In this document: in pieces, positions 1 to 64,000 of the stretch
How positions within the stretch are numbered: position 1 is the stretch's first letter
How the letters are laid out: each line of letters begins with the position of its first letter
Assembly (NCBI GenBank): GCA_018261895.1
Contig: JAGTRT010000008.1
Span: 1 to 64,000, forward strand
Direction of reading: 5' to 3'
From: Pseudomonadota bacterium
Lineage (GTDB): Bacteria; Pseudomonadota; Gammaproteobacteria; Burkholderiales; Rhodocyclaceae
DNA: 64,000 nt
Program-made: the position numbers and the translations under genes
Notes under the pieces: generated by a model
The model's database searches: none
What the model was told of the DNA's origin: nothing
The model's input: only the letters and a program-made list of their open reading frames with translations

Positions 1-98
1 CAGACGGGGTCGAGGTAGGGGCTGCGCTTGAGTTTGTAGAGCAGGTCGGTCCCGATGTTGCCCGGACCGATCAGGGCGCATTTGATTTTTTGGGTCAT
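1..98 (-). CDS. dmpF: Acetaldehyde dehydrogenase (acylating), N-terminus only
   Basis: Only the first 32 codons are in the window; the gene runs off the left edge. The start ([16 protein letters not shown]) carries the Rossmann nucleotide-binding motif GPGNIG and closely matches the start of the complete copy at 28425-29339. The family oxidises acetaldehyde to acetyl-CoA with NAD and CoA and channels it from the partner ketovalerate aldolase. It is the last visible gene of the minus-strand meta-cleavage operon, and the aldolase gene is expected just beyond position 1. Confidence 0.85.
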
Positions 99-120
99 GA
101 GGTTTTCCTTGTTGGAGGTT

Positions 121-915
121 TCAACAAATGCTGGAAACGATGCCGCCTTCGACCCGCAGCGCCGCACCTGTGGTGGCAGCCGCTCGCGGGCTGCAGACGT
201 AGGTGACGAGCGCCGCGACTTCGGCGGGATCGATCATTCGCTTGAGGATGGAAGTCGGCCGGCCCTCAGCGAAGAAGCGGCGCTCCATTTCGTCGAGGCT
301 GATACCAGCCTCGGCAGCCAACTTGCCAAAGAATTCGCCGACGCCTTCCGAGCGCGTCGGCCCGGGCAGCACCGCGTTGACCGTCACACCGGTACCGGCG
401 CAGCTTTGGGCAAGGCCACGGGAAATGGCCAGCTGAGCCGACTTGGTCATGCCGTAGTGGACCATCTCGCCCGGGGTATTGATGCCGGATTCACTGGAGA
501 TAAAGACAATACGCCCCCAGTTTTTGGCCTTCATCGCCGGCAGGTAATAGCGCGCCAGACGGACGCCGCTCATCACGTTGGTGTCGAAGAAACGTTGCCA
601 CTCGCTGTCCGGAATCGACTCGAAGGGCACCGGATCGAAGATGCCAAGGTTGTTCACCAGGATGTCGACCTGCGGGCAGGCAGCGAACAAGGCTTGGCAA
701 CCAGCTTCGGTAGACAGGTCGGCGGCGACGCCGGAGACCTGTGCGCCGCTGACCAGCCCTTTCAGGCGGACGACGGCCGCATCGACCTTTTCCTGGCTGC
801 GCCCGTTGAGCACGACCCGCACACCCTCGCGGGCCAGCTCGGTGGCGATCGCAAAGCCGATTCCCACGGTCGACCCGGAAATTAGGCCAATTTTGGAATT
901 TAGCTGGAGGTCCAT
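121..915 (-). CDS. Short-chain dehydrogenase/reductase in the meta-cleavage operon
   Basis: A 264-residue classical SDR. The cofactor motif GSTVGIG lies near residues 14-20, NNLG follows the central strand, and the catalytic Ser and YGMTK (Tyr-x-x-x-Lys) lie near residues 140-158. The gene sits 14 bp downstream of the hydratase gene and just upstream of acetaldehyde dehydrogenase, so it is part of the meta operon. SDRs are not core to the canonical dmp pathway; a role on a dihydrodiol or ring-fission side product is a guess. A second, shorter SDR occupies the end of the plus-strand meta operon at 30400-31164. Confidence 0.85.
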
Positions 916-929
916 AGCGACGGGGCTGT

Positions 930-1712
930 TTAGACGAAACGGACCGAGCAGCTACCAACGCCGCCAATGGTGACGCGCAGGTTGTCGCCCTTGGTCACTG
1001 GAACCATCGCGCCCATCGCACCGGACAGGACGATGTCGCCGGCGTTCAGGGTGATGCCCAGGTTGCCCAGCGTATTGGCCAGCCAGACCATGGCATTGAC
1101 CGGGTGGCCCATGGTCGCAGCGCCGGCGCCGGTGACGACGATCTCGCCGTTCTTTTCGAGGATCATGCCGCACAGCGCCAGATCGATCTTGCTGATATCG
1201 ACCAGTTGATCGCCGAGGACAAACACGCCGCAGGAGGCATTGTCGGCGACGGTGTCCTGGATCTTGATCTTCCAGTCCTGGATACGCGAATCGACGATTT
1301 CGAAGCAGGCCATGACGCCTTCGGTCGCCGCCAGCACATCGGCTGCGGTAACACCCGGACCTTTGAGATCCTTCTTGAGCAGGAAGGCGATCTCGCCTTC
1401 GGCCTTGGGCTGGATCAGCGTCGACATCTCGATCGACTCACCCTCGTTGTACACCATGCCGTCGAGCAGGTAGCCGAAGTCGGGCTGATGCACGCCGAGC
1501 ATGTTCATGACCGCCTTGCTGGTCACGCCGATCTTCTTGCCGATGACCTTTTCGCCCTTTTCGATGCGGCGGGCCAGCATGCGCTGCTGGATGTGATATG
1601 CGTCTTCGATGGTGATGTCGAGACCGCGCGAGGTCAGCGGGCTGATCGTCTTGCCGGCCGCCAGTGCTTCGTACAGTTCGTCACCGAGTTGGGTAATTTG
1701 TGTCTGTTCCAT
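930..1712 (-). CDS. dmpE: 2-hydroxypenta-2,4-dienoate (2-oxopent-4-enoate) hydratase
   Basis: A 260-residue member of the hydratase/decarboxylase family (DmpE, MhpD, XylJ). It hydrates 2-hydroxypentadienoate to 4-hydroxy-2-oxovalerate. The stretches GKKIGVTSKAVMNMLG, QPDFGYLLDGMVYN and the E-x-E region (KAEGEIAF) match this family, and the length is right. The homologous decarboxylase DmpH has the same fold, but the overall match is closer to DmpE. The hydrolase gene lies 17 bp upstream. No second hydratase/decarboxylase homologue occurs in the window, so a dmpH gene, if present, is elsewhere. Confidence 0.88.
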   Translation of the reverse strand: MEQTQITQLGDELYEALAAGKTISPLTSRGLDITIEDAYHIQQRMLARRIEKGEKVIGKKIGVTSKAVMNMLGVHQPDFGYLLDGMVYNEGESIEMSTLIQPKAEGEIAFLLKKDLKGPGVTAADVLAATEGVMACFEIVDSRIQDWKIKIQDTVADNASCGVFVLGDQLVDISKIDLALCGMILEKNGEIVVTGAGAATMGHPVNAMVWLANTLGNLGITLNAGDIVLSGAMGAMVPVTKGDNLRVTIGGVGSCSVRFV

Positions 1713-1729
1713 CTTGCTAGGTCCTTTTT

Positions 1730-2554
1730 TCAGTCGGCCAGGAAATTGGCAACCAACTGGTTGAAATCGCGGCTGTGTTCAATCTGCACCCAATGCCCGC
1801 AACGCCCGAAAACATGCAGTTGCGAGTCATCGATCCAGCGGTTTAGCGTGATCGAGTTGCCCAGCGGAATGACGCGGTCGTCACGTCCATGGATCACCAG
1901 TGTCTTGTGCTGGATCGCCCGGATGTCCGCCTCCGCGCTGGCCATGGCATCCACCCAGCGCTGGCGCGGGGCCGGGAACATGGCCGAGAACGACTCCTGG
2001 AATCCGGGGCGAATGCTCGCCTGATAGCGCAGTTCGGCCAGTTCGTCAGTCACTAGGCCCCGGTCGTGGGCGAAGATGTCGAGCAGGCCGCGCATGGCCT
2101 GCAGCGACGGCTCGTAGCCCCAGACGGCATCGAGTTCCGAGGTGATCTCGAACGGCACGCCGACGCTGCCCATGAGCACCAGCCGACGCACGCGTTGCGG
2201 ATGGCGGATGGCCAGGGCCAGCGCAATCGCGCCGCCGAACGAATTGCCGATCAGGTCGGTCTGCTCGATACCGAGCGCATCGAGCAGGCCGATGGCGTGA
2301 TCGACCCAGCCTTCCATGCTGTATTCGATCCCAGCCGGGCGCTCGGTATAGCCGAAGCCGACCATGTCGGGCGCGATGGCCCGGCAGGTCTTGGCCAGCT
2401 CGGGCAACACCAGGCGCCAGTTGGCCCAGGCCGTGACGCCCGGGCCGGAGCCATGGATGAGCAGCACCGGCGCCCCGCTACCGACGTCGTGGTAGTTGGT
2501 CTCGATGCCGCCCGCCCGGATGCGACGGCCGATTTCAGGAGAGTTGGCGGACAT
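1730..2554 (-). CDS. dmpD: 2-hydroxymuconic semialdehyde hydrolase
   Basis: A 274-residue alpha/beta hydrolase that hydrolyses the ring-fission product of catechol, or ketones from methylcatechols, to 2-hydroxypentadienoate plus formate or a short acid. The oxyanion region HGSGPGVTAW is at residues 34-43, the nucleophile Ser105 sits in GNSFGG, the acid lies in HGRDDRV near 225, and His254 is in CGHWVQ. The gene is 12 bp downstream of the semialdehyde dehydrogenase. It is the only hydrolase of this type in the window, so the second meta cluster may depend on it. Confidence 0.92.
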   Translation of the reverse strand: MSANSPEIGRRIRAGGIETNYHDVGSGAPVLLIHGSGPGVTAWANWRLVLPELAKTCRAIAPDMVGFGYTERPAGIEYSMEGWVDHAIGLLDALGIEQTDLIGNSFGGAIALALAIRHPQRVRRLVLMGSVGVPFEITSELDAVWGYEPSLQAMRGLLDIFAHDRGLVTDELAELRYQASIRPGFQESFSAMFPAPRQRWVDAMASAEADIRAIQHKTLVIHGRDDRVIPLGNSITLNRWIDDSQLHVFGRCGHWVQIEHSRDFNQLVANFLAD

Positions 2555-2566
2555 GCGCGCTTCGCC

Positions 2567-4021
2567 TTAGAGCTTGATGCAGACGTTCTTGAGCTCGGTA
2601 TAGAACTCAAGCGAATGCACGCCACCTTCGCGGCCGATACCCGACTGCTTGGCACCGCCGAACGGCGTGCGCAGATCACGCAGGAACCAGCTGTTGACCC
2701 AGACCAGACCGACTTCCATTTGCGCCGCAACGCGGTGGGCGCGGTTGATGTTCTGGGTAAACACCGAGGCGGCCAGGCCGTAGGTCGTGTTGTTGGCGCG
2801 TTGGATCACTTCGTCTTCGCTGTCGAACGGCATGACGGTCGTGCACGGCCCGAAGATTTCTTCGCGGACCACGGTGGCGTTGTCATCGAGACCGATCCAG
2901 ATGGTCGGCTGCACCCAGGCGCCATTGGCCAGTTCGCCCGGCATCTTGGGAATGCCGCCGCCAGTGACGACCGTGGCGCCTTCATCAACCGCCTTCTTGT
3001 AATAGGACAGCACCTTCTCGCGATGCTCCTGGCTGACCAGCGGCCCCATGTTGGTGGCCGGATCGCTCGGCACGCCGAGCTTGAGCTTCTCCGCACCGGC
3101 TTTCAGGCGAGCGACGAATTCGTCGAAAATCGGGCGCTCGACATAAACGCGCTCGGTACCAAGGCATACCTGGCCGCAGTTGGCGAAACAGGAACGCAGG
3201 GTGGCTTCGATGGCGACATCCATGTCGCAATCGGCAAAGACGATTCCCGGATTCTTGCCGCCCATTTCGAGGGACACGGGACGCGAACCATGCGCGGCGG
3301 CCTTGTTGATGATCTCGCCGGTACGCGTTTCGCCGGTAAAGGTGATGGCATTGACGCCCTGGTTGGTAGTCAGGAATTCGCCGGCCGAATTCGGGCCGAA
3401 ACCATGCACGACGTTGTAGACGCCCTTGGGCACACCGCAGGCATTCATCACTTCGCCGAGCAACGTTGCCGTCGACGGCGTCTCTTCAGAAGGCTTGACG
3501 ACGACGGTGTTGCCGCAGGCCAGCGCCGGGCCGACCTTCCAGGTCATGAGCAGCAGCGGCAGGTTCCACGGACAGACGACGCCAACCACCCCGACCGGGC
3601 GGCGAATCGCGTAATTCAGCGCGCCCTTGCCATCCGGCGTCGCCATTTCGAAGAACTCGGTCGGCGCATTCTTGATGACGTCGGCGAAGATTTTGAAGTT
3701 GGCGGCACCGCGCGGGATGTCGATGTGCGAAGCAAGGCTCTTCGGCTTGCCGGTATCGGCACATTCGGCTTCGAGAAACTCGTCAAAGCGGCGGGTAATT
3801 TCGTCGGCCACCTTGTTCAGGATATCGGTGCGCTCGACGACGGTCATCTTGCCCCACGGCCCCTTCAGGGCGTCGTGCGCGGCCTGGACGGCGGCATCGA
3901 CTTCAGCCTTGCCGGCTTCATGCACCATGCCGATCAGCGAATTGTCGAGCGGCGTCCGCTTTTCGAACTGCTTGGCCGTCGCGACGAATTCTCCATTGAT
4001 GAAATTCAGGATCTGCTTCAT
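2567..4021 (-). CDS. dmpC: 2-hydroxymuconic semialdehyde dehydrogenase (copy 1)
   Basis: A 484-residue ALDH-superfamily enzyme that oxidises 2-hydroxymuconic semialdehyde with NAD to 4-oxalocrotonate. The catalytic Cys286 lies in GQVCLG and the general base Glu252 in LEMGGKNPG; PWNLPL and the cofactor segment NTVVVKPSE are typical of the 2-hydroxymuconic branch. A paralogue of the same length and architecture lies at 26939-28408. The gene is followed by the hydrolase, so both branches of the meta pathway are encoded side by side. Confidence 0.93.
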   Translation of the reverse strand: MKQILNFINGEFVATAKQFEKRTPLDNSLIGMVHEAGKAEVDAAVQAAHDALKGPWGKMTVVERTDILNKVADEITRRFDEFLEAECADTGKPKSLASHIDIPRGAANFKIFADVIKNAPTEFFEMATPDGKGALNYAIRRPVGVVGVVCPWNLPLLLMTWKVGPALACGNTVVVKPSEETPSTATLLGEVMNACGVPKGVYNVVHGFGPNSAGEFLTTNQGVNAITFTGETRTGEIINKAAAHGSRPVSLEMGGKNPGIVFADCDMDVAIEATLRSCFANCGQVCLGTERVYVERPIFDEFVARLKAGAEKLKLGVPSDPATNMGPLVSQEHREKVLSYYKKAVDEGATVVTGGGIPKMPGELANGAWVQPTIWIGLDDNATVVREEIFGPCTTVMPFDSEDEVIQRANNTTYGLAASVFTQNINRAHRVAAQMEVGLVWVNSWFLRDLRTPFGGAKQSGIGREGGVHSLEFYTELKNVCIKL

Positions 4022-4052
4022 TCCCTTTTTGTCCTTTTTGAGTTTGCTGTTC

Positions 4053-4481
4053 TTAGGCGAGACCGATGGCGTTCAGACCGGCCTGTGCGCATTCTTCGTC
4101 CTGCGCTTCCGAGGCGCCGGAGACGCCGATGCCACCGATCCAGTTGCCGGGCTCGCCCGGCACGGGCAACCCGCCGCCGAACACGATCAGGCGCGGCTGG
4201 TTGGAGAAGCCGAACTTCATGCCGTCATCGTGGCCAATCGCGCCCATCCAGGCCTTGGTCGGAAAACCGAAACTGGCCGAGGTGTAGGCCTTGTCGATGG
4301 CGATGTCGATCGAGTGAATGAAGGCGCCCGGCTGGCGCAGGAAGGCCATCAGGTTGCCGCCGCGATCGACCACGGCGACATTGATCTTCCAGCCGTTGGC
4401 GGTGGCGTGAGCCACCGCCGCCGAACAGGCGGCAGCGGCAGCCTCGGCCGTGATGCCCGGGATGCTGGCCGCCACTTGCAT
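4053..4481 (-). CDS. GlcG/HbpS-family (DUF336) heme-binding-like protein
   Basis: A 142-residue protein of the GlcG/HbpS family, recognised from AVVDRGGNLMAFLRQPGAF and the Gly-rich GGGLPVPGEPGNWIGGIGVSG segment near the C-terminus. Members are common as accessory genes in phenol and naphthol meta operons, but their biochemical role is not settled. The gene overlaps the stop of the catechol dioxygenase by one base, suggesting translational coupling. No signal peptide is visible, so it is probably cytoplasmic. Confidence 0.8.
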   Translation of the reverse strand: MQVAASIPGITAEAAAAACSAAVAHATANGWKINVAVVDRGGNLMAFLRQPGAFIHSIDIAIDKAYTSASFGFPTKAWMGAIGHDDGMKFGFSNQPRLIVFGGGLPVPGEPGNWIGGIGVSGASEAQDEECAQAGLNAIGLA

Positions 4482-5407
4482 CAGCTCACCACCGTCAAGA
4501 AGCGGTCGTTCAACTTGCGGTCGTGGTAGAAGACGGCGGCGCCGACTTCATCCATGGTCCACTTGGTCGGCTTGATGTCCGGGTAGGCATAGTTGCCGCC
4601 GCAGAAGGTTTCAAAACGATTGCCGTTTGGATCGAAGGCGTAGATCGTCGTGCCGCGGGTCACGCCGTGACGCGTCGGGCCGATGTCGATGGAAACGCGG
4701 TTCATCGACATGATGTCGGCGGCACGCAGGACCTTTTCCCATGTTTCGAGCAGGAAGGAGACGTGGTGCAGCTTGCCCGGCTCTGGATGGCGGACGAAGG
4801 CAATATCGTGCGCCTTGGTCGAGCAGGACAACCAGATGGCCAGATCCTGGTTGTCGTCGAGCGCGATGTGTTCGACCAGGTAGAAGCCGAGCACATCCTG
4901 GAAGATGGCCTGGGCCTTTTCGATGTCCGGGCCGTAAAGCAGGCAGTGATCGAGGCGGATCGGGGCAATGCCCTTCTCGGTGGCGGCACACCAGGCTTCC
5001 GGATTGAGATCGCCCATCGGGTTACCAACGGTGGTCTTTTGCGAATAGAGCTCGATATCGTGGCCGGTCGGCAGGGTGAAGCGGACGCGCTCGCCGGTTT
5101 CCAGCAGTTCGCCGGCCGCGATGCGCTTGGTGGCAACGCCGTAGGCGTTCAGATCCTTCTCCAGCTTGGCCAGGGTGGCATCGCTATCGACCTTGAAGGC
5201 GAAGAAGTCGATGCCAGCCGTATCGGCCTGACGCAGGATGACGCTGTTGTGGTCACGCTCGTCCCAGGTCTTGAAATAGACGCGCCCTTGCGCATCGCGA
5301 CCGGTTTCGATCAAGCCCAGCACGTTCGAATAAAAATCAATGCTCTCATTCAGGTCGAGCACTTTCAGTTGAATGTGCCCGGGACGAAGTACGCCTGTCA
5401 TTGCCAT
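4481..5407 (-). CDS. dmpB: Catechol 2,3-dioxygenase (copy 1)
   Basis: A 308-residue type I extradiol dioxygenase with two vicinal-oxygen-chelate modules. The Fe(II) ligands are His154 (RLDHCLL), His215 (KLHHVSF) and Glu266 (NRFETF), one residue off XylE numbering. It opens catechol to 2-hydroxymuconic semialdehyde. It is the first gene of the minus-strand meta operon and has a good ribosome site (GAGGAG) about 7 bp before the ATG. A divergent GntR gene lies upstream. Copy 2 at 25897-26832 is clearly homologous but has a one-residue insertion. Confidence 0.95.
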   Translation of the reverse strand: MAMTGVLRPGHIQLKVLDLNESIDFYSNVLGLIETGRDAQGRVYFKTWDERDHNSVILRQADTAGIDFFAFKVDSDATLAKLEKDLNAYGVATKRIAAGELLETGERVRFTLPTGHDIELYSQKTTVGNPMGDLNPEAWCAATEKGIAPIRLDHCLLYGPDIEKAQAIFQDVLGFYLVEHIALDDNQDLAIWLSCSTKAHDIAFVRHPEPGKLHHVSFLLETWEKVLRAADIMSMNRVSIDIGPTRHGVTRGTTIYAFDPNGNRFETFCGGNYAYPDIKPTKWTMDEVGAAVFYHDRKLNDRFLTVVS

Positions 5408-5577
5408 TTGTCTGCTCCTCTTTCTTGTAAGTGATTACTGCCAATAAAAACTGTGCAATCGTTTAACTATAACGATATTGATCACAAATCTCGATGTCAA
5501 CATTTTTTCTCGAGATTTTTAAAAACATTGAAAATTTCTTGTTCAACGGTTTAATATTTCGTCATCTGGTCAAACCA
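5408..5577. promoter_or_regulatory. Divergent control region between dmpB and the GntR gene
   Basis: This AT-rich intergenic stretch contrasts with the GC-rich genes on either side. It holds an inverted repeat ATCGTT-N7-AACGAT at 5458-5476 and the perfect palindrome TCTCGAGA at 5508-5515 within a T-rich context. It must contain the meta-operon promoter on the minus strand and the regulator promoter on the plus strand. The same 8-bp palindrome recurs upstream of dmpR/dmpK (11853) and tmoA (24639). The identity of the binding protein is inference; the adjacent GntR protein is one candidate. Confidence 0.55.
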
Positions 5578-6303
5578 ATGAACCGAACCGCCATGACAAC
5601 CATTTCCCCAGCCGCCGAAGGCTCAGCCGAACCAAAGACCCTCGTCGAGTCCGCCTACCGCGCCTTGCGCCGCGACATCATCGAGGGCCACCTGGCCCCC
5701 GGCGAAAAGCTGCGCGTCGAGCATTTGAAGGACAACTACGGGGTGGGTGCCGGCACCTTGCGCGAAGCCCTCTCCCTGCTCATCTCCGATGCGCTCGTGG
5801 TCAGTCAGGGGCAGCGCGGCTTCCGGGTCGCGCCGGTTTCCCTGGAAGACTTCGAGGACATCACGCAGACCCGCGTCATGCTCGAATGCGAAGCCCTGCG
5901 CCAATCCATCGCCATGGGCGACGATGCCTGGGAGGCCGACTTGCTGGCCGCCTTTCACCGTCTCGCCAAGGCCGAGGAAAAACTGATCGGCAGCGAAGAC
6001 CGGGAAGAGTGGGAAGAACGCAACCGCATCTTCCACGAGGTGCTGATTGCGGCTTGTCCTTCTCGCTGGCTCAAACATTTCCTCTCCATCCTCTATCAGC
6101 AGGCCGAACGCTATCGCCGCCTGTCGCTCTACCTGAAGCCGATTCCTCGCGACATCCACGCCGAGCATGAAGCCCTGTTGCAGGCCGCCATGTCGCGCGA
6201 TACCGAGAAGGCCACCGCGCTCCTCGGCGAACACATCCTCCTCACCTTCCGCTCGATCCAGACGATCCCGAAGGAACGGCTGAACGAAAAGCTGGCTGCC
6301 TGA
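5578..6303 (+). CDS. GntR-family (FadR/FCD-type) transcriptional regulator
   Basis: The protein has about 241 residues from the ATG at 5578; the open frame extends back to 5494, and ATG 5593 is also possible. The N-terminus is a winged helix typical of GntR (YRALRRDIIEGHLAPGEKL and GVGAGTLREALSLL), followed by an all-helical FCD ligand domain with EARD-like acidic and His residues (FHEVL, EHEALL). It is divergent from the catechol dioxygenase operon, like the AphS-type GntR repressors of phenol meta operons, so control of dmpB is the likely role. The ligand is unknown. Confidence 0.85.
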   Translation: MNRTAMTTISPAAEGSAEPKTLVESAYRALRRDIIEGHLAPGEKLRVEHLKDNYGVGAGTLREALSLLISDALVVSQGQRGFRVAPVSLEDFEDITQTRVMLECEALRQSIAMGDDAWEADLLAAFHRLAKAEEKLIGSEDREEWEERNRIFHEVLIAACPSRWLKHFLSILYQQAERYRRLSLYLKPIPRDIHAEHEALLQAAMSRDTEKATALLGEHILLTFRSIQTIPKERLNEKLAA

Positions 6304-6351
6304 TCCGGAAGGCCGGCCACCCCATCGGTGGCCGCTTCCTGACATTTCGAA

Positions 6352-6377
6352 TTTGGGCATTTTTTCCGGTTGACCGT
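6352..6377. repeat. 26-nt motif shared with 24774-24799
   Basis: TTTGGGCA, three variable bases, then TTTCCGGTTGACCGT. The same motif occurs at 24774-24799, differing only in the three central bases (TTT here, AAA there). This copy lies between the ends of the convergent GntR gene and dmpQ. It could be a protein-binding site or the end of a decayed mobile element; I cannot tell which. Confidence 0.6.
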
Positions 6378-6419
6378 GAGAGAGCGGTTATCCGCCCCAC
6401 CGGACGGATTCCGCCGATC

Positions 6420-6761
6420 TCAGAGCGTCGCCGGCGTTCCCGCTGGTACTGCCAGGGGCCGGCAAACGTTCTTGGCCATCTTGCCGAGCACCTTCAACGT
6501 AATGTCACTGCTCGGCCGAACGCGGCAGGCCAATACCCGCCCCGCCGCCTCGTCCTCCACGCTGACATACTCGCGGCTCATCACCCGGCTGACGTAGGTT
6601 CCCGCCGTGATCTCCACCTTGCAGACGCCGCAGCCGCCGCCGCGACAGCCAACCGGAATGCCCTTCTTCCCAAGGCGTTCCATGCCGACCAGTAGCGACT
6701 CCTGCGGCGAGCAGCGAAACGTCTCGCCGGTCTCCTCGATCAGAATGTTGTAATAGACCAT
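6420..6761 (-). CDS. dmpQ: XylT/DmpQ-type plant-like [2Fe-2S] ferredoxin
   Basis: A 113-residue chloroplast-type ferredoxin with cluster ligands in CRGGGCGVC and the distant Cys in LACRV. DmpQ/XylT proteins reduce and reactivate catechol 2,3-dioxygenase whose iron has been oxidised by substituted catechols. Here the gene closes the phenol hydroxylase operon instead of heading the meta operon. It is separated from dmpP by 72 bp of repeat-rich spacer. Confidence 0.9.
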   Translation of the reverse strand: MVYYNILIEETGETFRCSPQESLLVGMERLGKKGIPVGCRGGGCGVCKVEITAGTYVSRVMSREYVSVEDEAAGRVLACRVRPSSDITLKVLGKMAKNVCRPLAVPAGTPATL

Positions 6762-6833
6762 GGTCAGTCTCTAGTTATTGGTTGCCGGTTGCCAGCCACC
6801 GGTTGCTAGTAGCCAGCAACCGGCAACTGAGAA
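6762..6833. repeat. Intergenic GGTTGC/GCAACC inverted-repeat element
   Basis: The spacer between dmpP and dmpQ is built of repeated GGTTGC/GCAACC units: GGTTGCCGGTTGCCAGCC is followed by GCCAGCAACCGGCAACTG, which can fold into a hairpin around a CTAGTAG centre. A related CTAG-rich spacer lies between dmpN and dmpO (8280-8383). It looks like a REP-type short interspersed element; no coding potential is seen. Confidence 0.5.
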
Positions 6834-7898
6834 CTAAATGTTCTTGAACAACGGGCTTTTCAGTTGCTGGGAGGCATCTGCCGCAGAGAAGAATTTCTCC
6901 ATGTAGATGTCGCGCTCGAACAGCCGGCCCTGCATGAGGGTCGTGATGCACGCCTCGATCATGGCCGGCGGTCCGCACAGGTAGGCCTTGTGATTCCGGA
7001 AATCGTTGTCGAAATGCGCCTTGGCTGCCTCGTGCACGAAGCCGCGGAAACCCGCCCAATCCGACTCGGCCGGCTCATGCGACAGCGCCGGCACGTAGGT
7101 GAAATTGGGATGCTTTTCGGCCAGGGCACGAAACTCGGCGTCGTAATACAGCTCGGCGCCATTGCGCTGGCCATAGACCAGGGTGATCGGCAAGCTGCAG
7201 CCTTCGGACAGCAGGTCCTCGATCATCGACTTCGGGCTGGACAAGCCGGAGCCGCCCGCCATGAAGATGAGCGGCAGATTGGCCGATTTCTTCACGAAGA
7301 AACGGCCGTACGGCCCGCTCAGCTTGAGCTTCTCGCCGACCTGCAATTGCTCGTGCAGCCAGGTGGTGACCTGGCCGCCCGGCACGATGCGGACATTGAG
7401 TTCGACGACGTCGTCGGATTGCGGCGAATTGGCCAGCGAAAACGCCCGCGACTGGCCGGCACCGACCGCCGGGACCTCGAGGTTGACGTACTGGCCGGCC
7501 TGGAAATGCATGGGCCGGTCCAGTTTCAACCAGATGCCACGGATGGTCGGTGTCAGGGCTTCGATGCGAACCACTTCGCCTTCATAGTCCTCGACCGGCA
7601 GGTTCTCGGAATCGGGATCGTCCTCGATCTCGGCTTCGATCACCGTATCGCTCTCCAGACGGGCGCAACAGGCCAGGCATTTGCCCTCCTCCCGCTCGAA
7701 GTCCATCAGGGCGAAGGTGGATGCCTCACCGTGATCGACTTCGCCATCCGTCACCTGCACCTTGCAGGTGGCGCACAGCCCGTGGCAGCACGCGTGCGGC
7801 AGGTAAATGCCGGCCCGCAATGCAGCGTCGAGTATGGTCTGCCCGTCCTCGACCTCGATGGTCTGACCGAGCGGCTCGATGGTTAGCTCGTAGCTCAT
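6834..7898 (-). CDS. dmpP: Phenol hydroxylase reductase component
   Basis: A 354-residue reductase that moves electrons from NADH through FAD and a [2Fe-2S] cluster to the diiron hydroxylase. The N-terminal ferredoxin domain has CCHGLCATC and the distant Cys in CLACC; the FAD domain has RAFSLANSP; the NAD domain has the Gly-rich GGSGLSSPKSM and the C-terminal CGPPAMIEA. It sits 12 bp downstream of dmpO in the dmpKLMNOPQ operon. Confidence 0.95.
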   Translation of the reverse strand: MSYELTIEPLGQTIEVEDGQTILDAALRAGIYLPHACCHGLCATCKVQVTDGEVDHGEASTFALMDFEREEGKCLACCARLESDTVIEAEIEDDPDSENLPVEDYEGEVVRIEALTPTIRGIWLKLDRPMHFQAGQYVNLEVPAVGAGQSRAFSLANSPQSDDVVELNVRIVPGGQVTTWLHEQLQVGEKLKLSGPYGRFFVKKSANLPLIFMAGGSGLSSPKSMIEDLLSEGCSLPITLVYGQRNGAELYYDAEFRALAEKHPNFTYVPALSHEPAESDWAGFRGFVHEAAKAHFDNDFRNHKAYLCGPPAMIEACITTLMQGRLFERDIYMEKFFSAADASQQLKSPLFKNI

Positions 7899-7910
7899 GC
7901 CAACCCCGAA

Positions 7911-8267
7911 TCAGAAGTTAGTGCCGTTGCCGTTCAGGCCGGGCGTTTGCAGACGCAGCGCATCCTTGTGCTTAATGCCTTGCTCGGCCAGTGTCTTGTT
8001 CATTTCCGGCTGGAAAGGCTTGCCCGACTTGAGCCAGACAACCTTGCTGAAGTCGATCTTGGCCCAGTCCGGATGGCGGCCGTAAGCAAACGTCAGGGTC
8101 TGCCCGACCAGTTCCGAAAACTTGGCATTCGGCGACACCGTAAAAGCAAGCGGCGCCGCAAACAGGAAATGATCGTCCCAGCCAACGTAGAGCAGTTGGT
8201 TGCCATGGAACTTGTCCTGGGTATCCAAAGCGGGAAATTGATAATCGTAGAGGGCTTTGACAGCCAT
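7911..8267 (-). CDS. dmpO: Phenol hydroxylase subunit DmpO
   Basis: A protein of about 118 residues starting MAVKALYDYQF. ATG 8267 is preferred because GGAG lies 6 bp upstream; a TTG at 8279 would add four residues. The family is the gamma subunit of the (alpha beta gamma)2 multicomponent phenol hydroxylase. The sequence is typical, including PHWLYVGWDDH-like residues (LLYVGWDDHFLFAAPLAF). It is part of the operon between dmpN and dmpP. Confidence 0.9.
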   Translation of the reverse strand: MAVKALYDYQFPALDTQDKFHGNQLLYVGWDDHFLFAAPLAFTVSPNAKFSELVGQTLTFAYGRHPDWAKIDFSKVVWLKSGKPFQPEMNKTLAEQGIKHKDALRLQTPGLNGNGTNF

Positions 8268-8279
8268 GTTCGTCTCCAA

Positions 8280-8383
8280 TAGTTGTTAGTCGCTAGCGAC
8301 TAGTTGTCCGTTACCAGTCCTTGGTCGCTAGGGGGTTTGCATTGGCTTTGCTAGTAACTGAAACCAGCTACCAGCAACTCGCC
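8280..8383. repeat. CTAG-rich intergenic repeat between dmpN and dmpO
   Basis: This 104-bp spacer contains TAGTCGCTAGCGACTAG, a palindrome around CTAG, followed by related GGTCGCTAG, TTGCTAGTAACTG and CAGCTACCAGCAACT units. It resembles the 6762-6833 spacer of the same operon. Both look like members of a short interspersed repeat family inserted between co-transcribed genes. No gene is visible in it. Confidence 0.5.
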
Positions 8384-9940
8384 TCACACGTTCTGGGTGG
8401 CCACGCCACGCCAGGCAGCAAAGTTCGCCTGGTCGCTGGAGCCCTCGTAATCGCAGTTGTCCTTGCCATCCTCGATGTGGCACCACTCTAGATACTTGGC
8501 CAGGGGATTGAACCCTTCGACCGTCGGATCGGTACCCTCCGGCCAGCAGTTCCCCATATAGACCTGATGTACCGGCAGCCAGGCCTGGATGTACTTCTCC
8601 GGCTCGTCGTCGAAGATATGCTTACAGCCATCAGAGCAGGTGTGGTACTTCTCGCCCTGGTACTCCGATTCGCGATAGCAGATCTTGGTCGGGTCATCCG
8701 GCTCGGTGAAGAGCATCGGGATCTGACAGACCTGGCACAGCATGGGCAAGGTATTGGCGTAGAAACGTTCGCCCTTGTCAGCCAGTTCCTGCAGCTTCTC
8801 GAAACGCGGACGGTAGTACTTGTCGAAGGTATTCGGGTACTTGGCGGACAGCCAGTCCATCTCGTCAGCATTCGGCAACCAGGTATGGAGAGCCATTGCG
8901 TGCCCGTGGGTGCACAAGGTCAGCCAGATCTGGTGCGAGATGTGTTCCTTGTCGACCGTGCATTGCGTGATGCATTCCGGCACCTTGATGCCGTACTTGG
9001 CCAGGTCGTTGAACAGCGCGCCGCCGTTCTGCTCGAAGTAGATTTCCCAGGCTTCCTTCCAGCTCATCACGCGCTTCGGCAGCATGTAATCCATCATCGT
9101 GGCGACCAGGCTCAGGACGCGGATACCGCGCCATGCCCACTTGTCGATCCACTTCTGGACGATGGGCAGGTTGTCCGGATCCTGCTCGAGCATGAACTTG
9201 ATGCACTCGAGGCCGAGCGTCATGTGGCGGGCTTCGTCGGATTGCGCCGAGAACCCGAAGGTCACCGTCGCCATGTCGCCGTTATAGGCAGCACCGGACA
9301 TGAAGGGCACGAATAGCAGGTTGGTCAGCACGTATTCGAAGGAGAAACCGATGGCGATCATCCATTCGAACGGACCCGCGCTGAAGGCGTCGTCGAAGAA
9401 GGACTTGGGCACCGACAGGTACCAGACACGTTCGATCTGGTGGGTCGCGCCCGCATGGAAGCCTTCATAGAACTTGTTGTAGTTCGACAGGGCGTGGATC
9501 TGGGTCTGGGCGTGACGCACCTCGTCAATTGACTGCATCAGGCAGGCGACACGCGGGCCGACGCCCGGGAAGTTGCGGCCGGCCGCGGCAAAACCGCGGT
9601 GGGCAACGTATTCGAGCGGTGAAATGCCGGTCAGGAACAGCTTGACGGCACTCAGGTAACGCGCATCGGTCAGACCAAGGTGGCCGTTGTTCTGGGCAAA
9701 GGCGTCGAGCACGGCATACAGCTTGCGCTCCTTTTCCGCCTGGTATTTCCAGTAGGCGTCCATGGTCAGACGGAAGGGGTCTTCCCACTTGTCCCAGTCA
9801 TGCACCTTGATACCTTCGAAGGTGGCTTGCGGGAACACCTTCTCTTTCGGCTGGTAGGTCGTTTCCCAATCCAGGCCACGCGTCATGTGGGCGTATTTTT
9901 CCTTGAGGCCCAGTTTTTTCTTGTTGGCTTTCATATCCAT
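8384..9940 (-). CDS. dmpN: Phenol hydroxylase large (alpha) subunit, diiron
   Basis: A 518-residue bacterial multicomponent monooxygenase alpha subunit carrying the carboxylate-bridged diiron site. The two E-x-x-H motifs are in DEVRHAQTQIH and SDEARHMTLGLE. It hydroxylates phenol and methylphenols to catechols. A C-terminal Zn-type Cys pair (CQVCQIPM and CSDGCKHIF) is also typical of DmpN. The gene is followed by the repeat spacer, then dmpO. Confidence 0.96.
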   Translation of the reverse strand: MDMKANKKKLGLKEKYAHMTRGLDWETTYQPKEKVFPQATFEGIKVHDWDKWEDPFRLTMDAYWKYQAEKERKLYAVLDAFAQNNGHLGLTDARYLSAVKLFLTGISPLEYVAHRGFAAAGRNFPGVGPRVACLMQSIDEVRHAQTQIHALSNYNKFYEGFHAGATHQIERVWYLSVPKSFFDDAFSAGPFEWMIAIGFSFEYVLTNLLFVPFMSGAAYNGDMATVTFGFSAQSDEARHMTLGLECIKFMLEQDPDNLPIVQKWIDKWAWRGIRVLSLVATMMDYMLPKRVMSWKEAWEIYFEQNGGALFNDLAKYGIKVPECITQCTVDKEHISHQIWLTLCTHGHAMALHTWLPNADEMDWLSAKYPNTFDKYYRPRFEKLQELADKGERFYANTLPMLCQVCQIPMLFTEPDDPTKICYRESEYQGEKYHTCSDGCKHIFDDEPEKYIQAWLPVHQVYMGNCWPEGTDPTVEGFNPLAKYLEWCHIEDGKDNCDYEGSSDQANFAAWRGVATQNV

Positions 9941-9953
9941 GTCGGTTTACTCC

Positions 9954-10223
9954 TCAGTTCTTCCAGGACAGGGTGAAGGTGTCGTCGTCTTCATCCAGAT
10001 GGCCGGAAATGGTGATCAGGTTGATCTGCAACTCCTGCAGGTCGAAATCGCGGCCGATGCGCTCTTCGATCGATTCGCGCTTGATGACCAGGCTGCCCTC
10101 GGCATTGATCTTGACCATGGCAGGCTGCTCGTCGAGAACCGAACCCGGGTTGTCGGCAAGAATGGACTCGACGATGGGACGGGTGTCTTCGTTGGTTTGA
10201 AAGGCGATAAATACGGTAGACAT
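9954..10223 (-). CDS. dmpM: Phenol hydroxylase regulatory (effector) protein
   Basis: An 89-residue cofactor-free effector protein of the MmoB/DmpM family. It binds the hydroxylase and couples electron transfer to oxygen activation. The segment VFIAFQTNEDTRPIVESI and the acidic C-terminus match the family length and style. It lies 8 bp after dmpL and 13 bp before dmpN. Confidence 0.92.
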   Translation of the reverse strand: MSTVFIAFQTNEDTRPIVESILADNPGSVLDEQPAMVKINAEGSLVIKRESIEERIGRDFDLQELQINLITISGHLDEDDDTFTLSWKN

Positions 10224-10231
10224 GAAAACTC

Positions 10232-11221
10232 CTAGACAGCCAGGCCGAGCTTGGCGCAGCGAGCATTGAATTCGGACGTGAGATCGGCCAGCAGCTCGTC
10301 GGCCTTGTCACCAAAGGAACGCTTGGCGATCGGTGCCAGCGCGTCGAGTGTCTCGGCGCGATACTGCGTGACCCAGGCACTGAGCTGAGCCTTGTTCTCG
10401 GCGGACTCGGCAGCAGCCACCTTGATCTGGGCATCGACCCACTTGGCGGTTTCGGCCGACCACTCAGCCATGAAGCGGGTCATCATCGAGATGGCGGTAG
10501 CCCCCTTGGCCGAGAACTCGGCATCGAGGTAGTCATACAGCATCGGATTGAGCAGACCTTCGAGCACGAGGTTCTGGGCCACGAAAATCTCGAACCAGTC
10601 CTGCAGCACCAGAAGATTCTCGACATGACGGCGCATCGGCTGCCACATCGCGCCGGACATCCAGGCTTCCTTGGCGGTATCGAGTGCCTCCGGTCCATCG
10701 AGCACCAGACCGATACGGGTCAAGTACTGAGCCACACCGAGGTGGTCCATGGCGTGGTACAGGCAGGGCTGGGTAATGACCGTGCCGTAGCCATAGGCGG
10801 TGATGTAGGAGTTGCCCATGTTGCCGCCCCACTCGACATGGCGCATCGGCACCAGCACGTCGAGTGCCATCTGCTTCAGATCGGCAGGAACCAGCTCAGC
10901 CAGGCCTCGATCCTCGATCATCTCGAAGCTCGACTCGGCGGCATCCTGCTGGCGGGCGCGGGTGATGGTGTAGGAGCCGTAGTAATACTGGCGCGGATCC
11001 TTCAGGGCATACCAATCCTTCATCTGGATCTTGGTGCGCTTCTTGTCGAACAGCACGTTGTCCGCATCCCATGCCGGACGATAGTGGAAGATGCTTTCCT
11101 GCTGGATGTTGTAGCTGCCTTCCTGATAGCGGCTGGCCGGCTTGTCACCGAAGCGTTCGACCAGGTGGTCGAAGGTGTTTCGCAGCGGCTTGATCGCCAC
11201 CGTGCGCAGATCTATCTGCAT
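10232..11221 (-). CDS. dmpL: Phenol hydroxylase beta subunit
   Basis: A 329-residue beta subunit of the diiron hydroxylase, an iron-free paralogue of the alpha fold, with RYQEGSYNIQQESIFHYRP near the start and the expected helical architecture. It forms the dimer scaffold with DmpN. The gene order K-L-M-N-O-P is complete and co-directional. The start at 11221 has a GAGGAG-like site upstream. Confidence 0.94.
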   Translation of the reverse strand: MQIDLRTVAIKPLRNTFDHLVERFGDKPASRYQEGSYNIQQESIFHYRPAWDADNVLFDKKRTKIQMKDWYALKDPRQYYYGSYTITRARQQDAAESSFEMIEDRGLAELVPADLKQMALDVLVPMRHVEWGGNMGNSYITAYGYGTVITQPCLYHAMDHLGVAQYLTRIGLVLDGPEALDTAKEAWMSGAMWQPMRRHVENLLVLQDWFEIFVAQNLVLEGLLNPMLYDYLDAEFSAKGATAISMMTRFMAEWSAETAKWVDAQIKVAAAESAENKAQLSAWVTQYRAETLDALAPIAKRSFGDKADELLADLTSEFNARCAKLGLAV

Positions 11222-11262
11222 ATTTGTCTCCTCTTGTTATTCCCGATAAAGGGATGGTGTGT

Positions 11263-11538
11263 TCAGACTGCGTCTTCAAATCCCTGGCGCGAAGCGTCGT
11301 TCAGGCGGGACACCCAGTCGCCATCGGTCGGCACGACGGGGTCAAGAACAATCACTTCGTTGGCCAGGCAAAACTCGTGAAATGCGGGCTCCGGCAACAT
11401 CAACTCGACGGCCAGCTCCGGCGATCCGATTGAGAAAGCAAATTCGATGAACCCATCCGCGCGACGATTGCAAATCCGCACGTAGCGACGCGTTGCATCG
11501 AAATTGGTGCCTTGCTGAGGCAAGTCCTGCTGTCCCAT
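11263..11538 (-). CDS. dmpK: Phenol hydroxylase assembly protein DmpK
   Basis: A 91-residue protein starting MGQQDLPQQGTNFDATRRYV, matching the DmpK family (PhyA/TomA0). These proteins help load or assemble the diiron hydroxylase and are not needed for turnover. As usual it is the first gene of the operon. Its ATG lies about 50 bp downstream of the candidate sigma-54 promoter at 11588-11605. Confidence 0.88.
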   Translation of the reverse strand: MGQQDLPQQGTNFDATRRYVRICNRRADGFIEFAFSIGSPELAVELMLPEPAFHEFCLANEVIVLDPVVPTDGDWVSRLNDASRQGFEDAV

Positions 11539-11587
11539 CCTGTATCTCCTGAAATCCGCACATCACGTTCTGCCGTGAGCCACTTCC

Positions 11588-11605
11588 TTATCAAGCTTCG
11601 TGCCA
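11588..11605 (-). promoter_or_regulatory. Candidate sigma-54 (-24/-12) promoter of the dmp operon
   Basis: Read on the minus strand: TGGCAC, five bases (GAAGC), then TTGAT. The -24 element is a perfect TGGCAC with consensus spacing. The -12 element is TTGA where TTGC is expected, one mismatch. It faces dmpK and predicts a leader of about 40 nt. The divergent sigma-54-dependent activator gene supports it. Confidence 0.6.
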
Positions 11606-11678
11606 CAAAAATAAGTCGTTGTTTAAATTGAAAACATCAACAAATCGACCATTTAAACACCTCGCCAGAAATTACGAT

Positions 11679-11717
11679 TTGATGAATTGATTCCTTGTTG
11701 ATTAACTAATTGATCAA
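11679..11717. promoter_or_regulatory. Two candidate DmpR/XylR upstream activator sites
   Basis: TTGATGAATTGATTCC at 11679-11694 and TTGATTAACTAATTGATCAA at 11698-11717 resemble the TTGATCAATTGATCAA-type inverted repeats bound by XylR/DmpR-class activators. They lie roughly 75-130 bp upstream of the candidate -24/-12 promoter of dmpK, the usual distance for an enhancer-type site. Confidence 0.55.
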
Positions 11718-11852
11718 CTCGCACCAGGATCTGGGGCATACGAAAACGCCTATCACCAAAGTCAGAAGAAACGGCAACTCAGAAAACCCGAGGCGTATAC
11801 TTGTAGGCGACACACAAGCACCGCCTCACGAAATCTCAAATATATGAAATAA

Positions 11853-11860
11853 TCTCGAGA
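11853..11860. promoter_or_regulatory. TCTCGAGA palindrome, copy 2
   Basis: A perfect 8-bp palindrome in the AT-rich region between dmpK and the activator gene (context ATAATCTCGAGAATTT). It is the second of three such sites, each in front of a catabolic operon. Function is inferred only from recurrence. Confidence 0.4.
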
Positions 11861-11974
11861 ATTTAATTTGGTGCTGGTCGTTTTAATTCCTTGGGTAGTC
11901 ACTCAGCAGGGCTGCCGACAAAAACATGAATACCGCGCGCTCTGCCAAGAGCTGACAAGCGGTGGAGAGACAAG

Positions 11975-13651
11975 ATGACAACGATTCGCTATCCGGAATC
12001 GAACGATTTGCGGAACCTCGTTCGGTTCTGCGAAAAGGAAGGCACGATCTGGCTGGCCGAGAGCCGCATGGTATTGATGCACACCACGGCGCTGGGTGCT
12101 CTGCGCAAGGAACTGGTAGGTTCAGTCGGGAAGGAGCATGCCCGCCGCCTGCTTACCCGTATGGGATACGCTGCCGGAAAAAGCGACGCCGAACTCGCCA
12201 AACGCATTCGCGGCCAGCAATCGATGACCGATGCCTTTTTTACCGGACCGCAACTCCACATGCTGGAAGGCATCGTCCGCGTTTCGCCGATTCACATGGA
12301 AATCGATTTCGAGAGTGGCAATTTTTCCGGCGAATTCCTCTGGGAAAACTCGTGGGAACAGGAAACCCATTTGCGCGAACTGGGCCACTCCGATGAGCCG
12401 GTCTGCTGGTCGCAAATTGGCTATGCATCAGGCTACACCTCGGCCTTCATGGGCCGCTTCATCCTGTTCAAGGAAGTTGAATGCGTTGCCTGCGGGCACA
12501 GCAATTGCCGCATTGTCGGCAAACCACTTGAGGAGTGGGAGGATGCCGAGGAGCACGCCAACTATTTCGAATCCGATTCGATGCTCAATCACCTGCTCGA
12601 ACTCCGCCACCAGGTCGACTATCTGCGTACCACGATCTCGCAGCAAAGCCAGACGCCCCAGCTAGTCGGCAATTCAAAAGGATTCAGGCACGCACACGAC
12701 CTGGTTACCCGAGCTTCGACCACCAACGTCACGGTCCTCCTACTCGGCGAAACGGGCGTAGGCAAGGAGCGATTCGCACGCACCCTGCACCAGATGAGTC
12801 ATCGCCGGCAAGGCCCGTTCGTGGCAGTCAACTGTGCAGCCCTGCCCAACGACCTGATCGAATCCGAACTATTCGGTGTCGAAAAAGGGGCCTTCACCGG
12901 CGCCCAGACTTCGCGCATGGGCAAATTCGAAAGAGCCGATGGCGGCACGCTATTCCTGGACGAGATTGGCGAGCTACCCCTCGCCGCTCAGGCCAAGCTG
13001 CTTCGCGTCTTGCAGGAAGGCGAAATCGAACGGCTCGGTGATGATCGAGTGCGCAAGCTGAACATCCGCCTGGTCGCGGCAACCAACGTGGACCTGCAAA
13101 CCGCCGTCAAGGAGGGCCGCTTCCGCTCCGACTTGTTCTATCGGCTCAGCGTATACCCGATTCAGATACCTGCGCTGCGCGAGCGCATCTCGGACATTCC
13201 GTTGCTCGTCGAGGCCATGCTGGCGCGCTTCTGCACGCTATACGAAAAGAAGCTTTTCGGCGTCAGCGACAAGGCCATGCAGGCCATCAAGCGCTACCAA
13301 TGGCCCGGCAATGTGCGCGAACTCGAAAACATGATCGAGCGCGGGGTCATTCTCGCCCCCAACGCGGGCTGGATCGAGCTTGAACACATGTTCACCCACG
13401 TCGCATCCGCTGAAGATATGGAAGCAGTCATCTCGCCGGGGGGCAGCCTTGAGAACAAGCCTGTCCAAAGCGCTGGCGGTGATCTGATCGATGCCATCCT
13501 GACCAGCGGCATTCCCTTCGAAGACCTGGAGTCGCGCCTGATCGACGAGGCAGTTCGCCGAGCCGAAGGCAACCTTGCCGGTGCTGCGCGTACGCTCGGC
13601 ATCACCCGACCGCAACTGCAATATCGCCTGAAGAAAAAGGAAGGCGCCTAG
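11975..13651 (+). CDS. dmpR: Sigma-54-dependent aromatic-responsive activator (DmpR/XylR type)
   Basis: A 558-residue NtrC-family activator. Residues 1-210 are the XylR-N/V4R phenol-sensing region ([15 protein letters not shown] near 168-182 is the V4R Cys motif), followed by a B-linker. The AAA+ domain has Walker A GETGVGKE (258-265), the sigma-54 contact loop GAFTGA (305-310) and Walker B GTLFLDE (324-330). A Fis-type HTH forms the C-terminus ([19 protein letters not shown]). It is divergent from dmpKLMNOPQ, which it probably activates with phenols as ligand. Related PhlR, PoxR and TbuT differ mainly in ligand range, so the exact inducer is unknown. Confidence 0.93.
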
Positions 13652-13669
13652 CCTCGCCCGGAGGAGCAC

Positions 13670-14575
13670 ATGGAATTCAGGCAACTCAGGTATTTCATCG
13701 CGGTCGCCGAGGAACTCAACATCGGCCGCGCGGCCAATCGCCTGCACATCTCCCAACCGCCGCTGACTCGGCAAATCCAGCAACTCGAAGAAGAACTCGG
13801 CGCCCAGCTTTTTCTGCGCACGGCACGCGGCGTCGAACTGACGCAAGCCGGCGAAATCTTCTTGCGCGATGCAATCAATATCCGGGCGTTGATGGAGCAG
13901 GCACTCGAGCGGACCCGGCAGGCCGGACAGGGAAGACTCGGCAGGATGGACATCGGCATTTTCGGATCGGGCATCCTCGATGTCATTCCCAAACTCCTGC
14001 ATGCCTTCCGCGCTGAGCATCCTGGCGTTCAGATCGCACTCCACACGATGAGCAAAAAGGAACAGATCGAGGCCCTGCGCCAGCGCCGGATCGTTGTCGG
14101 TTTCAACCGAATGCTGGCGCCCTTGCCCGACATCTCGTCCGAAGCAGTTTCGCTGGAAAGAATCATGGTGGCTCTCAACGAAAGCCACCCTCTGGCTGCC
14201 AAGCCCAGCATTCGCCTCAAGGAGCTGGCGAATCAGCCCCTCATCCTGTTCCCCAGCGGCGCTCGACCCAGCTTTATCGACAAAATCTGGGCCTTGTGTG
14301 GCGCGGAAGGGTTCGAACCACAGGTAGCCCAGGAGGTCGGCGATGCGCCGACCAGTGTTGCCCTGGTCGCCGGTGGCTTCGGCACGAGCCTAGTACCGGA
14401 AGCGGCCACCAGCCTGAGCGTGCCTGGCGTGGTCTACCGTCCGTTGGAAAATGCGCCGGATGCCGTTGTCGACCTTAGCTGCATTTATCTCAGCGAGGAT
14501 CAGTCGCCCATTCTGTTGGCTTTTCTCGAGGTCATTCGCGAGTTCCGGAAGAAGAACGAAGCCAGCAGCGCTTAG
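13670..14575 (+). CDS. LysR-family transcriptional regulator
   Basis: A 301-residue LysR protein. The N-terminal winged helix (MEFRQLRYFIAVAEELNIGRAA, HISQPPLTRQIQQLEEELG) resembles the CatR/BenM/CbnR group of aromatic-catabolism regulators, and a periplasmic-binding-like effector domain follows. It starts 18 bp after the sigma-54 activator on the same strand, so the two may be co-transcribed. It converges with, and overlaps by four bases, the response regulator gene. The target and inducer cannot be read from the sequence. Confidence 0.85.
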   Translation: MEFRQLRYFIAVAEELNIGRAANRLHISQPPLTRQIQQLEEELGAQLFLRTARGVELTQAGEIFLRDAINIRALMEQALERTRQAGQGRLGRMDIGIFGSGILDVIPKLLHAFRAEHPGVQIALHTMSKKEQIEALRQRRIVVGFNRMLAPLPDISSEAVSLERIMVALNESHPLAAKPSIRLKELANQPLILFPSGARPSFIDKIWALCGAEGFEPQVAQEVGDAPTSVALVAGGFGTSLVPEAATSLSVPGVVYRPLENAPDAVVDLSCIYLSEDQSPILLAFLEVIREFRKKNEASSA

Positions 14576-15213
14576 CCCTGCCCAGCTTCTCTGGCCGACA
14601 ATCGCTGAATGACCAAGGCCAGTTCGGCCACCGACTTCAGGTGCATTTTCGCCATGAGATTGTGGCGATGCACCTTGACGGTACTTTCTGATACAGACAA
14701 GTCATAAGCAATCAGCTTGTTGGGCTTGCCCTGGGCCACGTTGAGCATGATCTGCTTTTCTCGCGGCGTCAGGCTGTCGAACAGGCGACGAAGGTCTGCC
14801 AACTCCCTTCGTTCGTGAGAATGCGCACTGACTCTCGACAGTGCCTGATTGATCGCTGCCAATAAATCCGTGTCACGGAATGGCTTGTTCAGGAAATCGA
14901 TTGCCCCCGCCTTCATGGCGCGAACCGCGAGCGGAACATCGCCGTGCCCCGTGATGAAAATGATCGGAATCTCCCGGCCATGCTCAGCCAGCTTTTCCTG
15001 CAGCGCCAGGCCATCCAGGCCGGGCATTCGAACATCGAGCACGACGCAGGAAAATTCGCTGAGATCGTCCCGCTCGAGAAAATCCAGCGGTGAGGCAAAC
15101 ACCTCAACAGCCAGCCCCTCGGCCCGAATCAGGCTACTCAGGGACTCCCTGATCGACGCGTCGTCATCGACCACATACACGGTTGGATTCTGAGGCAAAT
15201 TTCGTTCACTCAT
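14572..15213 (-). CDS. todT: Response regulator, TodT/FixJ-like (NarL family)
   Basis: A 213-residue regulator. The receiver domain has the acidic pocket VVDDD and phospho-acceptor Asp60 in VVLDVRMPG, followed by K in NKPF. The C-terminal LuxR-type HTH contains LTPREKQIMLNVAQGKPNK. The start is ATG 15213, which overlaps the stop of the sensor kinase (ATGAGTGA), so the two are translationally coupled. With the TodS-like kinase it resembles TodST/TmoST/TutBC pairs that activate toluene operons; the tmo operon just upstream is the likely target. Confidence 0.85.
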   Translation of the reverse strand: MSERNLPQNPTVYVVDDDASIRESLSSLIRAEGLAVEVFASPLDFLERDDLSEFSCVVLDVRMPGLDGLALQEKLAEHGREIPIIFITGHGDVPLAVRAMKAGAIDFLNKPFRDTDLLAAINQALSRVSAHSHERRELADLRRLFDSLTPREKQIMLNVAQGKPNKLIAYDLSVSESTVKVHRHNLMAKMHLKSVAELALVIQRLSAREAGQG

Positions 15214-18067
15214 GAGAGATTGGAATATTGAATACAAAATGGGCGCCACCCTCGGCATGCGCCCGCAGGCGGAGCCTTCCGCCATGGTTTTCGACAATTG
15301 ACCGACTGATGGCCAGGCCCATGCCCAAGCCATCGCTCTTGGTCGAGAAAAGCGCGTCGAATATTTTTTCCGCATCGACCTTCGGGATGCCCGGCCCCGT
15401 ATCGCGAACCGAAAAGACAACACCCTCGGCAGCATCTTCGTCTACGCGAATGCAGAGCAGACGTGCCCCGCCCTCCTGCTCGCGCATCGCATCCACCGCA
15501 TTGACCACCAGATTTAGAAGCACCTGCTGCAACTGGACAGGATCGGCATGCAGGTCCGGCAAGGTTGCTGCGATCTGCAGATTCGCCTCGACGTTGGCCT
15601 CCTGCAACATGACCTGCAACATTTGCAACAGGCTTTCGAGAATTTGACGAACGTCTATTCGCTCACGATTGATGCCACCCATCCTGAGGAAATTGCGAAT
15701 CCGCGCTATGACCTCACCGGCGAGGGTAGCATCCCGATTCACGCGGCTGAGCGCAGCGACCACTTCGTCGATATCCGGCGTTTCCCTGGCCAGCCAGCGC
15801 AGCGCCGCCTGACTGTTGGTCACGATGGCCGACAGGGGCTGATTAACCTCATGCGCTATCGATGCAACGAGTTCTCCCATGGTCGTAAAACGCGCAACCC
15901 GGGCCAGTTCAGACTGGGTTGCCGCCAATGCGCCTTCTGCCGCCTTGCGCGAACTCACATCTTCGACAATCACCGCCAGACGAGCGCCTTCGAGATCGAC
16001 AGCCGGGATAAGGGAAGCGCTGACATTGGCCCAAAGATGACTGCCATCCCTGCGTTCATAGCGTTTTTGCACGTGGTAGTTATCGATCGTGCCGTCGAAC
16101 AGGCCATGCACATTACGCAGGGTCATCGCGCGCTGCGATTCGTCCGTGATGTCGATGAACGAAATTCCGACAATATCGGCTTCGTCGTAGCCCAGCATCT
16201 GCTGCAAGGCAGGGTTGGCTTTCAGTATCCGCCCTTCCCTGTCGGCCAGCGCAATACCAACCGCCGAGTTCCGGTAGAGCCCCTGCCAACGCCGCTCCGA
16301 AATCTGCAAGGCCACCAGGCTATCCTGCAGCGACTTCCGGCTTGCCACCAGGCCAGCCGTTAACTCGCCCACATCGGACGCCTGAGTGTTCAGTTCCTTC
16401 TGGAGAATGTCGACCGTCCGCTTTACGGTGACCAGGTTACGAACTCGTGCCCGCAGTTCCTGAGGCGAAAATGGCTTGGTCAGATAATCCTGAACCAACT
16501 CATCCAGCAAGAACTCGCGCTGGGCGTCATCGGCCCGCGCCGAAAGAACGAGCACAGGCAAATTGGGGAAACACTCGCTGGCCCGCAACTCCCGGACAAA
16601 TTGCTCGCCGTCGAAATGCGGCATCATGAGATCGGTAATCACCAGATCCGGCGGATCTTCCAAGGCCGCAGTCAGGGCCAATGCACCATTGGCGGCGAGC
16701 ATGACGTTATAGTCGTCAATAAGCACGTCATAGAGGAAATGCCGCAGATCGGGGTTGTCTTCCACGACCAGAATTCTGGGACTACCCGTCTTGCTATTGC
16801 TGACCGGAAGGCTTGTCGATTCGAGAAAGTCGATGTGCTGCGGTGTTACGGTGGCCACCTTCTCGCCACTCTCCCGGACGAAGGCGCCGCTTGGTGCGCG
16901 GACAGGCATTTCCACCTGAAAGACGGCACCGCCGCCCGGCGCATCAAGCGCCACAACGGTTCCCTGATGTAACTCCACGAATTCCTTGACGATATTCAGC
17001 CCCAGCCCACTGCCCTTGCCGGCAAGCCCCCCCTGTCCCTGGGCAAAACGGTCGAATATTTGCTCTTTCATTTCCCGCGGAATGCCAGGACCATTGTCTT
17101 GCACACTGAGCAAAAATCGCTGGTTGGCGACGCGCGAGACCGAGCAATAAATCCGCCCCCCGGTCGGGGTAAATTTGAATGCGTTGGAAAGCAGGTTGGC
17201 CAATATCCGCGCGAACTTCGACCGATCCAGATCGGCATACAAATCGCGGTCGCCCTCTATCCGCAAGGTAATCGATCGCTCTTCCACCGCCGCGGCGAAC
17301 CCGGCGGCGATATCGTCGACCATGGCGAGCACATTGGTTCCCACATAGGCCAGCGGCATTTGCCGCGCATCGATGCGAGCCAAATCCAGCAGGTCGTTGA
17401 CCTGCTGAAGAAGCGATTGTGCATTGCGCTTGATCGTTGTCAGCCGAAAACGCTCCCGCTCGCCGAATTGCGTCCCCGCGCGCAGCAACTGATCGACTGG
17501 TCCCAGGATGAGCGCCAACGGCGTCCGCAGCTCGTGACTGACATTGGCAAAGAATTTCGTCTTGAAGCCGTCGATTTCCCGCAGTTTTTCGAGTGCCAGT
17601 TGCAATTCGCCATTCTTGCGCGTCAGTTCGGCCTCGATGGCGATTTTTTCGGTGATGTTTCGTCCTTCGGGAAGCAGGAAGGCAACCTTTCCATCATCAT
17701 CCCGGATCGGCGTCAGCGAGAAATCCACAAAAATGGTTCTCTTTCCCTGCAAGTCTCCGAAGATCTCGATGTCGCAACGGACAAATTCGCCGTTTCGAGC
17801 CTGTTCGACCATGCTTCGCACTCGGCTGCGCGCTTCTTCGGAAATTGCCCACCAGCGAGCCTCCCAAAACGGGCGACCTACCACGTCGTCAAGATCGATC
17901 CCGGCGCCTTCCAGGGCGGCACGGTTGATCTCCAGGACCGTCCCGTCCTTGTCGAGCAAGCCCAGAAACTGGTACATCGCATCCAGGATGATGCGGGCCA
18001 GTTTCTGGCGACGGACATCCTTGCTATCCCACGAAGTGAGCTTTACGCCCTTGACCGAGGCCTGCAT
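15206..18067 (-). CDS. todS: TodS-like hybrid sensor histidine kinase with two kinase cores
   Basis: A 953-residue protein with the order PAS, HisKA, HATPase, receiver, PAS, HisKA, HATPase, the same as TodS/TmoS. The first PAS spans about 30-140 and the first phospho-His is His178 (NVSHELRTPL). Its ATPase has DNGPGIP and GSGLGLNIV. The receiver Asp479 is in VITDLMMP; the second PAS spans about 590-705; the second His739 is in SIAHEVNQPL. There is no transmembrane segment, so it senses aromatics in the cytosol. The gene lies between the tmo operon and its response regulator. Confidence 0.88.
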   Translation of the reverse strand: MQASVKGVKLTSWDSKDVRRQKLARIILDAMYQFLGLLDKDGTVLEINRAALEGAGIDLDDVVGRPFWEARWWAISEEARSRVRSMVEQARNGEFVRCDIEIFGDLQGKRTIFVDFSLTPIRDDDGKVAFLLPEGRNITEKIAIEAELTRKNGELQLALEKLREIDGFKTKFFANVSHELRTPLALILGPVDQLLRAGTQFGERERFRLTTIKRNAQSLLQQVNDLLDLARIDARQMPLAYVGTNVLAMVDDIAAGFAAAVEERSITLRIEGDRDLYADLDRSKFARILANLLSNAFKFTPTGGRIYCSVSRVANQRFLLSVQDNGPGIPREMKEQIFDRFAQGQGGLAGKGSGLGLNIVKEFVELHQGTVVALDAPGGGAVFQVEMPVRAPSGAFVRESGEKVATVTPQHIDFLESTSLPVSNSKTGSPRILVVEDNPDLRHFLYDVLIDDYNVMLAANGALALTAALEDPPDLVITDLMMPHFDGEQFVRELRASECFPNLPVLVLSARADDAQREFLLDELVQDYLTKPFSPQELRARVRNLVTVKRTVDILQKELNTQASDVGELTAGLVASRKSLQDSLVALQISERRWQGLYRNSAVGIALADREGRILKANPALQQMLGYDEADIVGISFIDITDESQRAMTLRNVHGLFDGTIDNYHVQKRYERRDGSHLWANVSASLIPAVDLEGARLAVIVEDVSSRKAAEGALAATQSELARVARFTTMGELVASIAHEVNQPLSAIVTNSQAALRWLARETPDIDEVVAALSRVNRDATLAGEVIARIRNFLRMGGINRERIDVRQILESLLQMLQVMLQEANVEANLQIAATLPDLHADPVQLQQVLLNLVVNAVDAMREQEGGARLLCIRVDEDAAEGVVFSVRDTGPGIPKVDAEKIFDALFSTKSDGLGMGLAISRSIVENHGGRLRLRAHAEGGAHFVFNIPISHE

Positions 18068-18258
18068 CGTTTCATTCGCATTTTGAATTTCCGTAATCGT
18101 CAGACTACCCAGAATTAAAGTAGACAGATGACGCCCAGCTCACCCAGCACTCATCCTTCAAGCTTTCGCCTATTCTCGGATTTCAGCTTTCGACTATACA
18201 AGCAAAAAAAGGCGAGTACGCGACTCGCCTAACCCAAGGAGGATTGGGGTGAAACCGA
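18068..18258. terminator. Spacer with rho-independent terminator (18203-18230) after the todX-like gene
   Basis: On the minus strand, the stem AGGCGAGT / ACTCGCCT (18210-18217 with 18223-18230) is followed by a run of seven T. It ends the tmoABCDEF-todX transcript before the sensor kinase gene, so todST probably has its own promoter in the rest of this spacer. Confidence 0.8.
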
Positions 18259-19677
18259 TCAAAAGCTGTAACGGAAATTGAGTGTCGCGTTGTTCTGGGC
18301 GTGCGTGACGGAAATCGGATCGCCGGCATTCGAAGAGCCGCCTGCCACACCCGGGTTGTCCATGGTTTCCTTGAAGGCGTGAGAATAAGCAAAATCAAGC
18401 TTCGCCTGCTTAGAGAAGGCATAGGTCAGACCAGCGGACAGGTGCTTTCTCGGCGTGGCCGGAATCACGGCGAACAAGGTCGACGAACGCAGCGCCTGGG
18501 TCGCAAAACGGAAACCGCCGCGTAGCGTGAGTTGGTCATTCAGTTCATATGCCGCCCCCAGGGAGAGGATGGTCTGGTCCTTGTAATCCTGCGGCAGAAG
18601 AATGTTGATATCGCCAAGCCCGCCATCGTGAACAAAGTTCACCTTGATGTCCTTCATCACATCCTTCCAGAACACGCGCGAAACATCGGCAGTCAGCAAC
18701 CACTGCGCCCCCAGTCGCTGGCTGATGCCGACGTCTAAATGGGAAGGCATCTGGAAATCCTTGATCGTGATTTTTCCGCCGAGCGCGATGTTGCCTCCCG
18801 TATCGACGGCCGTTAGCGTCGCCTGACCTTCCATGTCGCTCATCTGGCTCTTGAAGGTATAAGAGGCACCGAGCGTCGTATCGGGCGTCACCTTGTAAAG
18901 CATCCCGAGCTTGCCACCGTAACCCCAGGCGTCGACGCCACTGCCCAGAAACTGGTCTTTTGTCAGACTGAAATGCGCTCCCTGCAAGGTACCCGCCCCG
19001 GCAAGCCCGCCAAGAATGCCGGCGATACTGCCCGGCGCCGCCGGAAAGACCCTGCCCGCGCCCAATAGGGTACCGACCTGTCCAGTCGTCAGCAGCAAGT
19101 CCAGGTTGAGGCCCTGCCACATCGCATCAAGGCTGCCGCCAACGGTCAATTTGTCGTTGATCTTGAAGCTGGCCGCAAATGGGATGTTCAGCACCAGCAG
19201 GCGGCTCGAATTTTCCAGGCCGGTATTGGCGCCATTTTGCCCAGCCGAGAGAAAACTACCCCTGCCGTACTCGGTCCCCAGACCGCCTTGCGCGAACGCG
19301 CCGACACCGAAAGACCAGGCGCCAATCCGCTTGGTATAGGCGGCCTCGGGAGCCATGTACGGTCCGCGGTTATTGGCATGGGTCTCCGAAGAAACGCTCT
19401 CGCCGGTTCTCGTGTTCCTGACCGTGATGTCTGTCGTGACCAGATCGAGGCCAATCATGGCCTGATCACCCTCCGCCATCAGGGAAAGCGTAGCCGGATT
19501 GGTCATCATGCCGGCTGCGCCGACGTCGTGCGCGACCGCCGTGCCGCCCATGGCACGAGAGATCGCGCCATAACCCTCGAGGCGGAAGACATCGGTCGCC
19601 TGAGCCAGTTGCGCGCCACCAGCCAATGCCGATACCAGCGCCGATGCAATGATTTTTCTTGTGGTCATCCCCGTCAT
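18259..19677 (-). CDS. todX: FadL/TodX-family outer-membrane hydrocarbon channel
   Basis: A 472-residue FadL-family beta-barrel. The signal peptide (start MTTRKIIASALVSALAGG, cleavage near AQA) precedes a plug-like N-terminus (FRLEGYGAISRAMGGTAVA, ANPATL-like TNPATLSLM) and a typical C-terminal strand ending in Phe (LNFRYSF). TodX/TbuX/XylN members pass toluene and related hydrocarbons across the outer membrane. It is the last gene of the toluene monooxygenase operon, followed by a strong terminator. The start may be 19677 or 19668. Confidence 0.88.
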   Translation of the reverse strand: MTGMTTRKIIASALVSALAGGAQLAQATDVFRLEGYGAISRAMGGTAVAHDVGAAGMMTNPATLSLMAEGDQAMIGLDLVTTDITVRNTRTGESVSSETHANNRGPYMAPEAAYTKRIGAWSFGVGAFAQGGLGTEYGRGSFLSAGQNGANTGLENSSRLLVLNIPFAASFKINDKLTVGGSLDAMWQGLNLDLLLTTGQVGTLLGAGRVFPAAPGSIAGILGGLAGAGTLQGAHFSLTKDQFLGSGVDAWGYGGKLGMLYKVTPDTTLGASYTFKSQMSDMEGQATLTAVDTGGNIALGGKITIKDFQMPSHLDVGISQRLGAQWLLTADVSRVFWKDVMKDIKVNFVHDGGLGDINILLPQDYKDQTILSLGAAYELNDQLTLRGGFRFATQALRSSTLFAVIPATPRKHLSAGLTYAFSKQAKLDFAYSHAFKETMDNPGVAGGSSNAGDPISVTHAQNNATLNFRYSF

Positions 19678-19734
19678 CTCCTCTGTTGTTGGATTTTGAA
19701 AAACAAACGAACTGCGTGTCCTGCTGAAAAATCG

Positions 19735-20751
19735 TTAAAAGAACCGGTCGAAGTGAATCTGTTCGAAAGGCACCTTGTGGCCAACCATCAGGAGTTCCTG
19801 CAGGGCCTGGGTCATGGGCGGCGGGCCGGCGAAATAGAATTCGTAGTTGGCCACGGCAGCGGGCAAGGTATGCGCTACAGCGTCGTGCACGAAACCGGTC
19901 TGGCCGTCCCAATCGCCGTTGTCGCCGGGTAGCGAGACGACCGGGATATAGATGATCCTGTCGCCAAAACCGTCAAGCGAACGCAGCAGCGATTCGCCGC
20001 AAACGTCACGCGGCGTTCGCGCCCCGTAGAAAAAATACAGCTTGCGATCAGCCAACAGGCCGGCATCAACGGCACCGCGGGCAATGGACACCATCGGCGC
20101 CAGCCCGGAGCCCCCGGCAACGCACACCAGATCACGAGGAGCCTCGGTACGCAAATAGGCAACACCATAGGGGCCGTCGAGGCCGATCTCGTCACCGACC
20201 GCCAATTTCTCGAATAAAACATGAGTGCCTTGGCCATGCAGCACGCGGCGAATCTGGAAATGCCACTCGCGCTGTCCGTTGCCGATGTTGGACATCGAAT
20301 AGGCGCGTGAGCTGGCGATGCCCGGCAGGTCGAGCATGGCGAACTGGCCGGGCAGGAAATCGGCATGCGCCTCCGCCACAAAGCGGAACTCGCGGATGTC
20401 GTGGGTAATGTCCTGTACCGCCATCAGGCCAGCCTTCTGGCGCCTGGGCAGGATTTTCGGCTGATATTCCGCTGCGGTTGCCGCCTTGATGGTAATCGGA
20501 CTGCAGGCGCGGCACTGGCAAGCCAGATGGCGACCGCGCTTGCGATCCCGCTCGCTAAGGCCCGGCGCCTCAGCCCACAAGGTTTCGATTTCGCCCGAGA
20601 CGAGTTCGAACTTGCAACCGCCGCAGCCGCCGGAATTGCACTCGTAGGAATAGCCGAGCCCGGCACGCAGCGCGGCGCGCAGAATGGTGTCGCCGTCAGC
20701 CTGCAGGCAGGATGAACCGTCTTTTTCGTTGAGGATCGTCAGGTCGGTCAT
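19735..20751 (-). CDS. tmoF: Toluene monooxygenase NADH-ferredoxin reductase
   Basis: A protein of about 338 residues from ATG 20751. The ferredoxin domain has the Cys set of CNSGGCGGC plus CQCRAC, an FAD domain has RAYSMSNIG, and the NAD domain has AGGSGLAPM and AGPPPMTQAL. It feeds electrons from NADH to the Rieske protein TmoC. Its gene is last among tmoABCDEF, with 57 bp before the TodX-like gene. The frame stays open upstream of 20751, but the family N-terminus fits this ATG. Confidence 0.92.
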   Translation of the reverse strand: MTDLTILNEKDGSSCLQADGDTILRAALRAGLGYSYECNSGGCGGCKFELVSGEIETLWAEAPGLSERDRKRGRHLACQCRACSPITIKAATAAEYQPKILPRRQKAGLMAVQDITHDIREFRFVAEAHADFLPGQFAMLDLPGIASSRAYSMSNIGNGQREWHFQIRRVLHGQGTHVLFEKLAVGDEIGLDGPYGVAYLRTEAPRDLVCVAGGSGLAPMVSIARGAVDAGLLADRKLYFFYGARTPRDVCGESLLRSLDGFGDRIIYIPVVSLPGDNGDWDGQTGFVHDAVAHTLPAAVANYEFYFAGPPPMTQALQELLMVGHKVPFEQIHFDRFF

Positions 20752-20824
20752 GGAATTTCGGATGCGATAGTCGAGACGGTCCTGCGTAATCCAACGCAGG
20801 ACTGCCTGGATGGCGACCTGTGAA

Positions 20825-21811
20825 TCAGAGGCCGAGCGAGCGACGGAAATCGCGGGTGGCGACCTTGGCCGATTCGGCACCGCCCGCCACGTCGGGCAAG
20901 GAGGCGCAGTAAGCCTCGATCGCCTTGTCGGCCAACGGCGCCCACTTGGCGATCCAGCCTTGAATCAGTTCCAGATTTCCCGGCGTTTCCAGCGCCATCT
21001 TGACGAAGGCCGACATCCAGCGACGATGACGTGCTGCATCGAGCAACTGGGCATCGGTGAGCAAACCCAGCAGCGTGTCGCCGTTGTGGCGGGCCGATTC
21101 GCCGAGCTTGCGCAGCACGGCCTCGTCAATGGCCGGCTTGGCAACCAGGTTGAGCACAACGATGGCCTCGCCCCAATCCCAGACCGTCAGGGCCTTTTCC
21201 ATCAGTTCGCGGAAGCCTTGCCAGACCGGATCGGTTTCCCAGTAGGTGCGCTCGTCTGTGCCAAAGCCCTTGTCGGCAAACACTTGCGACAGTTCCTTGG
21301 TGCGGTAGGCGGTGTGGCTCAGCCAGCGGAAGCTGTCGGCCATCTGGAAGTAATGACAATTGGTGATGGTGCTGGCCGGCGAGACCTGACCGACGTAGGC
21401 CGAGGCCATCTGGATGGTATGGAACAGGTAGCGCGACGGGGTGTAGAAGCGGGCCAGCGTACCGGCCCAGCGCGGATCGAGGGCATGATCGTGCTCACGC
21501 TGATTGAACTGGTCGAAGAGGCCGAAGACGTAGGTTTCCTGGCCGTCCTGCATCATGTTGTAGGTGCGGTAGACCACTTCCTCCGGATCGCGGAAGGCGT
21601 TCCAGTCCGGGTGCTTGAGCGCGGTACCGAAGGTGTTCTTCTTGTACCACTCGTTCATGAACATGGACGGCGACAACTCGTAGGGCGAGTCGGGGCGCTT
21701 GTCGTTGTAGTGCAGGTTGGCGCTGACAATTTCGTATTCGCTCGGCTTGCGGCGACGGGCGGCGAGATGGCTCCACGTCTTGAGCGGCTTGAGTACTTGG
21801 GTTTCGGACAT
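20825..21811 (-). CDS. tmoE: Toluene monooxygenase hydroxylase beta subunit
   Basis: A 328-residue beta subunit of the four-component alkene/aromatic monooxygenase, paralogous to the alpha fold but without iron ligands. The segment TWSHLAARRRKPSEYEIVS is characteristic of TmoE/TbuA2/TouE. It forms the (alpha beta gamma)2 hydroxylase with TmoA and TmoB. The gene is 73 bp upstream of tmoF. Confidence 0.93.
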   Translation of the reverse strand: MSETQVLKPLKTWSHLAARRRKPSEYEIVSANLHYNDKRPDSPYELSPSMFMNEWYKKNTFGTALKHPDWNAFRDPEEVVYRTYNMMQDGQETYVFGLFDQFNQREHDHALDPRWAGTLARFYTPSRYLFHTIQMASAYVGQVSPASTITNCHYFQMADSFRWLSHTAYRTKELSQVFADKGFGTDERTYWETDPVWQGFRELMEKALTVWDWGEAIVVLNLVAKPAIDEAVLRKLGESARHNGDTLLGLLTDAQLLDAARHRRWMSAFVKMALETPGNLELIQGWIAKWAPLADKAIEAYCASLPDVAGGAESAKVATRDFRRSLGL

Positions 21812-21871
21812 GTTTTTGTCTCCTGTATTCTGGGTATGTGCTGACCGTTGCCAGTTAGGCGCGGGCAGTGC

Positions 21872-22186
21872 TTACATCTTTTTCGTGAAATAGAAGCGGA
21901 TGGAGTTGTCGCCGCTTTCGATCTGACCGGCAAAGGAACTCAGGTCCACTTCCAGGTCGTTCATCTTGAACGGGCGTCCCAGTTCGTCCTCGATCGTTTC
22001 GCGGTGAAGGACCATCTCGTGTTCGGTGTGGATGCGGATATAGGCCCGCTTGTCCTCGACGAACACTTCCTTGCCGGGGTTGTCGATCTTTGCCGCTTCG
22101 ATGACCGCCATGGCCAGATCGCCGGCGCGCATGACCGGCCCGACCAGATTGTTGTGGAACGCCTGCGCGGAACTCGTTGTACTCAT
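21872..22186 (-). CDS. tmoD: Toluene monooxygenase effector protein
   Basis: 104 residues from ATG 22186, which has a strong AGGAG site 6 bp upstream; TmoD is about 103 residues. The protein is the cofactor-free effector that tunes the diiron site and regiospecificity (NNLVGPVMRAGDLAMAVIEAA). The reading frame continues upstream for 42 codons to an ATG at 22312 that also has an AGGAAA site, so an extended form cannot be excluded. Confidence 0.9.
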   Translation of the reverse strand: MSTTSSAQAFHNNLVGPVMRAGDLAMAVIEAAKIDNPGKEVFVEDKRAYIRIHTEHEMVLHRETIEDELGRPFKMNDLEVDLSSFAGQIESGDNSIRFYFTKKM

Positions 22187-22333
22187 TGTTTTCTCCTCGT
22201 TTTCTTTCAATTCAGGCGTGCCAACGGCGCTTGCCTGCCCGGAAGGGCAAGCCAGCTGCGGCTCGAGCTGCCCGCCCCCCAGCAATTTCGCCAGCCAATT
22301 CAAAATGCCCATGTGACGTTTCCTGTCGCAATT

Positions 22334-22669
22334 TCAGGTATGGGCGAAGAGCGGTTCGACGCCCACGGTTTCGACCAGGACATCATCGCCGTCCAGCCTG
22401 ACCGGATACTCGGCCAGTGCGCAGTCGTCGGGGTTGATGCCCTTGCCGTTGCAGGCGTTGAACTGCCACAAGTGCGCACGGCAAATAATCTTCTTGCCAT
22501 CGAAACTGCCTTCGATCAGCGGAATATCCTGATGCGGGCAGATGCCCTGGAAGGCCTTGATATCGCCCCCCTCGGCACAGACCAGCAAGATTTCCTGACC
22601 ATCGACGTCGAACGACTCCATTTCCCCTTCCCAGAGATCGTCGCGCGTGCATACCTTTTTGAAACCCAT
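22334..22669 (-). CDS. tmoC: Rieske-type ferredoxin of toluene monooxygenase
   Basis: A 111-residue Rieske [2Fe-2S] protein with ligands in C-P-H (ICPHQDIPL) and C-x-x-H (CRAHLWQF). It shuttles electrons from TmoF to the hydroxylase. The Rieske carrier distinguishes this four-component toluene monooxygenase from the three-component phenol hydroxylase in the same window. Confidence 0.94.
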   Translation of the reverse strand: MGFKKVCTRDDLWEGEMESFDVDGQEILLVCAEGGDIKAFQGICPHQDIPLIEGSFDGKKIICRAHLWQFNACNGKGINPDDCALAEYPVRLDGDDVLVETVGVEPLFAHT

Positions 22670-22714
22670 ACCTGACTCCTGTTAATTCCCGATTTGGTCG
22701 GCTGGCCGAAACAC

Positions 22715-22981
22715 TCAGTGCTTCGGTGCCTCCCAGATGATTTCGACGGTTTCGGTCGGCTTCAGGCCAGCTTCGCCCAGCTTCATGGTGCGCGGGAAGA
22801 AGTCTTCTGCGCCCTGGCGACGGACCCGCAGGATCTGGCCCGGACGAGCCCGGACACGACGGCCGACGGAATGATGGGCGGCCGCGGCGGCCACTTCATC
22901 CATGGTGTTTTCGGTGTCGACGGCGACCAGTTGCAGCACGAAGTCGCCTTCAAAGTTGGAAGTAATTGGAAACAACGCCAT
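22715..22981 (-). CDS. tmoB: Toluene monooxygenase gamma subunit
   Basis: 88 residues from ATG 22981, preceded by CAGGAG. The ubiquitin-like gamma subunit (MALFPITSNFEGDFVLQLV) ends in VEIIWEAPKH and has the expected length for TmoB/TbuU. The frame is open upstream to 23035, but that would overlap the spacer and lacks family similarity. Confidence 0.9.
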   Translation of the reverse strand: MALFPITSNFEGDFVLQLVAVDTENTMDEVAAAAAHHSVGRRVRARPGQILRVRRQGAEDFFPRTMKLGEAGLKPTETVEIIWEAPKH

Positions 22982-23044
22982 TTCTTGAATCTCCTGTGTT
23001 CTTGGGAAGCGGCGCCCGCAGGCGCCGGCTTGCATGACCGTCGT

Positions 23045-24550
23045 TCAGACCGCCTTCTTGGTTGCCCGCAGGGCGCGGTAAACCTCGGCCCAGGCGTAGT
23101 TGTGGGCGTCGTCGCCGCACTCGCCGGGAGCCAGGTTCATGTAGGCAAGCGCGCCGCCGAGGTCCATTGGCTGAATCATGCCGGCCAGGAAGCGGTCGAC
23201 GATGCTCAGGTGACCGGCGTAGCGCTCCGGCTCCTGCTCGAAGCACCAGCGGTCGACTTCGGAACCGAAGTGGTAGAGGCGGCCGTTGTATTCGAGCGGG
23301 TAGTCCTTGACGTTCCACTTCTTGCCCGGCGTGCCGAGGATCGGCAGCTGGCACATGTTGCAGACGTAAGGCAGGGTTTCCGGGTAGGCCATGGCCATGT
23401 TGCCGTCGACCACGTTGTCGATGATGACGTCCCAGCATTGACCCCAGGTATCGTTCCAGCCGGGATACTTTTCTTCCAGCCAGGCCCGCTCGTCGGGGCT
23501 GACGCCGGCCGCCGGGTTCCACCACACGGTCGGACGCCAGAAGTAGGAGCCCATGTGCATGCCGTGGTGGGTCTCGGCGATGTCCTTGAGGAAGATGTCC
23601 CAGTACCAGGGCAGGTCGAGGCCCATGTCGGTCAGGGCGCGCTCGAACTGGGCAACGATCCATTCCTCCATGAATTCCTTGAACGACTGTTTGCGATGCT
23701 CAAGCGGCGTGTAATAGTCCATGATCGGACCGGTCAGCACCGAGAACAGCTTCCAGGCGCCCCAGACGGCAATGTCGACGCGCTTTTGCGCCTCGGCCTT
23801 CTGGCCGTTTTCGATCAGCACCTTGAGCGCCGGGCCGCCGATCTGGGCGTGACGCGACTCGTCGGTCTGGATGCTGGAGATCAGGTTGGCGAAGGTGTGG
23901 TCGCCCGCTTCGGCGGCGTCGGCGGCCAGGCCGAGGAACTGCATGTTGGTGAAGCCGGTTTCGAAGCTGAAGGTCAGCATGATCGAGACGCTGATGGCGT
24001 CGCGCGTCATCATGATGTCGTCGAAGAAGTGACGCGCCGCGATCATGCCCCACTCGTTGGTGTCGTAGGCCTTGAAGGCCCAGTCCATCTGGCGGTCCTT
24101 CGAAACGTGCTCATGCGGGAAGTACAGTTGCATCTGGCCGTGACGGATTTCGTCGAGGCAACCCAGCGTCGACATGTTCCGCATGCCCGGCGCCTTGGAG
24201 AAGCGCATCATGCGGGCCTCGGCGCTGGCGGCAGCGTATTCGCCACGGGCGATGGCGCCGTAGTGCGCCTTCATCACCGACTTCCAGCCCGGATCGGCGT
24301 TTTCAAAAATGCGACTGCGTTCCAGCGCGGCCTTCACCGAGTAGGCGCCGGCATCCTTGTCGCGCTGGACCTTCACGTATTCCGGATAGGTCTGCTTGTA
24401 AGGCTCGTCGTATTTTTCCCAGGCGTTTTGCGGCAGACCGAAATCACCCGACAACTTCGGCGGGAAGAGCTCGTCCTCCGTCACGTACTTGGGCGTCCAG
24501 TTCGTGGTCCTGGCCAGGTCATACCAGTCCATTCTGTTGAGTACAGCCAT
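23045..24550 (-). CDS. tmoA: Toluene monooxygenase hydroxylase alpha subunit, diiron
   Basis: A 501-residue diiron alpha subunit. The two E-x-x-H motifs are in LDEIRHGQMQLYF and TDESRHAQIGG. The N-terminus MAVLNRMDWYDLARTTNWTPKYV is typical of TmoA/TbuA1. The family hydroxylates toluene or benzene to cresol or phenol and can oxidise further. It heads the tmo operon; products feed the phenol hydroxylase operon at 6420-11538. Regiospecificity cannot be told from sequence alone here. Confidence 0.95.
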   Translation of the reverse strand: MAVLNRMDWYDLARTTNWTPKYVTEDELFPPKLSGDFGLPQNAWEKYDEPYKQTYPEYVKVQRDKDAGAYSVKAALERSRIFENADPGWKSVMKAHYGAIARGEYAAASAEARMMRFSKAPGMRNMSTLGCLDEIRHGQMQLYFPHEHVSKDRQMDWAFKAYDTNEWGMIAARHFFDDIMMTRDAISVSIMLTFSFETGFTNMQFLGLAADAAEAGDHTFANLISSIQTDESRHAQIGGPALKVLIENGQKAEAQKRVDIAVWGAWKLFSVLTGPIMDYYTPLEHRKQSFKEFMEEWIVAQFERALTDMGLDLPWYWDIFLKDIAETHHGMHMGSYFWRPTVWWNPAAGVSPDERAWLEEKYPGWNDTWGQCWDVIIDNVVDGNMAMAYPETLPYVCNMCQLPILGTPGKKWNVKDYPLEYNGRLYHFGSEVDRWCFEQEPERYAGHLSIVDRFLAGMIQPMDLGGALAYMNLAPGECGDDAHNYAWAEVYRALRATKKAV

Positions 24551-25028
24551 TTATGTCTCCTCTTTGTAGCAGGCACGAAGTCCTGCAATGTCCGAATCCG
24601 GGCGGTCTCTGCCGCCAGATCTCAGCGAAATCATTTTTCTCGAGATTTCGCGATGACTCAAAGTTATCCGGAAAGGAATAGAGCGCCAATTAGACTTTGG
24701 TTTAGATGGGCCTATCCGATCGCCCGAGGCCTGGATGCCCGATGCGCCACCCCGGCCAGGGAAGGATTCTGATTTTGGGCAAAATTTCCGGTTGACCGTC
24801 AAAGGCTGCCTGCAGCGTCTTAAACGAGCCTTTTTTGAAGGCACCCGATGCAAAACAGGCAGCCCGGAAGCCGGTGGCAGAACGACCGCCAAAGCCATAC
24901 CTTTGACGCATCGCCCACCAACCACAACGGTATTGGACGGTATGAAAGCCATCACGTTTAATTGATTCGAACATCCGTGGGCGGCGATTCGAACGCTTTC
25001 CCGAACGATCAATTTCAGGTGAATGGCA
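24551..25028. promoter_or_regulatory. Divergent control region between tmoA and the HpaI-type aldolase
   Basis: No gene is seen in this stretch of nearly 480 bp. It holds an inverted repeat CGAAATC-N11-GATTTCG (24628-24652) that encloses the palindrome TCTCGAGA (24639-24646), the third copy in the window. It also holds a second copy of the 26-nt motif (24774-24799), and a TTAGAC...GTTTAG element near 24691 that could be a weak TodT-type box. Promoters for the tmo operon (minus) and the second meta operon (plus) must lie here. The TodT box is only a suggestion. Confidence 0.5.
24774..24799. repeat. 26-nt motif, second copy
   Basis: TTTGGGCA, AAA, TTTCCGGTTGACCGT; 23 of 26 positions match the copy at 6352-6377 in the same orientation. 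It is located upstream of both tmoA and the aldolase gene. Confidence 0.6.
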
Positions 25029-25829
25029 ATGGACATCCCCAACAATCAGTTCAAGAGCGCATTGCAGGCTGGCCGCGACCAGATCGGCTTGTGGCTCGGC
25101 CTCGGCGAGACCTTCAGCGCGGAGATTTGCGCCGGGGCCGGCTTCGACTGGTTGCTGATCGATGCCGAGCACGGCCCCAACGATCTGCGCAGCATCCTCT
25201 CGCAGTTGCAGGCCCTGGCCCCGTATCCGACCCAGGCGGTCGTCCGGCCGCCGCAGGGCGACCATGTTCTGATCAAACAATTGTTGGAAACCGGCGTGCA
25301 GACGCTGCTCATCCCGATGGTCGAGTCGGCGGCGCAGGCGCGCGGGCTGGTCGAGGCCATGCGCTACCCGCCGGCCGGCATACGTGGCGTCGGCAGCGCC
25401 CTGGCGCGCGCCTCGCGCTGGGGGCGCATCGACAATTACGCCGACCTGGCCAACGACCAGATGTGCCTGCTGGTGCAGGTCGAAACACGCGCCGGCTACG
25501 AACAGCTGGATGCCATTCTGGCCGTCGACGGCGTCGATGGCGTGTTTTTCGGCTCGGCCGACCTGGCCGCGTCCTACGGCTATCTCGGCCAGTCAACGCA
25601 CCCGGAAATCGTCGCCGCCATCGAAAACGGCCTGCGGCGCACCCGGGCGGCCGGCAAGGCTGGCGGCGTGCTGTGCAGCGACCGCCAGCTCAATGATCGC
25701 TACATGCAGGCTGGCGCCAACTTCGTGGCCGTCGGCATCGACGCCTTGCTGCTGACCGCCGCCACCACGGCACTGTGCCGGAGCTACAAGCCGGAAGCCA
25801 TACCGGCCGGCATTCCGGGATCGTATTGA
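25029..25829 (+). CDS. hpaI: HpaI/HpcH-type aldolase (4-hydroxy-2-oxoacid pyruvate-lyase)
   Basis: A protein of about 266 residues of the class II HpaI family, recognised from [32 protein letters not shown], metal-binding Glu and Asp residues ([23 protein letters not shown]), and the expected length. HpaI splits 4-hydroxy-2-oxoheptanedioate, and the family also splits 4-hydroxy-2-oxovalerate. AGGTG lies 8 bp before ATG 25029 but only 2 bp before ATG 25023, so 25029 is preferred. It heads an operon that also carries an unrelated DmpG-type aldolase. Confidence 0.88.
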
Positions 25830-25896
25830 CCTGACAGACCCATAAACCTGAAGCCATCGACGAATGGCCAATTTGAAAAAACCAAAGGAGTAGACA

Positions 25897-26832
25897 ATGG
25901 CAATGACTGGTGTTTTGAGGCCCGGACACGGGGCCATCCGGGTACTGGACCTCGAAGAGGCTGTGCATCACTACCGCGACATCCTCGGCATGGTGGAAAC
26001 CGGCCGCGACGTCCAGGGGCGCGTCTATCTGAAATGCTGGGACGAGCGTGACCACAACAGCGTCGTCCTGCGGCAGGCAGATCGAGCCGGGATTGATTTC
26101 TTCGGTTTCAAGGTCCTCGACAAGGCCACGCTGGACAAGCTCGAGGCCGACCTGAAAGCCTATGGCCTGAAAACCGAACGCATCCCCGCCGGCGAAATGC
26201 TGGCTACCGGCGAACGCGTCCGTTTCGAAATTCCCTCCGGCCACCTGATCGAGCTGTATGCCGAGAAGCAGGCCGTCGGCAACGGCCTGCAGGTCCAGAA
26301 CCCGGCGCCGTGGACCAAGGCCTCGGAAAACGGCATCGCGCCGGTCCGCCTCGACCACTGCCTGCTCTACGGCCCGAACATTGCCGAAGTGCAAAAAATC
26401 TTCACCGAAGTCCTTGGTTTCTATCTCGTCGAGCGCGTACTTGCGCCGGACAACCAGAACAACGCGGCCATCTGGCTCTCGTGCTCGCACAAGGTGCACG
26501 ACATCGCCTTCGTCGAGCACCCGGAACCGGGCAAGCTGCACCACCTCTCCTTCATGCTCGAAAGCTGGGAAGAAGTGCTGCGGGCCAGCGACATCCTGTC
26601 GATGAACAACGTGCCGCTCGACATCGGCCCGACCCGCCACGGCATCACCCGCGGCTGCACCATCTACGCCTGGGACCCGTCGGGCAACCGTTTCGAGACC
26701 TTCATGGGCGGCTACCAGCCCTATCCGGATTACGAACCGACGACCTGGACCTTCGACGGCCTGGGCGCCGGCGGCGGGCTGGATTACCCGCAGCGCAAGC
26801 TGCACGAATCCTTCCTGAGCGTCGTGACCTGA
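25897..26832 (+). CDS. Catechol 2,3-dioxygenase (copy 2)
   Basis: A 311-residue type I extradiol dioxygenase; iron ligands His154 (RLDHCLL), His216 (KLHHLSF) and Glu267 (NRFETF). It is a clear paralogue of the 4481-5407 enzyme, with identical opening (MAMTGVLRPGH) but many internal differences. These include an extra residue in the second half (NQNNAAIW) near the active-site entrance, consistent with a different substrate range for substituted catechols. A GGAG site lies 7 bp upstream of the ATG. Confidence 0.94.
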   Translation: MAMTGVLRPGHGAIRVLDLEEAVHHYRDILGMVETGRDVQGRVYLKCWDERDHNSVVLRQADRAGIDFFGFKVLDKATLDKLEADLKAYGLKTERIPAGEMLATGERVRFEIPSGHLIELYAEKQAVGNGLQVQNPAPWTKASENGIAPVRLDHCLLYGPNIAEVQKIFTEVLGFYLVERVLAPDNQNNAAIWLSCSHKVHDIAFVEHPEPGKLHHLSFMLESWEEVLRASDILSMNNVPLDIGPTRHGITRGCTIYAWDPSGNRFETFMGGYQPYPDYEPTTWTFDGLGAGGGLDYPQRKLHESFLSVVT

Positions 26833-26938
26833 TCGTTCCGGGCGGCCGGCCGTCCGCGGCCGCCTCTTTTTTATTCGCCGGGGCGTGCAGTGGCCGACTG
26901 TCGCCGGCCCTGTTCGCGTTCTGACAAGCCACCCAGCC

Positions 26939-28408
26939 ATGAGCCAAATAAAACGTATCCAGCATTTCATCGGCGGCGAATTCGTCGCCGCACCCGATGC
27001 CCGCTATTTCGACAAGCGTTCGCCCGTCGATGGCAGCGTAATTGCCCACATCGCCGAAGCCAGCGCGGCCGAGGTCAATGCCGCCGTGCAGGCGGCCCGT
27101 ACCGCACTGAAAGGCGAATGGGGCAAGCTGAGCACCGACCAGCGCGTCGACCTGCTCTACGGCGTCGCCAACGAGATCACTCGCCGCTTCGATGATTTCG
27201 TGGCGGCCGAAATGGCTGACACCGGCCAGCCGTCGCATGTCCAGACGCATGTCTTCATCCCGCGCGGGGCGGCCAACTTCAAGGTGTTTGCCGACGTCAT
27301 CAAGAACGTCGCGGCCGAATCCTTCCGCATGGCCACGCCGGACGGCAGAGGCGCGCTGAACTACGCGATCCGCAACCCCAAGGGCGTGATCGGTGTGGTC
27401 GCGCCGTGGAACGCGCCCTTCCTGCTCATGACCTGGAAAGTCGGGCCGGCGCTGGCCTGCGGCAATACCGTGGTGGTCAAGCCGTCCGAAGAAACGCCCC
27501 TCACCGCCACGCTGCTCGGCGAGGTAATGAATACGGTGGGCATGCCCAAGGGCGTCTATAACGTGGTCAATGGTTTCGGCCCCGACTCGGCCGGCGAATT
27601 CCTGACCCGCCACCCCAAGGTCGATGCCATCACCTTCACCGGCGAAACGCGGACCGGCACGGCGATCATGAAAGCCGCCGCAGAAGGCATGCGCGACATC
27701 TCCTTCGAGCTGGGTGGCAAGAATGCCGGCATCGTCTTCGCCGACTGCAATTTCGAGGCAGCCATCGACGGCATCTTCCGTTCGGCTTTCCTCAATACCG
27801 GGCAGGTCTGCCTCGGCACCGAACGCGTCTATGTCGAGCGCCCGATCTTCGAACGCTTCGTCACGGCCCTCAAAGCCAAGGTCGAAGGTGTGCGCTACGG
27901 CCGGCCGGAAGACCACGCCAGCACCTATGGCCCGCTCATCAGCCAGGAGCACCGCGACAAGGTGCTGTCGTATTACCAGAAGGCGATGGATGAAGGTGCC
28001 ACCCTGGTCACCGGCGGTGGCGTGCCCGACATGCCGGCCGATCTGGCCGGCGGCAGCTGGGTTCAGCCGACCATCTGGACAGGCCTGCCGGAAACCGCCG
28101 CTGTCGTGCGCGAGGAGATCTTCGGCCCGTGCTGCCATGTTCGCCCCTTCGACAGCGAAGACGAAGTCATCGAACTGGCCAACGACAACGAATACGGCCT
28201 GGCGACGACGATCTGGACCGAGAACCTGTCGCGTGCCCACCGCGTGGCGGAGCGCGTCGAGGTCGGCGTCACCTGGGTTAACAGCTGGTTCCTGCGCGAC
28301 CTGCGCACCCCGTTCGGCGGCTCGAAGCAATCGGGCATCGGCCGCGAGGGCGGCGTGCATTCGCTCGAGTTCTACACCGAAACCCGCAACGTCTGCATCA
28401 AGCTTTGA
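26939..28408 (+). CDS. 2-hydroxymuconic semialdehyde dehydrogenase (copy 2)
   Basis: 489 residues from ATG 26939 ([15 protein letters not shown]). It is an ALDH with Cys291 in GQVCLG and Glu257 in FELGGKNAG. It is homologous over its full length to the enzyme at 2567-4021 and ends in the same motif (LKNVCIKL there, TRNVCIKL here). The frame is open back to 26885, but the family N-terminus and position favour 26939. Confidence 0.92.
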
Positions 28409-28424
28409 TCCCCAAGAGAGACCC

Positions 28425-29339
28425 ATGAAAAAAATACGATGTGCCCTGATCGGCTCCGGCAATATCGGCACCGATCTGATCTACAAGATCCAGCGCAGCC
28501 CGGTTCTTGAACCGGTATGGATGGTCGGTATCGATCTCGAGTCCGAAGGCCTGGCCCGTGCCCGCGAGATGGGGCTGAAAACCACGGCGGCTGGCGTCGA
28601 TGGCCTGCTGCCGCACGTGCTGGACGACAACATCCAGATCGCCTTCGATGCGACCTCGGCCTACGTCCATGCCGAGAACTCGCGCAAGCTGAACGAACTC
28701 GGCGTGATGATGATCGACCTGACGCCGGCGGCCATCGGCCCGCTCTGCGTGCCGCCGGTGAATCTGCGCGAGCATGCCGAAAAGGTCGAGATGAACGTCA
28801 ACATGATCTCCTGCGCCGGGCAGGCGACGATTCCCATCGTTCATGCCGTGTCGCGCATCCAGCCGGTCGCCTACGGCGAAATCGTCGCCAGCCTGGCCTC
28901 GAAGTCGATTGGCCCGGGCACCCGCGCCAACCTCGACGAATTCACCTACACCACCTCGAACGCCATCGAGGTCGTCGGCGGCGCGCGCAAGGGCAAGGCG
29001 CTGGCCATCATCAACCCGGCCGAGCCGCCGATGATGATGCGCAACACCATCTCCTGCCTGACCGACGAGACGCCCGACGAGCCGCGCATCATCGAATCGG
29101 TGCTGGCGATGATCAAGGAAGTGCAGAAATACGTGCCCGGCTATCGCCTGGTCAACGGCCCGCTGTTCGACGGCAAGCGCGTCACGGTCTTCATGGAAGT
29201 GGCCGGGCTGGGCGACTACCTGCCGAAATACGCCGGCAACCTGGACATCATGACGGCGGCCGCGACGCGGACCGCCGAGATGTTCGCCGAGGAAATCCTG
29301 GCTGGCAGCATCCAGCTCAAACCCGTGGAGTTCGCATGA
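28425..29339 (+). CDS. dmpF: Acetaldehyde dehydrogenase (acylating)
   Basis: 304 residues from ATG 28425. The Rossmann motif is LIGSGNIG near residues 9-15; the catalytic Cys130 is in [11 protein letters not shown]. It converts acetaldehyde to acetyl-CoA and forms a channelling complex with the downstream aldolase, whose ATG overlaps its stop (GCATGA). A second copy begins at the left edge of the window (1-98). Confidence 0.94.
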
Positions 29340-30403
29340 TGTCCGACGTCAATCTCAAGGGCCGCAAGGTCATCGTCCACGACATGTGCCTGCGCGACGG
29401 CATGCACGCCAAGCGCGAGCAAATGTCGGTCGAGCAGATGGTCAAGATCGCCACCGTACTGGACGACGCCGGCGTGCCGTATATCCAGGTCACACATGGT
29501 GCCGGCCTGGGCGGCAATTCGCTGCAACACGGCTTTGCGCCGCACAGCAACGAGGAATACCTCACGGCCGTCTGCCGCGCGGTCAAGCGCACCAAGGTCT
29601 CGGTCCTGCTGCTGCCCGGCCTGGGCACCATGCGCGAACTGCAATCGGCCTACGACTGCGGCGCGCGCAGCGTGCACGTCGCCACCCACTGCACCGAGGC
29701 CGACACCTCGCCGCAGCACATCGCCTTCGCCCGCAAGCTAGGCATGGACAGCACCGGCTTCCTGATGATGGCCCACCTCAACACGCCAGAAGGCCTCGCC
29801 CAGCAGGGCAAGCTCATGGAATCCTACGGTGCGCAGACGGTGTACATCACCGATTCGGCGGGCTACATGCTGCCGGCCGACGTCAATGCACGGGTCGGGG
29901 CGCTACGCGACGTACTCAGACCGGAAACCGAGATCGGCTTCCACGGCCATCACAACATGGGCATGGGCATCGCCAACTCGATCGCCGCCATCGAGGCCGG
30001 GGCCAGCCGCATCGATGCGTCGGTCGGCGGGCTGGGCGCGGGAGCGGGCAATACGCCGCTCGAAGCCTTCGTCGCCGTGTGCGAACGCATGGGCATCGAG
30101 ACAGGTTGCGACCTGTTCAAGCTCATGGACATGGCCGAGGAGATCATTTTCCCGATCATGGACCACATCGTCCGCGTCGACCGCTCGTCGCTGACGCTGG
30201 GCTTCGCCGGCGTCTACTCGACCTTCCTGCTGCACGCCAACCGGGCGGCCGAGCGTTTCGGCATTCCGGCCCGCGACATCCTCGTCGAGCTTGGCCGCAA
30301 GAAGATGATCGGCGGCCAGGAAGACATGATTACCGACACCGCCATGACCATGGCCAAGGAACGTGGTCTGCTCAAGGACGCTGCCGTGGGGGTCCCATCA
30401 TGA
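29336..30403 (+). CDS. dmpG: 4-hydroxy-2-oxovalerate aldolase
   Basis: 355 residues (354 from ATG 29339). It is a DRE-TIM-type metal aldolase with catalytic and metal residues in [15 protein letters not shown] and in [15 protein letters not shown]. It cleaves 4-hydroxy-2-oxovalerate to pyruvate and acetaldehyde and passes the acetaldehyde to DmpF. The start overlaps the dmpF stop and its stop overlaps the next ATG, showing tight coupling. Confidence 0.94.
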
Positions 30404-31164
30404 GGCCCTACGCCGAGCGCGAGGCTTGCGCCATCCTCGTCGGAGCGACCGGCGATTTCGGAACGGCGATCACCCGGCGGCTGCTCGACGCCGGCCTCGG
30501 GGTCATCGCTGTCGCCCGGTCGGCCGACAGCCTGCACGGCCTCGCTGCAGCCCAGCCCGGTGTCCGACCGTGTGCGGCGGACATCGCCAGCGACGACGCC
30601 ATCGCCGCCATTGCCGCGACCATCGACAAGCCGGTGCGCATGGTCGTGCACGGCCCGGGCGTCGCCGTTGCCGGCGGCATCCTGACGGCACCGACCGCCT
30701 CCATGGTCGATGCGGTGAATATCAAGGTCGGCGGTCTACTCCGCCTGGTGCGTGCGGCCGATGCCCACCTCGGGGCCGGTTCGCGCATCGTCGCCATCGG
30801 CGGTCATTACGGTCTGGAACCAACCGCCTATGCGGCAGCCGCCGGCGTGGCCAACGCCGCCATACTCAACGTCGTCCGCCAGCTGAGCATGGCCTACGGC
30901 CCGCGCGGCATTACCGCCCACACTATCGTGCCCGGCCCAGCCGATACCGACCGCCTGCGCCGGGTTGCCGCGACGCGGGCCGAGCAACGTCAGTGCACTG
31001 TCGACGAGGTCCTCGACGAGATGCGCGCCGAGTCTTCGCTCGGCATCCTCAGTACCCCGGAACAGATTGCCTGGGCCGTGACCCTGTTGCTCGCCCCAGA
31101 GGCCGATGCGATGACCGGTTCCAGTCTGATGCTCGATGCCGGCCGCCGTCGCGGCCTGCCCTGA
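30400..31164 (+). CDS. Short-chain dehydrogenase/reductase-like protein
   Basis: 254 residues from ATG 30400, overlapping the aldolase stop (ATGA). The N-terminus has a dinucleotide motif GATGDFG and a mid-segment [23 protein letters not shown] where the usual Y-x-x-x-K would be. I see Tyr but no clear Lys at +4, so catalytic status as an SDR is uncertain. The C-terminal GSSLMLDAG is typical of SDRs. The role in the meta pathway is unknown. Confidence 0.75.
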
Positions 31165-31184
31165 CACCACCAAGGAGAACCCCC

Positions 31185-31619
31185 ATGCCCGTTGCTAATC
31201 TCCATGTCCTCGCAGGCCATCCGCGCGCAAACCTGAAGCAGTGGATACGCGAGACCTCAAACGCCCTCTCCGAAATTCTTGTCGCCCCAATGGATCGCCT
31301 CGAAGTCTGGGTCACCGAAATCGACCCCGATCTGTGGGGCATCAGCGGCCAGCCAGCCAGCGAGGTTCTGGCTCACACCCCGCGGCATGATGCGGAAATG
31401 CCCTTCATCAAGATGATCCTGATGGAAGGCCGCAGCGTTGAGCAATTTCACCGCATCATCGTTGAACTCAATGCGATTACCGCGCGGCTGATGGAGGTCG
31501 ACCCTGAGCGCATCCGCATCCATATCGAGCATGCCCACCCCGACCGCTGGGGCATTGGCGGCATACCGGCCAGAATCCGCCGGGCAGCCGAGCTTGCAGC
31601 GCCTTCCGCACAACCTTAA
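31185..31619 (+). CDS. Tautomerase-superfamily protein (4-oxalocrotonate tautomerase-like)
   Basis: 144 residues starting Met-Pro (MPVANLHVLAGHPRANLKQ), so Pro1 would be exposed as the catalytic base after Met removal. 4-oxalocrotonate tautomerases have about 62 residues, whereas this is a double-length form like cis-CaaD/MSAD trimers. In context it probably ketonises 4-oxalocrotonate made by the semialdehyde dehydrogenase. A GGAG site lies 8-9 bp upstream. It is the last gene before the prophage junction. Confidence 0.75.
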   Translation: MPVANLHVLAGHPRANLKQWIRETSNALSEILVAPMDRLEVWVTEIDPDLWGISGQPASEVLAHTPRHDAEMPFIKMILMEGRSVEQFHRIIVELNAITARLMEVDPERIRIHIEHAHPDRWGIGGIPARIRRAAELAAPSAQP

Positions 31620-31702
31620 TCCGATAGCTACTGAAGCAGTCCTTCTCCTGTCCAAATTTTCTCCGCGGAACGGAAGAAACCCAAGGCAGGACACCACAAC
31701 AA

Positions 31703-31735
31703 AAAACCCGCCAAGCTTTGCGCTGAGCGGGTTTT
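31703..31735. terminator. Bidirectional-looking terminator next to the tRNA fragment
   Basis: The stem AAAACCCGC / GCGGGTTTT (31703-31711 with 31727-31735) has a 15-nt loop, with A-run on one side and T-run on the other. It can terminate the meta operon from the left and would have been the terminator of the tRNA gene read from the right. Confidence 0.75.
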
Positions 31736-31749
31736 CAGTTTCTCTGATT

Positions 31750-31799
31750 TGGTGGGCGGTACTGGGATCGAACCAGTGACCCCTGCCGTGTGAAGGCAG
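31750..31799 (-). tRNA. tRNA-Val(CAC) 3' fragment, prophage attachment site
   Basis: The minus strand reads from the anticodon stem-loop (CTGCC, loop TTCACAC, GGCAG) through the T-arm (GGTTCGATCCC) to the acceptor end and encoded CCA. The 5' half (D-arm and acceptor 5' strand) is missing: similarity stops abruptly at 31799. This is the pattern of a displaced tRNA 3' end at the edge of an element integrated into a tRNA gene. The intact tRNA should lie at the far end of the prophage, to the right of the window. Confidence 0.8.
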
Positions 31800-31878
31800 A
31801 TGACGGCCATTGGCAGCGCGGATAACCCGCATAAATACGTGGCCTGACGGTCAGCAATGGGCCGTGGCGTGGTGTAAT

Positions 31879-32025
31879 TTACACCAGAATTACACCGGCC
31901 ATGATCTGGAAATTGCCAGACATACGCCACCACTCAGCGGCGGCCCTACTCTGCGCAAGCCACAGCCTGACGATGGGCGGGTGGGAGGCTTTCCATTCGG
32001 CGAGGACAATCACTTTGGCAGGCAT
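31879..32025 (-). CDS. Small phage protein, unknown
   Basis: 48 residues from an ATG with AGGGAG 5-6 bp upstream (MPAKVIVLAEWKASHPPIV). It overlaps the end of the next gene by 80 bp in another frame. It is Trp-rich with no recognisable family, and is the leftmost candidate gene of the prophage. Confidence 0.4.
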   Translation of the reverse strand: MPAKVIVLAEWKASHPPIVRLWLAQSRAAAEWWRMSGNFQIMAGVILV

Positions 32026-32347
32026 ATCCACTCCCTGAATACAGATCGGCCAGGGCTTCGGCCTTGGTTTCAAAACGGCGCACGGCGACGACACGGAAGT
32101 GCCAGACGCGGTATTTTCCGTCGAATAGGATCAGCTTGTTTCGACGTGTCCAGAGTTCTCGTTTCGGCGGCACGAGCTCGATCGCGCGGGCGAATCGCCA
32201 CGAAAGTGGCTGGCCAACGCCGAAATGCGGGATGACGCCACGGAACGAGTGGGAACGCGTCAGGCCTATCCAGATGCGGCCTCGGCTGGATATCCATATC
32301 CAGATCGCCGCGATGAGGCAGTTAGAGAGGCGATTCAGCTTTTTCAT
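31946..32347 (-). CDS. Hypothetical phage protein
   Basis: 133 residues starting MKKLNRLSNCLIAAIWIWISS, a possible N-terminal membrane or signal segment, followed by a basic region. It lies downstream of the lysis genes. AAGG lies about 6 bp before the ATG. I do not recognise the family. Confidence 0.5.
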   Translation of the reverse strand: MKKLNRLSNCLIAAIWIWISSRGRIWIGLTRSHSFRGVIPHFGVGQPLSWRFARAIELVPPKRELWTRRNKLILFDGKYRVWHFRVVAVRRFETKAEALADLYSGSGYACQSDCPRRMESLPPAHRQAVACAE

Positions 32348-32591
32348 TCAGGGCCTTCTCAAGGTCGGCGATTCGCTGTTTGAGCTCGAGCACGCGGCCT
32401 GGATGCGCGACGCCGAAATCTTCCATGTCGGCGATTACCCTTTCGCCTGCTCGTGCGCGGGTGCGCCAGTATTCGAACGACTCGCGGTAGATCAGGCGCC
32501 TATTGCTGCCCGCCAAAGATCGAGGCACGGCAACGGTAGTAAATACCCGATACGCTCGCCAGTTTTTCGACAGTGGCGCCAAAGCTGTCAT
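32322..32591 (-). CDS. Hypothetical protein after the spanin genes
   Basis: 89 residues whose ATG overlaps the Rz stop (ATGA). The C-terminal third (RVLELKQRIADLEKALNEK) is a likely coiled coil. Its first 30 codons overlap the Rz1 gene in another frame, so the true start may be the internal Met at 32426. No function is assigned. Confidence 0.45.
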   Translation of the reverse strand: MTALAPLSKNWRAYRVFTTVAVPRSLAGSNRRLIYRESFEYWRTRARAGERVIADMEDFGVAHPGRVLELKQRIADLEKALNEKAESPL

Positions 32592-32757
32592 CGCGTAACG
32601 GACCCAGTGTTTCCGGGCAGCTTGCCACCGTCAGGGGCGACGGCTCTGTTTTCGAGGGCGGCATTAAGCTGCTGCAGGCCGTCAGGAGAATGGCGGCAAT
32701 CCCGATAGACAGGGACTTCGCGCGTTTCGCGCTCGATGCGCTGTTGCAGGGTGACAT
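32500..32757 (-). CDS. Rz1-like outer-membrane spanin lipoprotein, embedded in Rz
   Basis: 85 residues with a hydrophobic segment ending in the lipobox LLTAC-S near residue 28 and a Pro-containing short mature part (SSLMPPSKTEPSPL). It overlaps the Rz gene in a different frame over most of its length, the classic Rz/Rz1 arrangement. The o-spanin joins the i-spanin to fuse inner and outer membranes at the last step of lysis. Confidence 0.75.
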   Translation of the reverse strand: MSPCNSASSAKRAKSLSIGIAAILLTACSSLMPPSKTEPSPLTVASCPETLGPLRDDSFGATVEKLASVSGIYYRCRASIFGGQQ

Positions 32758-32965
32758 GTTTTATCTCCAATTTGGCGATCTCCTTGGCCGCGCCTTCCTG
32801 AGCCGCGGCGATGGCCTTGTCGACCAGGGCGGCATCGCGCAGTTGCGAGGCCTCCTGCAGCGCGCGGCCGTCGTGCCGTCCCCAGGAATAACAGCCGACC
32901 AGGGCGGCGACCAGGACAAGCCATTTGATTTCGGACCAGATCGTGGAGGGCTTCTGCAGCATCAT
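32588..32965 (-). CDS. Rz-like inner-membrane spanin
   Basis: 125 residues from ATG 32965, which overlaps the endolysin stop. An N-terminal transmembrane segment (IKWLVLVAALVGCYSWG) is followed by a helical, Glu/Lys/Ala-rich periplasmic part (KAIAAAQEGAAKEIAKLE), as in i-spanins. It is paired with the embedded lipoprotein gene at 32500-32757. Confidence 0.8.
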   Translation of the reverse strand: MMLQKPSTIWSEIKWLVLVAALVGCYSWGRHDGRALQEASQLRDAALVDKAIAAAQEGAAKEIAKLEIKHVTLQQRIERETREVPVYRDCRHSPDGLQQLNAALENRAVAPDGGKLPGNTGSVTR

Positions 32966-33450
32966 GCCTCTCGTACCGAAAGCGGTGCGTTGGTTGACAT
33001 GACCAGCAGGCCCTGCGGTATGGGCAGAGACAGCCCGGGCGGCCAGTAATAGCCGACGACCCGCGACCGGTCGAATGGCGCGATGCTGACCTTGTTGCCC
33101 TGGTTTCCCCCGAGCACCATCAAATGACCGGCCGCCGTGCGACCGACGACGAAGCCGACATGGCCACCGCCCTGGCGTTCGAACACGACCACGCAGCCGG
33201 TCGCCGGGGAGTCGAGACGTGTGCCCCAGCCTGCCCAAGCCTTGGCGCGCATCCAGAATTTCGGGATGGGATGGCCAGTCTCGCTCAGGCAATGCGCGAC
33301 AAATGCGCCACACCAGGGCGTTTCATCATCACGCCACCAGGCCGACAGCTTATCGAGCCAGCCGAGGATGATCGAGTTGTGGCTGGCGCCGGGAAATTCG
33401 GTTAGGTCGATATAGCGGCGGGCTTCAGCGATCCAGGGGAGATCGGTCAC
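32962..33450 (-). CDS. Phage endolysin (CHAP-like, TIGR02594 type)
   Basis: 162 residues with a GTG start that overlaps the stop of the upstream small gene (GTGA). The NlpC/P60-CHAP-like core has Cys47 in TPWCGAFVAHCL and His in GGGHVGFVVG, matching the TIGR02594 family of phage peptidoglycan hydrolases. No signal peptide is seen, so release would depend on the holin. Confidence 0.85.
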   Translation of the reverse strand: MTDLPWIAEARRYIDLTEFPGASHNSIILGWLDKLSAWWRDDETPWCGAFVAHCLSETGHPIPKFWMRAKAWAGWGTRLDSPATGCVVVFERQGGGHVGFVVGRTAAGHLMVLGGNQGNKVSIAPFDRSRVVGYYWPPGLSLPIPQGLLVMSTNAPLSVREA

Positions 33451-33557
33451 TGGATGTCCTCCGGCAGCTTTACGGTGCCATGCTTGTGCTTAGAAACGCT
33501 CCATGACCCGACAAGCGCACACCCGACGCCAATAATGATCACGATGACCGTCTCCAT
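33447..33557 (-). CDS. Small single-pass membrane protein between holin and endolysin
   Basis: 36 residues, METVIVIIIGVGCALVGSW followed by a basic, polar tail. ATG overlaps the holin stop and its own stop overlaps the endolysin GTG, so translation appears coupled through all three. One transmembrane segment is predicted; it may be a second holin or antiholin. This is inference from position. Confidence 0.6.
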   Translation of the reverse strand: METVIVIIIGVGCALVGSWSVSKHKHGTVKLPEDIQ

Positions 33558-33856
33558 CACGCCGATCTCCCCTGGATGATGCGCTGGAACATGCGCTCAA
33601 GACCCGACGTGCCAAGGCTGGCCAGCGCGGCGGCGACGCCGACCTGGCCGATGATCGGCAAGTCTGGAACCCAGACCAGCACCGCGCCGGCCGCCATCGC
33701 TATGCCGCCCGTGCAGAGCGAGCGGCCGATGATGATGCGAGGCGTCATTGCTTCGCCACTGGCGAGCAACTGACCTATGCCGATGCTGATGCCGACGAAC
33801 GCGAATAGCGCTGTCGTGGCGATCTGCTCCCACCAGTGAATCAGTTTTTCAGACAC
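33557..33856 (-). CDS. Phage holin
   Basis: 99 residues with two to three hydrophobic segments (TALFAFVGISIGIGQLL, CTGGIAMAAGAVLVW, IGQVGVAAALASLG) and charged ends, like LydA/holin family 3 proteins. It forms the inner-membrane lesion that lets the endolysin out. It is first of the lysis cassette. Confidence 0.8.
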   Translation of the reverse strand: MSEKLIHWWEQIATTALFAFVGISIGIGQLLASGEAMTPRIIIGRSLCTGGIAMAAGAVLVWVPDLPIIGQVGVAAALASLGTSGLERMFQRIIQGRSA

Positions 33857-33865
33857 GGACTCCCC

Positions 33866-34093
33866 CTAATCTCGCCAGGGCGGCGGAAAAATAACGTCGG
33901 GCACGGCGGTCGACACCTGGGTCGAGACGGCGCCGTCTTGGTAGATGTACCCGGAGAACCCGGGCGAATTGAGCAGGGTCGCCGCGTCGGCCGGGTAAAT
34001 CGTCACGGCGCCGGGCGGCACCGCGGATTCGGCGTCGTCGTACAGCCCGGTGATGCTGTGGCCGTCGACGTTGATCGTGATGTGATAGGCCAT
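33866..34093 (-). CDS. Small protein downstream of tail fibre
   Basis: 75 residues (MAYHITINVDGHSITGLYDD), with its ATG overlapping the tail fibre stop. Its position suggests a fibre-associated or assembly function, but I see no recognised domain. Confidence 0.6.
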   Translation of the reverse strand: MAYHITINVDGHSITGLYDDAESAVPPGAVTIYPADAATLLNSPGFSGYIYQDGAVSTQVSTAVPDVIFPPPWRD

Positions 34094-35307
34094 CAGCGGA
34101 CGCCTTGCGCGAGCACGGAGTAGATCGGCAGCATCGGCAGCGCCGCGACGCCGACCTTTAGCGAATCGGCTGTGCTGGTTCCGGATGAGGCATAAGCGAC
34201 AATCTGTACGGTATCACCCGCCGAAAACGAAACGTCGAATGTCCCTGATCCGGATGCAGACCCATTCCAGAATGATGGCGACGCCGCACCATTCACGTAT
34301 CCATAAACGGTGACAGGGCCAGCCCCAACGGTCACTGAAAACGCGGCTCTGATTACACCACTGCAGTGCATTTTCATATTGACAAGCTCGACCGATGCAA
34401 GCGAGAACGCGACTGGAGCAGCGAGCATTTCCCGGGAGTATTTCGTGCCGGCTGTCACTGCCTGAGAGGCAACGACCGAGGCTAGAAGATGCGCGTTTGT
34501 TACATCACCGACCTGGCCGCCAACTGATTTAACCGGAGCCTCTACCGTGCAATTCAGGTTTCCGCCGGAAATTGCCAATCCGGTACCGAGACCAAGCTCC
34601 TCGACCGATCCGGCGCCGGACGATCCACGGCCTAGCAGGCGGCCGGTCGGGATGTTGACCATTTTTGCCCAGGTTATGATCGAGTTGGCGATTTTTGAAG
34701 CCGCGTTGATCGCGCCGTCCATGACCGACGTCGCCACGTTGGCCGAATCGGCGCTGCTGGCATGGGTGGCGTTGGCCACGTAGGTCGAGCCGATGGCGGC
34801 GACGAGCTGCGCAGCCGTGGCGGCGCTGATGTTTCCACCGCCGGCGCTCATCAGAATGCCGGTCAGCACGCCGATGGCCGGCTGGAAGTCGGCGGTGTTG
34901 GCATAGGCAGCCGAGCCCAGGCCGGAAGCGGGCGTGACGTTCTCCCATTTTGTCGATACGCCGGGCTGTTCGGTGGCGACGTTGGCGACTGATTCTGTAA
35001 GCATCCAGATCGAGCTTCCGTGCTTGACGCTGGCCGGGATGGACAACGACCCGGACAGCGACGACCACAGGCCCTTGTAATTGACCGCCGCCATGGCGAT
35101 GTCGCGAGCGGCCGTGGCTTCGGCGGCCTGCGATGATGCCGTGCCGGCAGCGGAGACCGCTGAGGCTTCCCTAGCATTGACTTCCGCAGCCAGGTCATTG
35201 GCTTGCTCAGTCCAGAGCACCAGGTCAGCCATCACCTTGTCTGACTTGGTAGAAAAATTCGGTTTGTCCTGCCGGCTCGGCGGGTCGAGAACAACGGTAA
35301 TTGACAT
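34093..35307 (-). CDS. Phage tail fibre protein
   Basis: 404 residues from ATG 35307, which overlaps the previous stop (TGATG). The N-terminal part is Ala-rich and helical (AAEVNAREASAVSAAGTASS), the middle has Gly/Ala/Ser repeats typical of trimeric fibres (GSAAYANTADFQPA), and the C-terminus is beta-rich. No DGR variable repeat is present at its end, so it is not the visible DGR's target. Confidence 0.75.
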   Translation of the reverse strand: MSITVVLDPPSRQDKPNFSTKSDKVMADLVLWTEQANDLAAEVNAREASAVSAAGTASSQAAEATAARDIAMAAVNYKGLWSSLSGSLSIPASVKHGSSIWMLTESVANVATEQPGVSTKWENVTPASGLGSAAYANTADFQPAIGVLTGILMSAGGGNISAATAAQLVAAIGSTYVANATHASSADSANVATSVMDGAINAASKIANSIITWAKMVNIPTGRLLGRGSSGAGSVEELGLGTGLAISGGNLNCTVEAPVKSVGGQVGDVTNAHLLASVVASQAVTAGTKYSREMLAAPVAFSLASVELVNMKMHCSGVIRAAFSVTVGAGPVTVYGYVNGAASPSFWNGSASGSGTFDVSFSAGDTVQIVAYASSGTSTADSLKVGVAALPMLPIYSVLAQGVR

Positions 35308-36191
35308 CAGATCATTCCTTCCACGTCGAGCGTGCAAAATGAGAAGTTGGTGTAGGCGAGGTCAATCGAGAAATCCTTCAGGAAGCCGTAGATGGCCAGC
35401 GCCGAGAAGCTGTCGGAGCCGATCCAGACGACCGGCGTCGCCCGCACGCTGGCGAGCAGCGCATGAACGCGGTCGACGTCGTCGTTGTCGATCTTGACCT
35501 TGGTCGCCATGCGCTTGGAGAAGCCGCGCTGGACGAGGACGGCATTGCCGAAGTCGTCGGTCGATTTCTTCGAGTAGTCGGTGATGCTGGCCGTCGGCGA
35601 CTTGATCGTCTTGCCGATGGCGGATTGAAGGCCGGTCGCGCACATGCCGATCGACACCGTTCCGGCCTGTTTCGTGGCCACGATTTCCAGCGTTGCTTCG
35701 CCGAAGACCGGGATGTCGGTCAGCAGCACGTAATCGAGGATTTTGATCGGCTCGAAAAAGTAGCTGTACCAGTCGATGACGGCGCTGTTGTCGATCATGC
35801 TGACCGTTTTCTGGTAGGTTATTTCACTGCCGACGCGCTGTGTCACGACGACTTCGGCGGCGTCGACATTGAGCAGGGCGAGCGAGTCGATACGGCCTGG
35901 CGCCAGCACGACGGTCAGCGACAAATCAGCCGTCGAAACGGTACTGACCGATCCGTCGAACATGCCGAAGCGGTTGGTCGGGCCTTGATCGACCCACCAT
36001 GAGACGCCCGCCGTGAGCGGGTCTTTGCCGATGTTGGCGCCCTGCGATGCCAACCAGATGCGATGGCCGCGCACGACGTGCTGGCCGCCGGCGTAGGTGG
36101 CGACCACATCCCAGGCGCCGAAATCGGTTTCCGGGATCGAGCTGGACACCAGTTGGGCGTCGCCGATGGGAATGGGTTGAATCAGTTTCAT
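35307..36191 (-). CDS. Phage tail tip/baseplate-like protein
   Basis: 294 residues (MKLIQPIPIGDAQLVSSS). It lies between tape measure and fibre, and overlaps both neighbours by 3-4 bases. A carbohydrate-binding-like beta-rich region is suggested by HRIWLASQGANIGKDP and FGMFDGS, seen in other phage tail proteins of this position. The exact role is unknown. Confidence 0.7.
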   Translation of the reverse strand: MKLIQPIPIGDAQLVSSSIPETDFGAWDVVATYAGGQHVVRGHRIWLASQGANIGKDPLTAGVSWWVDQGPTNRFGMFDGSVSTVSTADLSLTVVLAPGRIDSLALLNVDAAEVVVTQRVGSEITYQKTVSMIDNSAVIDWYSYFFEPIKILDYVLLTDIPVFGEATLEIVATKQAGTVSIGMCATGLQSAIGKTIKSPTASITDYSKKSTDDFGNAVLVQRGFSKRMATKVKIDNDDVDRVHALLASVRATPVVWIGSDSFSALAIYGFLKDFSIDLAYTNFSFCTLDVEGMI

Positions 36192-39100
36192 GCGACCCTC
36201 TGCTCTGGCATGCCGTCGGTGTCGAATTTGTCGAGAATGCGGGCGACCTTGCCGGTGTTTCCGGAGACGGCGGCGCCGACGGCCATTTCTTCCTGGCGCA
36301 GGCTGGCGACCTCGGCACGCAGGGCCTGCAGCTCAACGAGCATCGCTGACCAGTTGCTGACGATCGACATCGAGTCGGCGGCATTGAGGATGCGCGACGG
36401 GCCGGTGATTTCCAGTTCGGGACCGCGCTCGCCGACCAGGCGCAGGCCGCCACCGTGCAATCCACCGCCGGCGAAGGCTGGCGGCTGCCAGGTGCCATAT
36501 TTCTGCTTCATGTAATCGGCGAAGTCCTGCGACATGCCGGCCAGCGCATACGGGCTGTCGCTCGAATTGAAGGTATAGCCGCGGCCGGATTGATCGACGA
36601 AGAGGCCAATCGTGTCGGCGATGCGCTGCATGGTGCCGGCGGACGTCTGCACTGCCTGGCCGATGGTGGTCGAGGTGAAGAATGACTGCCAGTCGGTCAA
36701 AGCGGCGCCGTAGTTGGCCACCACGGTCGGCGTGCCGCCGGTCATGCGCTCAAGCATCTGCTCAAGGGTCGCCAGTTGATCCTGGGCGACCTGAAGCTGG
36801 CTTTGCGCGATGGGCACCTGGCGTTCGGCGACTCCGATCACGGTGTCGAGCGTACCGGCGACCATGCCGACGTCGCCGGCATAGCTGGATGCCGTGCCGA
36901 TGGCAAGCGAGGCCCGCAGGAAGGATTCCGACACCGATTGCAGGCTGTTGGCGGCAACGATGTCGCCGAGGCGGGCACGGGCGGCCGTCTGGTCGAACAT
37001 CTGGCGCGACTGGGCATATTGTGCTGCCGGAGAAACCGAGGCGGCACCGGCGACCAGCGTGTCACGATAGCCGCCGAGGCTGGTGATGACCGAGCCCAGG
37101 GCCTCGATCATCGATTGCGCCGTGCTGATCGCGTCCTGCCTGGCGCTGATGTCGTTGCGCAGCGTGTTGGCCAGCGCCTGGCGCTGCGCGGTGTAATAGG
37201 CGCCGATCTGCTTGGCCTGGTCTTCAAGCCCGACATTGGCCAGCGCCTTGGCCGCAGCGGCGGCTTCGTCGATAGTCGGCGTGAGCGAGGCGAAGGCGCC
37301 CTGCAGCGACATCAGCGACTTGAACGTCGAGCGGCCGCCTTCCGTGTTGAGGTCGAGCGAATCGACTAGCGCGCGGAACTGGGCACGGGTGGTCGGCATG
37401 TTCGTGATGCCGATGTCGGTAAAGGCCGCCGCCATTTCCTTCCAGGCCTGATTAACCTGATCGAGTCCGGTGTAGAAATTGGCGTAGTAGGCCGAGAACG
37501 ATGAATTGAGTGCGTCGATGCTGCCGAACAACTGGACGAATGCATCGGATGCCTTCAGGACGTTATCGAGGTTGTTTCGCCCGAAAACGCTCGACATCGT
37601 GTCGCCCATGAGGCCGACGATTCGATTTACGGCCTGGGCTTCAGAAAGAACGCGCTCAAACGTTGCGGTCCACAACTCTCCGCTTTTCTGCAGAGTAGAA
37701 ATTGACGGAATAATGCGGTCTGCCATCGCCTTTGTAAGGTTCTGCGTTGCCGCGCTAACTACGGCCTCCATGTCGGTTGATCCAACATAGATCGAGTAGG
37801 CAAACCCCTGCATTTTCTGGGCAATCGTCGTGTCGTCGAAGGTTTCCCCCAGCATGACGAAGCCGTTGCGCACGGCCTTGTACATCGCGTCCATTACCGC
37901 ATCGACTTCAGACGGCAGCCCATACCAGTCGGTCCATTCCCGACCGCGCTTGAACAGGCCGCCGGTTTTCTTCATGTTGATGCCGTATTGACCCGTGAAG
38001 CCCTGCTCTGCCTCGCTGAATGTGCCGACGGTTTGCGATCCGGTCGAGTATTTGGCGCCGAACAGGGCTTTCTGGATGGCGTAGTGAATCTGGGCAGACA
38101 GCGATCCGCCTCCGGCTATGGCGTAGAACTGCGAATTGACGAATCCGTCGCCAAAGATGGCTTTCATGGGCTCGTCTTTGGTTTTTCGGATGGCGACCTC
38201 GGCATCCCACAACTCAACGTCCTTTTGCTTGGCGTAGTTTTCCCAGCGGATGCCAGCCTTCCAGGCCTCGCTCGACATCCACATGCCGGCGATGATGGCG
38301 GCGACCCAAGCGACGCTGGAAACGCCTGCGGCAGAACTGGCCGAACCGCCGGCAGCCGCGCCGCCGGCTTCTGCTCCTGCGGCTGCGGTGCCACCACCAA
38401 CCAGATTTCCGGCCTGAATTGATGCACCGGTACCGTAATAGCCGGCGCTGTAGTAGGCCTGCGCCGCTGCGGCGGCCTCTGACGATGTCATGGCATAACC
38501 GGCGCCGGCGGCTTGCGCATAACCGAGATATGTTCCGGTCGCCAACCCGTACAGCGAACTAGCGTTGCTGGCCACATTGAAATAATTGACCCCGCCACCG
38601 CCATTTGCCGAGCCGGTACCGAGCACTGAATTAATCAGGCTGTTTCCCGCCGCGCCGGCGATCTGGCCGCCGGCATTGATCGTGTATTGAACGGCCATCC
38701 TGAGCAGCGTGGTCTTGAAGGTGTTCTTCAGGGCGTCGACGAAGGACTGGCCGAAGCTCTTGCCGGACTCGAATGACCGGTAGAGCGAATCGGTCAGACT
38801 GCGCTCGATGTCGTCGGCGAACTTGTCCCAGGCGCGGGCGGATTCCTTGGCCTGGGAGACGGCGATTTCCTTGACCGAGGTTTCGCGCTTGATGGCGGCC
38901 AGTTCGTTCAGGGCAGCGGCCTGCTCGCGGACGGCTTCTGCCGCTTCCAGGTAGGCGTCCTTGAATTCGCCGGCATAGGCTGCGGCGTTTTCGAGATTGG
39001 CTGCGTACTCTTCCTTGGCGGCGGCGGCCAGCTCGTATTTCCCAGCCGCCAGGCGCTCCTGCGCTTCCTTGGTGAGCCCGAGGTTGTAGAGGTATTCCTG

Positions 39101-40582
39101 CGCCTTGGTGACCTGATCGGCAATGCCGGCAGCCTCCTTTTCGCGCGACGCGGCCCAGTCGGACAGCCACTTGCTCTGTTCCTTGAGGGCTTCTGCATGG
39201 GCCTTCGTTTCGGCGACGGCGCCGGGCTGCATGGCGACGTAGCGCGCGAAGACGTCGTTGAAATCGGACAGCGACAGCTTGCCACGGTCGTATGCCGAGA
39301 GCAGCGTCGTGACGTTTTTGACGTAGGCAGGATCGAACTGGCTCGACTTGCCATTGATGCTGTCGAGCAACTTGGCGAGATCCTCGTTTTGCGAGGCCAG
39401 CGCCTTGGTGGCCTTGGTGGCGTCTTCTGCTTCCTTTTTGGTCTGAACGTGGCCACTGGCCATTTTCGCCTGCGCTTCGCTGATGGCGCTGGCGGCGCCG
39501 GCGGCGTCACGTTCCGACTTGGAGAGTTCGGCCATTTGCGAGGCGAGATCGCGCGCCGACTGGTTGCCGCCGAGCAGTGTCGTGCCGAATCGGTTGAAGG
39601 CCAGCGTGACGTCTTCCGTGCCGGCCTTGATGCCGGATAGCATCGGCAGCAGTTCGCGGGCTGTATCGACGCCGATGCCAAGCTGCTTGGCCAGCTTGTC
39701 GGCGCCATTGCCAGCGTAGGCGCCGGCCAGCTTGTCCAGGCTGCCGTAGGCGCCGAGGCTGGAAATTGACTCGCCGAACTTCTGCCCGGCAGCGAGGCGC
39801 TGCGTCTCAATGAACGTGCGCTGGAAGTTCAGTTGCTCGACAATGGCCGCCCGGGTTGCGCCGTTTGCCTTGTTGAATTGCTCATAGAGGCCGTCAAGGT
39901 CGAATTTCTTGACGGCCTCTCCGACGCCGCCGACGGCCTTGTCGAGATCCGACATGGACGATGCCAGCGTTTTCGATCCGGCCGCGGTGTCGCTGAAGGC
40001 GCTGACGATCTGCGGCATGAGCGCGGCGACGACGCCGATGACGGCGCCAGCAGCACCGAAACCGCCGAGCAGCTGCGGCAACTGCATGGCGAGCGCCTTG
40101 GTGGAATCGACACCACCATTTACCTGGACGATGTAGTCCTGCAGCTGGAACGATGCGTTGCGGACGTTGTTGGTGAATTGCCCACCCATGGCCGAAGCGG
40201 CCGACTGGCCGCTGTTATTGAGTCGAACGTGCGCGGCTTCGAGTTCGCGCAACTTGGCCAGGTAGGGCTCGAACTTGGTTGTGTCGAGGCCCCTGTCGGC
40301 GATCTTGAGTTCGAGCTTTTCCGATGCCGTCTTGCCGAACTGTTCGAGCGAGGTGGTGGCCCGCTTGATCGAGTCGATGATGCGGCCTTCGGCGCGGGTG
40401 AATTGCTCGGCACTCTTGCCGGCGCCTTCGCCGATGTGGTCGACGGCTTCACCGGCCTTTTTGGATGACTCCTGCAGCCGGCTCGCCATCTTGTCGCCGA
40501 CGTCGGCAACGCGATTGAGCGTGGCTTCGGCGCCTTCGGCGCTGAGTACGACTTCACCCTGGATTTTCAGTCCATCGGTCAT
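36188..40582 (-). CDS. Phage tail tape measure protein
   Basis: 1464 residues, the longest gene in the window. The N-terminal half is coiled coil-rich (ADVGDKMASRLQESSKKAGE, long Ala/Glu/Lys stretches), with a central hydrophobic Ala/Gly-rich segment near 700-790 (AAGAGYAMTSSEAAAAAQAY, VAWVAAIIAGMWMS). It sets tail length and forms the DNA channel. It follows the frameshifted chaperone genes, as in lambda-like siphophages. Confidence 0.9.
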   Translation of the reverse strand: MTDGLKIQGEVVLSAEGAEATLNRVADVGDKMASRLQESSKKAGEAVDHIGEGAGKSAEQFTRAEGRIIDSIKRATTSLEQFGKTASEKLELKIADRGLDTTKFEPYLAKLRELEAAHVRLNNSGQSAASAMGGQFTNNVRNASFQLQDYIVQVNGGVDSTKALAMQLPQLLGGFGAAGAVIGVVAALMPQIVSAFSDTAAGSKTLASSMSDLDKAVGGVGEAVKKFDLDGLYEQFNKANGATRAAIVEQLNFQRTFIETQRLAAGQKFGESISSLGAYGSLDKLAGAYAGNGADKLAKQLGIGVDTARELLPMLSGIKAGTEDVTLAFNRFGTTLLGGNQSARDLASQMAELSKSERDAAGAASAISEAQAKMASGHVQTKKEAEDATKATKALASQNEDLAKLLDSINGKSSQFDPAYVKNVTTLLSAYDRGKLSLSDFNDVFARYVAMQPGAVAETKAHAEALKEQSKWLSDWAASREKEAAGIADQVTKAQEYLYNLGLTKEAQERLAAGKYELAAAAKEEYAANLENAAAYAGEFKDAYLEAAEAVREQAAALNELAAIKRETSVKEIAVSQAKESARAWDKFADDIERSLTDSLYRSFESGKSFGQSFVDALKNTFKTTLLRMAVQYTINAGGQIAGAAGNSLINSVLGTGSANGGGGVNYFNVASNASSLYGLATGTYLGYAQAAGAGYAMTSSEAAAAAQAYYSAGYYGTGASIQAGNLVGGGTAAAGAEAGGAAAGGSASSAAGVSSVAWVAAIIAGMWMSSEAWKAGIRWENYAKQKDVELWDAEVAIRKTKDEPMKAIFGDGFVNSQFYAIAGGGSLSAQIHYAIQKALFGAKYSTGSQTVGTFSEAEQGFTGQYGINMKKTGGLFKRGREWTDWYGLPSEVDAVMDAMYKAVRNGFVMLGETFDDTTIAQKMQGFAYSIYVGSTDMEAVVSAATQNLTKAMADRIIPSISTLQKSGELWTATFERVLSEAQAVNRIVGLMGDTMSSVFGRNNLDNVLKASDAFVQLFGSIDALNSSFSAYYANFYTGLDQVNQAWKEMAAAFTDIGITNMPTTRAQFRALVDSLDLNTEGGRSTFKSLMSLQGAFASLTPTIDEAAAAAKALANVGLEDQAKQIGAYYTAQRQALANTLRNDISARQDAISTAQSMIEALGSVITSLGGYRDTLVAGAASVSPAAQYAQSRQMFDQTAARARLGDIVAANSLQSVSESFLRASLAIGTASSYAGDVGMVAGTLDTVIGVAERQVPIAQSQLQVAQDQLATLEQMLERMTGGTPTVVANYGAALTDWQSFFTSTTIGQAVQTSAGTMQRIADTIGLFVDQSGRGYTFNSSDSPYALAGMSQDFADYMKQKYGTWQPPAFAGGGLHGGGLRLVGERGPELEITGPSRILNAADSMSIVSNWSAMLVELQALRAEVASLRQEEMAVGAAVSGNTGKVARILDKFDTDGMPEQRVA

Positions 40583-40614
40583 CGGTTTCGCTTTCTTGAA
40601 GGATCGCCAGGCGA

Positions 40615-40923
40615 TCAGGATTTGCTGTGCATGGCCTCAAGGGCCGCGGACTCCATGGCCTGCAGGTCGCGGAAGGCCTGCCACCAGTCGTCACCGGTCA
40701 GTTCGTGGCGGTCGAGCAGGGAAAACAGCACGGTGTAGTCGAGGCCGGTTCGGCCGTTCATGCCGATTCGCCACTGGGTATCCATTTCCAGAAAAATCCG
40801 GGATGTTTCCCAGTTTTCTGGCCAGACTTCAGCGGTTTCTTCGTAGTCTTCCGGCGTCAGGCCGAGATTGGTGAGCTCGGCTTCGGTGGGCAGCCGGGCG
40901 TAGTAACACCCGGCCGCCTCCAT
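40615..40923 (-). CDS. Tail assembly chaperone, frameshift extension (T part, DUF1799-like)
   Basis: 102 residues if read from ATG 40923 (MEAAGCYYARLPTEAELTNLG), which overlaps the upstream stop. The reading frame also continues upstream through the slippery sequence at 40926-40932, so it is likely expressed as a -1 frameshift fusion to the upstream chaperone, like lambda gpGT. It is Trp/Glu-rich, as in DUF1799 proteins of phage tails. Confidence 0.8.
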   Translation of the reverse strand: MEAAGCYYARLPTEAELTNLGLTPEDYEETAEVWPENWETSRIFLEMDTQWRIGMNGRTGLDYTVLFSLLDRHELTGDDWWQAFRDLQAMESAALEAMHSKS

Positions 40924-41309
40924 CAGTTTTTTACGCGGCCTTCCGTGATGGCGGTGTAATAGGCCTGCATGATGGCAGCAGCGGCGCCCGGCATTTCGTC
41001 GCAAAGCTGCTCAACGTTGGCGCGGTTGAATTCGATGTCGAGATTCCAGCCAGTGGCAACACCCATCAGGTAATCGACGTTTTTTTCGACGCCATTTTCC
41101 ATCATCTTCGCCATGAAATCCGGATCGGTTGGATTGATCTTATCGTTTTCAGAACGCTCGAACATCGTGTCGAAAAACGGTCCGAATTCCTTTCTGGTGC
41201 GGTACACAAAGACCATTTCGATTTCGAGATCGTCACCGTAGAGCGTGGTAAATTGGGCGACTTTCTTGAATGTTTCCGGCCGCTGGCCGAGCTTGATTTT
41301 GTTTGCCAT
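40923..41309 (-). CDS. Tail assembly chaperone (G part)
   Basis: 128 residues (MANKIKLGQRPETFKKVAQF). It lies between major tail protein and tape measure. It ends directly after the AAAAAAC slippery heptamer, so it is produced both alone and as a fusion with the 40615-40923 frame. Such proteins coat the tape measure during tail assembly and are not in the virion. Confidence 0.85.
   Translation of the reverse strand: MANKIKLGQRPETFKKVAQFTTLYGDDLEIEMVFVYRTRKEFGPFFDTMFERSENDKINPTDPDFMAKMMENGVEKNVDYLMGVATGWNLDIEFNRANVEQLCDEMPGAAAAIMQAYYTAITEGRVKN
40926..40932 (-). other. Programmed -1 frameshift slippery site A AAA AAC
   Basis: Minus strand GT-A AAA AAC-TGA: zero-frame codons GTA AAA AAC are followed at once by the stop. 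Slipping back one base gives AAA AAA CTG ATG, which enters the downstream frame. The heptamer fits the X XXY YYZ rule and the position matches the G/GT shift of lambda-like phages. Confidence 0.8.
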
Positions 41310-41365
41310 GATCGTTTTCTTTCTGGGTAAAAAGGCCCGTTACTCCGGAGCGACCGGACGGGCGT

Positions 41366-41389
41366 AAAAAAAGCCCGCCGAAGCGGGCT
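41366..41389 (-). terminator. Terminator after the major tail protein gene
   Basis: On the minus strand AGCCCGC-TTCG-GCGGGCT is followed by T7. The loop is of the stable C(UUCG)G type. It lies between the tail tube gene and the chaperone gene. Confidence 0.85.
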
Positions 41390-41404
41390 GTGGCAAATTG
41401 CCGA

Positions 41405-42049
41405 TTAGTAGCGGGTGATACGGCCATTGCCGTTGACGGAAACACGGTTGACCATGATGGTTCCGCCAGACATCTGCGGGTTTTCGTTGAGGGCTACCGT
41501 GCAAGGCGTGAAGACGAGCGAACCCGACTTCAGCGTCTTCTTGAGGATGGTGTCGGTTTGCTGGTCGGTCAGGGCCACCAGAGCAAGGTAGCTGGCCGTT
41601 CCGAACTGGTCGGCATCGATGTCGAAGGTTTCATTGACCGCCGAGAAGCCATTGTTCAACGTGGTCTCGACGTCTTCGTCCATGAATTCGACAGTGACCG
41701 GCTTCGGCTCACCACCCGAGGAGGACGGGTTGAGGTATTTCGGGATCTGCGTCCAGGTGGAGACCTTGCGAACGGTGCCGATGCCGGAACCGGCCGGGAA
41801 GTACTCGACGTTGGTGGTGTCGATTTTTTCCGCGACGAAGGTATCGGCCGTCGGCGTCGACTTGACGCGAACTGCGCGACGGTTCAGGCGACCCCAGCCG
41901 GAGTAGACCTGCAGGATGTCGCCGACGGAGTAGCCGTGTGCCGTGCAGGTGAAGACGGCTTCGGATGCGTTGGAGACGGCGGAAACGGTTTTGGCAGCGG
42001 CGAACGCGGAAGCGACCGCCAGGATCGTGCCTTTGGGTAGTGTTGCCAT
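41405..42049 (-). CDS. Major tail tube protein
   Basis: 214 residues (MATLPKGTILAVASAF), with an Ig-like beta-rich composition and the central EYFPAGSGIGTVRKVSTWTQ. Its size and position between the tail completion gene and the chaperones fit the phage tail tube family. It is expected to be abundant and is set between two terminators, i.e. a separate transcript unit is possible. Confidence 0.82.
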   Translation of the reverse strand: MATLPKGTILAVASAFAAAKTVSAVSNASEAVFTCTAHGYSVGDILQVYSGWGRLNRRAVRVKSTPTADTFVAEKIDTTNVEYFPAGSGIGTVRKVSTWTQIPKYLNPSSSGGEPKPVTVEFMDEDVETTLNNGFSAVNETFDIDADQFGTASYLALVALTDQQTDTILKKTLKSGSLVFTPCTVALNENPQMSGGTIMVNRVSVNGNGRITRY

Positions 42050-42068
42050 TTTTCGGGCCTTTCATAAC

Positions 42069-42133
42069 AAAAAACCCGCCAACGGCGGGTGTATGGACGG
42101 GCTTTCGCCCAATAAAAACCGCCTTTCGGCGGT
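42069..42133 (-). terminator. Two tandem intrinsic terminators before the tail tube gene
   Basis: Minus strand: ACCGCC-GAAA-GGCGGT plus T-run (42114-42133), then ACCCGCC-GTT-GGCGGGT plus T6 (42069-42090). Both lie downstream of the 42140 gene and immediately upstream of the tail tube gene. Confidence 0.8.
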
Positions 42134-42139
42134 GATCGT

Positions 42140-42493
42140 TTATCTGGCTGCCCAGATCAAAAATCGTTGAATCGACCCGTAACGCTGGGTGTCTGGTTCG
42201 TACATCGAGATCGGCTCGCCTTGCGGCTCGGCCGTGAAGGCACTGGATGCGGTCAGGGCGTCTTCGATCTGCCGGATGAGGTCAAGCGATGTCTGGCGGG
42301 CCTCCGACCACACGGCGACCTGGACGAGCGGGCGGCGGTGATCCATGGCGGTGTTGTCGGCATAGCGCATGGTTTCTCCACCGAGTTGCTGCCAGACGAC
42401 GTAGGGCATGGCCACGCCGAGCGGGGCCACGTCCGGGTAGGTTTCGCCACAGATTGGCGTGAGCAGCGCGACGAGATCGGATTCCATGCTCAT
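42140..42493 (-). CDS. Tail completion/terminator protein (DUF3168)
   Basis: 117 residues matching DUF3168 (DLVALLTPICGETYPDVAP, MPYVVWQQLGG, RRPLVQVAVWSEA). This family caps the tail tube at the head-proximal end in HK97-like phages. It overlaps the upstream gp10-like gene by four bases. Confidence 0.85.
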   Translation of the reverse strand: MSMESDLVALLTPICGETYPDVAPLGVAMPYVVWQQLGGETMRYADNTAMDHRRPLVQVAVWSEARQTSLDLIRQIEDALTASSAFTAEPQGEPISMYEPDTQRYGSIQRFLIWAAR

Positions 42494-42924
42494 GCCTTGG
42501 CGACCTCCTGCAGGTAACGGGTTTTCATGGCGGAGCGGACGGCGCTGCGGGTTTCGGCGACCGCACGGCCGATGAACGATTCGGCCGGCGAATGGCTGGT
42601 GCCGAATTCGACCATGGCGCCGTAGGGAGCCTTGGCGGCGTTCCAGCTGACGTGATAGGTGGAGACGTCCCGGAAGCTGTTGTCTTTCGAGAACACCTGG
42701 TAGATCGCCTCACGCAGATTGCCGGGCTGGTAGGGGCCATAGACACCGTGGGTGCCGTGAAACATGTGCGCCTTTTCGCTGACCGGCGCCAGTTGGCGAG
42801 CCCGGTCATAGATGACCTGGGCGCCAGCTTGAGCGGCCGGGCGGGTCGCTGCGTTGAGCGTTTCGGCCGTGGCCCGCAGCTGCTCGCGAAATGCGCGGGT
42901 GTTCATGGTGATGCGGCCGCTCAT
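42490..42924 (-). CDS. HK97 gp10-like tail-component protein
   Basis: 144 residues (TMNTRAFREQLRATAETLNA, GAQVIYDRARQLAPVSEKAH, FIGRAVAETRSAVRSAM), the layout of HK97 gp10-family neck or tail proteins. The four-base overlaps on both sides show coupling in the connector block. Confidence 0.85.
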   Translation of the reverse strand: MSGRITMNTRAFREQLRATAETLNAATRPAAQAGAQVIYDRARQLAPVSEKAHMFHGTHGVYGPYQPGNLREAIYQVFSKDNSFRDVSTYHVSWNAAKAPYGAMVEFGTSHSPAESFIGRAVAETRSAVRSAMKTRYLQEVAKA

Positions 42925-43238
42925 TTCACTTCCTTACACAGCAGGTCGACGTAGCCTTTGGCCTTGTTCGGCAGAACGGCCTGGACGTCGTACAGATCGG
43001 CGCCATGGCGGATGCGATGGGCTTCGGTGATGTCGGTGCGGTAGCGCATGCGGATCGAGACCTTGATGTCGGCGATTTCGGCTCCGGCGCGGATGGTGCT
43101 GAGGCCACTGGGGTACAGCACATTGGCCCAGGCATAGCTGACGAGCGACCAGGTGAGCACGGGCTGGCCGATGCCGTCGCGGGCCTGCGTGCGCACTTCG
43201 ATGGCGACGCGATCGTTGAGGGCGCCGGCTGAGATCAT
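42921..43238 (-). CDS. Phage head closure/head-tail adaptor (SPP1 gp16-like)
   Basis: 105 residues from ATG 43238 (MISAGALNDRVAIEVRTQ). The family motif GLSTIRAGAEIADIKVSIRMRYR is typical of phage head closure proteins. ATG overlaps the stop of the upstream connector. An upstream in-frame extension exists but lacks family similarity. Confidence 0.85.
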   Translation of the reverse strand: MISAGALNDRVAIEVRTQARDGIGQPVLTWSLVSYAWANVLYPSGLSTIRAGAEIADIKVSIRMRYRTDITEAHRIRHGADLYDVQAVLPNKAKGYVDLLCKEVK

Positions 43239-43801
43239 GCATACACCCGGTAATAATCGAGCAGGCCATCGACGAAGGTGCGCGGCAGCTCGCTCAGGGA
43301 TTCTCCGGAGACGACTTCCGGATTCTTGATCCAGGTGGCGACGGCGAGGATGATCCATTGCTTGAGCTGGGCGAGTTCGGCATCCGCCGCCGCATGTCCA
43401 CACTGGTATTCGATGCGGACGGCGCCCGGGCGATCATAGGTGCTTGGCCAGGACTTTCCCTTGGCCGGGACGATGACGGCCGGGATGGCCTCGGCGTCGA
43501 CGGTGTATTCGGTGTTGGCCAGCTCCTGCTTGACGTTGGCGGTGTCGTAGTACTCGACCTTGGTGATGGACACCAGGGGCGGATTGGGCAGATAGATCGC
43601 GGCCGGGAAGGCTTCCTTGCTCCACGCCCATGTCTGCTGGCCAAACGCCCTGCCCGTCTTCTGCTCGGCCAGCGCACGCGCGGCCGAGATCAGGATCGGC
43701 AGCAGCACGTCGAACTCGGTACCATCGATCCGACAGGCGACCTTGACCTCACCGGTGGTGACCGGCTCGGCAGTCGGCGCAGTGATTAGTTTTAAGGCCA
43801 T
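43235..43801 (-). CDS. Head-tail connector (gp6-like)
   Basis: 188 residues (MALKLITAPTAEPVTTGEVKV, the QLRG/gp6-like family opening, ending in FVDGLLDYYRVYA). It binds under the portal. The gene starts shortly after a terminator that ends the SGNH gene, so this connector block may have its own promoter. Confidence 0.85.
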   Translation of the reverse strand: MALKLITAPTAEPVTTGEVKVACRIDGTEFDVLLPILISAARALAEQKTGRAFGQQTWAWSKEAFPAAIYLPNPPLVSITKVEYYDTANVKQELANTEYTVDAEAIPAVIVPAKGKSWPSTYDRPGAVRIEYQCGHAAADAELAQLKQWIILAVATWIKNPEVVSGESLSELPRTFVDGLLDYYRVYA

Positions 43802-43816
43802 GTGTCCTCGATGGAT

Positions 43817-43839
43817 GTAAAAAAACCGCCCGGAGGCGG
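43817..43839 (-). terminator. Terminator after the SGNH-hydrolase gene
   Basis: Minus strand AACCGCC-TCCG-GGCGGTT followed by T7, between the SGNH gene and the connector gene. Confidence 0.8.
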
Positions 43840-43866
43840 TTGGTTTGGATCGTTGTGAAGAGGGGA

Positions 43867-45486
43867 TTAGATATGCGCAGCTACAGCCGGGGCCACTGCC
43901 CCTTTTTGAATACGCTCATAACCTGCCCTTGCGTGGTGAGTTCCATCGGTCGTCACGAGGTCGATGTACGCCTGGGCGGCACTAACGGTTGTCCCTGCGC
44001 TGAGTGAAAGCGTTACGGTTGTTGGGTTCGTCACTGCCGAAATGACGGCCTTGAGCAACGCACCAGCTGCGCCAGCACCAACCACAACCACCTGCGCGTT
44101 TAGGTCGCGTGCTGTAAATGCGGCAGTGGCGCTAGTCAGCACAGCCGCGCCGGACGTGATAGCTGCATCGGATACAACGCGAGTTGGCGCAGCCCACTTT
44201 CCAGAATCAGGAGACGACTCGACCAAATCGGCGAACTCAAGGAATCCGGCCAGCGGTGGCGCAACGGCACGGACTGTGTTGTTGTTGAACAGCAGGCGCT
44301 CGGCGTTTGACGAATGGACCGTCTGATTAGCGACTGTGCAGTACCAGTCGGTAGAGCTAGAAACCGGCTCAAGCGTTGTCCAGAAAAGCGGCTTGTCCGG
44401 AGCCATCAGGTCTTTGTAGTTCTGGACCCATGTTGCGAGATTGGCCGCTGTTGCACCATTGGTAAGGTCGTTGATTCCAGCCTCGCCAATGACTGCCGTG
44501 CAGTATTTTGCGATGAGCGCACGCTTTGCGGTGTATCCGCTAGTCGTGGCCAGATATTGCAGGCGCTCACCAGAAATACCTGCGACAACGTAACCTGCGC
44601 CCGTCTTTTGAATATTTCGTGCAACAGAACCCCATGCGCCATCGCCATCCGTCACGAAGTCATACGAACCGGCTGCGCGGGAGTCGCCGCTGATGAAAAA
44701 ACTCGGGCTGGATGTTTTGGCGATGATGGCGCAAGGAACATATCCACCCGGCGTGGAGGCGTTGTTCGTGACTGTTCCGCCCATTGTCATGTCTGTGACG
44801 GTGGCCGCGTACATGAAGCCATCGCCAGCCGCAGCGTTCTGAATTTGATGCAGGCCAGTCCACATGATTCCGGCAGAGCAGTTCCACCAAGTTCGGACGC
44901 GGAAACGCGCTCCCTTCGGGATATATACCGACACAACATCCGAAGTCAGGAAGTCGCCGAATGGGACCGTTCCTGCTGCTACTCCAGAAAACTTGACTTG
45001 AGTGAAAACGCCTTCAGGGTATTCGATTGACGCTGTAACCGTGGCGTCAACGCCTTGATTATTTTCGCCGGGTGCGGTGTTCTGGATGTAGAAGCCGGGA
45101 TACACAAGCTGTAATGATGCAATTTCGTCGGTCGCGTTATGTGCCGATCTGGTCATTGTCTGCTTGTTTGCTGCCTCGCTGTGGTTCGTCGGGAATCCGC
45201 AGCGCGTGGCGACAATACCCATTTTTGCAGAGCGGCGAGCAAGGCCGTATGCGTCACCAGAAAAATTACTCCCCCCGGTGAGACGATTGGAAACACTATT
45301 CACCGGCGCCGAGTTGACTGTCGTATCGTCATCAATCCAGGCCGTACCTCCCGTCAGGTTGGTGTCCGCCTGCTTGGCGGCGACCAACCCGGTCTCGGTG
45401 GCGGCGTCAGTGGTCAGCAGGTTGCCGACCTTGTAGCGTTTCCCGGTGTTCGGGTCGGTGAAGGCTGCGAGCAGGCGGACGGTCAT
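43867..45486 (-). CDS. Phage head protein with SGNH/GDSL-hydrolase domain
   Basis: 539 residues. The block-I GDS is at 267-269 (FFISGDSRAAG), GEAGIND at 334-340 gives the block Asn, and D-G-T-H (514-517) supplies Asp and His of the catalytic triad. Residues 1-45 (TVRLLAAFTDP, LLTTDAATETG) resemble the start of the neighbouring 78-residue protein, so this may be a shared capsid-anchoring module. The enzyme domain is a likely esterase or deacetylase. It lies between capsid and connector, flanked by a terminator, with somewhat lower GC than neighbours: a likely acquired head decoration. The substrate is unknown. Confidence 0.75.
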   Translation of the reverse strand: MTVRLLAAFTDPNTGKRYKVGNLLTTDAATETGLVAAKQADTNLTGGTAWIDDDTTVNSAPVNSVSNRLTGGSNFSGDAYGLARRSAKMGIVATRCGFPTNHSEAANKQTMTRSAHNATDEIASLQLVYPGFYIQNTAPGENNQGVDATVTASIEYPEGVFTQVKFSGVAAGTVPFGDFLTSDVVSVYIPKGARFRVRTWWNCSAGIMWTGLHQIQNAAAGDGFMYAATVTDMTMGGTVTNNASTPGGYVPCAIIAKTSSPSFFISGDSRAAGSYDFVTDGDGAWGSVARNIQKTGAGYVVAGISGERLQYLATTSGYTAKRALIAKYCTAVIGEAGINDLTNGATAANLATWVQNYKDLMAPDKPLFWTTLEPVSSSTDWYCTVANQTVHSSNAERLLFNNNTVRAVAPPLAGFLEFADLVESSPDSGKWAAPTRVVSDAAITSGAAVLTSATAAFTARDLNAQVVVVGAGAAGALLKAVISAVTNPTTVTLSLSAGTTVSAAQAYIDLVTTDGTHHARAGYERIQKGAVAPAVAAHI

Positions 45487-45498
45487 GATGTTTATTCC

Positions 45499-45735
45499 TT
45501 ACTTGGCCGCGACTTCAGCAGCGGCTTGGTTTTCGGCGGTGGCCGCTTCGTGCGTGATCACCTTCTTGTCGAGCGACTTGCGGCAATAGTCGACGGCGGC
45601 TTTCGAGCTATCGACGACACCGGATTTTTCGAGCGTTTCGGCGGTGGCGTCTTCGAAGGAGACGACGTCGTTCGGCATGTAGTTAGCGCCGTCGATCGGC
45701 AGATCGACGAGGATGCGGACTGTTTTCTTTGGCAT
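45499..45735 (-). CDS. Small head protein, possible decoration/anchor
   Basis: 78 residues (MPKKTVRILVDLPIDGANYM, VSFEDATAETLEKSGVV, Ala-rich tail). It lies right after the major capsid gene in transcription order. It is similar in pattern to the N-terminus of the SGNH protein next to it. It may bind the capsid lattice. Confidence 0.65.
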   Translation of the reverse strand: MPKKTVRILVDLPIDGANYMPNDVVSFEDATAETLEKSGVVDSSKAAVDYCRKSLDKKVITHEAATAENQAAAEVAAK

Positions 45736-45788
45736 GAGAATTCCTTTGGCGCCGGTCTGTACAACGACCGGCGCGGTTCGGTTGCTGG

Positions 45789-47003
45789 TTAGGTGGCGGA
45801 GTGCTGGTAGGTCTTCACGGCAGCGCTGTCGAGCAGGTTGCCGCCGGCACGCGCCCAGGCCAGGAAGCCGACTTGACCCTTGGAGGTATAGACGGAGTCT
45901 TCGAAGCGGAAGATGGTCACGTCCAGGGCGTCGCGGATCTTGTAGCTGTCCAGCTTGCCGTAGGCGACGGACTTGGCGTTCGCGGCCGGGGTCGGCATGT
46001 GGTTGTTGATGGTAACGTTGGAACCGAGCAGCTGGTCGAGCTTTCCACCGGCGATGGAGGCGTCGTAGGACGGAATCCAGATCGGGCGACCGGAGGTGTC
46101 CTTGATCTTGCGGGCAACCTTACGGGCGGCCTGAGACATCATCCAGCCGAGACCGCCGGCATCCTCGTAGCCGTCGTCGATGGATTCCTGCAGATCGACC
46201 AGGTCGTCGTAGATGAAGGTGACGGTCTGGCCGGTGGCACCCGTTTTGCCAACGGATGCGGCGACAGACAGGCCCCAGGGCTCACCGGTACCGGTGCCGA
46301 TGGAGAATTTCTTGTTCTGGATGCGGCCGATGCGGTCGCGAACACGGCCATAGACGAGGGCGACGATATCGACGGAGCTGTCCTGGATCAGTTCGAACGG
46401 CACAGCGATGATTTTCGAGCCGAATTTGAACGTGTTCAGCGGGACGGTGAACATGTTTGGATCCTGGCCGTTCGACTGGGTGTTTTCAGCGAGGATTTCG
46501 CCTTCTTCGGTCGAACCATCCGAACCCGGATAGGACAGCGGACCACCGGAGGCGGTCACGATGCGGCTGGCGGCGCGACGCATGCCGCCGTAGGAGGCGA
46601 TGGTTTCAACCAGTTCGCTGGCGACTTCGGTGGCGACGCTGTAGCCGCCCTGCGAGCCGGTCGTGGTCGACATGGTGTTGCGGATCTGGCGTGCCTCGTC
46701 GGCGGACAGCGAGCTGATGCCGTTGCGAATCAGCTTGTCCATGATGGTTCGATGCCCTGCCTTGTTTTCAGCGCCGGCCGGGTTGCGGCGGGCGTCGTCG
46801 AATCGCTCTTCAGCAGCGACGTTGAGCAGGCGCTGGGTGCTTTCGATCTGGCTGTCGAGACGTTCGATCTCATCGGCCATGTTGTCGAATTTGGCTTTGT
46901 CTTCCGTGGTCCAGATGGTGTCGCCCTTGTCGGCGAGTTGGTTGTTGGCTTGACGGGCGAGTTCATTGCGGCGCTCGCGCAGGGCTTGGATCGTTTGAGA
47001 CAT
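45789..47003 (-). CDS. Major capsid protein, HK97 fold
   Basis: 404 residues. An N-terminal coiled-coil delta domain (RERRNELARQANNQLADKG, IERLDSQIESTQRLL) of about 100 residues would be removed by the protease encoded upstream. The mature part starts near STTTGSQGGYSVATEV and contains the E-loop and P-domain style segments of HK97-like capsids. It is preceded by a terminator. Confidence 0.92.
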   Translation of the reverse strand: MSQTIQALRERRNELARQANNQLADKGDTIWTTEDKAKFDNMADEIERLDSQIESTQRLLNVAAEERFDDARRNPAGAENKAGHRTIMDKLIRNGISSLSADEARQIRNTMSTTTGSQGGYSVATEVASELVETIASYGGMRRAASRIVTASGGPLSYPGSDGSTEEGEILAENTQSNGQDPNMFTVPLNTFKFGSKIIAVPFELIQDSSVDIVALVYGRVRDRIGRIQNKKFSIGTGTGEPWGLSVAASVGKTGATGQTVTFIYDDLVDLQESIDDGYEDAGGLGWMMSQAARKVARKIKDTSGRPIWIPSYDASIAGGKLDQLLGSNVTINNHMPTPAANAKSVAYGKLDSYKIRDALDVTIFRFEDSVYTSKGQVGFLAWARAGGNLLDSAAVKTYQHSAT

Positions 47004-47027
47004 GGTGTTTCCTTTCGAAACAGACGT

Positions 47028-47048
47028 AAAAAAACCCGCCGAAGCGGG
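47028..47048 (-). terminator. Terminator between head protease and capsid genes
   Basis: Minus strand CCCGC-TTCG-GCGGG followed by T7. The loop is again UUCG. Confidence 0.8.
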
Positions 47049-47071
47049 CTGGATTCACTGCGCGGAGCGCG

Positions 47072-47791
47072 TCAGTAATTGGGGAGCAGCAGCCGGAGAC
47101 GACGGGCGGCGTTTTCCTTGAGGATGCTTGGATCGGGCGCTGGCGGTTCTTCCGGCTCGATCTTCGGGGCGTTCTGGTAGGCGCTGAGGTTCCAGCGGGC
47201 GGCGTTGTTCTTGGTGCCGTCGGCGCCAAAGATGGCGTCGACAAAGCCCCAATCCTTGGCTTCTTGAGCGGTGAACCAGGTTTCGCTGTTCATCCATTCG
47301 ACGACCTGATCATTGCTCTGACCGGTCTTGTTGACGTAGTCGATGGCGATGGCCTGATCGATTTTGTCGAGCAGCGTGATGGTTTCGGCAAGGTCTTCCT
47401 TGTTGCCATACACCAGTGTCCAGGCGTTGTGGATCATGAACATGGCGCCGTTGGCGATGTTCACGGTCTTGGCGGCAATGGCGACGGTGGTGGCCGCACT
47501 GGCGCAGAGGCCGTCGATCCAGACGGTGACGTTGCCATGTTGTTGGACAGCGGCAGCAATGGAGCGGCCATCGAATACGTCGCCGCCAGGGGAATTGATG
47601 CGCAGGTTGATTTCCTGGCCGTTGAGCTGGGCAATCTGCTTGACGAGCTCAGCGGCATTGACGCCCCAGTAGGAGTCGATGATGTCGTAAAGGTAGAGCG
47701 TGGTTTGCCCAGCGCCGGTGCTCTCGGCACGGACGCCAGCGGGCTGGCGTTGCGCGTTGTCACGCAGTAGTTGGAGCAGTCGCTTGTGCAT
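47072..47791 (-). CDS. ClpP-like prohead maturation protease (S49/U35-type)
   Basis: 239 residues from ATG 47791 with AAAGG about 9 bp upstream; the frame is open to 47830 but that would overlap portal more. The ClpP fold has NSPGGDVFDG (66-75), the nucleophile Ser98 in GLCASAA, and His121 in MIHNAWT. It cleaves the capsid delta domain during prohead maturation. It overlaps the end of portal by 32 bp. Confidence 0.9.
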   Translation of the reverse strand: MHKRLLQLLRDNAQRQPAGVRAESTGAGQTTLYLYDIIDSYWGVNAAELVKQIAQLNGQEINLRINSPGGDVFDGRSIAAAVQQHGNVTVWIDGLCASAATTVAIAAKTVNIANGAMFMIHNAWTLVYGNKEDLAETITLLDKIDQAIAIDYVNKTGQSNDQVVEWMNSETWFTAQEAKDWGFVDAIFGADGTKNNAARWNLSAYQNAPKIEPEEPPAPDPSILKENAARRLRLLLPNY

Positions 47792-49073
47792 CTGGCTGGC
47801 CTTTCTTTGGGTCGAATAGGGTGTCTCCACCGGGCAAGGGCGGAAGGTTCTTTATTTTTCGGATTTCGTTTGGCGTCATCCAGCCGGGCCCCTGGCTTCC
47901 GCCGATGGATTGCCGGAATGCCTCGCCTTCTGACTTGGCGTCACCGCGCAGCAGCCCCTCAAGGGAGAATTCGGTGAAGTATTTCGCGGTCCGGAAAAAC
48001 TTGCGGTTGAATTCCTGCTCGATCCGGTTTAGGTAGGGCTGGATGGTGAATTTGACGAAGCCAATGGTCAGTTGCTCGACGCCGGTACCCCAGCTGGTCG
48101 TTGTTTCATTGGCGCCGATCATGTGGGGCGGCACGCCGAATGCGCGGGCAATATCGATGACCTGGTACTTGCGCGAGTCGAGCAGCTCGGCATCGGCGGC
48201 CGTCATGCTGAGTTCACGCAGCTTGACCCCCTCTGTCAGCACCATGGGACGGCCGGCATTGTTTACGCCGGTGTAGCGTTCGGAATAGGTTCGACGTAGT
48301 TGCTCGATCTGATCATCCCTGAGCTTTCCTTCGGCCTCAAGCAGGTGCTTTGACATGGCGCCGTTGGCGTAGAACGCGCCGCTGAATTCGTCGGCAGCCA
48401 GCGCGATGCTGATGCCGTGCTGGGCGCCCAGGCGGATGGTGCTGGGGCTGCTTTCGCCATCGAACATCAAGTTTGGAACGTGAACGACGTCATCCTGATG
48501 CAGGCCGTATGGGCGCGTTCCATCAGTCGGGTTGATGTAGTAGTGCAAATAGTCGCCGACACCTTCGATATCGACTGTGTCGCGATGGTGCGGCTTGAGG
48601 CCGGTGATGACGCCGCCGCGATTGCGCTGAATTTCGATGATGGCGTCACCGCGCAGGCCGTTGCAGGCAACAATGAACTCGTAGAGGCTGGCGGCTGTCC
48701 AGCGCGGGTGCGGCTGCTCGTTGAGCAGGTACCACAGATTTGAATCGGAGACGCGACGGCGGCCGCCATCTTCGGTGCGTTCGTAAATGTGGCAGGGAAG
48801 GCTGGCAATGGATCCGGCGATCCTGCTGATGCAGGCGTAGACGGCCGATGTCCGCATGGCGGTGCGATCATTGACGGTGTGGCCGGTGATGCCCTGCGAT
48901 CCGCCAAGGAAGTCGAGGATTCTAGAATTGGAGAGTGCTATCGAATCGGTCTGGCCGTTGCTGGCGTTGACGATGCGTTCGGCTTTGCGCTTGGCCATCC
49001 AGGCGTTGAGGATGACGCTGCCCGACTGGGAGACGCGCTCGGCGTTGTACCAGGTTGCATTTTGTTGGGTCAC
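47760..49073 (-). CDS. Portal protein, HK97 family
   Basis: 437 residues. Typical segments are RTSAVYACISRIAGSIASLP, RDTVDIEGVGDYLHYY and FGVPPHMIGANETTTSWGTG. It forms the dodecameric DNA gate. Its start overlaps the terminase stop by four bases. Confidence 0.93.
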   Translation of the reverse strand: MTQQNATWYNAERVSQSGSVILNAWMAKRKAERIVNASNGQTDSIALSNSRILDFLGGSQGITGHTVNDRTAMRTSAVYACISRIAGSIASLPCHIYERTEDGGRRRVSDSNLWYLLNEQPHPRWTAASLYEFIVACNGLRGDAIIEIQRNRGGVITGLKPHHRDTVDIEGVGDYLHYYINPTDGTRPYGLHQDDVVHVPNLMFDGESSPSTIRLGAQHGISIALAADEFSGAFYANGAMSKHLLEAEGKLRDDQIEQLRRTYSERYTGVNNAGRPMVLTEGVKLRELSMTAADAELLDSRKYQVIDIARAFGVPPHMIGANETTTSWGTGVEQLTIGFVKFTIQPYLNRIEQEFNRKFFRTAKYFTEFSLEGLLRGDAKSEGEAFRQSIGGSQGPGWMTPNEIRKIKNLPPLPGGDTLFDPKKGQPDAQATAPTTA

Positions 49074-50803
49074 AGCAGTACGTATCCTTGTTCGATGGTC
49101 TGCGATTCAGGGGCTACGGCGAGCGCGCGGTTCATGGCCACGATGGTGGCGACGGCGGCGTCGATCTTGTTGGAGGCGCGGGATTTGCGCGGGAAGATGT
49201 TTTCGTTGCGATCCTCGATGCATTCGACGTTGGACATCATCCAGACGTAGGCGGGGTTGCCGTCGTGGTGGAAGCGGCCGGAATCGACCAGGGCGGCGAT
49301 TTCTTTCATGGGGTCCGACAGGTAGCGGACTTGTTGCGGTATGTCGACGACTTCGAAGCCTTCGGCGGCGAGGTTGGCGCCGAGCTGGTGACCGCCCCAT
49401 GGATCCTTGGCGTATTCGCGGATGGCGACTTTGTGGGCGGATTCGATGAGGTCTTCCTGGATGAGTTCGAGGTCGATCATGTTGCCCGGGGTGGCGATGA
49501 GGTGTTGGCTGTTGACCCAGGCTTGGTAGTGGGCGTTTTCTGGCTTTTCGACGGCGGACTGGGGGACGTAGTTGCGGCTGATGGCGTAGTAGTGCCGGCC
49601 GTCGTCGAGGTCGCGCCAGCAGAGCCAGACGGTGCTGGCGATGTCTTGTTTGCTGGCGAGGTCGCCGCCGGCGACGCAGCCGTCCCAGGCGTGGGTTTCG
49701 AAGTCGAGGTTGGGGTCTCCGGCTTGCTGCAGGTTGTAGAGGTTGAGCCAGGGTGAGGCGGCGGCGACCCAGAGGTCGAGGTGCTTGGTCTTGAAGACGT
49801 TTTGTTTGCGCGGGTCGGCGATGGCGTCGCGTTGCTGAAGGAGGAGATATTCGCCGTCGACGCTGATGCCGAAGTTTGGGTTGGCTTTGCGCAGGGCTTC
49901 TTCACTGGTCCAGTCGTCGTCGGCGTCGATGGTGAAGATGATGCCGAAGCGTTGGTCGTTGTCGATGGTGCCTTCGAGGATCTTCTGCAGCTCGACCTGG
50001 TGTAGGTAGCAGGGGCCGGATATGTCGGCACCGGCGGTGGTGATGACGAGGATGAGCGGCTGGCTGCGGGCGCCCATGCCAGTCTGCATGGTGTCGAAGA
50101 GCTCGGCGGTCTTGTGTTCGTGGTATTCATCGACGATGGCGCAGCTGGGGCTGGCGCCGTCGCCGGGTTTGCCGATGACGGGCTCAAACTTGGAGTTGTT
50201 TTCGGCGATGGAGAGGTTGGAGGCGTTGACGGTGAGGCCGTAGGCTTGGCAGAAGCGCGGTGTGGCGCGGGCCATGAGCAGGGCCGGGCGGAAGACTTCC
50301 ATGGCCTGGTCTTGCGAGGTGGCGCCGGAATAGACTTCGGCGCCGAATTCGCCGTCGACGGCGAGCATGTAGTTGCCGATGACGGCGGCCAGGGTGGATT
50401 TGGCGTTTTTGCGGGGGACGATGACGTCGGCGACACGGAAGCGGCGTTTTCCGGTGTCGCGATTGATCCAGCCGAAGATGCTGGCGAGGATGAATATTTG
50501 CCAGCGTTCGAACTTGATGAGCTGGCCTTTGGCGGCCCAGTCGCCCTTGATGTGGGGCATGAGTTCGCCGAATTTGCAGATTCGTTCGGCGGGGCGGTAG
50601 GTCTTTCCCTTGGCGTCGGTGAGTTCAGGGTTGAAGACGTAGGGCATGAGGCCGGATTCGGCGCGCGACAGGTCGTTCAGGTGACGCTGGCAGGCAAGGC
50701 GGTGCCATTTGTTGGCGATGATCTTGCCGTCGACGACGTCGCGGGCATAGGCCGTGGCGATGTCGCCGAAATGGGTTTCCGACAGGGCTACAGACCGTTC
50801 CAT
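49070..50803 (-). CDS. terL: Terminase large subunit
   Basis: 577 residues. The ATPase domain has Walker A-like RKNAKST (131-137) and a Walker B region CAIVDEYHEH; the C-terminal nuclease domain has the Asp residues of WDGCVAGGDLAS and NKIDAAVA. It belongs to the HK97/phiC31-type (Terminase_1) group. It overlaps TerS by 16 bp. Confidence 0.93.
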   Translation of the reverse strand: MERSVALSETHFGDIATAYARDVVDGKIIANKWHRLACQRHLNDLSRAESGLMPYVFNPELTDAKGKTYRPAERICKFGELMPHIKGDWAAKGQLIKFERWQIFILASIFGWINRDTGKRRFRVADVIVPRKNAKSTLAAVIGNYMLAVDGEFGAEVYSGATSQDQAMEVFRPALLMARATPRFCQAYGLTVNASNLSIAENNSKFEPVIGKPGDGASPSCAIVDEYHEHKTAELFDTMQTGMGARSQPLILVITTAGADISGPCYLHQVELQKILEGTIDNDQRFGIIFTIDADDDWTSEEALRKANPNFGISVDGEYLLLQQRDAIADPRKQNVFKTKHLDLWVAAASPWLNLYNLQQAGDPNLDFETHAWDGCVAGGDLASKQDIASTVWLCWRDLDDGRHYYAISRNYVPQSAVEKPENAHYQAWVNSQHLIATPGNMIDLELIQEDLIESAHKVAIREYAKDPWGGHQLGANLAAEGFEVVDIPQQVRYLSDPMKEIAALVDSGRFHHDGNPAYVWMMSNVECIEDRNENIFPRKSRASNKIDAAVATIVAMNRALAVAPESQTIEQGYVLL

Positions 50804-51336
50804 GCGTCTTGAGTCCCTTCTTCGAATAGTTGGCCCTGGCGGTTGTCGCTTTGGGTGACTTTGGTGCGGGCTGAGGGCGACAGGCCGAACAGGTCAAGGT
50901 AGGCTTTGACTTGTTGCGAGGCTTTGTTGCCGGCGACCCAGTAGTGGCTGTAGGTGAAGTTTCCGTTGGCGGTGCGGACCATGATGCCGTCGCCGCCTTC
51001 GTAGATTTCGCCCTTGGCTTCAGCCGCAGCGCGGGCTTCTTCGGCCTGTTTCATGGCGCGGGCGAGCTGACGCTCGGCCCAGACCATCTTGGCCCAGGCT
51101 TGGCAGTAGAGGACCAGGGCGGCTCGGTCGAGATTGGAGACGAGGCCATAGTGCTCGAGCTCGGCAGCGAGGCGCTTCCATTCCTTCTTGGCTTCGGGCC
51201 AGATCCATGTCGGGAAGTCGGGGATTTCGACTTCGGGCTGGAATTCGTCGAGCAGCTGGCCGAGCGGCTTCTTGCTGGCGTTGCCTCGCAATAGATGCAC
51301 GTTCTTCGGGAGCGGCTTCGGTCCTCTCGATCCCAT
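50788..51336 (-). CDS. terS: Terminase small subunit, P27 family
   Basis: 182 residues from ATG 51336 with GGAGGTG upstream (MGSRGPKPLPKNVHLLRGN). P27-family small terminases recognise the packaging site. A terminator lies just upstream, so packaging genes start a new transcript. Confidence 0.9.
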   Translation of the reverse strand: MGSRGPKPLPKNVHLLRGNASKKPLGQLLDEFQPEVEIPDFPTWIWPEAKKEWKRLAAELEHYGLVSNLDRAALVLYCQAWAKMVWAERQLARAMKQAEEARAAAEAKGEIYEGGDGIMVRTANGNFTYSHYWVAGNKASQQVKAYLDLFGLSPSARTKVTQSDNRQGQLFEEGTQDAWNGL

Positions 51337-51353
51337 GTGCACCTCCGTAAACG

Positions 51354-51375
51354 AAAAAACCGCCCGAAGGCGGTT
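51354..51375 (-). terminator. Terminator upstream of terS
   Basis: Minus strand AACCGCC-TTCG-GGCGGTT followed by T6, with the UUCG loop shared with other late terminators. Confidence 0.8.
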
Positions 51376-51802
51376 GGCTGGTTTCCCCACCAGGGGGAGT
51401 TCCTATTTCATCAGGATCTCTCCGCTCGGCTCGATGACTCAGGATCACCGGCCGCCGAAGCGGCCGGATCACCATAATCACCCTTGCTCGAGCACACTGG
51501 CTCAGGGTTTTATTCTTGCCGGCTACTTCCATTGGGCCCGGGCCGGCGCTCGGACTGACAGGGGCGGAAGCAACCCCATCCTGGGTGTAAGGCTGACTGA
51601 CCCGATTAAGCGATCGCCACTCGCACGCTACGCGCTGCCTGCTGACCCATACCGGCGTCGTCATCGGCCTCATCCGCGCTAAGCCCGGCTTTCGGATGTT
51701 GGTGCACACGTATGCACCCTTGAAGAGGGGGGGGTACCCCCTCCCCTAATTACTCCCGCACGAAAAAATTTCACTAACCGTCCGGTCCCGGCGGGTAGGG
51801 GG
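51376..51802. other. Non-coding region between HNH and terS, candidate packaging (cos) region
   Basis: No convincing gene on either strand. It holds a GC hairpin CCGGCCGC-CGAA-GCGGCCGG (51448-51467) and a G/C-run palindrome around GGGGGTACCCCC (51730-51741). The flanking HNH and terminase genes are those used for cos cleavage in HK97-like phages, so cos may lie here; this is inference. Confidence 0.45.
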
Positions 51803-52207
51803 TCAGACTTTTGAGGCCCCCCTCCCCTTTGCTGCTTCGGCCGTCGTTTTCGTTTGGTGGCAGCAGTCGCAGATCGACTGCAGGTTTGTCTCGTCGTCAC
51901 ATCCGGCAAGACTGCCACGCAGATCTCGCCAGGATTCCTTATTGATGATGTGGTCAACCTGTGTTGCTGCTGTGAGGCGGCCTTCTTTCAGACAGGGTTG
52001 GCATAGACCATTGTCTCTTGCCAGGATTCGCTTTCGGCGCTTGTCCCAGTCTGAACCATATCCACGTTCGTGTCGGCTGCCTCGACGAACATCGCCGAAT
52101 TTACCGATGCGCCGGTCGCCCTGGTGCGCGCTGCAGTATCCACTTCCGTCGCGTACCAAATCACCACATCCGTGGTGTTTGCATGGCTTGGCTGCAGTCG
52201 TGGCCAT
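51803..52207 (-). CDS. HNH endonuclease
   Basis: 134 residues with an N-terminal Cys/His pair (CKHHGCGDLV, CSAHQG) and the HNH core: CQPCLKEG, QVDHIINK and the later CCHQTK. Phage HNH proteins beside terminase genes stimulate cos-site cleavage. It is last of the right-hand minus-strand operon before the packaging region. Confidence 0.9.
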   Translation of the reverse strand: MATTAAKPCKHHGCGDLVRDGSGYCSAHQGDRRIGKFGDVRRGSRHERGYGSDWDKRRKRILARDNGLCQPCLKEGRLTAATQVDHIINKESWRDLRGSLAGCDDETNLQSICDCCHQTKTTAEAAKGRGASKV

Positions 52208-52471
52208 CTATTTATTTACCTTACCACGGCTGTCAACCCCCACAAGGTCAACAAAGTCAACAACTTGCGAAACGCGCACGCCTAGACCTTCTTCACCAGC
52301 CAAAGCCAATACATCGCGCGCAACAAGTAGCATCGCCGCCCGAATTCCTTTAGGCATTCGTCCGCTCTCTCGATTCCGAGTCCAATGCTGTCCCAGCGCT
52401 GCCAAATCGTCCAGCGCGTCAGCAACAGGGTCATGCACGACAATCAACTTAGTATTTGCCATTTTCGCCAT
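52208..52471 (-). CDS. Hypothetical phage protein
   Basis: 87 residues (MAKMANTKLIVVHDPVADAL). It ends directly at the HNH start. It is helical and mildly acidic; family not recognised. Confidence 0.6.
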   Translation of the reverse strand: MAKMANTKLIVVHDPVADALDDLAALGQHWTRNRESGRMPKGIRAAMLLVARDVLALAGEEGLGVRVSQVVDFVDLVGVDSRGKVNK

Positions 52472-52474
52472 TGA

Positions 52475-52948
52475 TCAACCCTTACTCAGCCGCGCCGTCA
52501 GCTGCCTTTCCATCCACACCTCAGCCTCAACCAGGCAGGCCACGCCTGTGCTGATGGCGACGTCGTGTTCGGGGATCTTGATCTTCCCGGTACCGCCACA
52601 GGAGCCGCACATCTGCTGCTCGATATTCAGCACGCCACGGCCGTGGCAGGTCGGGCAGCGGTCATTGTTCCAGAGCTCCAGGGCGCGCAGGGCGTGCTCT
52701 TTGATGCCGTCTGCAGCCATGCCACGCCGCTGCATTTCCGTGGCCAGCACGAGCAGCACGTTCCATGTATTCATCGCTGATGGCGGATTCGTCAGGTAAC
52801 GCACCACGGCGAAGCCCAGCGGGTTCTTCTGACCAGACAGCCCTAGTGCGATGATGGCCTCGAGGGGCCAGCGCTCCCAGCTCAGATCACCCGATGCCGT
52901 GGCAGTCACAGCGCTTTCCACACGGTTCAGCTCGTTGATCATCATCAC
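52475..52948 (-). CDS. Zinc-ribbon (DnaJ-type CxxCxGxG) phage protein, possible late regulator
   Basis: 157 residues; two CxxC-type motifs CPTCHGRG and CGSCGGTG lie about 15 residues apart near residues 98-122, the DnaJ/Q-antiterminator type of metal site. Its position just before the late genes would suit a late regulator such as a Q-like antiterminator, but that is inference. Three alternative Met starts lie together at the N-terminus. Confidence 0.6.
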   Translation of the reverse strand: MMMINELNRVESAVTATASGDLSWERWPLEAIIALGLSGQKNPLGFAVVRYLTNPPSAMNTWNVLLVLATEMQRRGMAADGIKEHALRALELWNNDRCPTCHGRGVLNIEQQMCGSCGGTGKIKIPEHDVAISTGVACLVEAEVWMERQLTARLSKG

Positions 52949-53127
52949 CCTTTCAATTTACCGGCCTTGGCCAGCCTGGTCAGTTTGCGAATACGCCTCG
53001 CCTTGCGGCGGACATCCTGTTCCTTCAGTCGCTTCTCTTCCTTCGCCATGTCGGCGCGCAGAGTGCGGATCTGATCGATGGTCTCAGCCGGGTCTTTCCA
53101 CATCCAGGAGAAAGGGACCGTCGCCAT
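52945..53127 (-). CDS. Small basic helical phage protein
   Basis: 60 residues (MATVPFSWMWKDPAETIDQI) with a Lys/Arg-rich coiled-coil tail (EKRLKEQDVRRKARRIRKL). Four-base overlap with the zinc-ribbon gene. Confidence 0.6.
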   Translation of the reverse strand: MATVPFSWMWKDPAETIDQIRTLRADMAKEEKRLKEQDVRRKARRIRKLTRLAKAGKLKG

Positions 53128-53387
53128 CAGGCCTTGCCTCCCTTAGCTTCAGCAACCTTTGCCCGCATGGCCGACTCAGCCACACGAACGACCAGCGAGA
53201 AATAGACGACGCCCGTGGATAGGTCAGCCAGCCAGCGAGCCCACAGGGCGAGGCTGGTCATGTCGTTCGTCTGGATGCAGCGCTTGATGACGCCGTTGAA
53301 CTCCTGAATATCGGCGTCGGTCCATTCGCCGGATTCCTTGCGGGCCTTGGCCACCATGTCGAAATCAGCGCGCAGTTTCTTCAGCAT
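53127..53387 (-). CDS. Hypothetical phage protein
   Basis: 86 residues from ATG 53387 (MLKKLRADFDMVAKARKESG), overlapping the stop of the upstream repeat-bearing frame (TGATG). It is helical, with no known family. The longer open frame to 53627 would run through the repeat array and is not favoured. Confidence 0.6.
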   Translation of the reverse strand: MLKKLRADFDMVAKARKESGEWTDADIQEFNGVIKRCIQTNDMTSLALWARWLADLSTGVVYFSLVVRVAESAMRAKVAEAKGGKA

Positions 53388-53698
53388 CAGTTCCACTGGT
53401 TTTCTCCTGTAGGTTCCATACCTTCCAGACGTATGGCAGAGGTATGGAACCCTAAAAGCCTTGCTGTGTGGCCTTCTTCCATACCTTCCATACCTTCCAT
53501 ACCTAAATTGATACCTGTACGGGGGTGCACGCGCACGTGTACGCGTGTGTGTGCGCGCCCGCCTACATGTGCGCAGGAGAAACAGGTATGGAAGGTATGG
53601 AAGGTATGGAACACCATTGCAGCACAACGCTTTCCAGCTTCCATACCTTCGACATAGGTATGGAACAGGTATGGAAACTGCGGTTTAGAAGCCGGCAT
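53387..53698 (-). CDS. Repeat-bearing small ORF across the 9-bp array
   Basis: 103 residues from ATG 53698, which has a strong AGGAGG 5 bp upstream inside the end of the helicase gene; the stop overlaps the next ATG. The 9-bp array encodes FHTFHTFHT in one half and GMEGMEGME in the other, because the units are inverted. The signals favour translation, yet the array may be primarily a DNA element. No homologue is recognised. Confidence 0.4.
   Translation of the reverse strand: MPASKPQFPYLFHTYVEGMEAGKRCAAMVFHTFHTFHTCFSCAHVGGRAHTRVHVRVHPRTGINLGMEGMEGMEEGHTARLLGFHTSAIRLEGMEPTGENQWN
53414..53676. repeat. Inverted array of 9-bp iteron-like repeats, candidate replication origin
   Basis: The unit TTCCATACC occurs five times in one orientation (53414, 53477, 53486, 53495, 53639) and six times inverted as GGTATGGAA (53441, 53585, 53594, 53603, 53657, 53668). 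Two abutting triplets (53477-53503 and 53585-53611) face each other across about 80 bp that contain a GTGCACGCGCACGTGTACGC-type alternating stretch. It lies next to the primase-helicase gene, the usual place for a phage origin. Confidence 0.7.
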
Positions 53699-56210
53699 AT
53701 TCCCCTCCTGTTTTGGGTGCGTTGGTCGGCTCGTTGGCTGGGCCGTCGTCAAGCATTGATGGCGGCCGATACCAGAACCGCGTCATGCCGTTGCGCTTCT
53801 CGATCTTCTTGCACCCGAGCTTGCGCAATGCCGTTCCTACGCGCGTTTGCAGGTCTCTCGTGAGCTTCGACGCATCCATGCTTCGACCATCGACGCTGAG
53901 ACCTTCCATGACGGCTTGCGCGATCGAGAAATCAGCCACCTGGCTATAGACCCAATCGTGCAGCGCATCGATCAGACTGTCCTGCTGCTCCCGCTTCAGC
54001 TGCTCAGGATCGAAGTACTTCTTCTGCTCGTCCCAGATAGGCCAGTAGCGATGCCCGGCGTCGTAATACGCCATGGCCTCGGCGAACAGCTGCTCGCGTG
54101 CCTCAATCAATCCCTGCACGTCGAGAACGCCCACCGACACCGGCCAGAACCGCCGGCCGCCTGTGGGGTCTTTGTTCCACTCGTGCTCGTTGGTCGTGCC
54201 AGCAAAGACAAGACGCCGAGGAAGCTTGACGAACGATGTCGCGAACGGCACCCGGAACTCATCGAAACGTCGGGACAGAAAAGCCTTCTGCCGCTTTTCG
54301 TCCGAGCGCGCCATGGCGCCCATTTCGGCAATCTCAAGCAGCCACTTGCCCTGCAGCGCCATCATGGCGTCCTTGTTGCTCAGGTCGAGTTCGACGTCGC
54401 TGAACCAGGCATCACCCACCAGCGCGGCGAGGATCGTCGATTTGCTCTTGCCCTGCTCCCCTTCGAGAATCAGGCTGTAGTCGAACTTGCACCCCGGCTC
54501 CATGGCCCGGGCGATCATGCCCATCAGGAACCAGCCACCCGACAGGCGCAGGTATTCCTTCTGATCCGGCGACGATGGCGTCGCTCCCAGATACCGCTCA
54601 AGCCATCCGCCGATGCGCTTCTCGCCATCCCATGCAGGAAGGCCACGCAGCCACAGCACCAGCGGATTGAACGCGTGATTTCGCGCGACCAGATCGACCG
54701 CCTGGGCAGTGATCTCTTTACCCGGCGCAAAACGGTACCGCCGCGTGATCCAGATCGACAAATGAACCGTGTCCTGATCCGTCCATTCACCCGCCTCGCC
54801 ATTCACGAACGGCGGCGGCCGGCGCTTCACCACGCGCTGGGCGTGCTCGTCGAAGGCAATGATCCCCTCCCAGAGCGAATCATTCACCAGCACGTCATAC
54901 ACATTCGCCACGCAGCGCTCGATATCGCCCTTCTGCGTCTTCAGCAACGAGTAGTACCAGCTTTGCCTATCTTCCCCCGCGGCAGCATCTTTAGCGGTAG
55001 AAATGGTTTCCGAAGGTGTTTCCGGCTGGTCTCTCTGCCACACCGCCGAATTGTCACGCAGCCATGAAAGGCTCGTCTCTTCGTCAATATGGCCAATCTG
55101 GCCAGCCGCGCACATGTCGGCAACGTCCCAGCCATCCGGAAGAGTGCCCGGTTCCGGAAGATTGACCATCCAGACCTTGCACTTCTGCCCCTCAAGCCGC
55201 TCGGCAATCTTCAGCGCCGCCTTCAGTCCGGCCTGCTTATCCGCTGCCAGGTAAGGCTTCGACTCCGGATCGACGCCCTGCTCCTTCTCATCCTTGCTCA
55301 GGCGCTCGCGCTTCGAGTCGGCATCGGGCCAGATCATGACCTTGCGACCGATCAACGGTGACCAGTCTGCCTTGTGCTCGGCATTGGTGCCGCCGCACCA
55401 GGTCAGCACGGCCAGCGACGGGAAGAGGCTCTGCGCCACATCCGCGCACTTCTCGCCCTCGACGATCAACACAGTCGCATCCGGCATCGCCGCCAACCGG
55501 TCCAGACCATACAAAGGCCGCGGCTCGGCAAAGTGCATCCAGTGCCACTCGCTCTTGCCCGTCCGTGAATTCGTTGCCCAGCACACCGGAAGCACTTCCT
55601 TGCCGCCGTCGCTCGTCTTGAACCGGAACACGTACCCCAGCGTCTCCCCATCCGCGCCGCGGTAATGCCACAGCATTTCCGGCAGCCCGCGCTTGATGTG
55701 CGCCTTGGGCGCTTCAGGCGCATCCGCCGGCGCCTGGCGCTGCGGAACCCACTCCGACACCGCCTTCTTCGGTGCCTCGTTCTCGGCTGCAGCCTTGGCC
55801 GATGGGGAGGACTTCTCTGCCGGGGGGGTTGCAGAGTCGGGTGGCATTGCGGCACGGCTGCCGCCACCCGTGCGGGGGGGTAACTGTATACTCAGACGCG
55901 CGGCCACGTCATAGGCCGCCTCGATCTGATCGTTGTTGTGGAACAGGTAGGCACACAGCGAGACGAGATCCTTGCCGGCATCGCCCGCCGCGAAATCGCC
56001 CCACATGCCGTTCGTCATGTTGATCGAGAACGACCCCTCGCGATTGTCGCTTCGCGTCGGATTGACGGACTTGTACTCGTACCCGACCTTGTGCCCGTTC
56101 GGCAACCATTCGCCGAGCAGCTCGTCGACCGCATTCAGCGCCCGGGCCGCCAGCATGCCAAAATCGATTGGTTCTCGCCGGCCCCCGCCGGAATTCCCCC
56201 GCTTGGCCAT
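53685..56210 (-). CDS. VapE-like primase-helicase
   Basis: 841 residues. The N-terminal 100 residues resemble a DNA-primase Zn-less entry domain (YEYKSVNPTRSDNREGSFSIN); residues near 220-330 form a Toprim-like segment (VLIVEGEKCADVA, MIWPDADS). The C-terminal half is a VirE/VapE SF3-type ATPase with Walker A LEGEQGKSKST and the sensor FAGTTNEHEWNKDPTGGRRFWPV. It would prime and unwind phage DNA at the adjacent iteron array. It overlaps the CII-like gene stop. Confidence 0.88.
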   Translation of the reverse strand: MAKRGNSGGGRREPIDFGMLAARALNAVDELLGEWLPNGHKVGYEYKSVNPTRSDNREGSFSINMTNGMWGDFAAGDAGKDLVSLCAYLFHNNDQIEAAYDVAARLSIQLPPRTGGGSRAAMPPDSATPPAEKSSPSAKAAAENEAPKKAVSEWVPQRQAPADAPEAPKAHIKRGLPEMLWHYRGADGETLGYVFRFKTSDGGKEVLPVCWATNSRTGKSEWHWMHFAEPRPLYGLDRLAAMPDATVLIVEGEKCADVAQSLFPSLAVLTWCGGTNAEHKADWSPLIGRKVMIWPDADSKRERLSKDEKEQGVDPESKPYLAADKQAGLKAALKIAERLEGQKCKVWMVNLPEPGTLPDGWDVADMCAAGQIGHIDEETSLSWLRDNSAVWQRDQPETPSETISTAKDAAAGEDRQSWYYSLLKTQKGDIERCVANVYDVLVNDSLWEGIIAFDEHAQRVVKRRPPPFVNGEAGEWTDQDTVHLSIWITRRYRFAPGKEITAQAVDLVARNHAFNPLVLWLRGLPAWDGEKRIGGWLERYLGATPSSPDQKEYLRLSGGWFLMGMIARAMEPGCKFDYSLILEGEQGKSKSTILAALVGDAWFSDVELDLSNKDAMMALQGKWLLEIAEMGAMARSDEKRQKAFLSRRFDEFRVPFATSFVKLPRRLVFAGTTNEHEWNKDPTGGRRFWPVSVGVLDVQGLIEAREQLFAEAMAYYDAGHRYWPIWDEQKKYFDPEQLKREQQDSLIDALHDWVYSQVADFSIAQAVMEGLSVDGRSMDASKLTRDLQTRVGTALRKLGCKKIEKRNGMTRFWYRPPSMLDDGPANEPTNAPKTGGEYAGF

Positions 56211-56689
56211 CAGCGAACCGCCTTCAGGCCTGCTGTCGGCACCTCACGCACCGTCGATTCGATCTCGGCCAGCATGCGCTGGATGGCGCCAACCGTCCGG
56301 TGCGCACGCAGCTTCAGCGCATCAAATTCAGAGGGTTCGATGATGCCGTCCGACCGTGCCTCAGTGAACTCACGGGACAGGTCACCCATCGACTGGATGA
56401 TCGACAAATAAGCCTGCAGGACATCATCGTCACCCGCCATCCCGGCCGGCAGCTCGACGAACACACCGCCGAAGTACTCGCAGATCGCCTCGGCATAAAC
56501 CTTGGTTTTGGCGTACTCAGCCAGCGCGATCGCCTCACGGGCAGTCACCTCGTAATGCGGCATCGCATCGGAGAACTTGTTGTGCATGATGCCGGGCGAT
56601 CGGCCGACACGCTTGGCAGCAGCGGCAATGCCACCATCCATCGACAACAAAACCGCATGCAGCGCGTCAATCGGATCACGATGAGACAT
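56210..56689 (-). CDS. CII/YmfL-like phage regulatory protein
   Basis: 159 residues (LHAVLLSMDGGIAAAAKRVGRSPGIMHNKFS), the HTH-containing start of the phage CII (PF06892/YmfL) family, then a helical tail. It is next to the replication gene in the leftward early operon. A GGGAG site precedes the ATG. Confidence 0.8.
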   Translation of the reverse strand: MSHRDPIDALHAVLLSMDGGIAAAAKRVGRSPGIMHNKFSDAMPHYEVTAREAIALAEYAKTKVYAEAICEYFGGVFVELPAGMAGDDDVLQAYLSIIQSMGDLSREFTEARSDGIIEPSEFDALKLRAHRTVGAIQRMLAEIESTVREVPTAGLKAVR

Positions 56690-56700
56690 GGCGAACTCCC

Positions 56701-56880
56701 TCAGTAAACATTCCAGTGCACACCAGCCACACTGGAACCGTTGAAGAAAAAGACCGGCGAAGAAGCCAATCCAGGAGAAGTGAAAACATGATCAGCACCA
56801 AAAAAATGGCCAGCCATCCCGCGAACGGAATGAGCCGGCCAAACGAGAGGTACTACAGGAGACAACCGGAGAGAGACCAT
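56701..56880 (-). CDS. Possible small hydrophobic ORF
   Basis: 59 residues whose ATG overlaps the Cro-like stop (TGATG) and whose stop lies just before the Shine-Dalgarno site of the CII-like gene. Composition is odd (MVSLRLSPVVPLVWPAHSV) and no family is seen; it may be just spacer. Confidence 0.25.
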   Translation of the reverse strand: MVSLRLSPVVPLVWPAHSVRGMAGHFFGADHVFTSPGLASSPVFFFNGSSVAGVHWNVY

Positions 56881-57143
56881 CACGCGGACTCTTCGAAATT
56901 TGGCGGATTTTCCGCGTTGACAGGAGAAGTTCCGCGCAAATATGCCCAATCGACATCGGATCGAACCTCCTCGCAAGTGACTACAGAATTGGAGTGTTTT
57001 TCCATTTCGATGCACAGGGATTCGCCAAGCTTTTGGCCCCTGGATAAGGCCTTGCGCAAGTAGCCGATGGAGGTTTCGCATTTATTTGCGAACTCCTCCT
57101 GCTCCTTTGTCGAAAGTGAATTTAGAAAGTCGCGAAGGTTCAT
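56880..57143 (-). CDS. Cro-like repressor (YdaS-type HTH)
   Basis: 87 residues from ATG 57143 (91 from 57155). MNLRDFLNSLSTKEQEEFA, ETSIGYLRKALSRGQ and NSVVTCEEVRSDVDWAYLR match the YdaS/Cro-type family. It is divergent from the CI-like gene, with operators O1 and O2 between them, so it is the early-operon repressor of the lysis-lysogeny switch. O1 overlaps the 57155 start, another reason to prefer 57143. Confidence 0.8.
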   Translation of the reverse strand: MNLRDFLNSLSTKEQEEFANKCETSIGYLRKALSRGQKLGESLCIEMEKHSNSVVTCEEVRSDVDWAYLRGTSPVNAENPPNFEESA

Positions 57144-57154
57144 AACCGCAATCA

Positions 57155-57208
57155 TTACCCACGGGTAACGATCCTGTCAATACCTTCAGGATATTTACCG
57201 GCGGGTAA
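57155..57208. promoter_or_regulatory. Operators O1 and O2 of the CI/Cro switch
   Basis: O1 TTACCC-AC-GGGTAA (57155-57168) and O2 TTACCG-GC-GGGTAA (57195-57208) are 14-bp near-perfect dyads, 40 bp apart centre to centre, between the divergent repressor genes. Two more copies lie at 58725-58763. Confidence 0.8.
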
Positions 57209-57228
57209 TCAACGAGAACAATCCTGTC

Positions 57229-57660
57229 ATGGAAAAGACATACGAAATGCGCCGCCAACACCTAAAAACCCTCGTTGACAAACTGGGGAGAGGAGGTATT
57301 GCCGCCGTCGCCAAAAAGATCGATGTCAATGCGAGCTACCTGTCACGCTGCCTATATCCGCCAGAAAAAGCCGGACGGAAAAATATCGGCGACGAGATCG
57401 CTACCAGGCTGGACGAGCATTTCCCGTCGTGGAAAGGCGCCTCAATAACCTCGTTGCATAGTCCAGCCGCCGCCTACTCCGTCGAACCCACACGGGACAG
57501 CATTTCACCCGCCGCCGTAATGTTCGGCCATGTGTTCGACAAGCTGAGCCCTGCAGACCAGTTCGACCTTTGGGTTGATCTGAAAAAACGGGTAATGAAC
57601 TACCCGGAGGTAGAGCGGGAATACTTAGCCGATATCGTGAAATATTTAACACTAATCTGA
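57229..57660 (+). CDS. CI-like phage repressor, short form
   Basis: 143 residues. The N-terminal HTH (GGIAAVAKKIDVNASYLSRCL) is followed by a short C-terminal helical part (SPADQFDLWVDLKKRVM). It has no LexA/S24 autoproteolysis domain, so induction would not be by simple RecA-mediated cleavage. It is divergent from the Cro-like gene across O1/O2. Confidence 0.75.
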   Translation: MEKTYEMRRQHLKTLVDKLGRGGIAAVAKKIDVNASYLSRCLYPPEKAGRKNIGDEIATRLDEHFPSWKGASITSLHSPAAAYSVEPTRDSISPAAVMFGHVFDKLSPADQFDLWVDLKKRVMNYPEVEREYLADIVKYLTLI

Positions 57661-57739
57661 TCCAGCTTTACCTTGGTAATATTTATCCTGAATATGCCTC
57701 ATGTCATAGTTTCAGGACAAAAACAAACCAGGGATAAAC

Positions 57740-57961
57740 ATGGGAACAGTAACCAGAATACGGCGTGAAGTACTGCCGAAAGAGCTCTACGACCTCATTG
57801 AACGATTTATGATGGGCGAAATCGCATCGATGCAGATCACGACGCTATCGAATACATTCAAGATAGAACACTTCAGTTTTGGCGATACCCCAAAACCGCT
57901 GGCTGACATATCCAGCAATACTCCATGCCGGATATATGAGATCAAAGGCAAAAAAAATTGA
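57740..57961 (+). CDS. Small hypothetical phage protein
   Basis: 73 residues (MGTVTRIRREVLPKELYDLI). An AGGG site lies before the ATG, and the stop overlaps a TTG/ATG start of the next gene. An element TTACC-TT-GGTAA at 57668-57679 lies upstream; it is like the operators but with shorter spacing. Function unknown. Confidence 0.55.
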   Translation: MGTVTRIRREVLPKELYDLIERFMMGEIASMQITTLSNTFKIEHFSFGDTPKPLADISSNTPCRIYEIKGKKN

Positions 57962-57963
57962 AA

Positions 57964-58662
57964 ATGATCAGACCACCAATAACGCTACTGTCGGCGCTAA
58001 TCGCCACCATCTCACTACCTATTTTCGCCGAAGAAAATGCAGATCTGGCGATCTTGATTGCCCCTGAGCCAATCGAGTATCGAATGGAGTACTCACTCCA
58101 TACATTCGCATCAATCATTGGCGCTTGGGGACCGCTACTCGCAAACAAAGCGAGGAACAATTCTCTCTCGGGAGACTTGACAACCGCCATGATGAGGTCC
58201 GGCGTTAGACCCAACCAGGAACTTCGCGAGGCAACCGAAAAACACCTTGCGGCCGTAGGCATCAAGACCGAGCGGACAAACCTTCCAATCAACCCAACCA
58301 ACCAGGCGGCGACCAATTATCGTGAGGCGGCAAAAGATCGACCCGTCCTGCATGTCTATTTCGAACGAATCGGCATTCAATCCAGGCCATCGAGCAAAAC
58401 ATACACCCCTTTCGCCCACGTCTACTATTGCCTTGTCCAAAAGGGGAAATCCGCATGCGATGAAACTGCAGATCGTGGCTATTACGGAGAGGGATACACA
58501 GAACACGAGCGCCTGGTCGTTCCTGCCGAACCCGTATATCAATGGATCGACGCCGACGACGTAATGCGAAGACAAAGCGATGTCATTGCTTCCATACACG
58601 CCATGTCTGACGCCATGGGCAAAGAAATAGCCGAGGCCGTTTCAGAGCACATGAGGCAGTAA
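57964..58662 (+). CDS. Exported phage-encoded protein, possible lysogenic conversion factor
   Basis: About 232 residues with a clear signal peptide (MIRPPITLLSALIATISLP, cleavage after FA) and two or more Cys (YYCLVQKGKSACDE) in the exported part. It is lower in GC than its neighbours, lies next to the repressor gene, and ends in its own terminator, as expected of a lysogenically expressed moron. The start could be TTG 57958. Family not recognised. Confidence 0.65.
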   Translation: MIRPPITLLSALIATISLPIFAEENADLAILIAPEPIEYRMEYSLHTFASIIGAWGPLLANKARNNSLSGDLTTAMMRSGVRPNQELREATEKHLAAVGIKTERTNLPINPTNQAATNYREAAKDRPVLHVYFERIGIQSRPSSKTYTPFAHVYYCLVQKGKSACDETADRGYYGEGYTEHERLVVPAEPVYQWIDADDVMRRQSDVIASIHAMSDAMGKEIAEAVSEHMRQ

Positions 58663-58680
58663 CAACCCCCAGCCAATGAC

Positions 58681-58704
58681 AACCGCCTACGGGCGGTTTT
58701 TTTT
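58681..58704 (+). terminator. Terminator after the exported-protein gene
   Basis: AACCGCC-TACG-GGCGGTT followed by a T-run separates the repressor-side transcript from the plus-strand operon. Confidence 0.85.
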
Positions 58705-58724
58705 CGCCCAGAAAATCGAAATCG

Positions 58725-58763
58725 TTACCCGTGGGTATTGCGCTTATGATTACCTAGGGGTAA
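58725..58763. promoter_or_regulatory. Operators O3 and O4 before the plus-strand operon
   Basis: O3 TTACCC-GT-GGGTAT (58725-58738) and O4 TTACCT-AG-GGGTAA (58750-58763) share the consensus of O1/O2. They sit 30-70 bp before the first gene of the operon that ends in the DGR, so the CI/Cro proteins probably control it. Confidence 0.75.
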
Positions 58764-58792
58764 TATCTGCCAAACATTAAACGGAGGTCACC

Positions 58793-58861
58793 ATGAACAA
58801 AGCACTCGGCATCGGCATCATCGCTTGCTGGATGGCGCTCGCAGCGATGGCGGTCATCTGA
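58793..58861 (+). CDS. 22-residue hydrophobic peptide
   Basis: ATG 58793 has a perfect GGAGGT 5-6 bp upstream. The product MNKALGIGIIACWMALAAMA plus two residues is a single hydrophobic helix. It is the first gene of the plus-strand operon; the stop abuts the next ATG. Confidence 0.6.
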   Translation: MNKALGIGIIACWMALAAMAVI

Positions 58862-58862
58862 C

Positions 58863-59045
58863 ATGACCACCGCCGAAGCGCTCGACAAGGCCCGCGACAT
58901 TGCGCGCGGATCGACGTGTTTCCTGATGCCCGTCGGCGGTGTTTTCAAAATCTGCCGTCGCGTTGACCGCCGCGTCATCACCCTCGGCAAACGAACCGAC
59001 GCCAGCCAGGCACTAAGCCTCCTGCGCCGGGTATGCAATCACTAG
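58863..59045 (+). CDS. Small hypothetical phage protein
   Basis: 60 residues (MTTAEALDKARDIARGSTCF). It follows the 22-residue peptide by one base. Basic and helical; no family recognised. Confidence 0.6.
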   Translation: MTTAEALDKARDIARGSTCFLMPVGGVFKICRRVDRRVITLGKRTDASQALSLLRRVCNH

Positions 59046-59054
59046 GAGGCGACC

Positions 59055-59291
59055 ATGGAACTCGACCCGAAATATCAATGCTGTGAATGCGGCGACATTC
59101 ACGACGACGAAGACGATGCGCGCGAATGCTGCGCACCGCGCATCAAGGAAGTTTTCGTGTGCCCTCAATGCAAAGAAGTTTTCGACGACGAAGACGAAGC
59201 CATCGAATGCTGCGATCTCCCCGAAGGGTTTGAGATCAGGCCAAGCCTGATTGAGCTTGAGGCTGCTGGACAAATGAGGCTGCTGCCATGA
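59055..59291 (+). CDS. Double zinc-ribbon-like phage protein
   Basis: 78 residues containing two similar halves, each with C-x2-C followed by an acidic stretch and CC (CCECGDIHDDEDDARECC and CPQCKEVFDDEDEAIECC). A tandem duplication of a metal-binding knuckle is clear. A strong AGGAGG lies upstream of the ATG. Role unknown. Confidence 0.7.
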   Translation: MELDPKYQCCECGDIHDDEDDARECCAPRIKEVFVCPQCKEVFDDEDEAIECCDLPEGFEIRPSLIELEAAGQMRLLP

Positions 59292-59488
59292 TCACCGCCC
59301 AAATCATCCACGACAGCGCCCTGCTCGAAGAAGTCGCCGTTGCCGCCGCCAAACGCGGATGGCACATCATCAGCAACGGCAAGCGCGCCGTTATCAGTCC
59401 CATCATCCCCGCCGGCTGGACGAAGATCGCCGTCAAGGTCAAGACCGCCCGCAGCGCCACCCTGGAGGCCCAGCCATGCGCCGCCTGA
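59288..59488 (+). CDS. Small hypothetical phage protein
   Basis: 66 residues (MITAQIIHDSALLEEVAVAA); four-base overlap with the zinc-ribbon gene and overlap with the next start. Family not recognised. Confidence 0.6.
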   Translation: MITAQIIHDSALLEEVAVAAAKRGWHIISNGKRAVISPIIPAGWTKIAVKVKTARSATLEAQPCAA

Positions 59489-59745
59489 TCGACTGGCTTT
59501 ACCGGACCCTGTTCGGCATTCACGTCCGCACCCACGAGCAGCACATCGCCGACCTGCGCATTCTGCTCGACGACCTCTACCTGCAGGCGCAAACCACGGA
59601 CGCGGAAATCGAAATCGTCACCCGCAAGCTCCTCGACGCCAAGGAAAGGCGCGACGAAGCCGCCCGCAACGCCGGCAAATTCGTCGAGCGCCGCAAATCG
59701 ATGATCGACGACCGCTTCCCAGACCCAATTCCCCGCTCCTACTGA
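59476..59745 (+). CDS. Helical phage protein with possible membrane-anchor start
   Basis: 89 residues from ATG 59476 (MRRLIDWLYRTLFGIHVRTH) with an amphipathic start and a long helical, charged body (TRKLLDAKERRDEAARNAGK). GGAGG lies upstream of the ATG. Unknown function. Confidence 0.6.
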   Translation: MRRLIDWLYRTLFGIHVRTHEQHIADLRILLDDLYLQAQTTDAEIEIVTRKLLDAKERRDEAARNAGKFVERRKSMIDDRFPDPIPRSY

Positions 59746-59752
59746 GGACATC

Positions 59753-60466
59753 ATGATCCTAGACATTCCCGTCCTGACCGCCATCAAAAAACTGGGCGTC
59801 GCAACCTATTCCCAGCTTGAGGCCGAAACAAAGGAAAAGCTCAATAAGCTGCGCTGGTGCTGCAACGACCTGAAGGCCCGTCAACTCGTCAAGCAGACCG
59901 AAGACCCGACCGACAACGAAGTCGCGTGGAAGATCACAGCGAAGGGAGATCAGCACCTATTCGCCCAGCAACAATCCGACATTGAAGCGGCCGAACTCGA
60001 AAAACATAAAGCGAAGCACCTGAAAAAACCCGGCAAGGCCACCCCGGCCAAGGCGGCAAAAGGACACGTCGGAAGAGCGTGTGCAACCCCAGCGGCCGGA
60101 GGGGCATATATCAGCCGCAGCACGGAATCGGATCGCCTCGTTGAGGCAGATAGCACCTCCACCGAGGCCCGTGCCGTTGTCGAGACGCAGGCAGCCGGTT
60201 TGGCGGCTGAGGAAAGCGCTTTGGCGAGCGCCTACCGCCCTGCAGTCTCCGACGTGAAATCCGACATCGAGATCATCGCCGATCAACTGTTCCAGGTTTC
60301 CGAAGACGAGCCGCCGATTGAGTTCGCCGATCCGCAGCTGTTCGCCATGATCAGCATCGACGGCACGATGCACATCGCGTTCGCGTGGAAAGAAATCAAC
60401 CTTCCCGCCTTCGCCGTCCGAGAACTAGCCGACTTTATCGGCGACACCGAAGCAGCGTGGGACTGA
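59753..60466 (+). CDS. Winged-helix-like phage protein
   Basis: 237 residues. The N-terminal 70 residues (LTAIKKLGVATYSQLEAETK, LKARQLVKQTEDPTDNEVAW) look like a winged helix, followed by an Ala/Lys-rich linker and an acidic C-terminal domain. It is probably DNA-binding; the target is unknown. Confidence 0.6.
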   Translation: MILDIPVLTAIKKLGVATYSQLEAETKEKLNKLRWCCNDLKARQLVKQTEDPTDNEVAWKITAKGDQHLFAQQQSDIEAAELEKHKAKHLKKPGKATPAKAAKGHVGRACATPAAGGAYISRSTESDRLVEADSTSTEARAVVETQAAGLAAEESALASAYRPAVSDVKSDIEIIADQLFQVSEDEPPIEFADPQLFAMISIDGTMHIAFAWKEINLPAFAVRELADFIGDTEAAWD

Positions 60467-60468
60467 TC

Positions 60469-60780
60469 ATGCCCACCCAACGCTTCCGACACCCTGCCGG
60501 CGCCTTCGAGATCACCAGCCTGCCCGGCCAGCCACAAGTCGCCATCTGTCACAGCTTCTTCGTCCGCGAAACCGATCGCGGCCGCGGCAAGTCCCACGAG
60601 ATCAAGGCCCAACAACGCCACACCCTGCAAAGCCTGCAGTACGACTACGCCGTCTGCACTGTATCCGGCAACAACCACGCCCAGAAAGCCGTGCTCAGCC
60701 AGGGCGGCTGGAAAAAGCTGACCGAGTTTTACAACCACCGCAACGCCGAATTCACCGAGACCTGGGGGACCACCCCGTGA
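60469..60780 (+). CDS. GNAT-like acyltransferase-fold phage protein
   Basis: 103 residues; FVRETDRGRGKSHEIKAQQ fits the acetyl-CoA pyrophosphate loop pattern (R/Q-x-x-G-x-G) and the later SGNNHAQKAVLSQGGW fits the end of a GNAT core. It is shorter than most GNATs, so enzymatic activity is not assured. It lies directly before the DGR. Confidence 0.6.
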   Translation: MPTQRFRHPAGAFEITSLPGQPQVAICHSFFVRETDRGRGKSHEIKAQQRHTLQSLQYDYAVCTVSGNNHAQKAVLSQGGWKKLTEFYNHRNAEFTETWGTTP

Positions 60781-60827
60781 CCGTCCTCGCTCTCATTGCC
60801 CTCATCAACCTTTTCATCAACCCATAG
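60777..60827 (+). CDS. Possible 16-residue hydrophobic peptide
   Basis: A GTG start overlapping the previous stop (GTGA), product VTVLALIALINLFINP, ending 7 bp before the first DGR target gene. It is hydrophobic throughout. It may just be a coupling leader for the target gene. Confidence 0.3.
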   Translation: MTVLALIALINLFINP

Positions 60828-60834
60828 GTGACCC

Positions 60835-61197
60835 ATGCAACAACTCACACTACCCCCGCTCGCCGAAGGCGAGACCTACATCGGCGCGATCGGTGACGCA
60901 TCAGGAAATCTGCATCACGTCATCCTGCTGCCCGGCGACAACGACGAAGCCACCCACGAAGCCGCACTCGAATGGGCCAAGAGCATCGGCGGCGACCTGC
61001 CCACCCGCATCGAGCAGGCCATGCTCTGGGCAAACCACCGCGACCTGTTCCAGAAGGACTGGTACTGGAGCAACGAAATCCACCACCGCGAGTCAGGCTG
61101 GGCCTGGTATCAGGACTTCGACATCGGCGGCCAGAACCACCACGGCTACCGCAGCTACGGGTTGCGCGCTCGTGCCGTCCGCAGATTGCCCATTTAA
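60835..61197 (+). CDS. DGR target protein 1 (C-type-lectin/DUF1566-like)
   Basis: 120 residues with AGGTG before the ATG. The second half has the DUF1566/formylglycine-enzyme-like lectin pattern LPTRIEQAMLW, WYWSNE, SGWAWYQDF and LRARAVRRL. The last 34 or so codons are the variable repeat VR1 (61089-61188), which carries substitutions at template adenines. No signal peptide or transmembrane segment is visible. It is expressed from the early plus-strand operon, unlike tail-fibre DGR targets such as Mtd. The ligand is unknown. Confidence 0.88.
   Translation: MQQLTLPPLAEGETYIGAIGDASGNLHHVILLPGDNDEATHEAALEWAKSIGGDLPTRIEQAMLWANHRDLFQKDWYWSNEIHHRESGWAWYQDFDIGGQNHHGYRSYGLRARAVRRLPI
61089..61188 (+). 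repeat. DGR variable repeat VR1
   Basis: 100 nt aligned with the template repeat at 62232-62328. The flanks CGAGTCAGGCTGGGCCTGG and GGGTTGCGCGCTCGTGCCGT are identical. Differences are 12 substitutions, all at positions where the template has A, all in AAC codons, plus one extra codon in the run of AAC codons. The 3' identical block would be the mutagenic-homing initiation region. Confidence 0.93.
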
Positions 61198-61221
61198 TCA
61201 TTCATCCATTTCGAGACCGTC

Positions 61222-61695
61222 ATGACCACCATTACGCTTGATGAAATCAAGGCCCAGCATGCCAAAGTGGCCGAAATGATCACTGCCTTTGAGCTGCAGC
61301 AGGCACCATCTGCCATGTTCATCCCCGAGGCCACCATCAGCCTTTCCCCGGGCGAACACTACGCCGGCCTCGTTCTCGGCAAAGACGGAGAGCCGAGCTA
61401 TCACCTGGTGCTGCTCCCCGGCCAGGCCGACGACATCACCTGGGAAAAGGCCGAAGAATGGGCCGCCAAACAGGGCGGAAAACACACATCCAGCCTGCCC
61501 ACCCGCCGCGAGCAGTCGCTGCTCTTCGCCAACCTCAAGGAAGAATTCGAGGAGCGCGCCTACTGGTCATGCGAGGCTCACGAAAGCGAGTCAGGCTGGG
61601 CCTGGTATCAGGACTTCTGCTACGGCCTCCAGTACGGCATCAACCGCGACCACGGGTTGCGCGCTCGTGCCGTCCGCAGATTGGTCATTGAGTAA
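61222..61695 (+). CDS. DGR target protein 2 (C-type-lectin/DUF1566-like)
   Basis: 157 residues; same C-terminal architecture as target 1 (LPTRREQSLLFANL, AYWSCEAHESESGWAWYQDF, LRARAVRRLVIE) with an N-terminal extension (MTTITLDEIKAQHAKVAEMI) that is helical. VR2 occupies 61587-61683. Its start is 24 bp after the stop of target 1. The two targets are paralogues that diverged before or apart from VR diversification. Confidence 0.88.
   Translation: MTTITLDEIKAQHAKVAEMITAFELQQAPSAMFIPEATISLSPGEHYAGLVLGKDGEPSYHLVLLPGQADDITWEKAEEWAAKQGGKHTSSLPTRREQSLLFANLKEEFEERAYWSCEAHESESGWAWYQDFCYGLQYGINRDHGLRARAVRRLVIE
61587..61683 (+). repeat. DGR variable repeat VR2
   Basis: 97 nt, the same length as the template. 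It has 12 substitutions, all at template adenines within the ten AAC codons. Third-position C is always kept, so no stop codons can arise. Flanks are identical to the template. Confidence 0.94.
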
Positions 61696-61713
61696 TTTAT
61701 CAATTTAATCAGC

Positions 61714-62088
61714 ATGGCCACCCACACCCATCTTCCCATTTACAAGGTCGCCTACGACCTGCTCGATGTCGTCACGAATCTCGTCAAGAACATGCAACGT
61801 GATTTCAAGCGTTCCATCGGGGATAAGATCAGCGCCGAGTGCATTGAGATCACGGTGCTGATCTTCCGGGCCAATGTCGCCCAGGACAAGGCACCGCACC
61901 TGCTGGAACTGATCGAGCGCCTGCAAGTCGCCGAACTGATGCTTCGTTTGTCCATGGACAAACGCCTCATCTCCAAGGCGGCCTACGCTCAGGCAATCGA
62001 ACTCACCACCAGCATCGGGAAGCAGGCCAACGGGTGGCGCCGCGCCGCACATCGCCCGCTTCATGGAGGTCAAGGCCGCCATGACTGA
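61714..62088 (+). CDS. avd: Avd-type DGR accessory protein
   Basis: 124 residues, a four-helix-bundle protein of the bAvd type (LPIYKVAYDLLDVVTNLVKN, GDKISAECIEITVLIFRAN, HLLELIERLQVAELMLRLSM, AIELTTSIGKQANGWRRA). Avd proteins form a pentameric barrel that binds the DGR reverse transcriptase and template RNA. It lies between target 2 and the template repeat, the usual DGR order. Confidence 0.9.
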   Translation: MATHTHLPIYKVAYDLLDVVTNLVKNMQRDFKRSIGDKISAECIEITVLIFRANVAQDKAPHLLELIERLQVAELMLRLSMDKRLISKAAYAQAIELTTSIGKQANGWRRAAHRPLHGGQGRHD

Positions 62089-63433
62089 GCGATCATTCAA
62101 TCTGGTCGTGCCGCTGGCTCACAAGGCCACCGACATGCGCACCACGGACACCGCCGGCAGCATGCCGGGCCGGTCCGGCGCAGTTTCCAGGCTGAACACT
62201 CGGCCGGGCGACGTGGAAAGCACGATGGGTACGAGTCAGGCTGGGCCTGGTATCAGAACTTCAACAACGGCAACCAGAACAACAACAACCGCAACAACGG
62301 GTTGCGCGCTCGTGCCGTCCGCAGATTGGAAAGCGCCCGCTGATTTCACCTTCGCAGAGCTTGCGCAAGCCTATTTCGATTGCCGCCGCACCAAGCGCAA
62401 CAGCGCCAGCGCGCTGGCCTTCGAAGAGCGCCTTGAGCACAACCTGCGCACCCTCTACGACGAACTGCACGCAGGCACCTACACGCCCGGAAGCAGCATC
62501 TGCTTCGCCATCACCCGCCCAAAGCCCCGCGAAGTGTGGGCAGCGACGTTCCGCGACCGCATCGTGCATCTCCTGCTGCACAACCGAATCGGCCCGCGCT
62601 TCTACGCCCGATTCATCGCCGACTCCTGCGCCTGCATCCCGGGCCGTGGAACCCTCTATGGCGCCGAACGACTCGAGGCCAAGGTACGCAGTATCACCCA
62701 GAACTGGACGCGGCCAGCCTATTACCTGAAGCTCGATCTGGCCAACTTCTTCGTCAGCATCGACAAACGCATCCTGCACCGCCTGCTCGCCCGCCGCATC
62801 AACGAGCCATGGTGGCTGACGCTGACCGAAACCATCCTTTTCCACGACCCGCGCCAGAACTACACCCTGCGTGGCAACCCGGCCGACCTCGAGCGCGTCC
62901 AGCCACACAAGCGCCTGACCAGCCAGCCCGCACACCTTGGCCTGCCAATAGGCAACCTCAGCAGCCAGTTTTTCGCCAACGTCTATTTGGACGTATTAGA
63001 CCAATTTGCGAAGCACTATTTGCACGCCAAGCACTACATCCGCTACGTCGACGACTTCGTGCTCCTGCACGAATCCGCCCAATGGCTCAACGACGCCAAG
63101 GACCAGACCGAACACCTGCTCGCCACCCAACTGGCCGCCAGAATCAACCCGAGCAAGACCATCCTGCAACCCATCGACCGCGGCATCGACTTTGTCGGCC
63201 ATGTCATCAAGCCACACCGCCGGACGCTGCGCCGCAGGACATTCAACGACGCCCTGCACCGCCTCAAAACCATTCCCGAAACCGACCTTTTCGAGACCGG
63301 AAACAGCTACTTCGGCCTGCTACGACAAGCCACCCACAGCCACCACGACCGCGCCCAGATCGCCAACATCCTGCGCAGCCGTGGCCACAGCATCAAATCA
63401 GACCTGACTAAAACATATAGGAAATCAGCATGA
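62081..63433 (+). CDS. DGR reverse transcriptase
   Basis: The conserved RT core begins near 62340. Motif A LDLANFFVSID is at 62732-62764, the DGR-typical LPIGNLSSQ at 62942-62968, and the catalytic YVDD at 63044-63055; a thumb-like C-terminus follows. The frame is open through the template repeat as far as 62063, so the start is unclear: ATG 62081 (overlapping the avd stop), ATG 62225 or GTG 62312 are possible. The enzyme copies TR RNA with adenine-directed errors into VR cDNA. The C-terminus is basic (RSRGHSIKSDLTKTYRK). Confidence 0.93.
   Translation: MTERSFNLVVPLAHKATDMRTTDTAGSMPGRSGAVSRLNTRPGDVESTMGTSQAGPGIRTSTTATRTTTTATTGCALVPSADWKAPADFTFAELAQAYFDCRRTKRNSASALAFEERLEHNLRTLYDELHAGTYTPGSSICFAITRPKPREVWAATFRDRIVHLLLHNRIGPRFYARFIADSCACIPGRGTLYGAERLEAKVRSITQNWTRPAYYLKLDLANFFVSIDKRILHRLLARRINEPWWLTLTETILFHDPRQNYTLRGNPADLERVQPHKRLTSQPAHLGLPIGNLSSQFFANVYLDVLDQFAKHYLHAKHYIRYVDDFVLLHESAQWLNDAKDQTEHLLATQLAARINPSKTILQPIDRGIDFVGHVIKPHRRTLRRRTFNDALHRLKTIPETDLFETGNSYFGLLRQATHSHHDRAQIANILRSRGHSIKSDLTKTYRKSA
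62232..62328 (+). repeat. DGR template repeat (TR)
   Basis: 97 nt, identical at both flanks to VR1 and VR2, with ten AAC codons in the VR reading frame (one, two, one, four and two, separated by TTC, GGC, CAG and CGC). This Asn-AAC design is typical of DGR templates: A-to-N changes reach many residues and no stop. It lies between avd and the RT core, on the same strand. Confidence 0.94.
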
Positions 63434-63681
63434 ACTTCACCGGCCAACCCATCCCCCTACCGCTCGACCCGACCATAAACCGCTGCCTGGCGCACGGCGA
63501 TCACGTCGGCGAATGGTGCGAGCGCAGCGAAACCTGCGCATGCCACCAAACCATCAAGCACGACCGCGGAATCTACCCGCCGGCCGCGTTCCGAAAGTGC
63601 ACGACCGACCACTTTGCCGCCTATCTTCCGCTCGAAGGCTTCCCGATTGACGACAACGAGGATGAAGGGAGGCCAGCGTGA
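63430..63681 (+). CDS. Hypothetical phage protein downstream of the RT
   Basis: 83 residues (MNFTGQPIPLPLDPTINRCL) with several Cys/His residues (HGDHVGEWCERSETCACHQ) that could bind metal. Its ATG overlaps the RT stop (ATGA). It is not a known DGR component. Confidence 0.6.
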   Translation: MNFTGQPIPLPLDPTINRCLAHGDHVGEWCERSETCACHQTIKHDRGIYPPAAFRKCTTDHFAAYLPLEGFPIDDNEDEGRPA

Positions 63682-64000
63682 GCCATACGAAAGAGCCTTG
63701 GAGCTACGGCGAGGACAACGACGGATGGTATGTAGAAAAAGACGGTGTGCAGATTGCTCACGGACTTTCAGAACAGGACGCCCGCCGAATCGTCGCCTGC
63801 GTGAATGCTTGCGCTGGAATGGATGACCCTGAAGGAAAACTCAGTGAAATGCGCCACATGATAACTGACATGCATATTCGGGCCATTAACGCAGAGAAGA
63901 ATCTCGACAGCTACAAAGACGCAGCAGAGTACAACAAGCGTAGGGCTGAGGATGCAGAGAAGAAGCGCGACGATCTGCTGGCGGCGCTTGTCAATTCTCG
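63678..64000 (+). CDS. Hypothetical phage protein, truncated by the window
   Basis: Open from GTG 63678, which overlaps the previous stop (GTGA), to the window edge, about 107 codons with no stop. It begins VSHTKEPWSYGEDNDGWYVE and becomes helical and charged (KNLDSYKDAAEYNKRRAEDA). Codon use is less GC-rich than in the DGR genes. Function unknown. Confidence 0.6.
   Translation, partial: MSHTKEPWSYGEDNDGWYVEKDGVQIAHGLSEQDARRIVACVNACAGMDDPEGKLSEMRHMITDMHIRAINAEKNLDSYKDAAEYNKRRAEDAEKKRDDLLAALVNS

Follow-up and report, generated by a model that had tools for sequence, protein, structure and literature searches.

Genes and repeats of the retroelement

Analysis of the window, that is, the whole 64,000-nt stretch of DNA studied, revealed a diversity-generating retroelement (DGR) whose parts lie contiguously on the + strand in the order target gene 1, target gene 2, avd, template repeat (TR) and reverse transcriptase (RT). 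A preliminary description of this DNA had called the DGR complete and apparently intact and had placed it in a prophage. Judged from the sequence, both statements hold, since the ORFs are open, the RT motifs are intact and the parts are in order, and phage genes are present in the window with an integrase nearby. The − strand carries a phage structural block at 36188–50803, including tape measure (36188–40582), portal (47760–49073) and large terminase (49070–50803) genes, and a primase/helicase gene at 53685–56210 (phrog_15962, E=6.7e-107). On the + strand, a prophage repressor-like transcriptional regulator is encoded at 57229–57660 (phrog_5736, E=3.2e-10), and the integrase is found at contig position 66171–67121, just outside the window. 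The preliminary description had the DGR parts right and missed this repressor and integrase neighbourhood of the targets, together with the RT-15 RNA, the TR-closing helix and the position of the TR within the RT frame, which are described below.

Target gene 1 (60835–61197, +) encodes 120 aa and is C-type-lectin-like by a weak, Lcl_C/DUF1566-like match (PF07603, E=0.0051, under the family cut-off; phrog_4245, E=1.5e-6). Target gene 2 (61222–61695, +; 157 aa) also matches PF07603 under the cut-off (E=2e-4), and its structure model (pLDDT 91.5) has as top PDB match the Lcl C-terminal domain 8q4e (E=8.8e-5). A C-type lectin fold is therefore predicted by the model for target 2 and via similarity alone for target 1. 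Each gene has a 3′ variable repeat (VR), as previously claimed, VR1 in target 1 and VR2 in target 2. PMC6642488 gives DUF1566 as the commonest Pfam domain among DGR targets; the present targets differ from such DUF1566/Lcl_C-type targets in being small and stand-alone, with PF07603 matches under the cut-off. Gene position gives no support to a tail-fibre role for them.

The accessory variability determinant gene, avd (61714–62088, +), was also recognized correctly before; it matches phrog_3206 (E=2.9e-29) and Pfam bAvd (E=4.2e-11), and reaches 47.7 of the 80 bits set as cut-off for NCBIfam DivGenRetAVD. The RT domain (about 62345–63433, +; phrog_1423, E=2.5e-113) resembles the BPP-1-type RT 8ub7 (E=4.8e-32) and carries the motifs IGNLSSQ and YVDD, the former fitting the DGR rule (I/V/L)GxxxSQ given in PMC3521204. 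The RT phylogeny proposed earlier as a check placed it in a clade of 24 DGR RTs (support 100/96), from which three group II intron and five retron-like RTs stand apart.

The TR (62232–62328, +) is AAC-rich. Its flanks and those of VR1 (61089–61188, +) and VR2 (61587–61683, +) are identical up to CAGATTG, and the centres differ from it by 10 substitutions in VR1 and 12 in VR2, all at template A, plus one 3-nt insertion within the AAC run of VR1; the A-only pattern and the inserted codon had been noted before. Either loss of a codon from the TR or a slip of the RT may account for the insertion. Among 71 TR/VR pairs from 32 loci, with five near-duplicate loci left out, differences fall at 893 of 2029 template A sites vs 8 of 4835 other sites, more than expected by chance; the ratio is partly built in because the pair-finding scan tolerated A mismatches and penalised others. 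Rescans of six loci tolerating C, G or T instead of A gave fewer matches and lower scores, with several mismatches at other bases. All VR differences in five pairs of close relatives (14, 19, 13, 32 and 25) fall at template A, and the TR is unchanged; the relatives in two of these pairs are near-identical, and their differences are confined to the VRs (14/14 and 19/19). The expected VR change with a constant TR is thus seen across close relatives rather than in the window's own population, and the spread over non-A positions that would speak against a DGR is absent from these related genomes. Across 30 natural versions of target 2, variation is greatest at the ten AAC positions (2.87 bits vs 0.30 outside the VR). 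We predict that the two lectin-like target genes are kept under rewriting by the DGR.

The RT-15 leader and the helix closing the template

The TR is preceded by a 5′ leader, the 183-nt RT-15 RNA (RF03018; 62050–62232, +; 178.5 bits, gathering score 82). Its core (62106–62225) is closed by helix 3, formed by 62106–62111 with 62220–62225 and paired in 100% of cells across 40 loci. The Rfam output for RF03018 states no role, and in Pseudomonas phage Cruim01 the RNA carries the annotation misc_RNA. RT-15 was found in 36/36 loci fetched by RT homology and in 5/9 further loci. Among 399 genomes of the order, it also exceeded the cut-off in eight others, and in 8/8 of these it is followed by a TR. 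In 50/50 above-cut-off matches examined, an adenine-mutated TR starts ≤5 nt from the RT-15 end, and no TR was found behind four sub-cut-off matches. RT-15 can therefore be used as a TR finder.

Our analysis also showed a helix that is absent from the RF03018 model. Its 5′ strand (TTCAATCTG, 62096–62104, +) is unpaired in the Rfam model, and its 3′ strand (CAGATTGGA, 62322–62330, +) consists of the TR 3′ end and the bases that follow. Between this helix and the core stands a junction G (62105, +), identical in 40/40 loci, which is a candidate cDNA start. The closing helix is paired in 86.5% of cells over the 40 loci, and RT-15 including it comprises 58 pairs with 95.0% of cells paired. It shows 40 both-sided changes vs 11.5 on shuffling (0/500 shuffles reach 40), and sliding the strands leaves only 3–17. 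The four pairs outside the invariant hexamer are formed in 120/160 cases vs 92.9 shuffled (0/20000), and a downstream hexamer scan for partners of the RT-15 strand ranked the TR 3′ end best (92% vs 78% for the runner-up). In a sister clade, the top helix of an open scan joins the leader to the bases directly after the TR, in unrelated sequence, with 52 both-sided cells vs 20.9 shuffled (0/5000). The loci are kin, so these shuffle tests overstate certainty. A covarying closing helix is nevertheless shown, by sequence comparison, in two clades, and the compensatory base changes in the 40 loci indicate that the TR is held as a loop. The exceptions are L004 and L028, which keep 5/10 and 6/10 pairs; the sixth pair fails in 13/40 loci and the tenth in 21/40.

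The first fold returned by RNAalifold paired UCUGGU of RT-15 with ACCAGA in mid-TR. We did not adopt it as the principal fold, as its six pairs show no both-sided change, it breaks in L024 and L034, and the TR 3′ end scored higher in the open scan; the RT-15 bases may alternate between the two partners. The folding energy of the window RNA as a whole was no better than that of shuffles (z −0.66) and was not taken as evidence for structure.

Downstream of the TR, no conserved element was found by codon identity, which is 1.7–2.4 times expectation along the TR and falls to about 1 after it; the high values within the TR are also expected because it matches the VRs. Given this drop, there is no support for an RNA of the BPP-1 type concealed within the RT coding region behind the TR. 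A search for RF03022 (Phage_DGR RNA) in 59000–64000 at E up to 1 was likewise negative.

The RT reading frame probably begins at an in-frame ATG within RT-15 and runs through the TR (62135–63433, +). Such an ATG is present in 29/37 loci and in 2/8 further loci, and is absent or out of frame in 8/37 and 6/8, respectively. The 3′ half of the TR is open in the RT frame and would usually be translated with the RT. TR and RT ORF overlap in one frame in 44/45 loci; in L057 the TR is in a different frame and the sole ATG is downstream of it. Because the ATG in RT-15 is often missing and L057 is an exception, a TR read in the RT frame is the usual arrangement and not an essential one. That all RTs are translated across the entire TR can also be dismissed, as other loci start in the TR, upstream of it, or possibly after it (L034, L037, L057).

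Comparison with known systems

The DGR of BPP-1 (mtd, avd, TR, brt) shares with the present one a target with a 3′ VR, Avd, TR and DGR RT on one strand, and A substitutions. PMC12875486 describes a structured RNA beside the TR of BPP-1 that recruits RT-Avd and primes. That RNA (RF03022), however, lies 3′ of the TR, whereas RT-15 lies 5′ of it and the window has no RF03022 behind its TR; conversely, RT-15 was not found in BPP-1 at the gathering cut-off. The spacing is reversed accordingly: avd to TR is 0 nt and TR to brt 144 nt in BPP-1, compared with 143 nt from avd to TR and about 16 nt from TR to RT homology here. The BPP-1 target is a tail protein, while the window targets are of 120 and 157 aa and are located between repressor and integrase.

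As outlined in PMC6868368, retrons have a 5′ RNA before the template, a joining stem and an RT gene downstream. The window resembles this msr-msd layout in its 5′ structured RNA, in a stem to the template 3′ end, in a conserved G that immediately follows the 5′ stem strand and in the downstream position of the RT gene. The likeness is one of layout only: the RT here groups with DGR RTs and outside the retron-like ones, and the cDNA would carry mutations at A and be directed to target genes. In the DGRs of DiGReF structural group 3, according to the group's description in PMC3521204, there is an overlap between the TR and the end of the RT ORF; the present loci differ in the one-frame overlap (44/45), the leader RNA and the closing helix. 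As to Rfam, the RNA belongs by score to the same family, RF03018, and differs in its placement as a DGR template leader and in the extra helix.

Proposed mechanism and alternative explanations

Taken together, we consider it probable that this is a prophage DGR whose TR is looped between RT-15 and a helix with the TR 3′ end, that the RT starts copying there, and that it puts adenine-mutated copies into the two small lectin-like genes. One transcript would span avd to RT, and RT together with Avd would bind RT-15, which likely tells the RT where copying starts. The cDNA would be primed at or beside the closing helix, with G62105 as candidate start point, would copy the TR loop and halt at the RT-15 core helix, and would then, in mutated form, replace the target 3′ ends. 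The closing helix predicts both cDNA ends, with the helix setting the start and the RT-15 core the stop, much as in retrons, if this model holds. Since the RT message would begin with the very RNA in which the template is held, its translation and its copying would be mutually exclusive, a possible limit on the RT dose.

A little less likely than not is the wider idea that DGRs exist in two mirror-image forms, with RT-15 phages and the sister clade forming a large branch that is retron-like in that G62105 starts the cDNA and its end is set by the leader core. In that form the leader would pair back onto the TR 3′ end, and the RNA encoding the RT would therefore be a self-priming, self-limiting template. 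For RT-15, which is listed with no role, our results offer a testable function. The DGR RNA core has been known from one phage, BPP-1, and our results suggest another arrangement, in which the scaffold flanks the template on the other side. This bears on what DGR RTs need to start and stop, on the relation between DGRs and retrons, and on the RNA for a targeted diversifier.

A rival explanation, with a chance a little short of even, is BPP-1-like priming, in which RT-15 is cut near GGUC-purine and its free 3′ end, kept on the TR 3′ end by the closing helix, is extended; chemistry is the sole difference from our preferred explanation. Conserved GUGGUCAGC of BPP-1 resembles the UGGUC-purine of RT-15 (the base after UGGUC is G in 36, A in 3 and U in 1 of the 40 loci), and the one match of at least 7 pairs between the BPP-1 spacer and the TR 3′ end directly precedes CAGCC. 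This single match is weak, because longer matches to that TR end (10 pairs, of which two are G-U) lie on the upstream side in BPP-1 and the spacers of other phages also carry 7–8-pair matches, and we did not accept it as proof of a common priming site. The primer strand here, moreover, is on the opposite side of the TR from that in BPP-1. It is unlikely that RT-15 does no more than control RT translation or transcription, with the closing helix belonging to an RNA switch that governs the RT start codon and copying beginning elsewhere, for example at a nick in the target beside the VR 3′ end. The likely RT start codon inside RT-15 (29/37 loci) and the common 3′ flank of TR and VR would fit such control, but the RT-15 end meets the TR start in 50/50 loci, the TR lies inside the helix and lends it its own 3′ end, and L005, L029, L030, L036 and L057, with RT start codons only in or after the TR, keep RT-15 and most of the helix. 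In the codon test, too, no conservation was seen on the 3′ side of the TR, which in BPP-1 is occupied by the spacer RNA.

Less likely still is a decayed DGR, kept by hitch-hiking and inactive in this genome. Frameshifted VRs in some relatives (L009, L027) and the draft state of the host genome (85% complete) lend this some weight; the open ORFs, the intact RT motifs, an RT-15 score far above the cut-off and VR substitutions all at A argue against it.

Codon indels as a regular DGR product were rejected, since the VR indels of L009 (+2) and L027 (+1), which are frameshifts or assembly faults, are not codon-sized. Codon-sized indels were seen in VR1 of the window (+3) and in L011 (−3).

Components and prophage setting of the retroelement

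Our analysis identified two short target genes, avd (accessory variability determinant), a template repeat (TR) and a reverse transcriptase (RT) on the + strand at 60835-63433, in agreement with the preliminary description of a complete diversity-generating retroelement (DGR) whose two targets bear variable repeats (VR1 and VR2). These repeats had been said to differ from TR at template adenines plus one codon, and indeed VR1 showed 10 substitutions and VR2 showed 12, each at a template adenine, with one additional codon in VR1. The avd gene was backed by PHROG and Pfam profiles, yet was under the NCBIfam cut-off. The RT, described as DGR-type with LPIGNLSSQ and YVDD motifs, contains IGNLSSQ and YVDD and matches the RT of 8ub7 (E=4.8e-32). 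Our tree placed it inside the DGR clade (support 100/96), separate from three group II and five retron-like RTs. The 17 RTs of its kind that were included formed a single clade (93/95), and among the tree members the Bacteroides phage F2 RT was its nearest kin (100/99, with several long branches). The DGR itself is a further example of a known system.

The proposed prophage location was also borne out. Tape measure, portal, terminase and primase genes lie on the - strand of the window, and a repressor-like gene (57229, + strand) is followed by the DGR and then by an integrase (contig 66171-67121). Between DGR and integrase there is a phosphoadenosine phosphosulfate reductase gene (L038:162-1067, that is, contig 64162-65067; phrog_424, E=2.9e-47). 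By the look of their sequences, the left-side ORFs at 4481-13651 resemble a bacterial phenol-degradation cluster.

A repressor or integrase was present within the displayed stretch in six annotated relatives (L031-L035 and L037), and no gene named as tail or baseplate was found within 6 kb of the RT in these six, although hardly any genes of L035 carry names and the upstream sequence shown for L032 is limited to 3 kb. Tail or baseplate genes adjoin the DGR in BPP-1, L065, L067, L068 and L070, five of the seven other phage DGRs with annotation; the gene names of L064 and L066 do not allow this to be judged. The genomic place of the targets suggests that they may have a role other than tail fibre. 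Target 2 was predicted with high confidence (pLDDT 91.5) to have a C-type lectin fold, and the best match of the model was the C-terminal domain of Legionella Lcl.

Adenine-directed variation in related elements

A scan that favoured A mismatches gave 71 TR/VR pairs from 32 loci, in which differences occupied 893 of 2029 template A sites versus 8 of 4835 other sites. The pattern proposed as support for a population of the strain, A-specific VR change with a constant TR, was seen between closely related loci in five pairs. All 14 differences between L032 and L039 (over 18,943 bp) and all 19 between L005 and L029 (over 3,328 bp) fall inside VRs at template A. Less tidy pairs had 13 of 21 (L005/L030), 32 of 41 (L029/L030) and 25 of 97 (L034/L037) differences in VRs, where they fall at template A without exception. 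TR was identical within each of the five pairs. It differed at one position between L031 and L032, which are 88% identical; L002/L006 and L004/L019 showed no differences over the part compared. For target 2, the ten AAC positions averaged 2.87 bits, compared with 0.27 at other VR positions and 0.30 outside the VR, among 30 versions (the window's own and 29 of 1076 listed relatives).

Several further observations were made. L032 (OK094664, Shewanella phage QDWS) and L039 (OP650936, 'Hujiaoplasma phage zrk29-1') show no difference outside VRs in the 18,943 bp that we compared; they look like two deposits of one phage, and the Tenericutes host given for L039 is doubtful. VR length departs from that of TR, always in the A-rich core, in the window (61089-61188, +3 nt), L011 (2630-2745, -3 nt), L009 (4740-4860, +2 nt) and L027 (5245-5365, +1 nt). 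Elements L026, L012, L018, L031 and L033 have up to five VRs each, some 4-9 kb away from TR, and one of them, in phage Magia, belongs to a gene with a lectin fold close to the repressor. The VR of P0026, a target 2 relative, reads YQNFNNGNQNNNNRNN, the same as an unmutated TR would, so it may be a target in a reset or not-yet-mutated state. L041, L046 and L048, from one relative (G031) in the same genus, match target 2, avd and two more VR-like pieces, not the query's RT part; they are possibly a DGR remnant.

The RT-15 leader and the closing helix

The structured RNA RT-15 (Rfam RF03018) was found at 62050-62232, directly 5' of TR; its score was 178.5 bits, the gathering threshold being 82. 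It was present in 36/36 loci fetched by RT homology (including a few duplicates) and, at gathering, in five of nine further loci from a later fetch. When we searched 399 genomes of the order for the RNA first, nine exceeded the cut-off, one being this genome; all eight others had an A-directed TR directly after RT-15, and none of four sub-cut-off hits had a TR. A search of 369 genomes of the class gave no match except this genome. In 50/50 above-cut-off loci, the end of RT-15 and the start of TR are no more than 5 nt apart. Our literature search, of limited coverage, found no link between RT-15 and DGRs. The leader-first RNA layout is what is new here, provisionally, because the papers likeliest to settle this link lie outside the literature searched.

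RT-15 bases 62096-62104, unpaired in the Rfam model, pair with 62322-62330, which cover the 3' end of TR and the nucleotides right after it (+ strand). Across 40 distinct loci, this closing helix was paired in 340 of its 400 cells (shuffle mean 304, maximum 325 among 20000 shuffles), a comparison that overstates certainty because the loci are related. Slid versions, which meet this objection in part, pair less; both-sided changes numbered 40 cells versus 11.5 shuffled and 3-17 when slid. The outer four pairs, in otherwise unconserved sequence past TR, were kept in 120 of 160 cells (shuffle mean 92.9, maximum 110). Among downstream hexamer segments the best partner was the TR 3' end (92%; runner-up 78%), and the minimum-energy fold of the window RNA includes the helix; its total fold energy was not better than shuffles. 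The sixth pair is broken in 13/40 loci and the tenth in 21/40, and L004 and L028 keep five and six of ten pairs.

The most likely mechanism is that RT and Avd would bind the RT-15 leader, and the closing helix would place the template 3' end beside G62105, a base identical in 40/40 loci, where copying would begin. Errors at A would arise as the TR loop is copied, the core helix of RT-15 would halt copying at the TR 5' end, and the cDNA would take the place of the VRs. In retrons, according to the review PMC6868368, a stem links the 5' RNA with the template 3' end, and the priming guanosine lies in the 5' strand of this stem or immediately after it. The closing helix and G62105 resemble these, and priming may be retron-like or from cut RNA.

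The 3' half of TR is stop-free and in the same phase of the RT frame in 44/45 loci (near-duplicates counted); in the exception, L057, TR is not in the usual phase and the sole ATG lies after TR. An in-frame ATG occurs mid-RT-15 in 29/37 loci, plus 2/8 in a second set. Codon identity over expectation in 32 loci was 1.7-2.4 across TR, where constraint is also expected because TR matches the VRs, and 0.9-1.3 beyond, falling at the TR end. Overlap of TR with the RT ORF is known from a structural group of DGRs, for which leader and helix do not appear in the part of the description in PMC3521204 that we consulted.

Comparison with BPP-1 and the sister clade

The RNA layout is the mirror of that in phage BPP-1. 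There, TR lies directly after avd, with a spacer of 144 nt before brt, whereas in the window 143 nt separate avd from TR and RT homology begins about 16 nt after TR. When numbering begins at the annotated end of TR, position 56 of the BPP-1 spacer is the A of CAGCC, and the priming base goes by the name A56. One 7-pair match of the TR 3' end with the spacer lies directly 5' of CAGCC; it deserves little weight because longer matches exist on the upstream side and other spacers give 7-8-pair matches. The spacer is occupied by the Phage_DGR RNA (RF03022), and our Rfam search found no RT-15 in BPP-1. According to PMC12875486, this spacer recruits RT-Avd, and priming is by an internal adenine.

Among relatives of the F2 RT, 80 of 85 were kept. 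Once duplicates, the nine further loci (five of them RT-15) and five loci dropped by hand (same contig or insufficient upstream DNA) had been set aside, 60 loci of this clade were tested, and TR was found in 52. Anchor motif and flank were present in 48, of which 34 were left when rows >93% identical had been dropped. In an open scan of leader and TR for covarying helices, the top rank went to a 9-bp helix between the leader and the bases directly after TR, with 52 both-sided cells versus 20.9 shuffled (maximum 41 of 5000) and 5-22 when slid. This sequence does not resemble RT-15; the layout is identical. A structured 5' leader with closing helix occurs in phage DGRs L064 and L069 and in sister-clade loci among L085-L157; in the 13 loci tested (11 of the sister clade, plus L064 and L069), no Rfam family matched at gathering.
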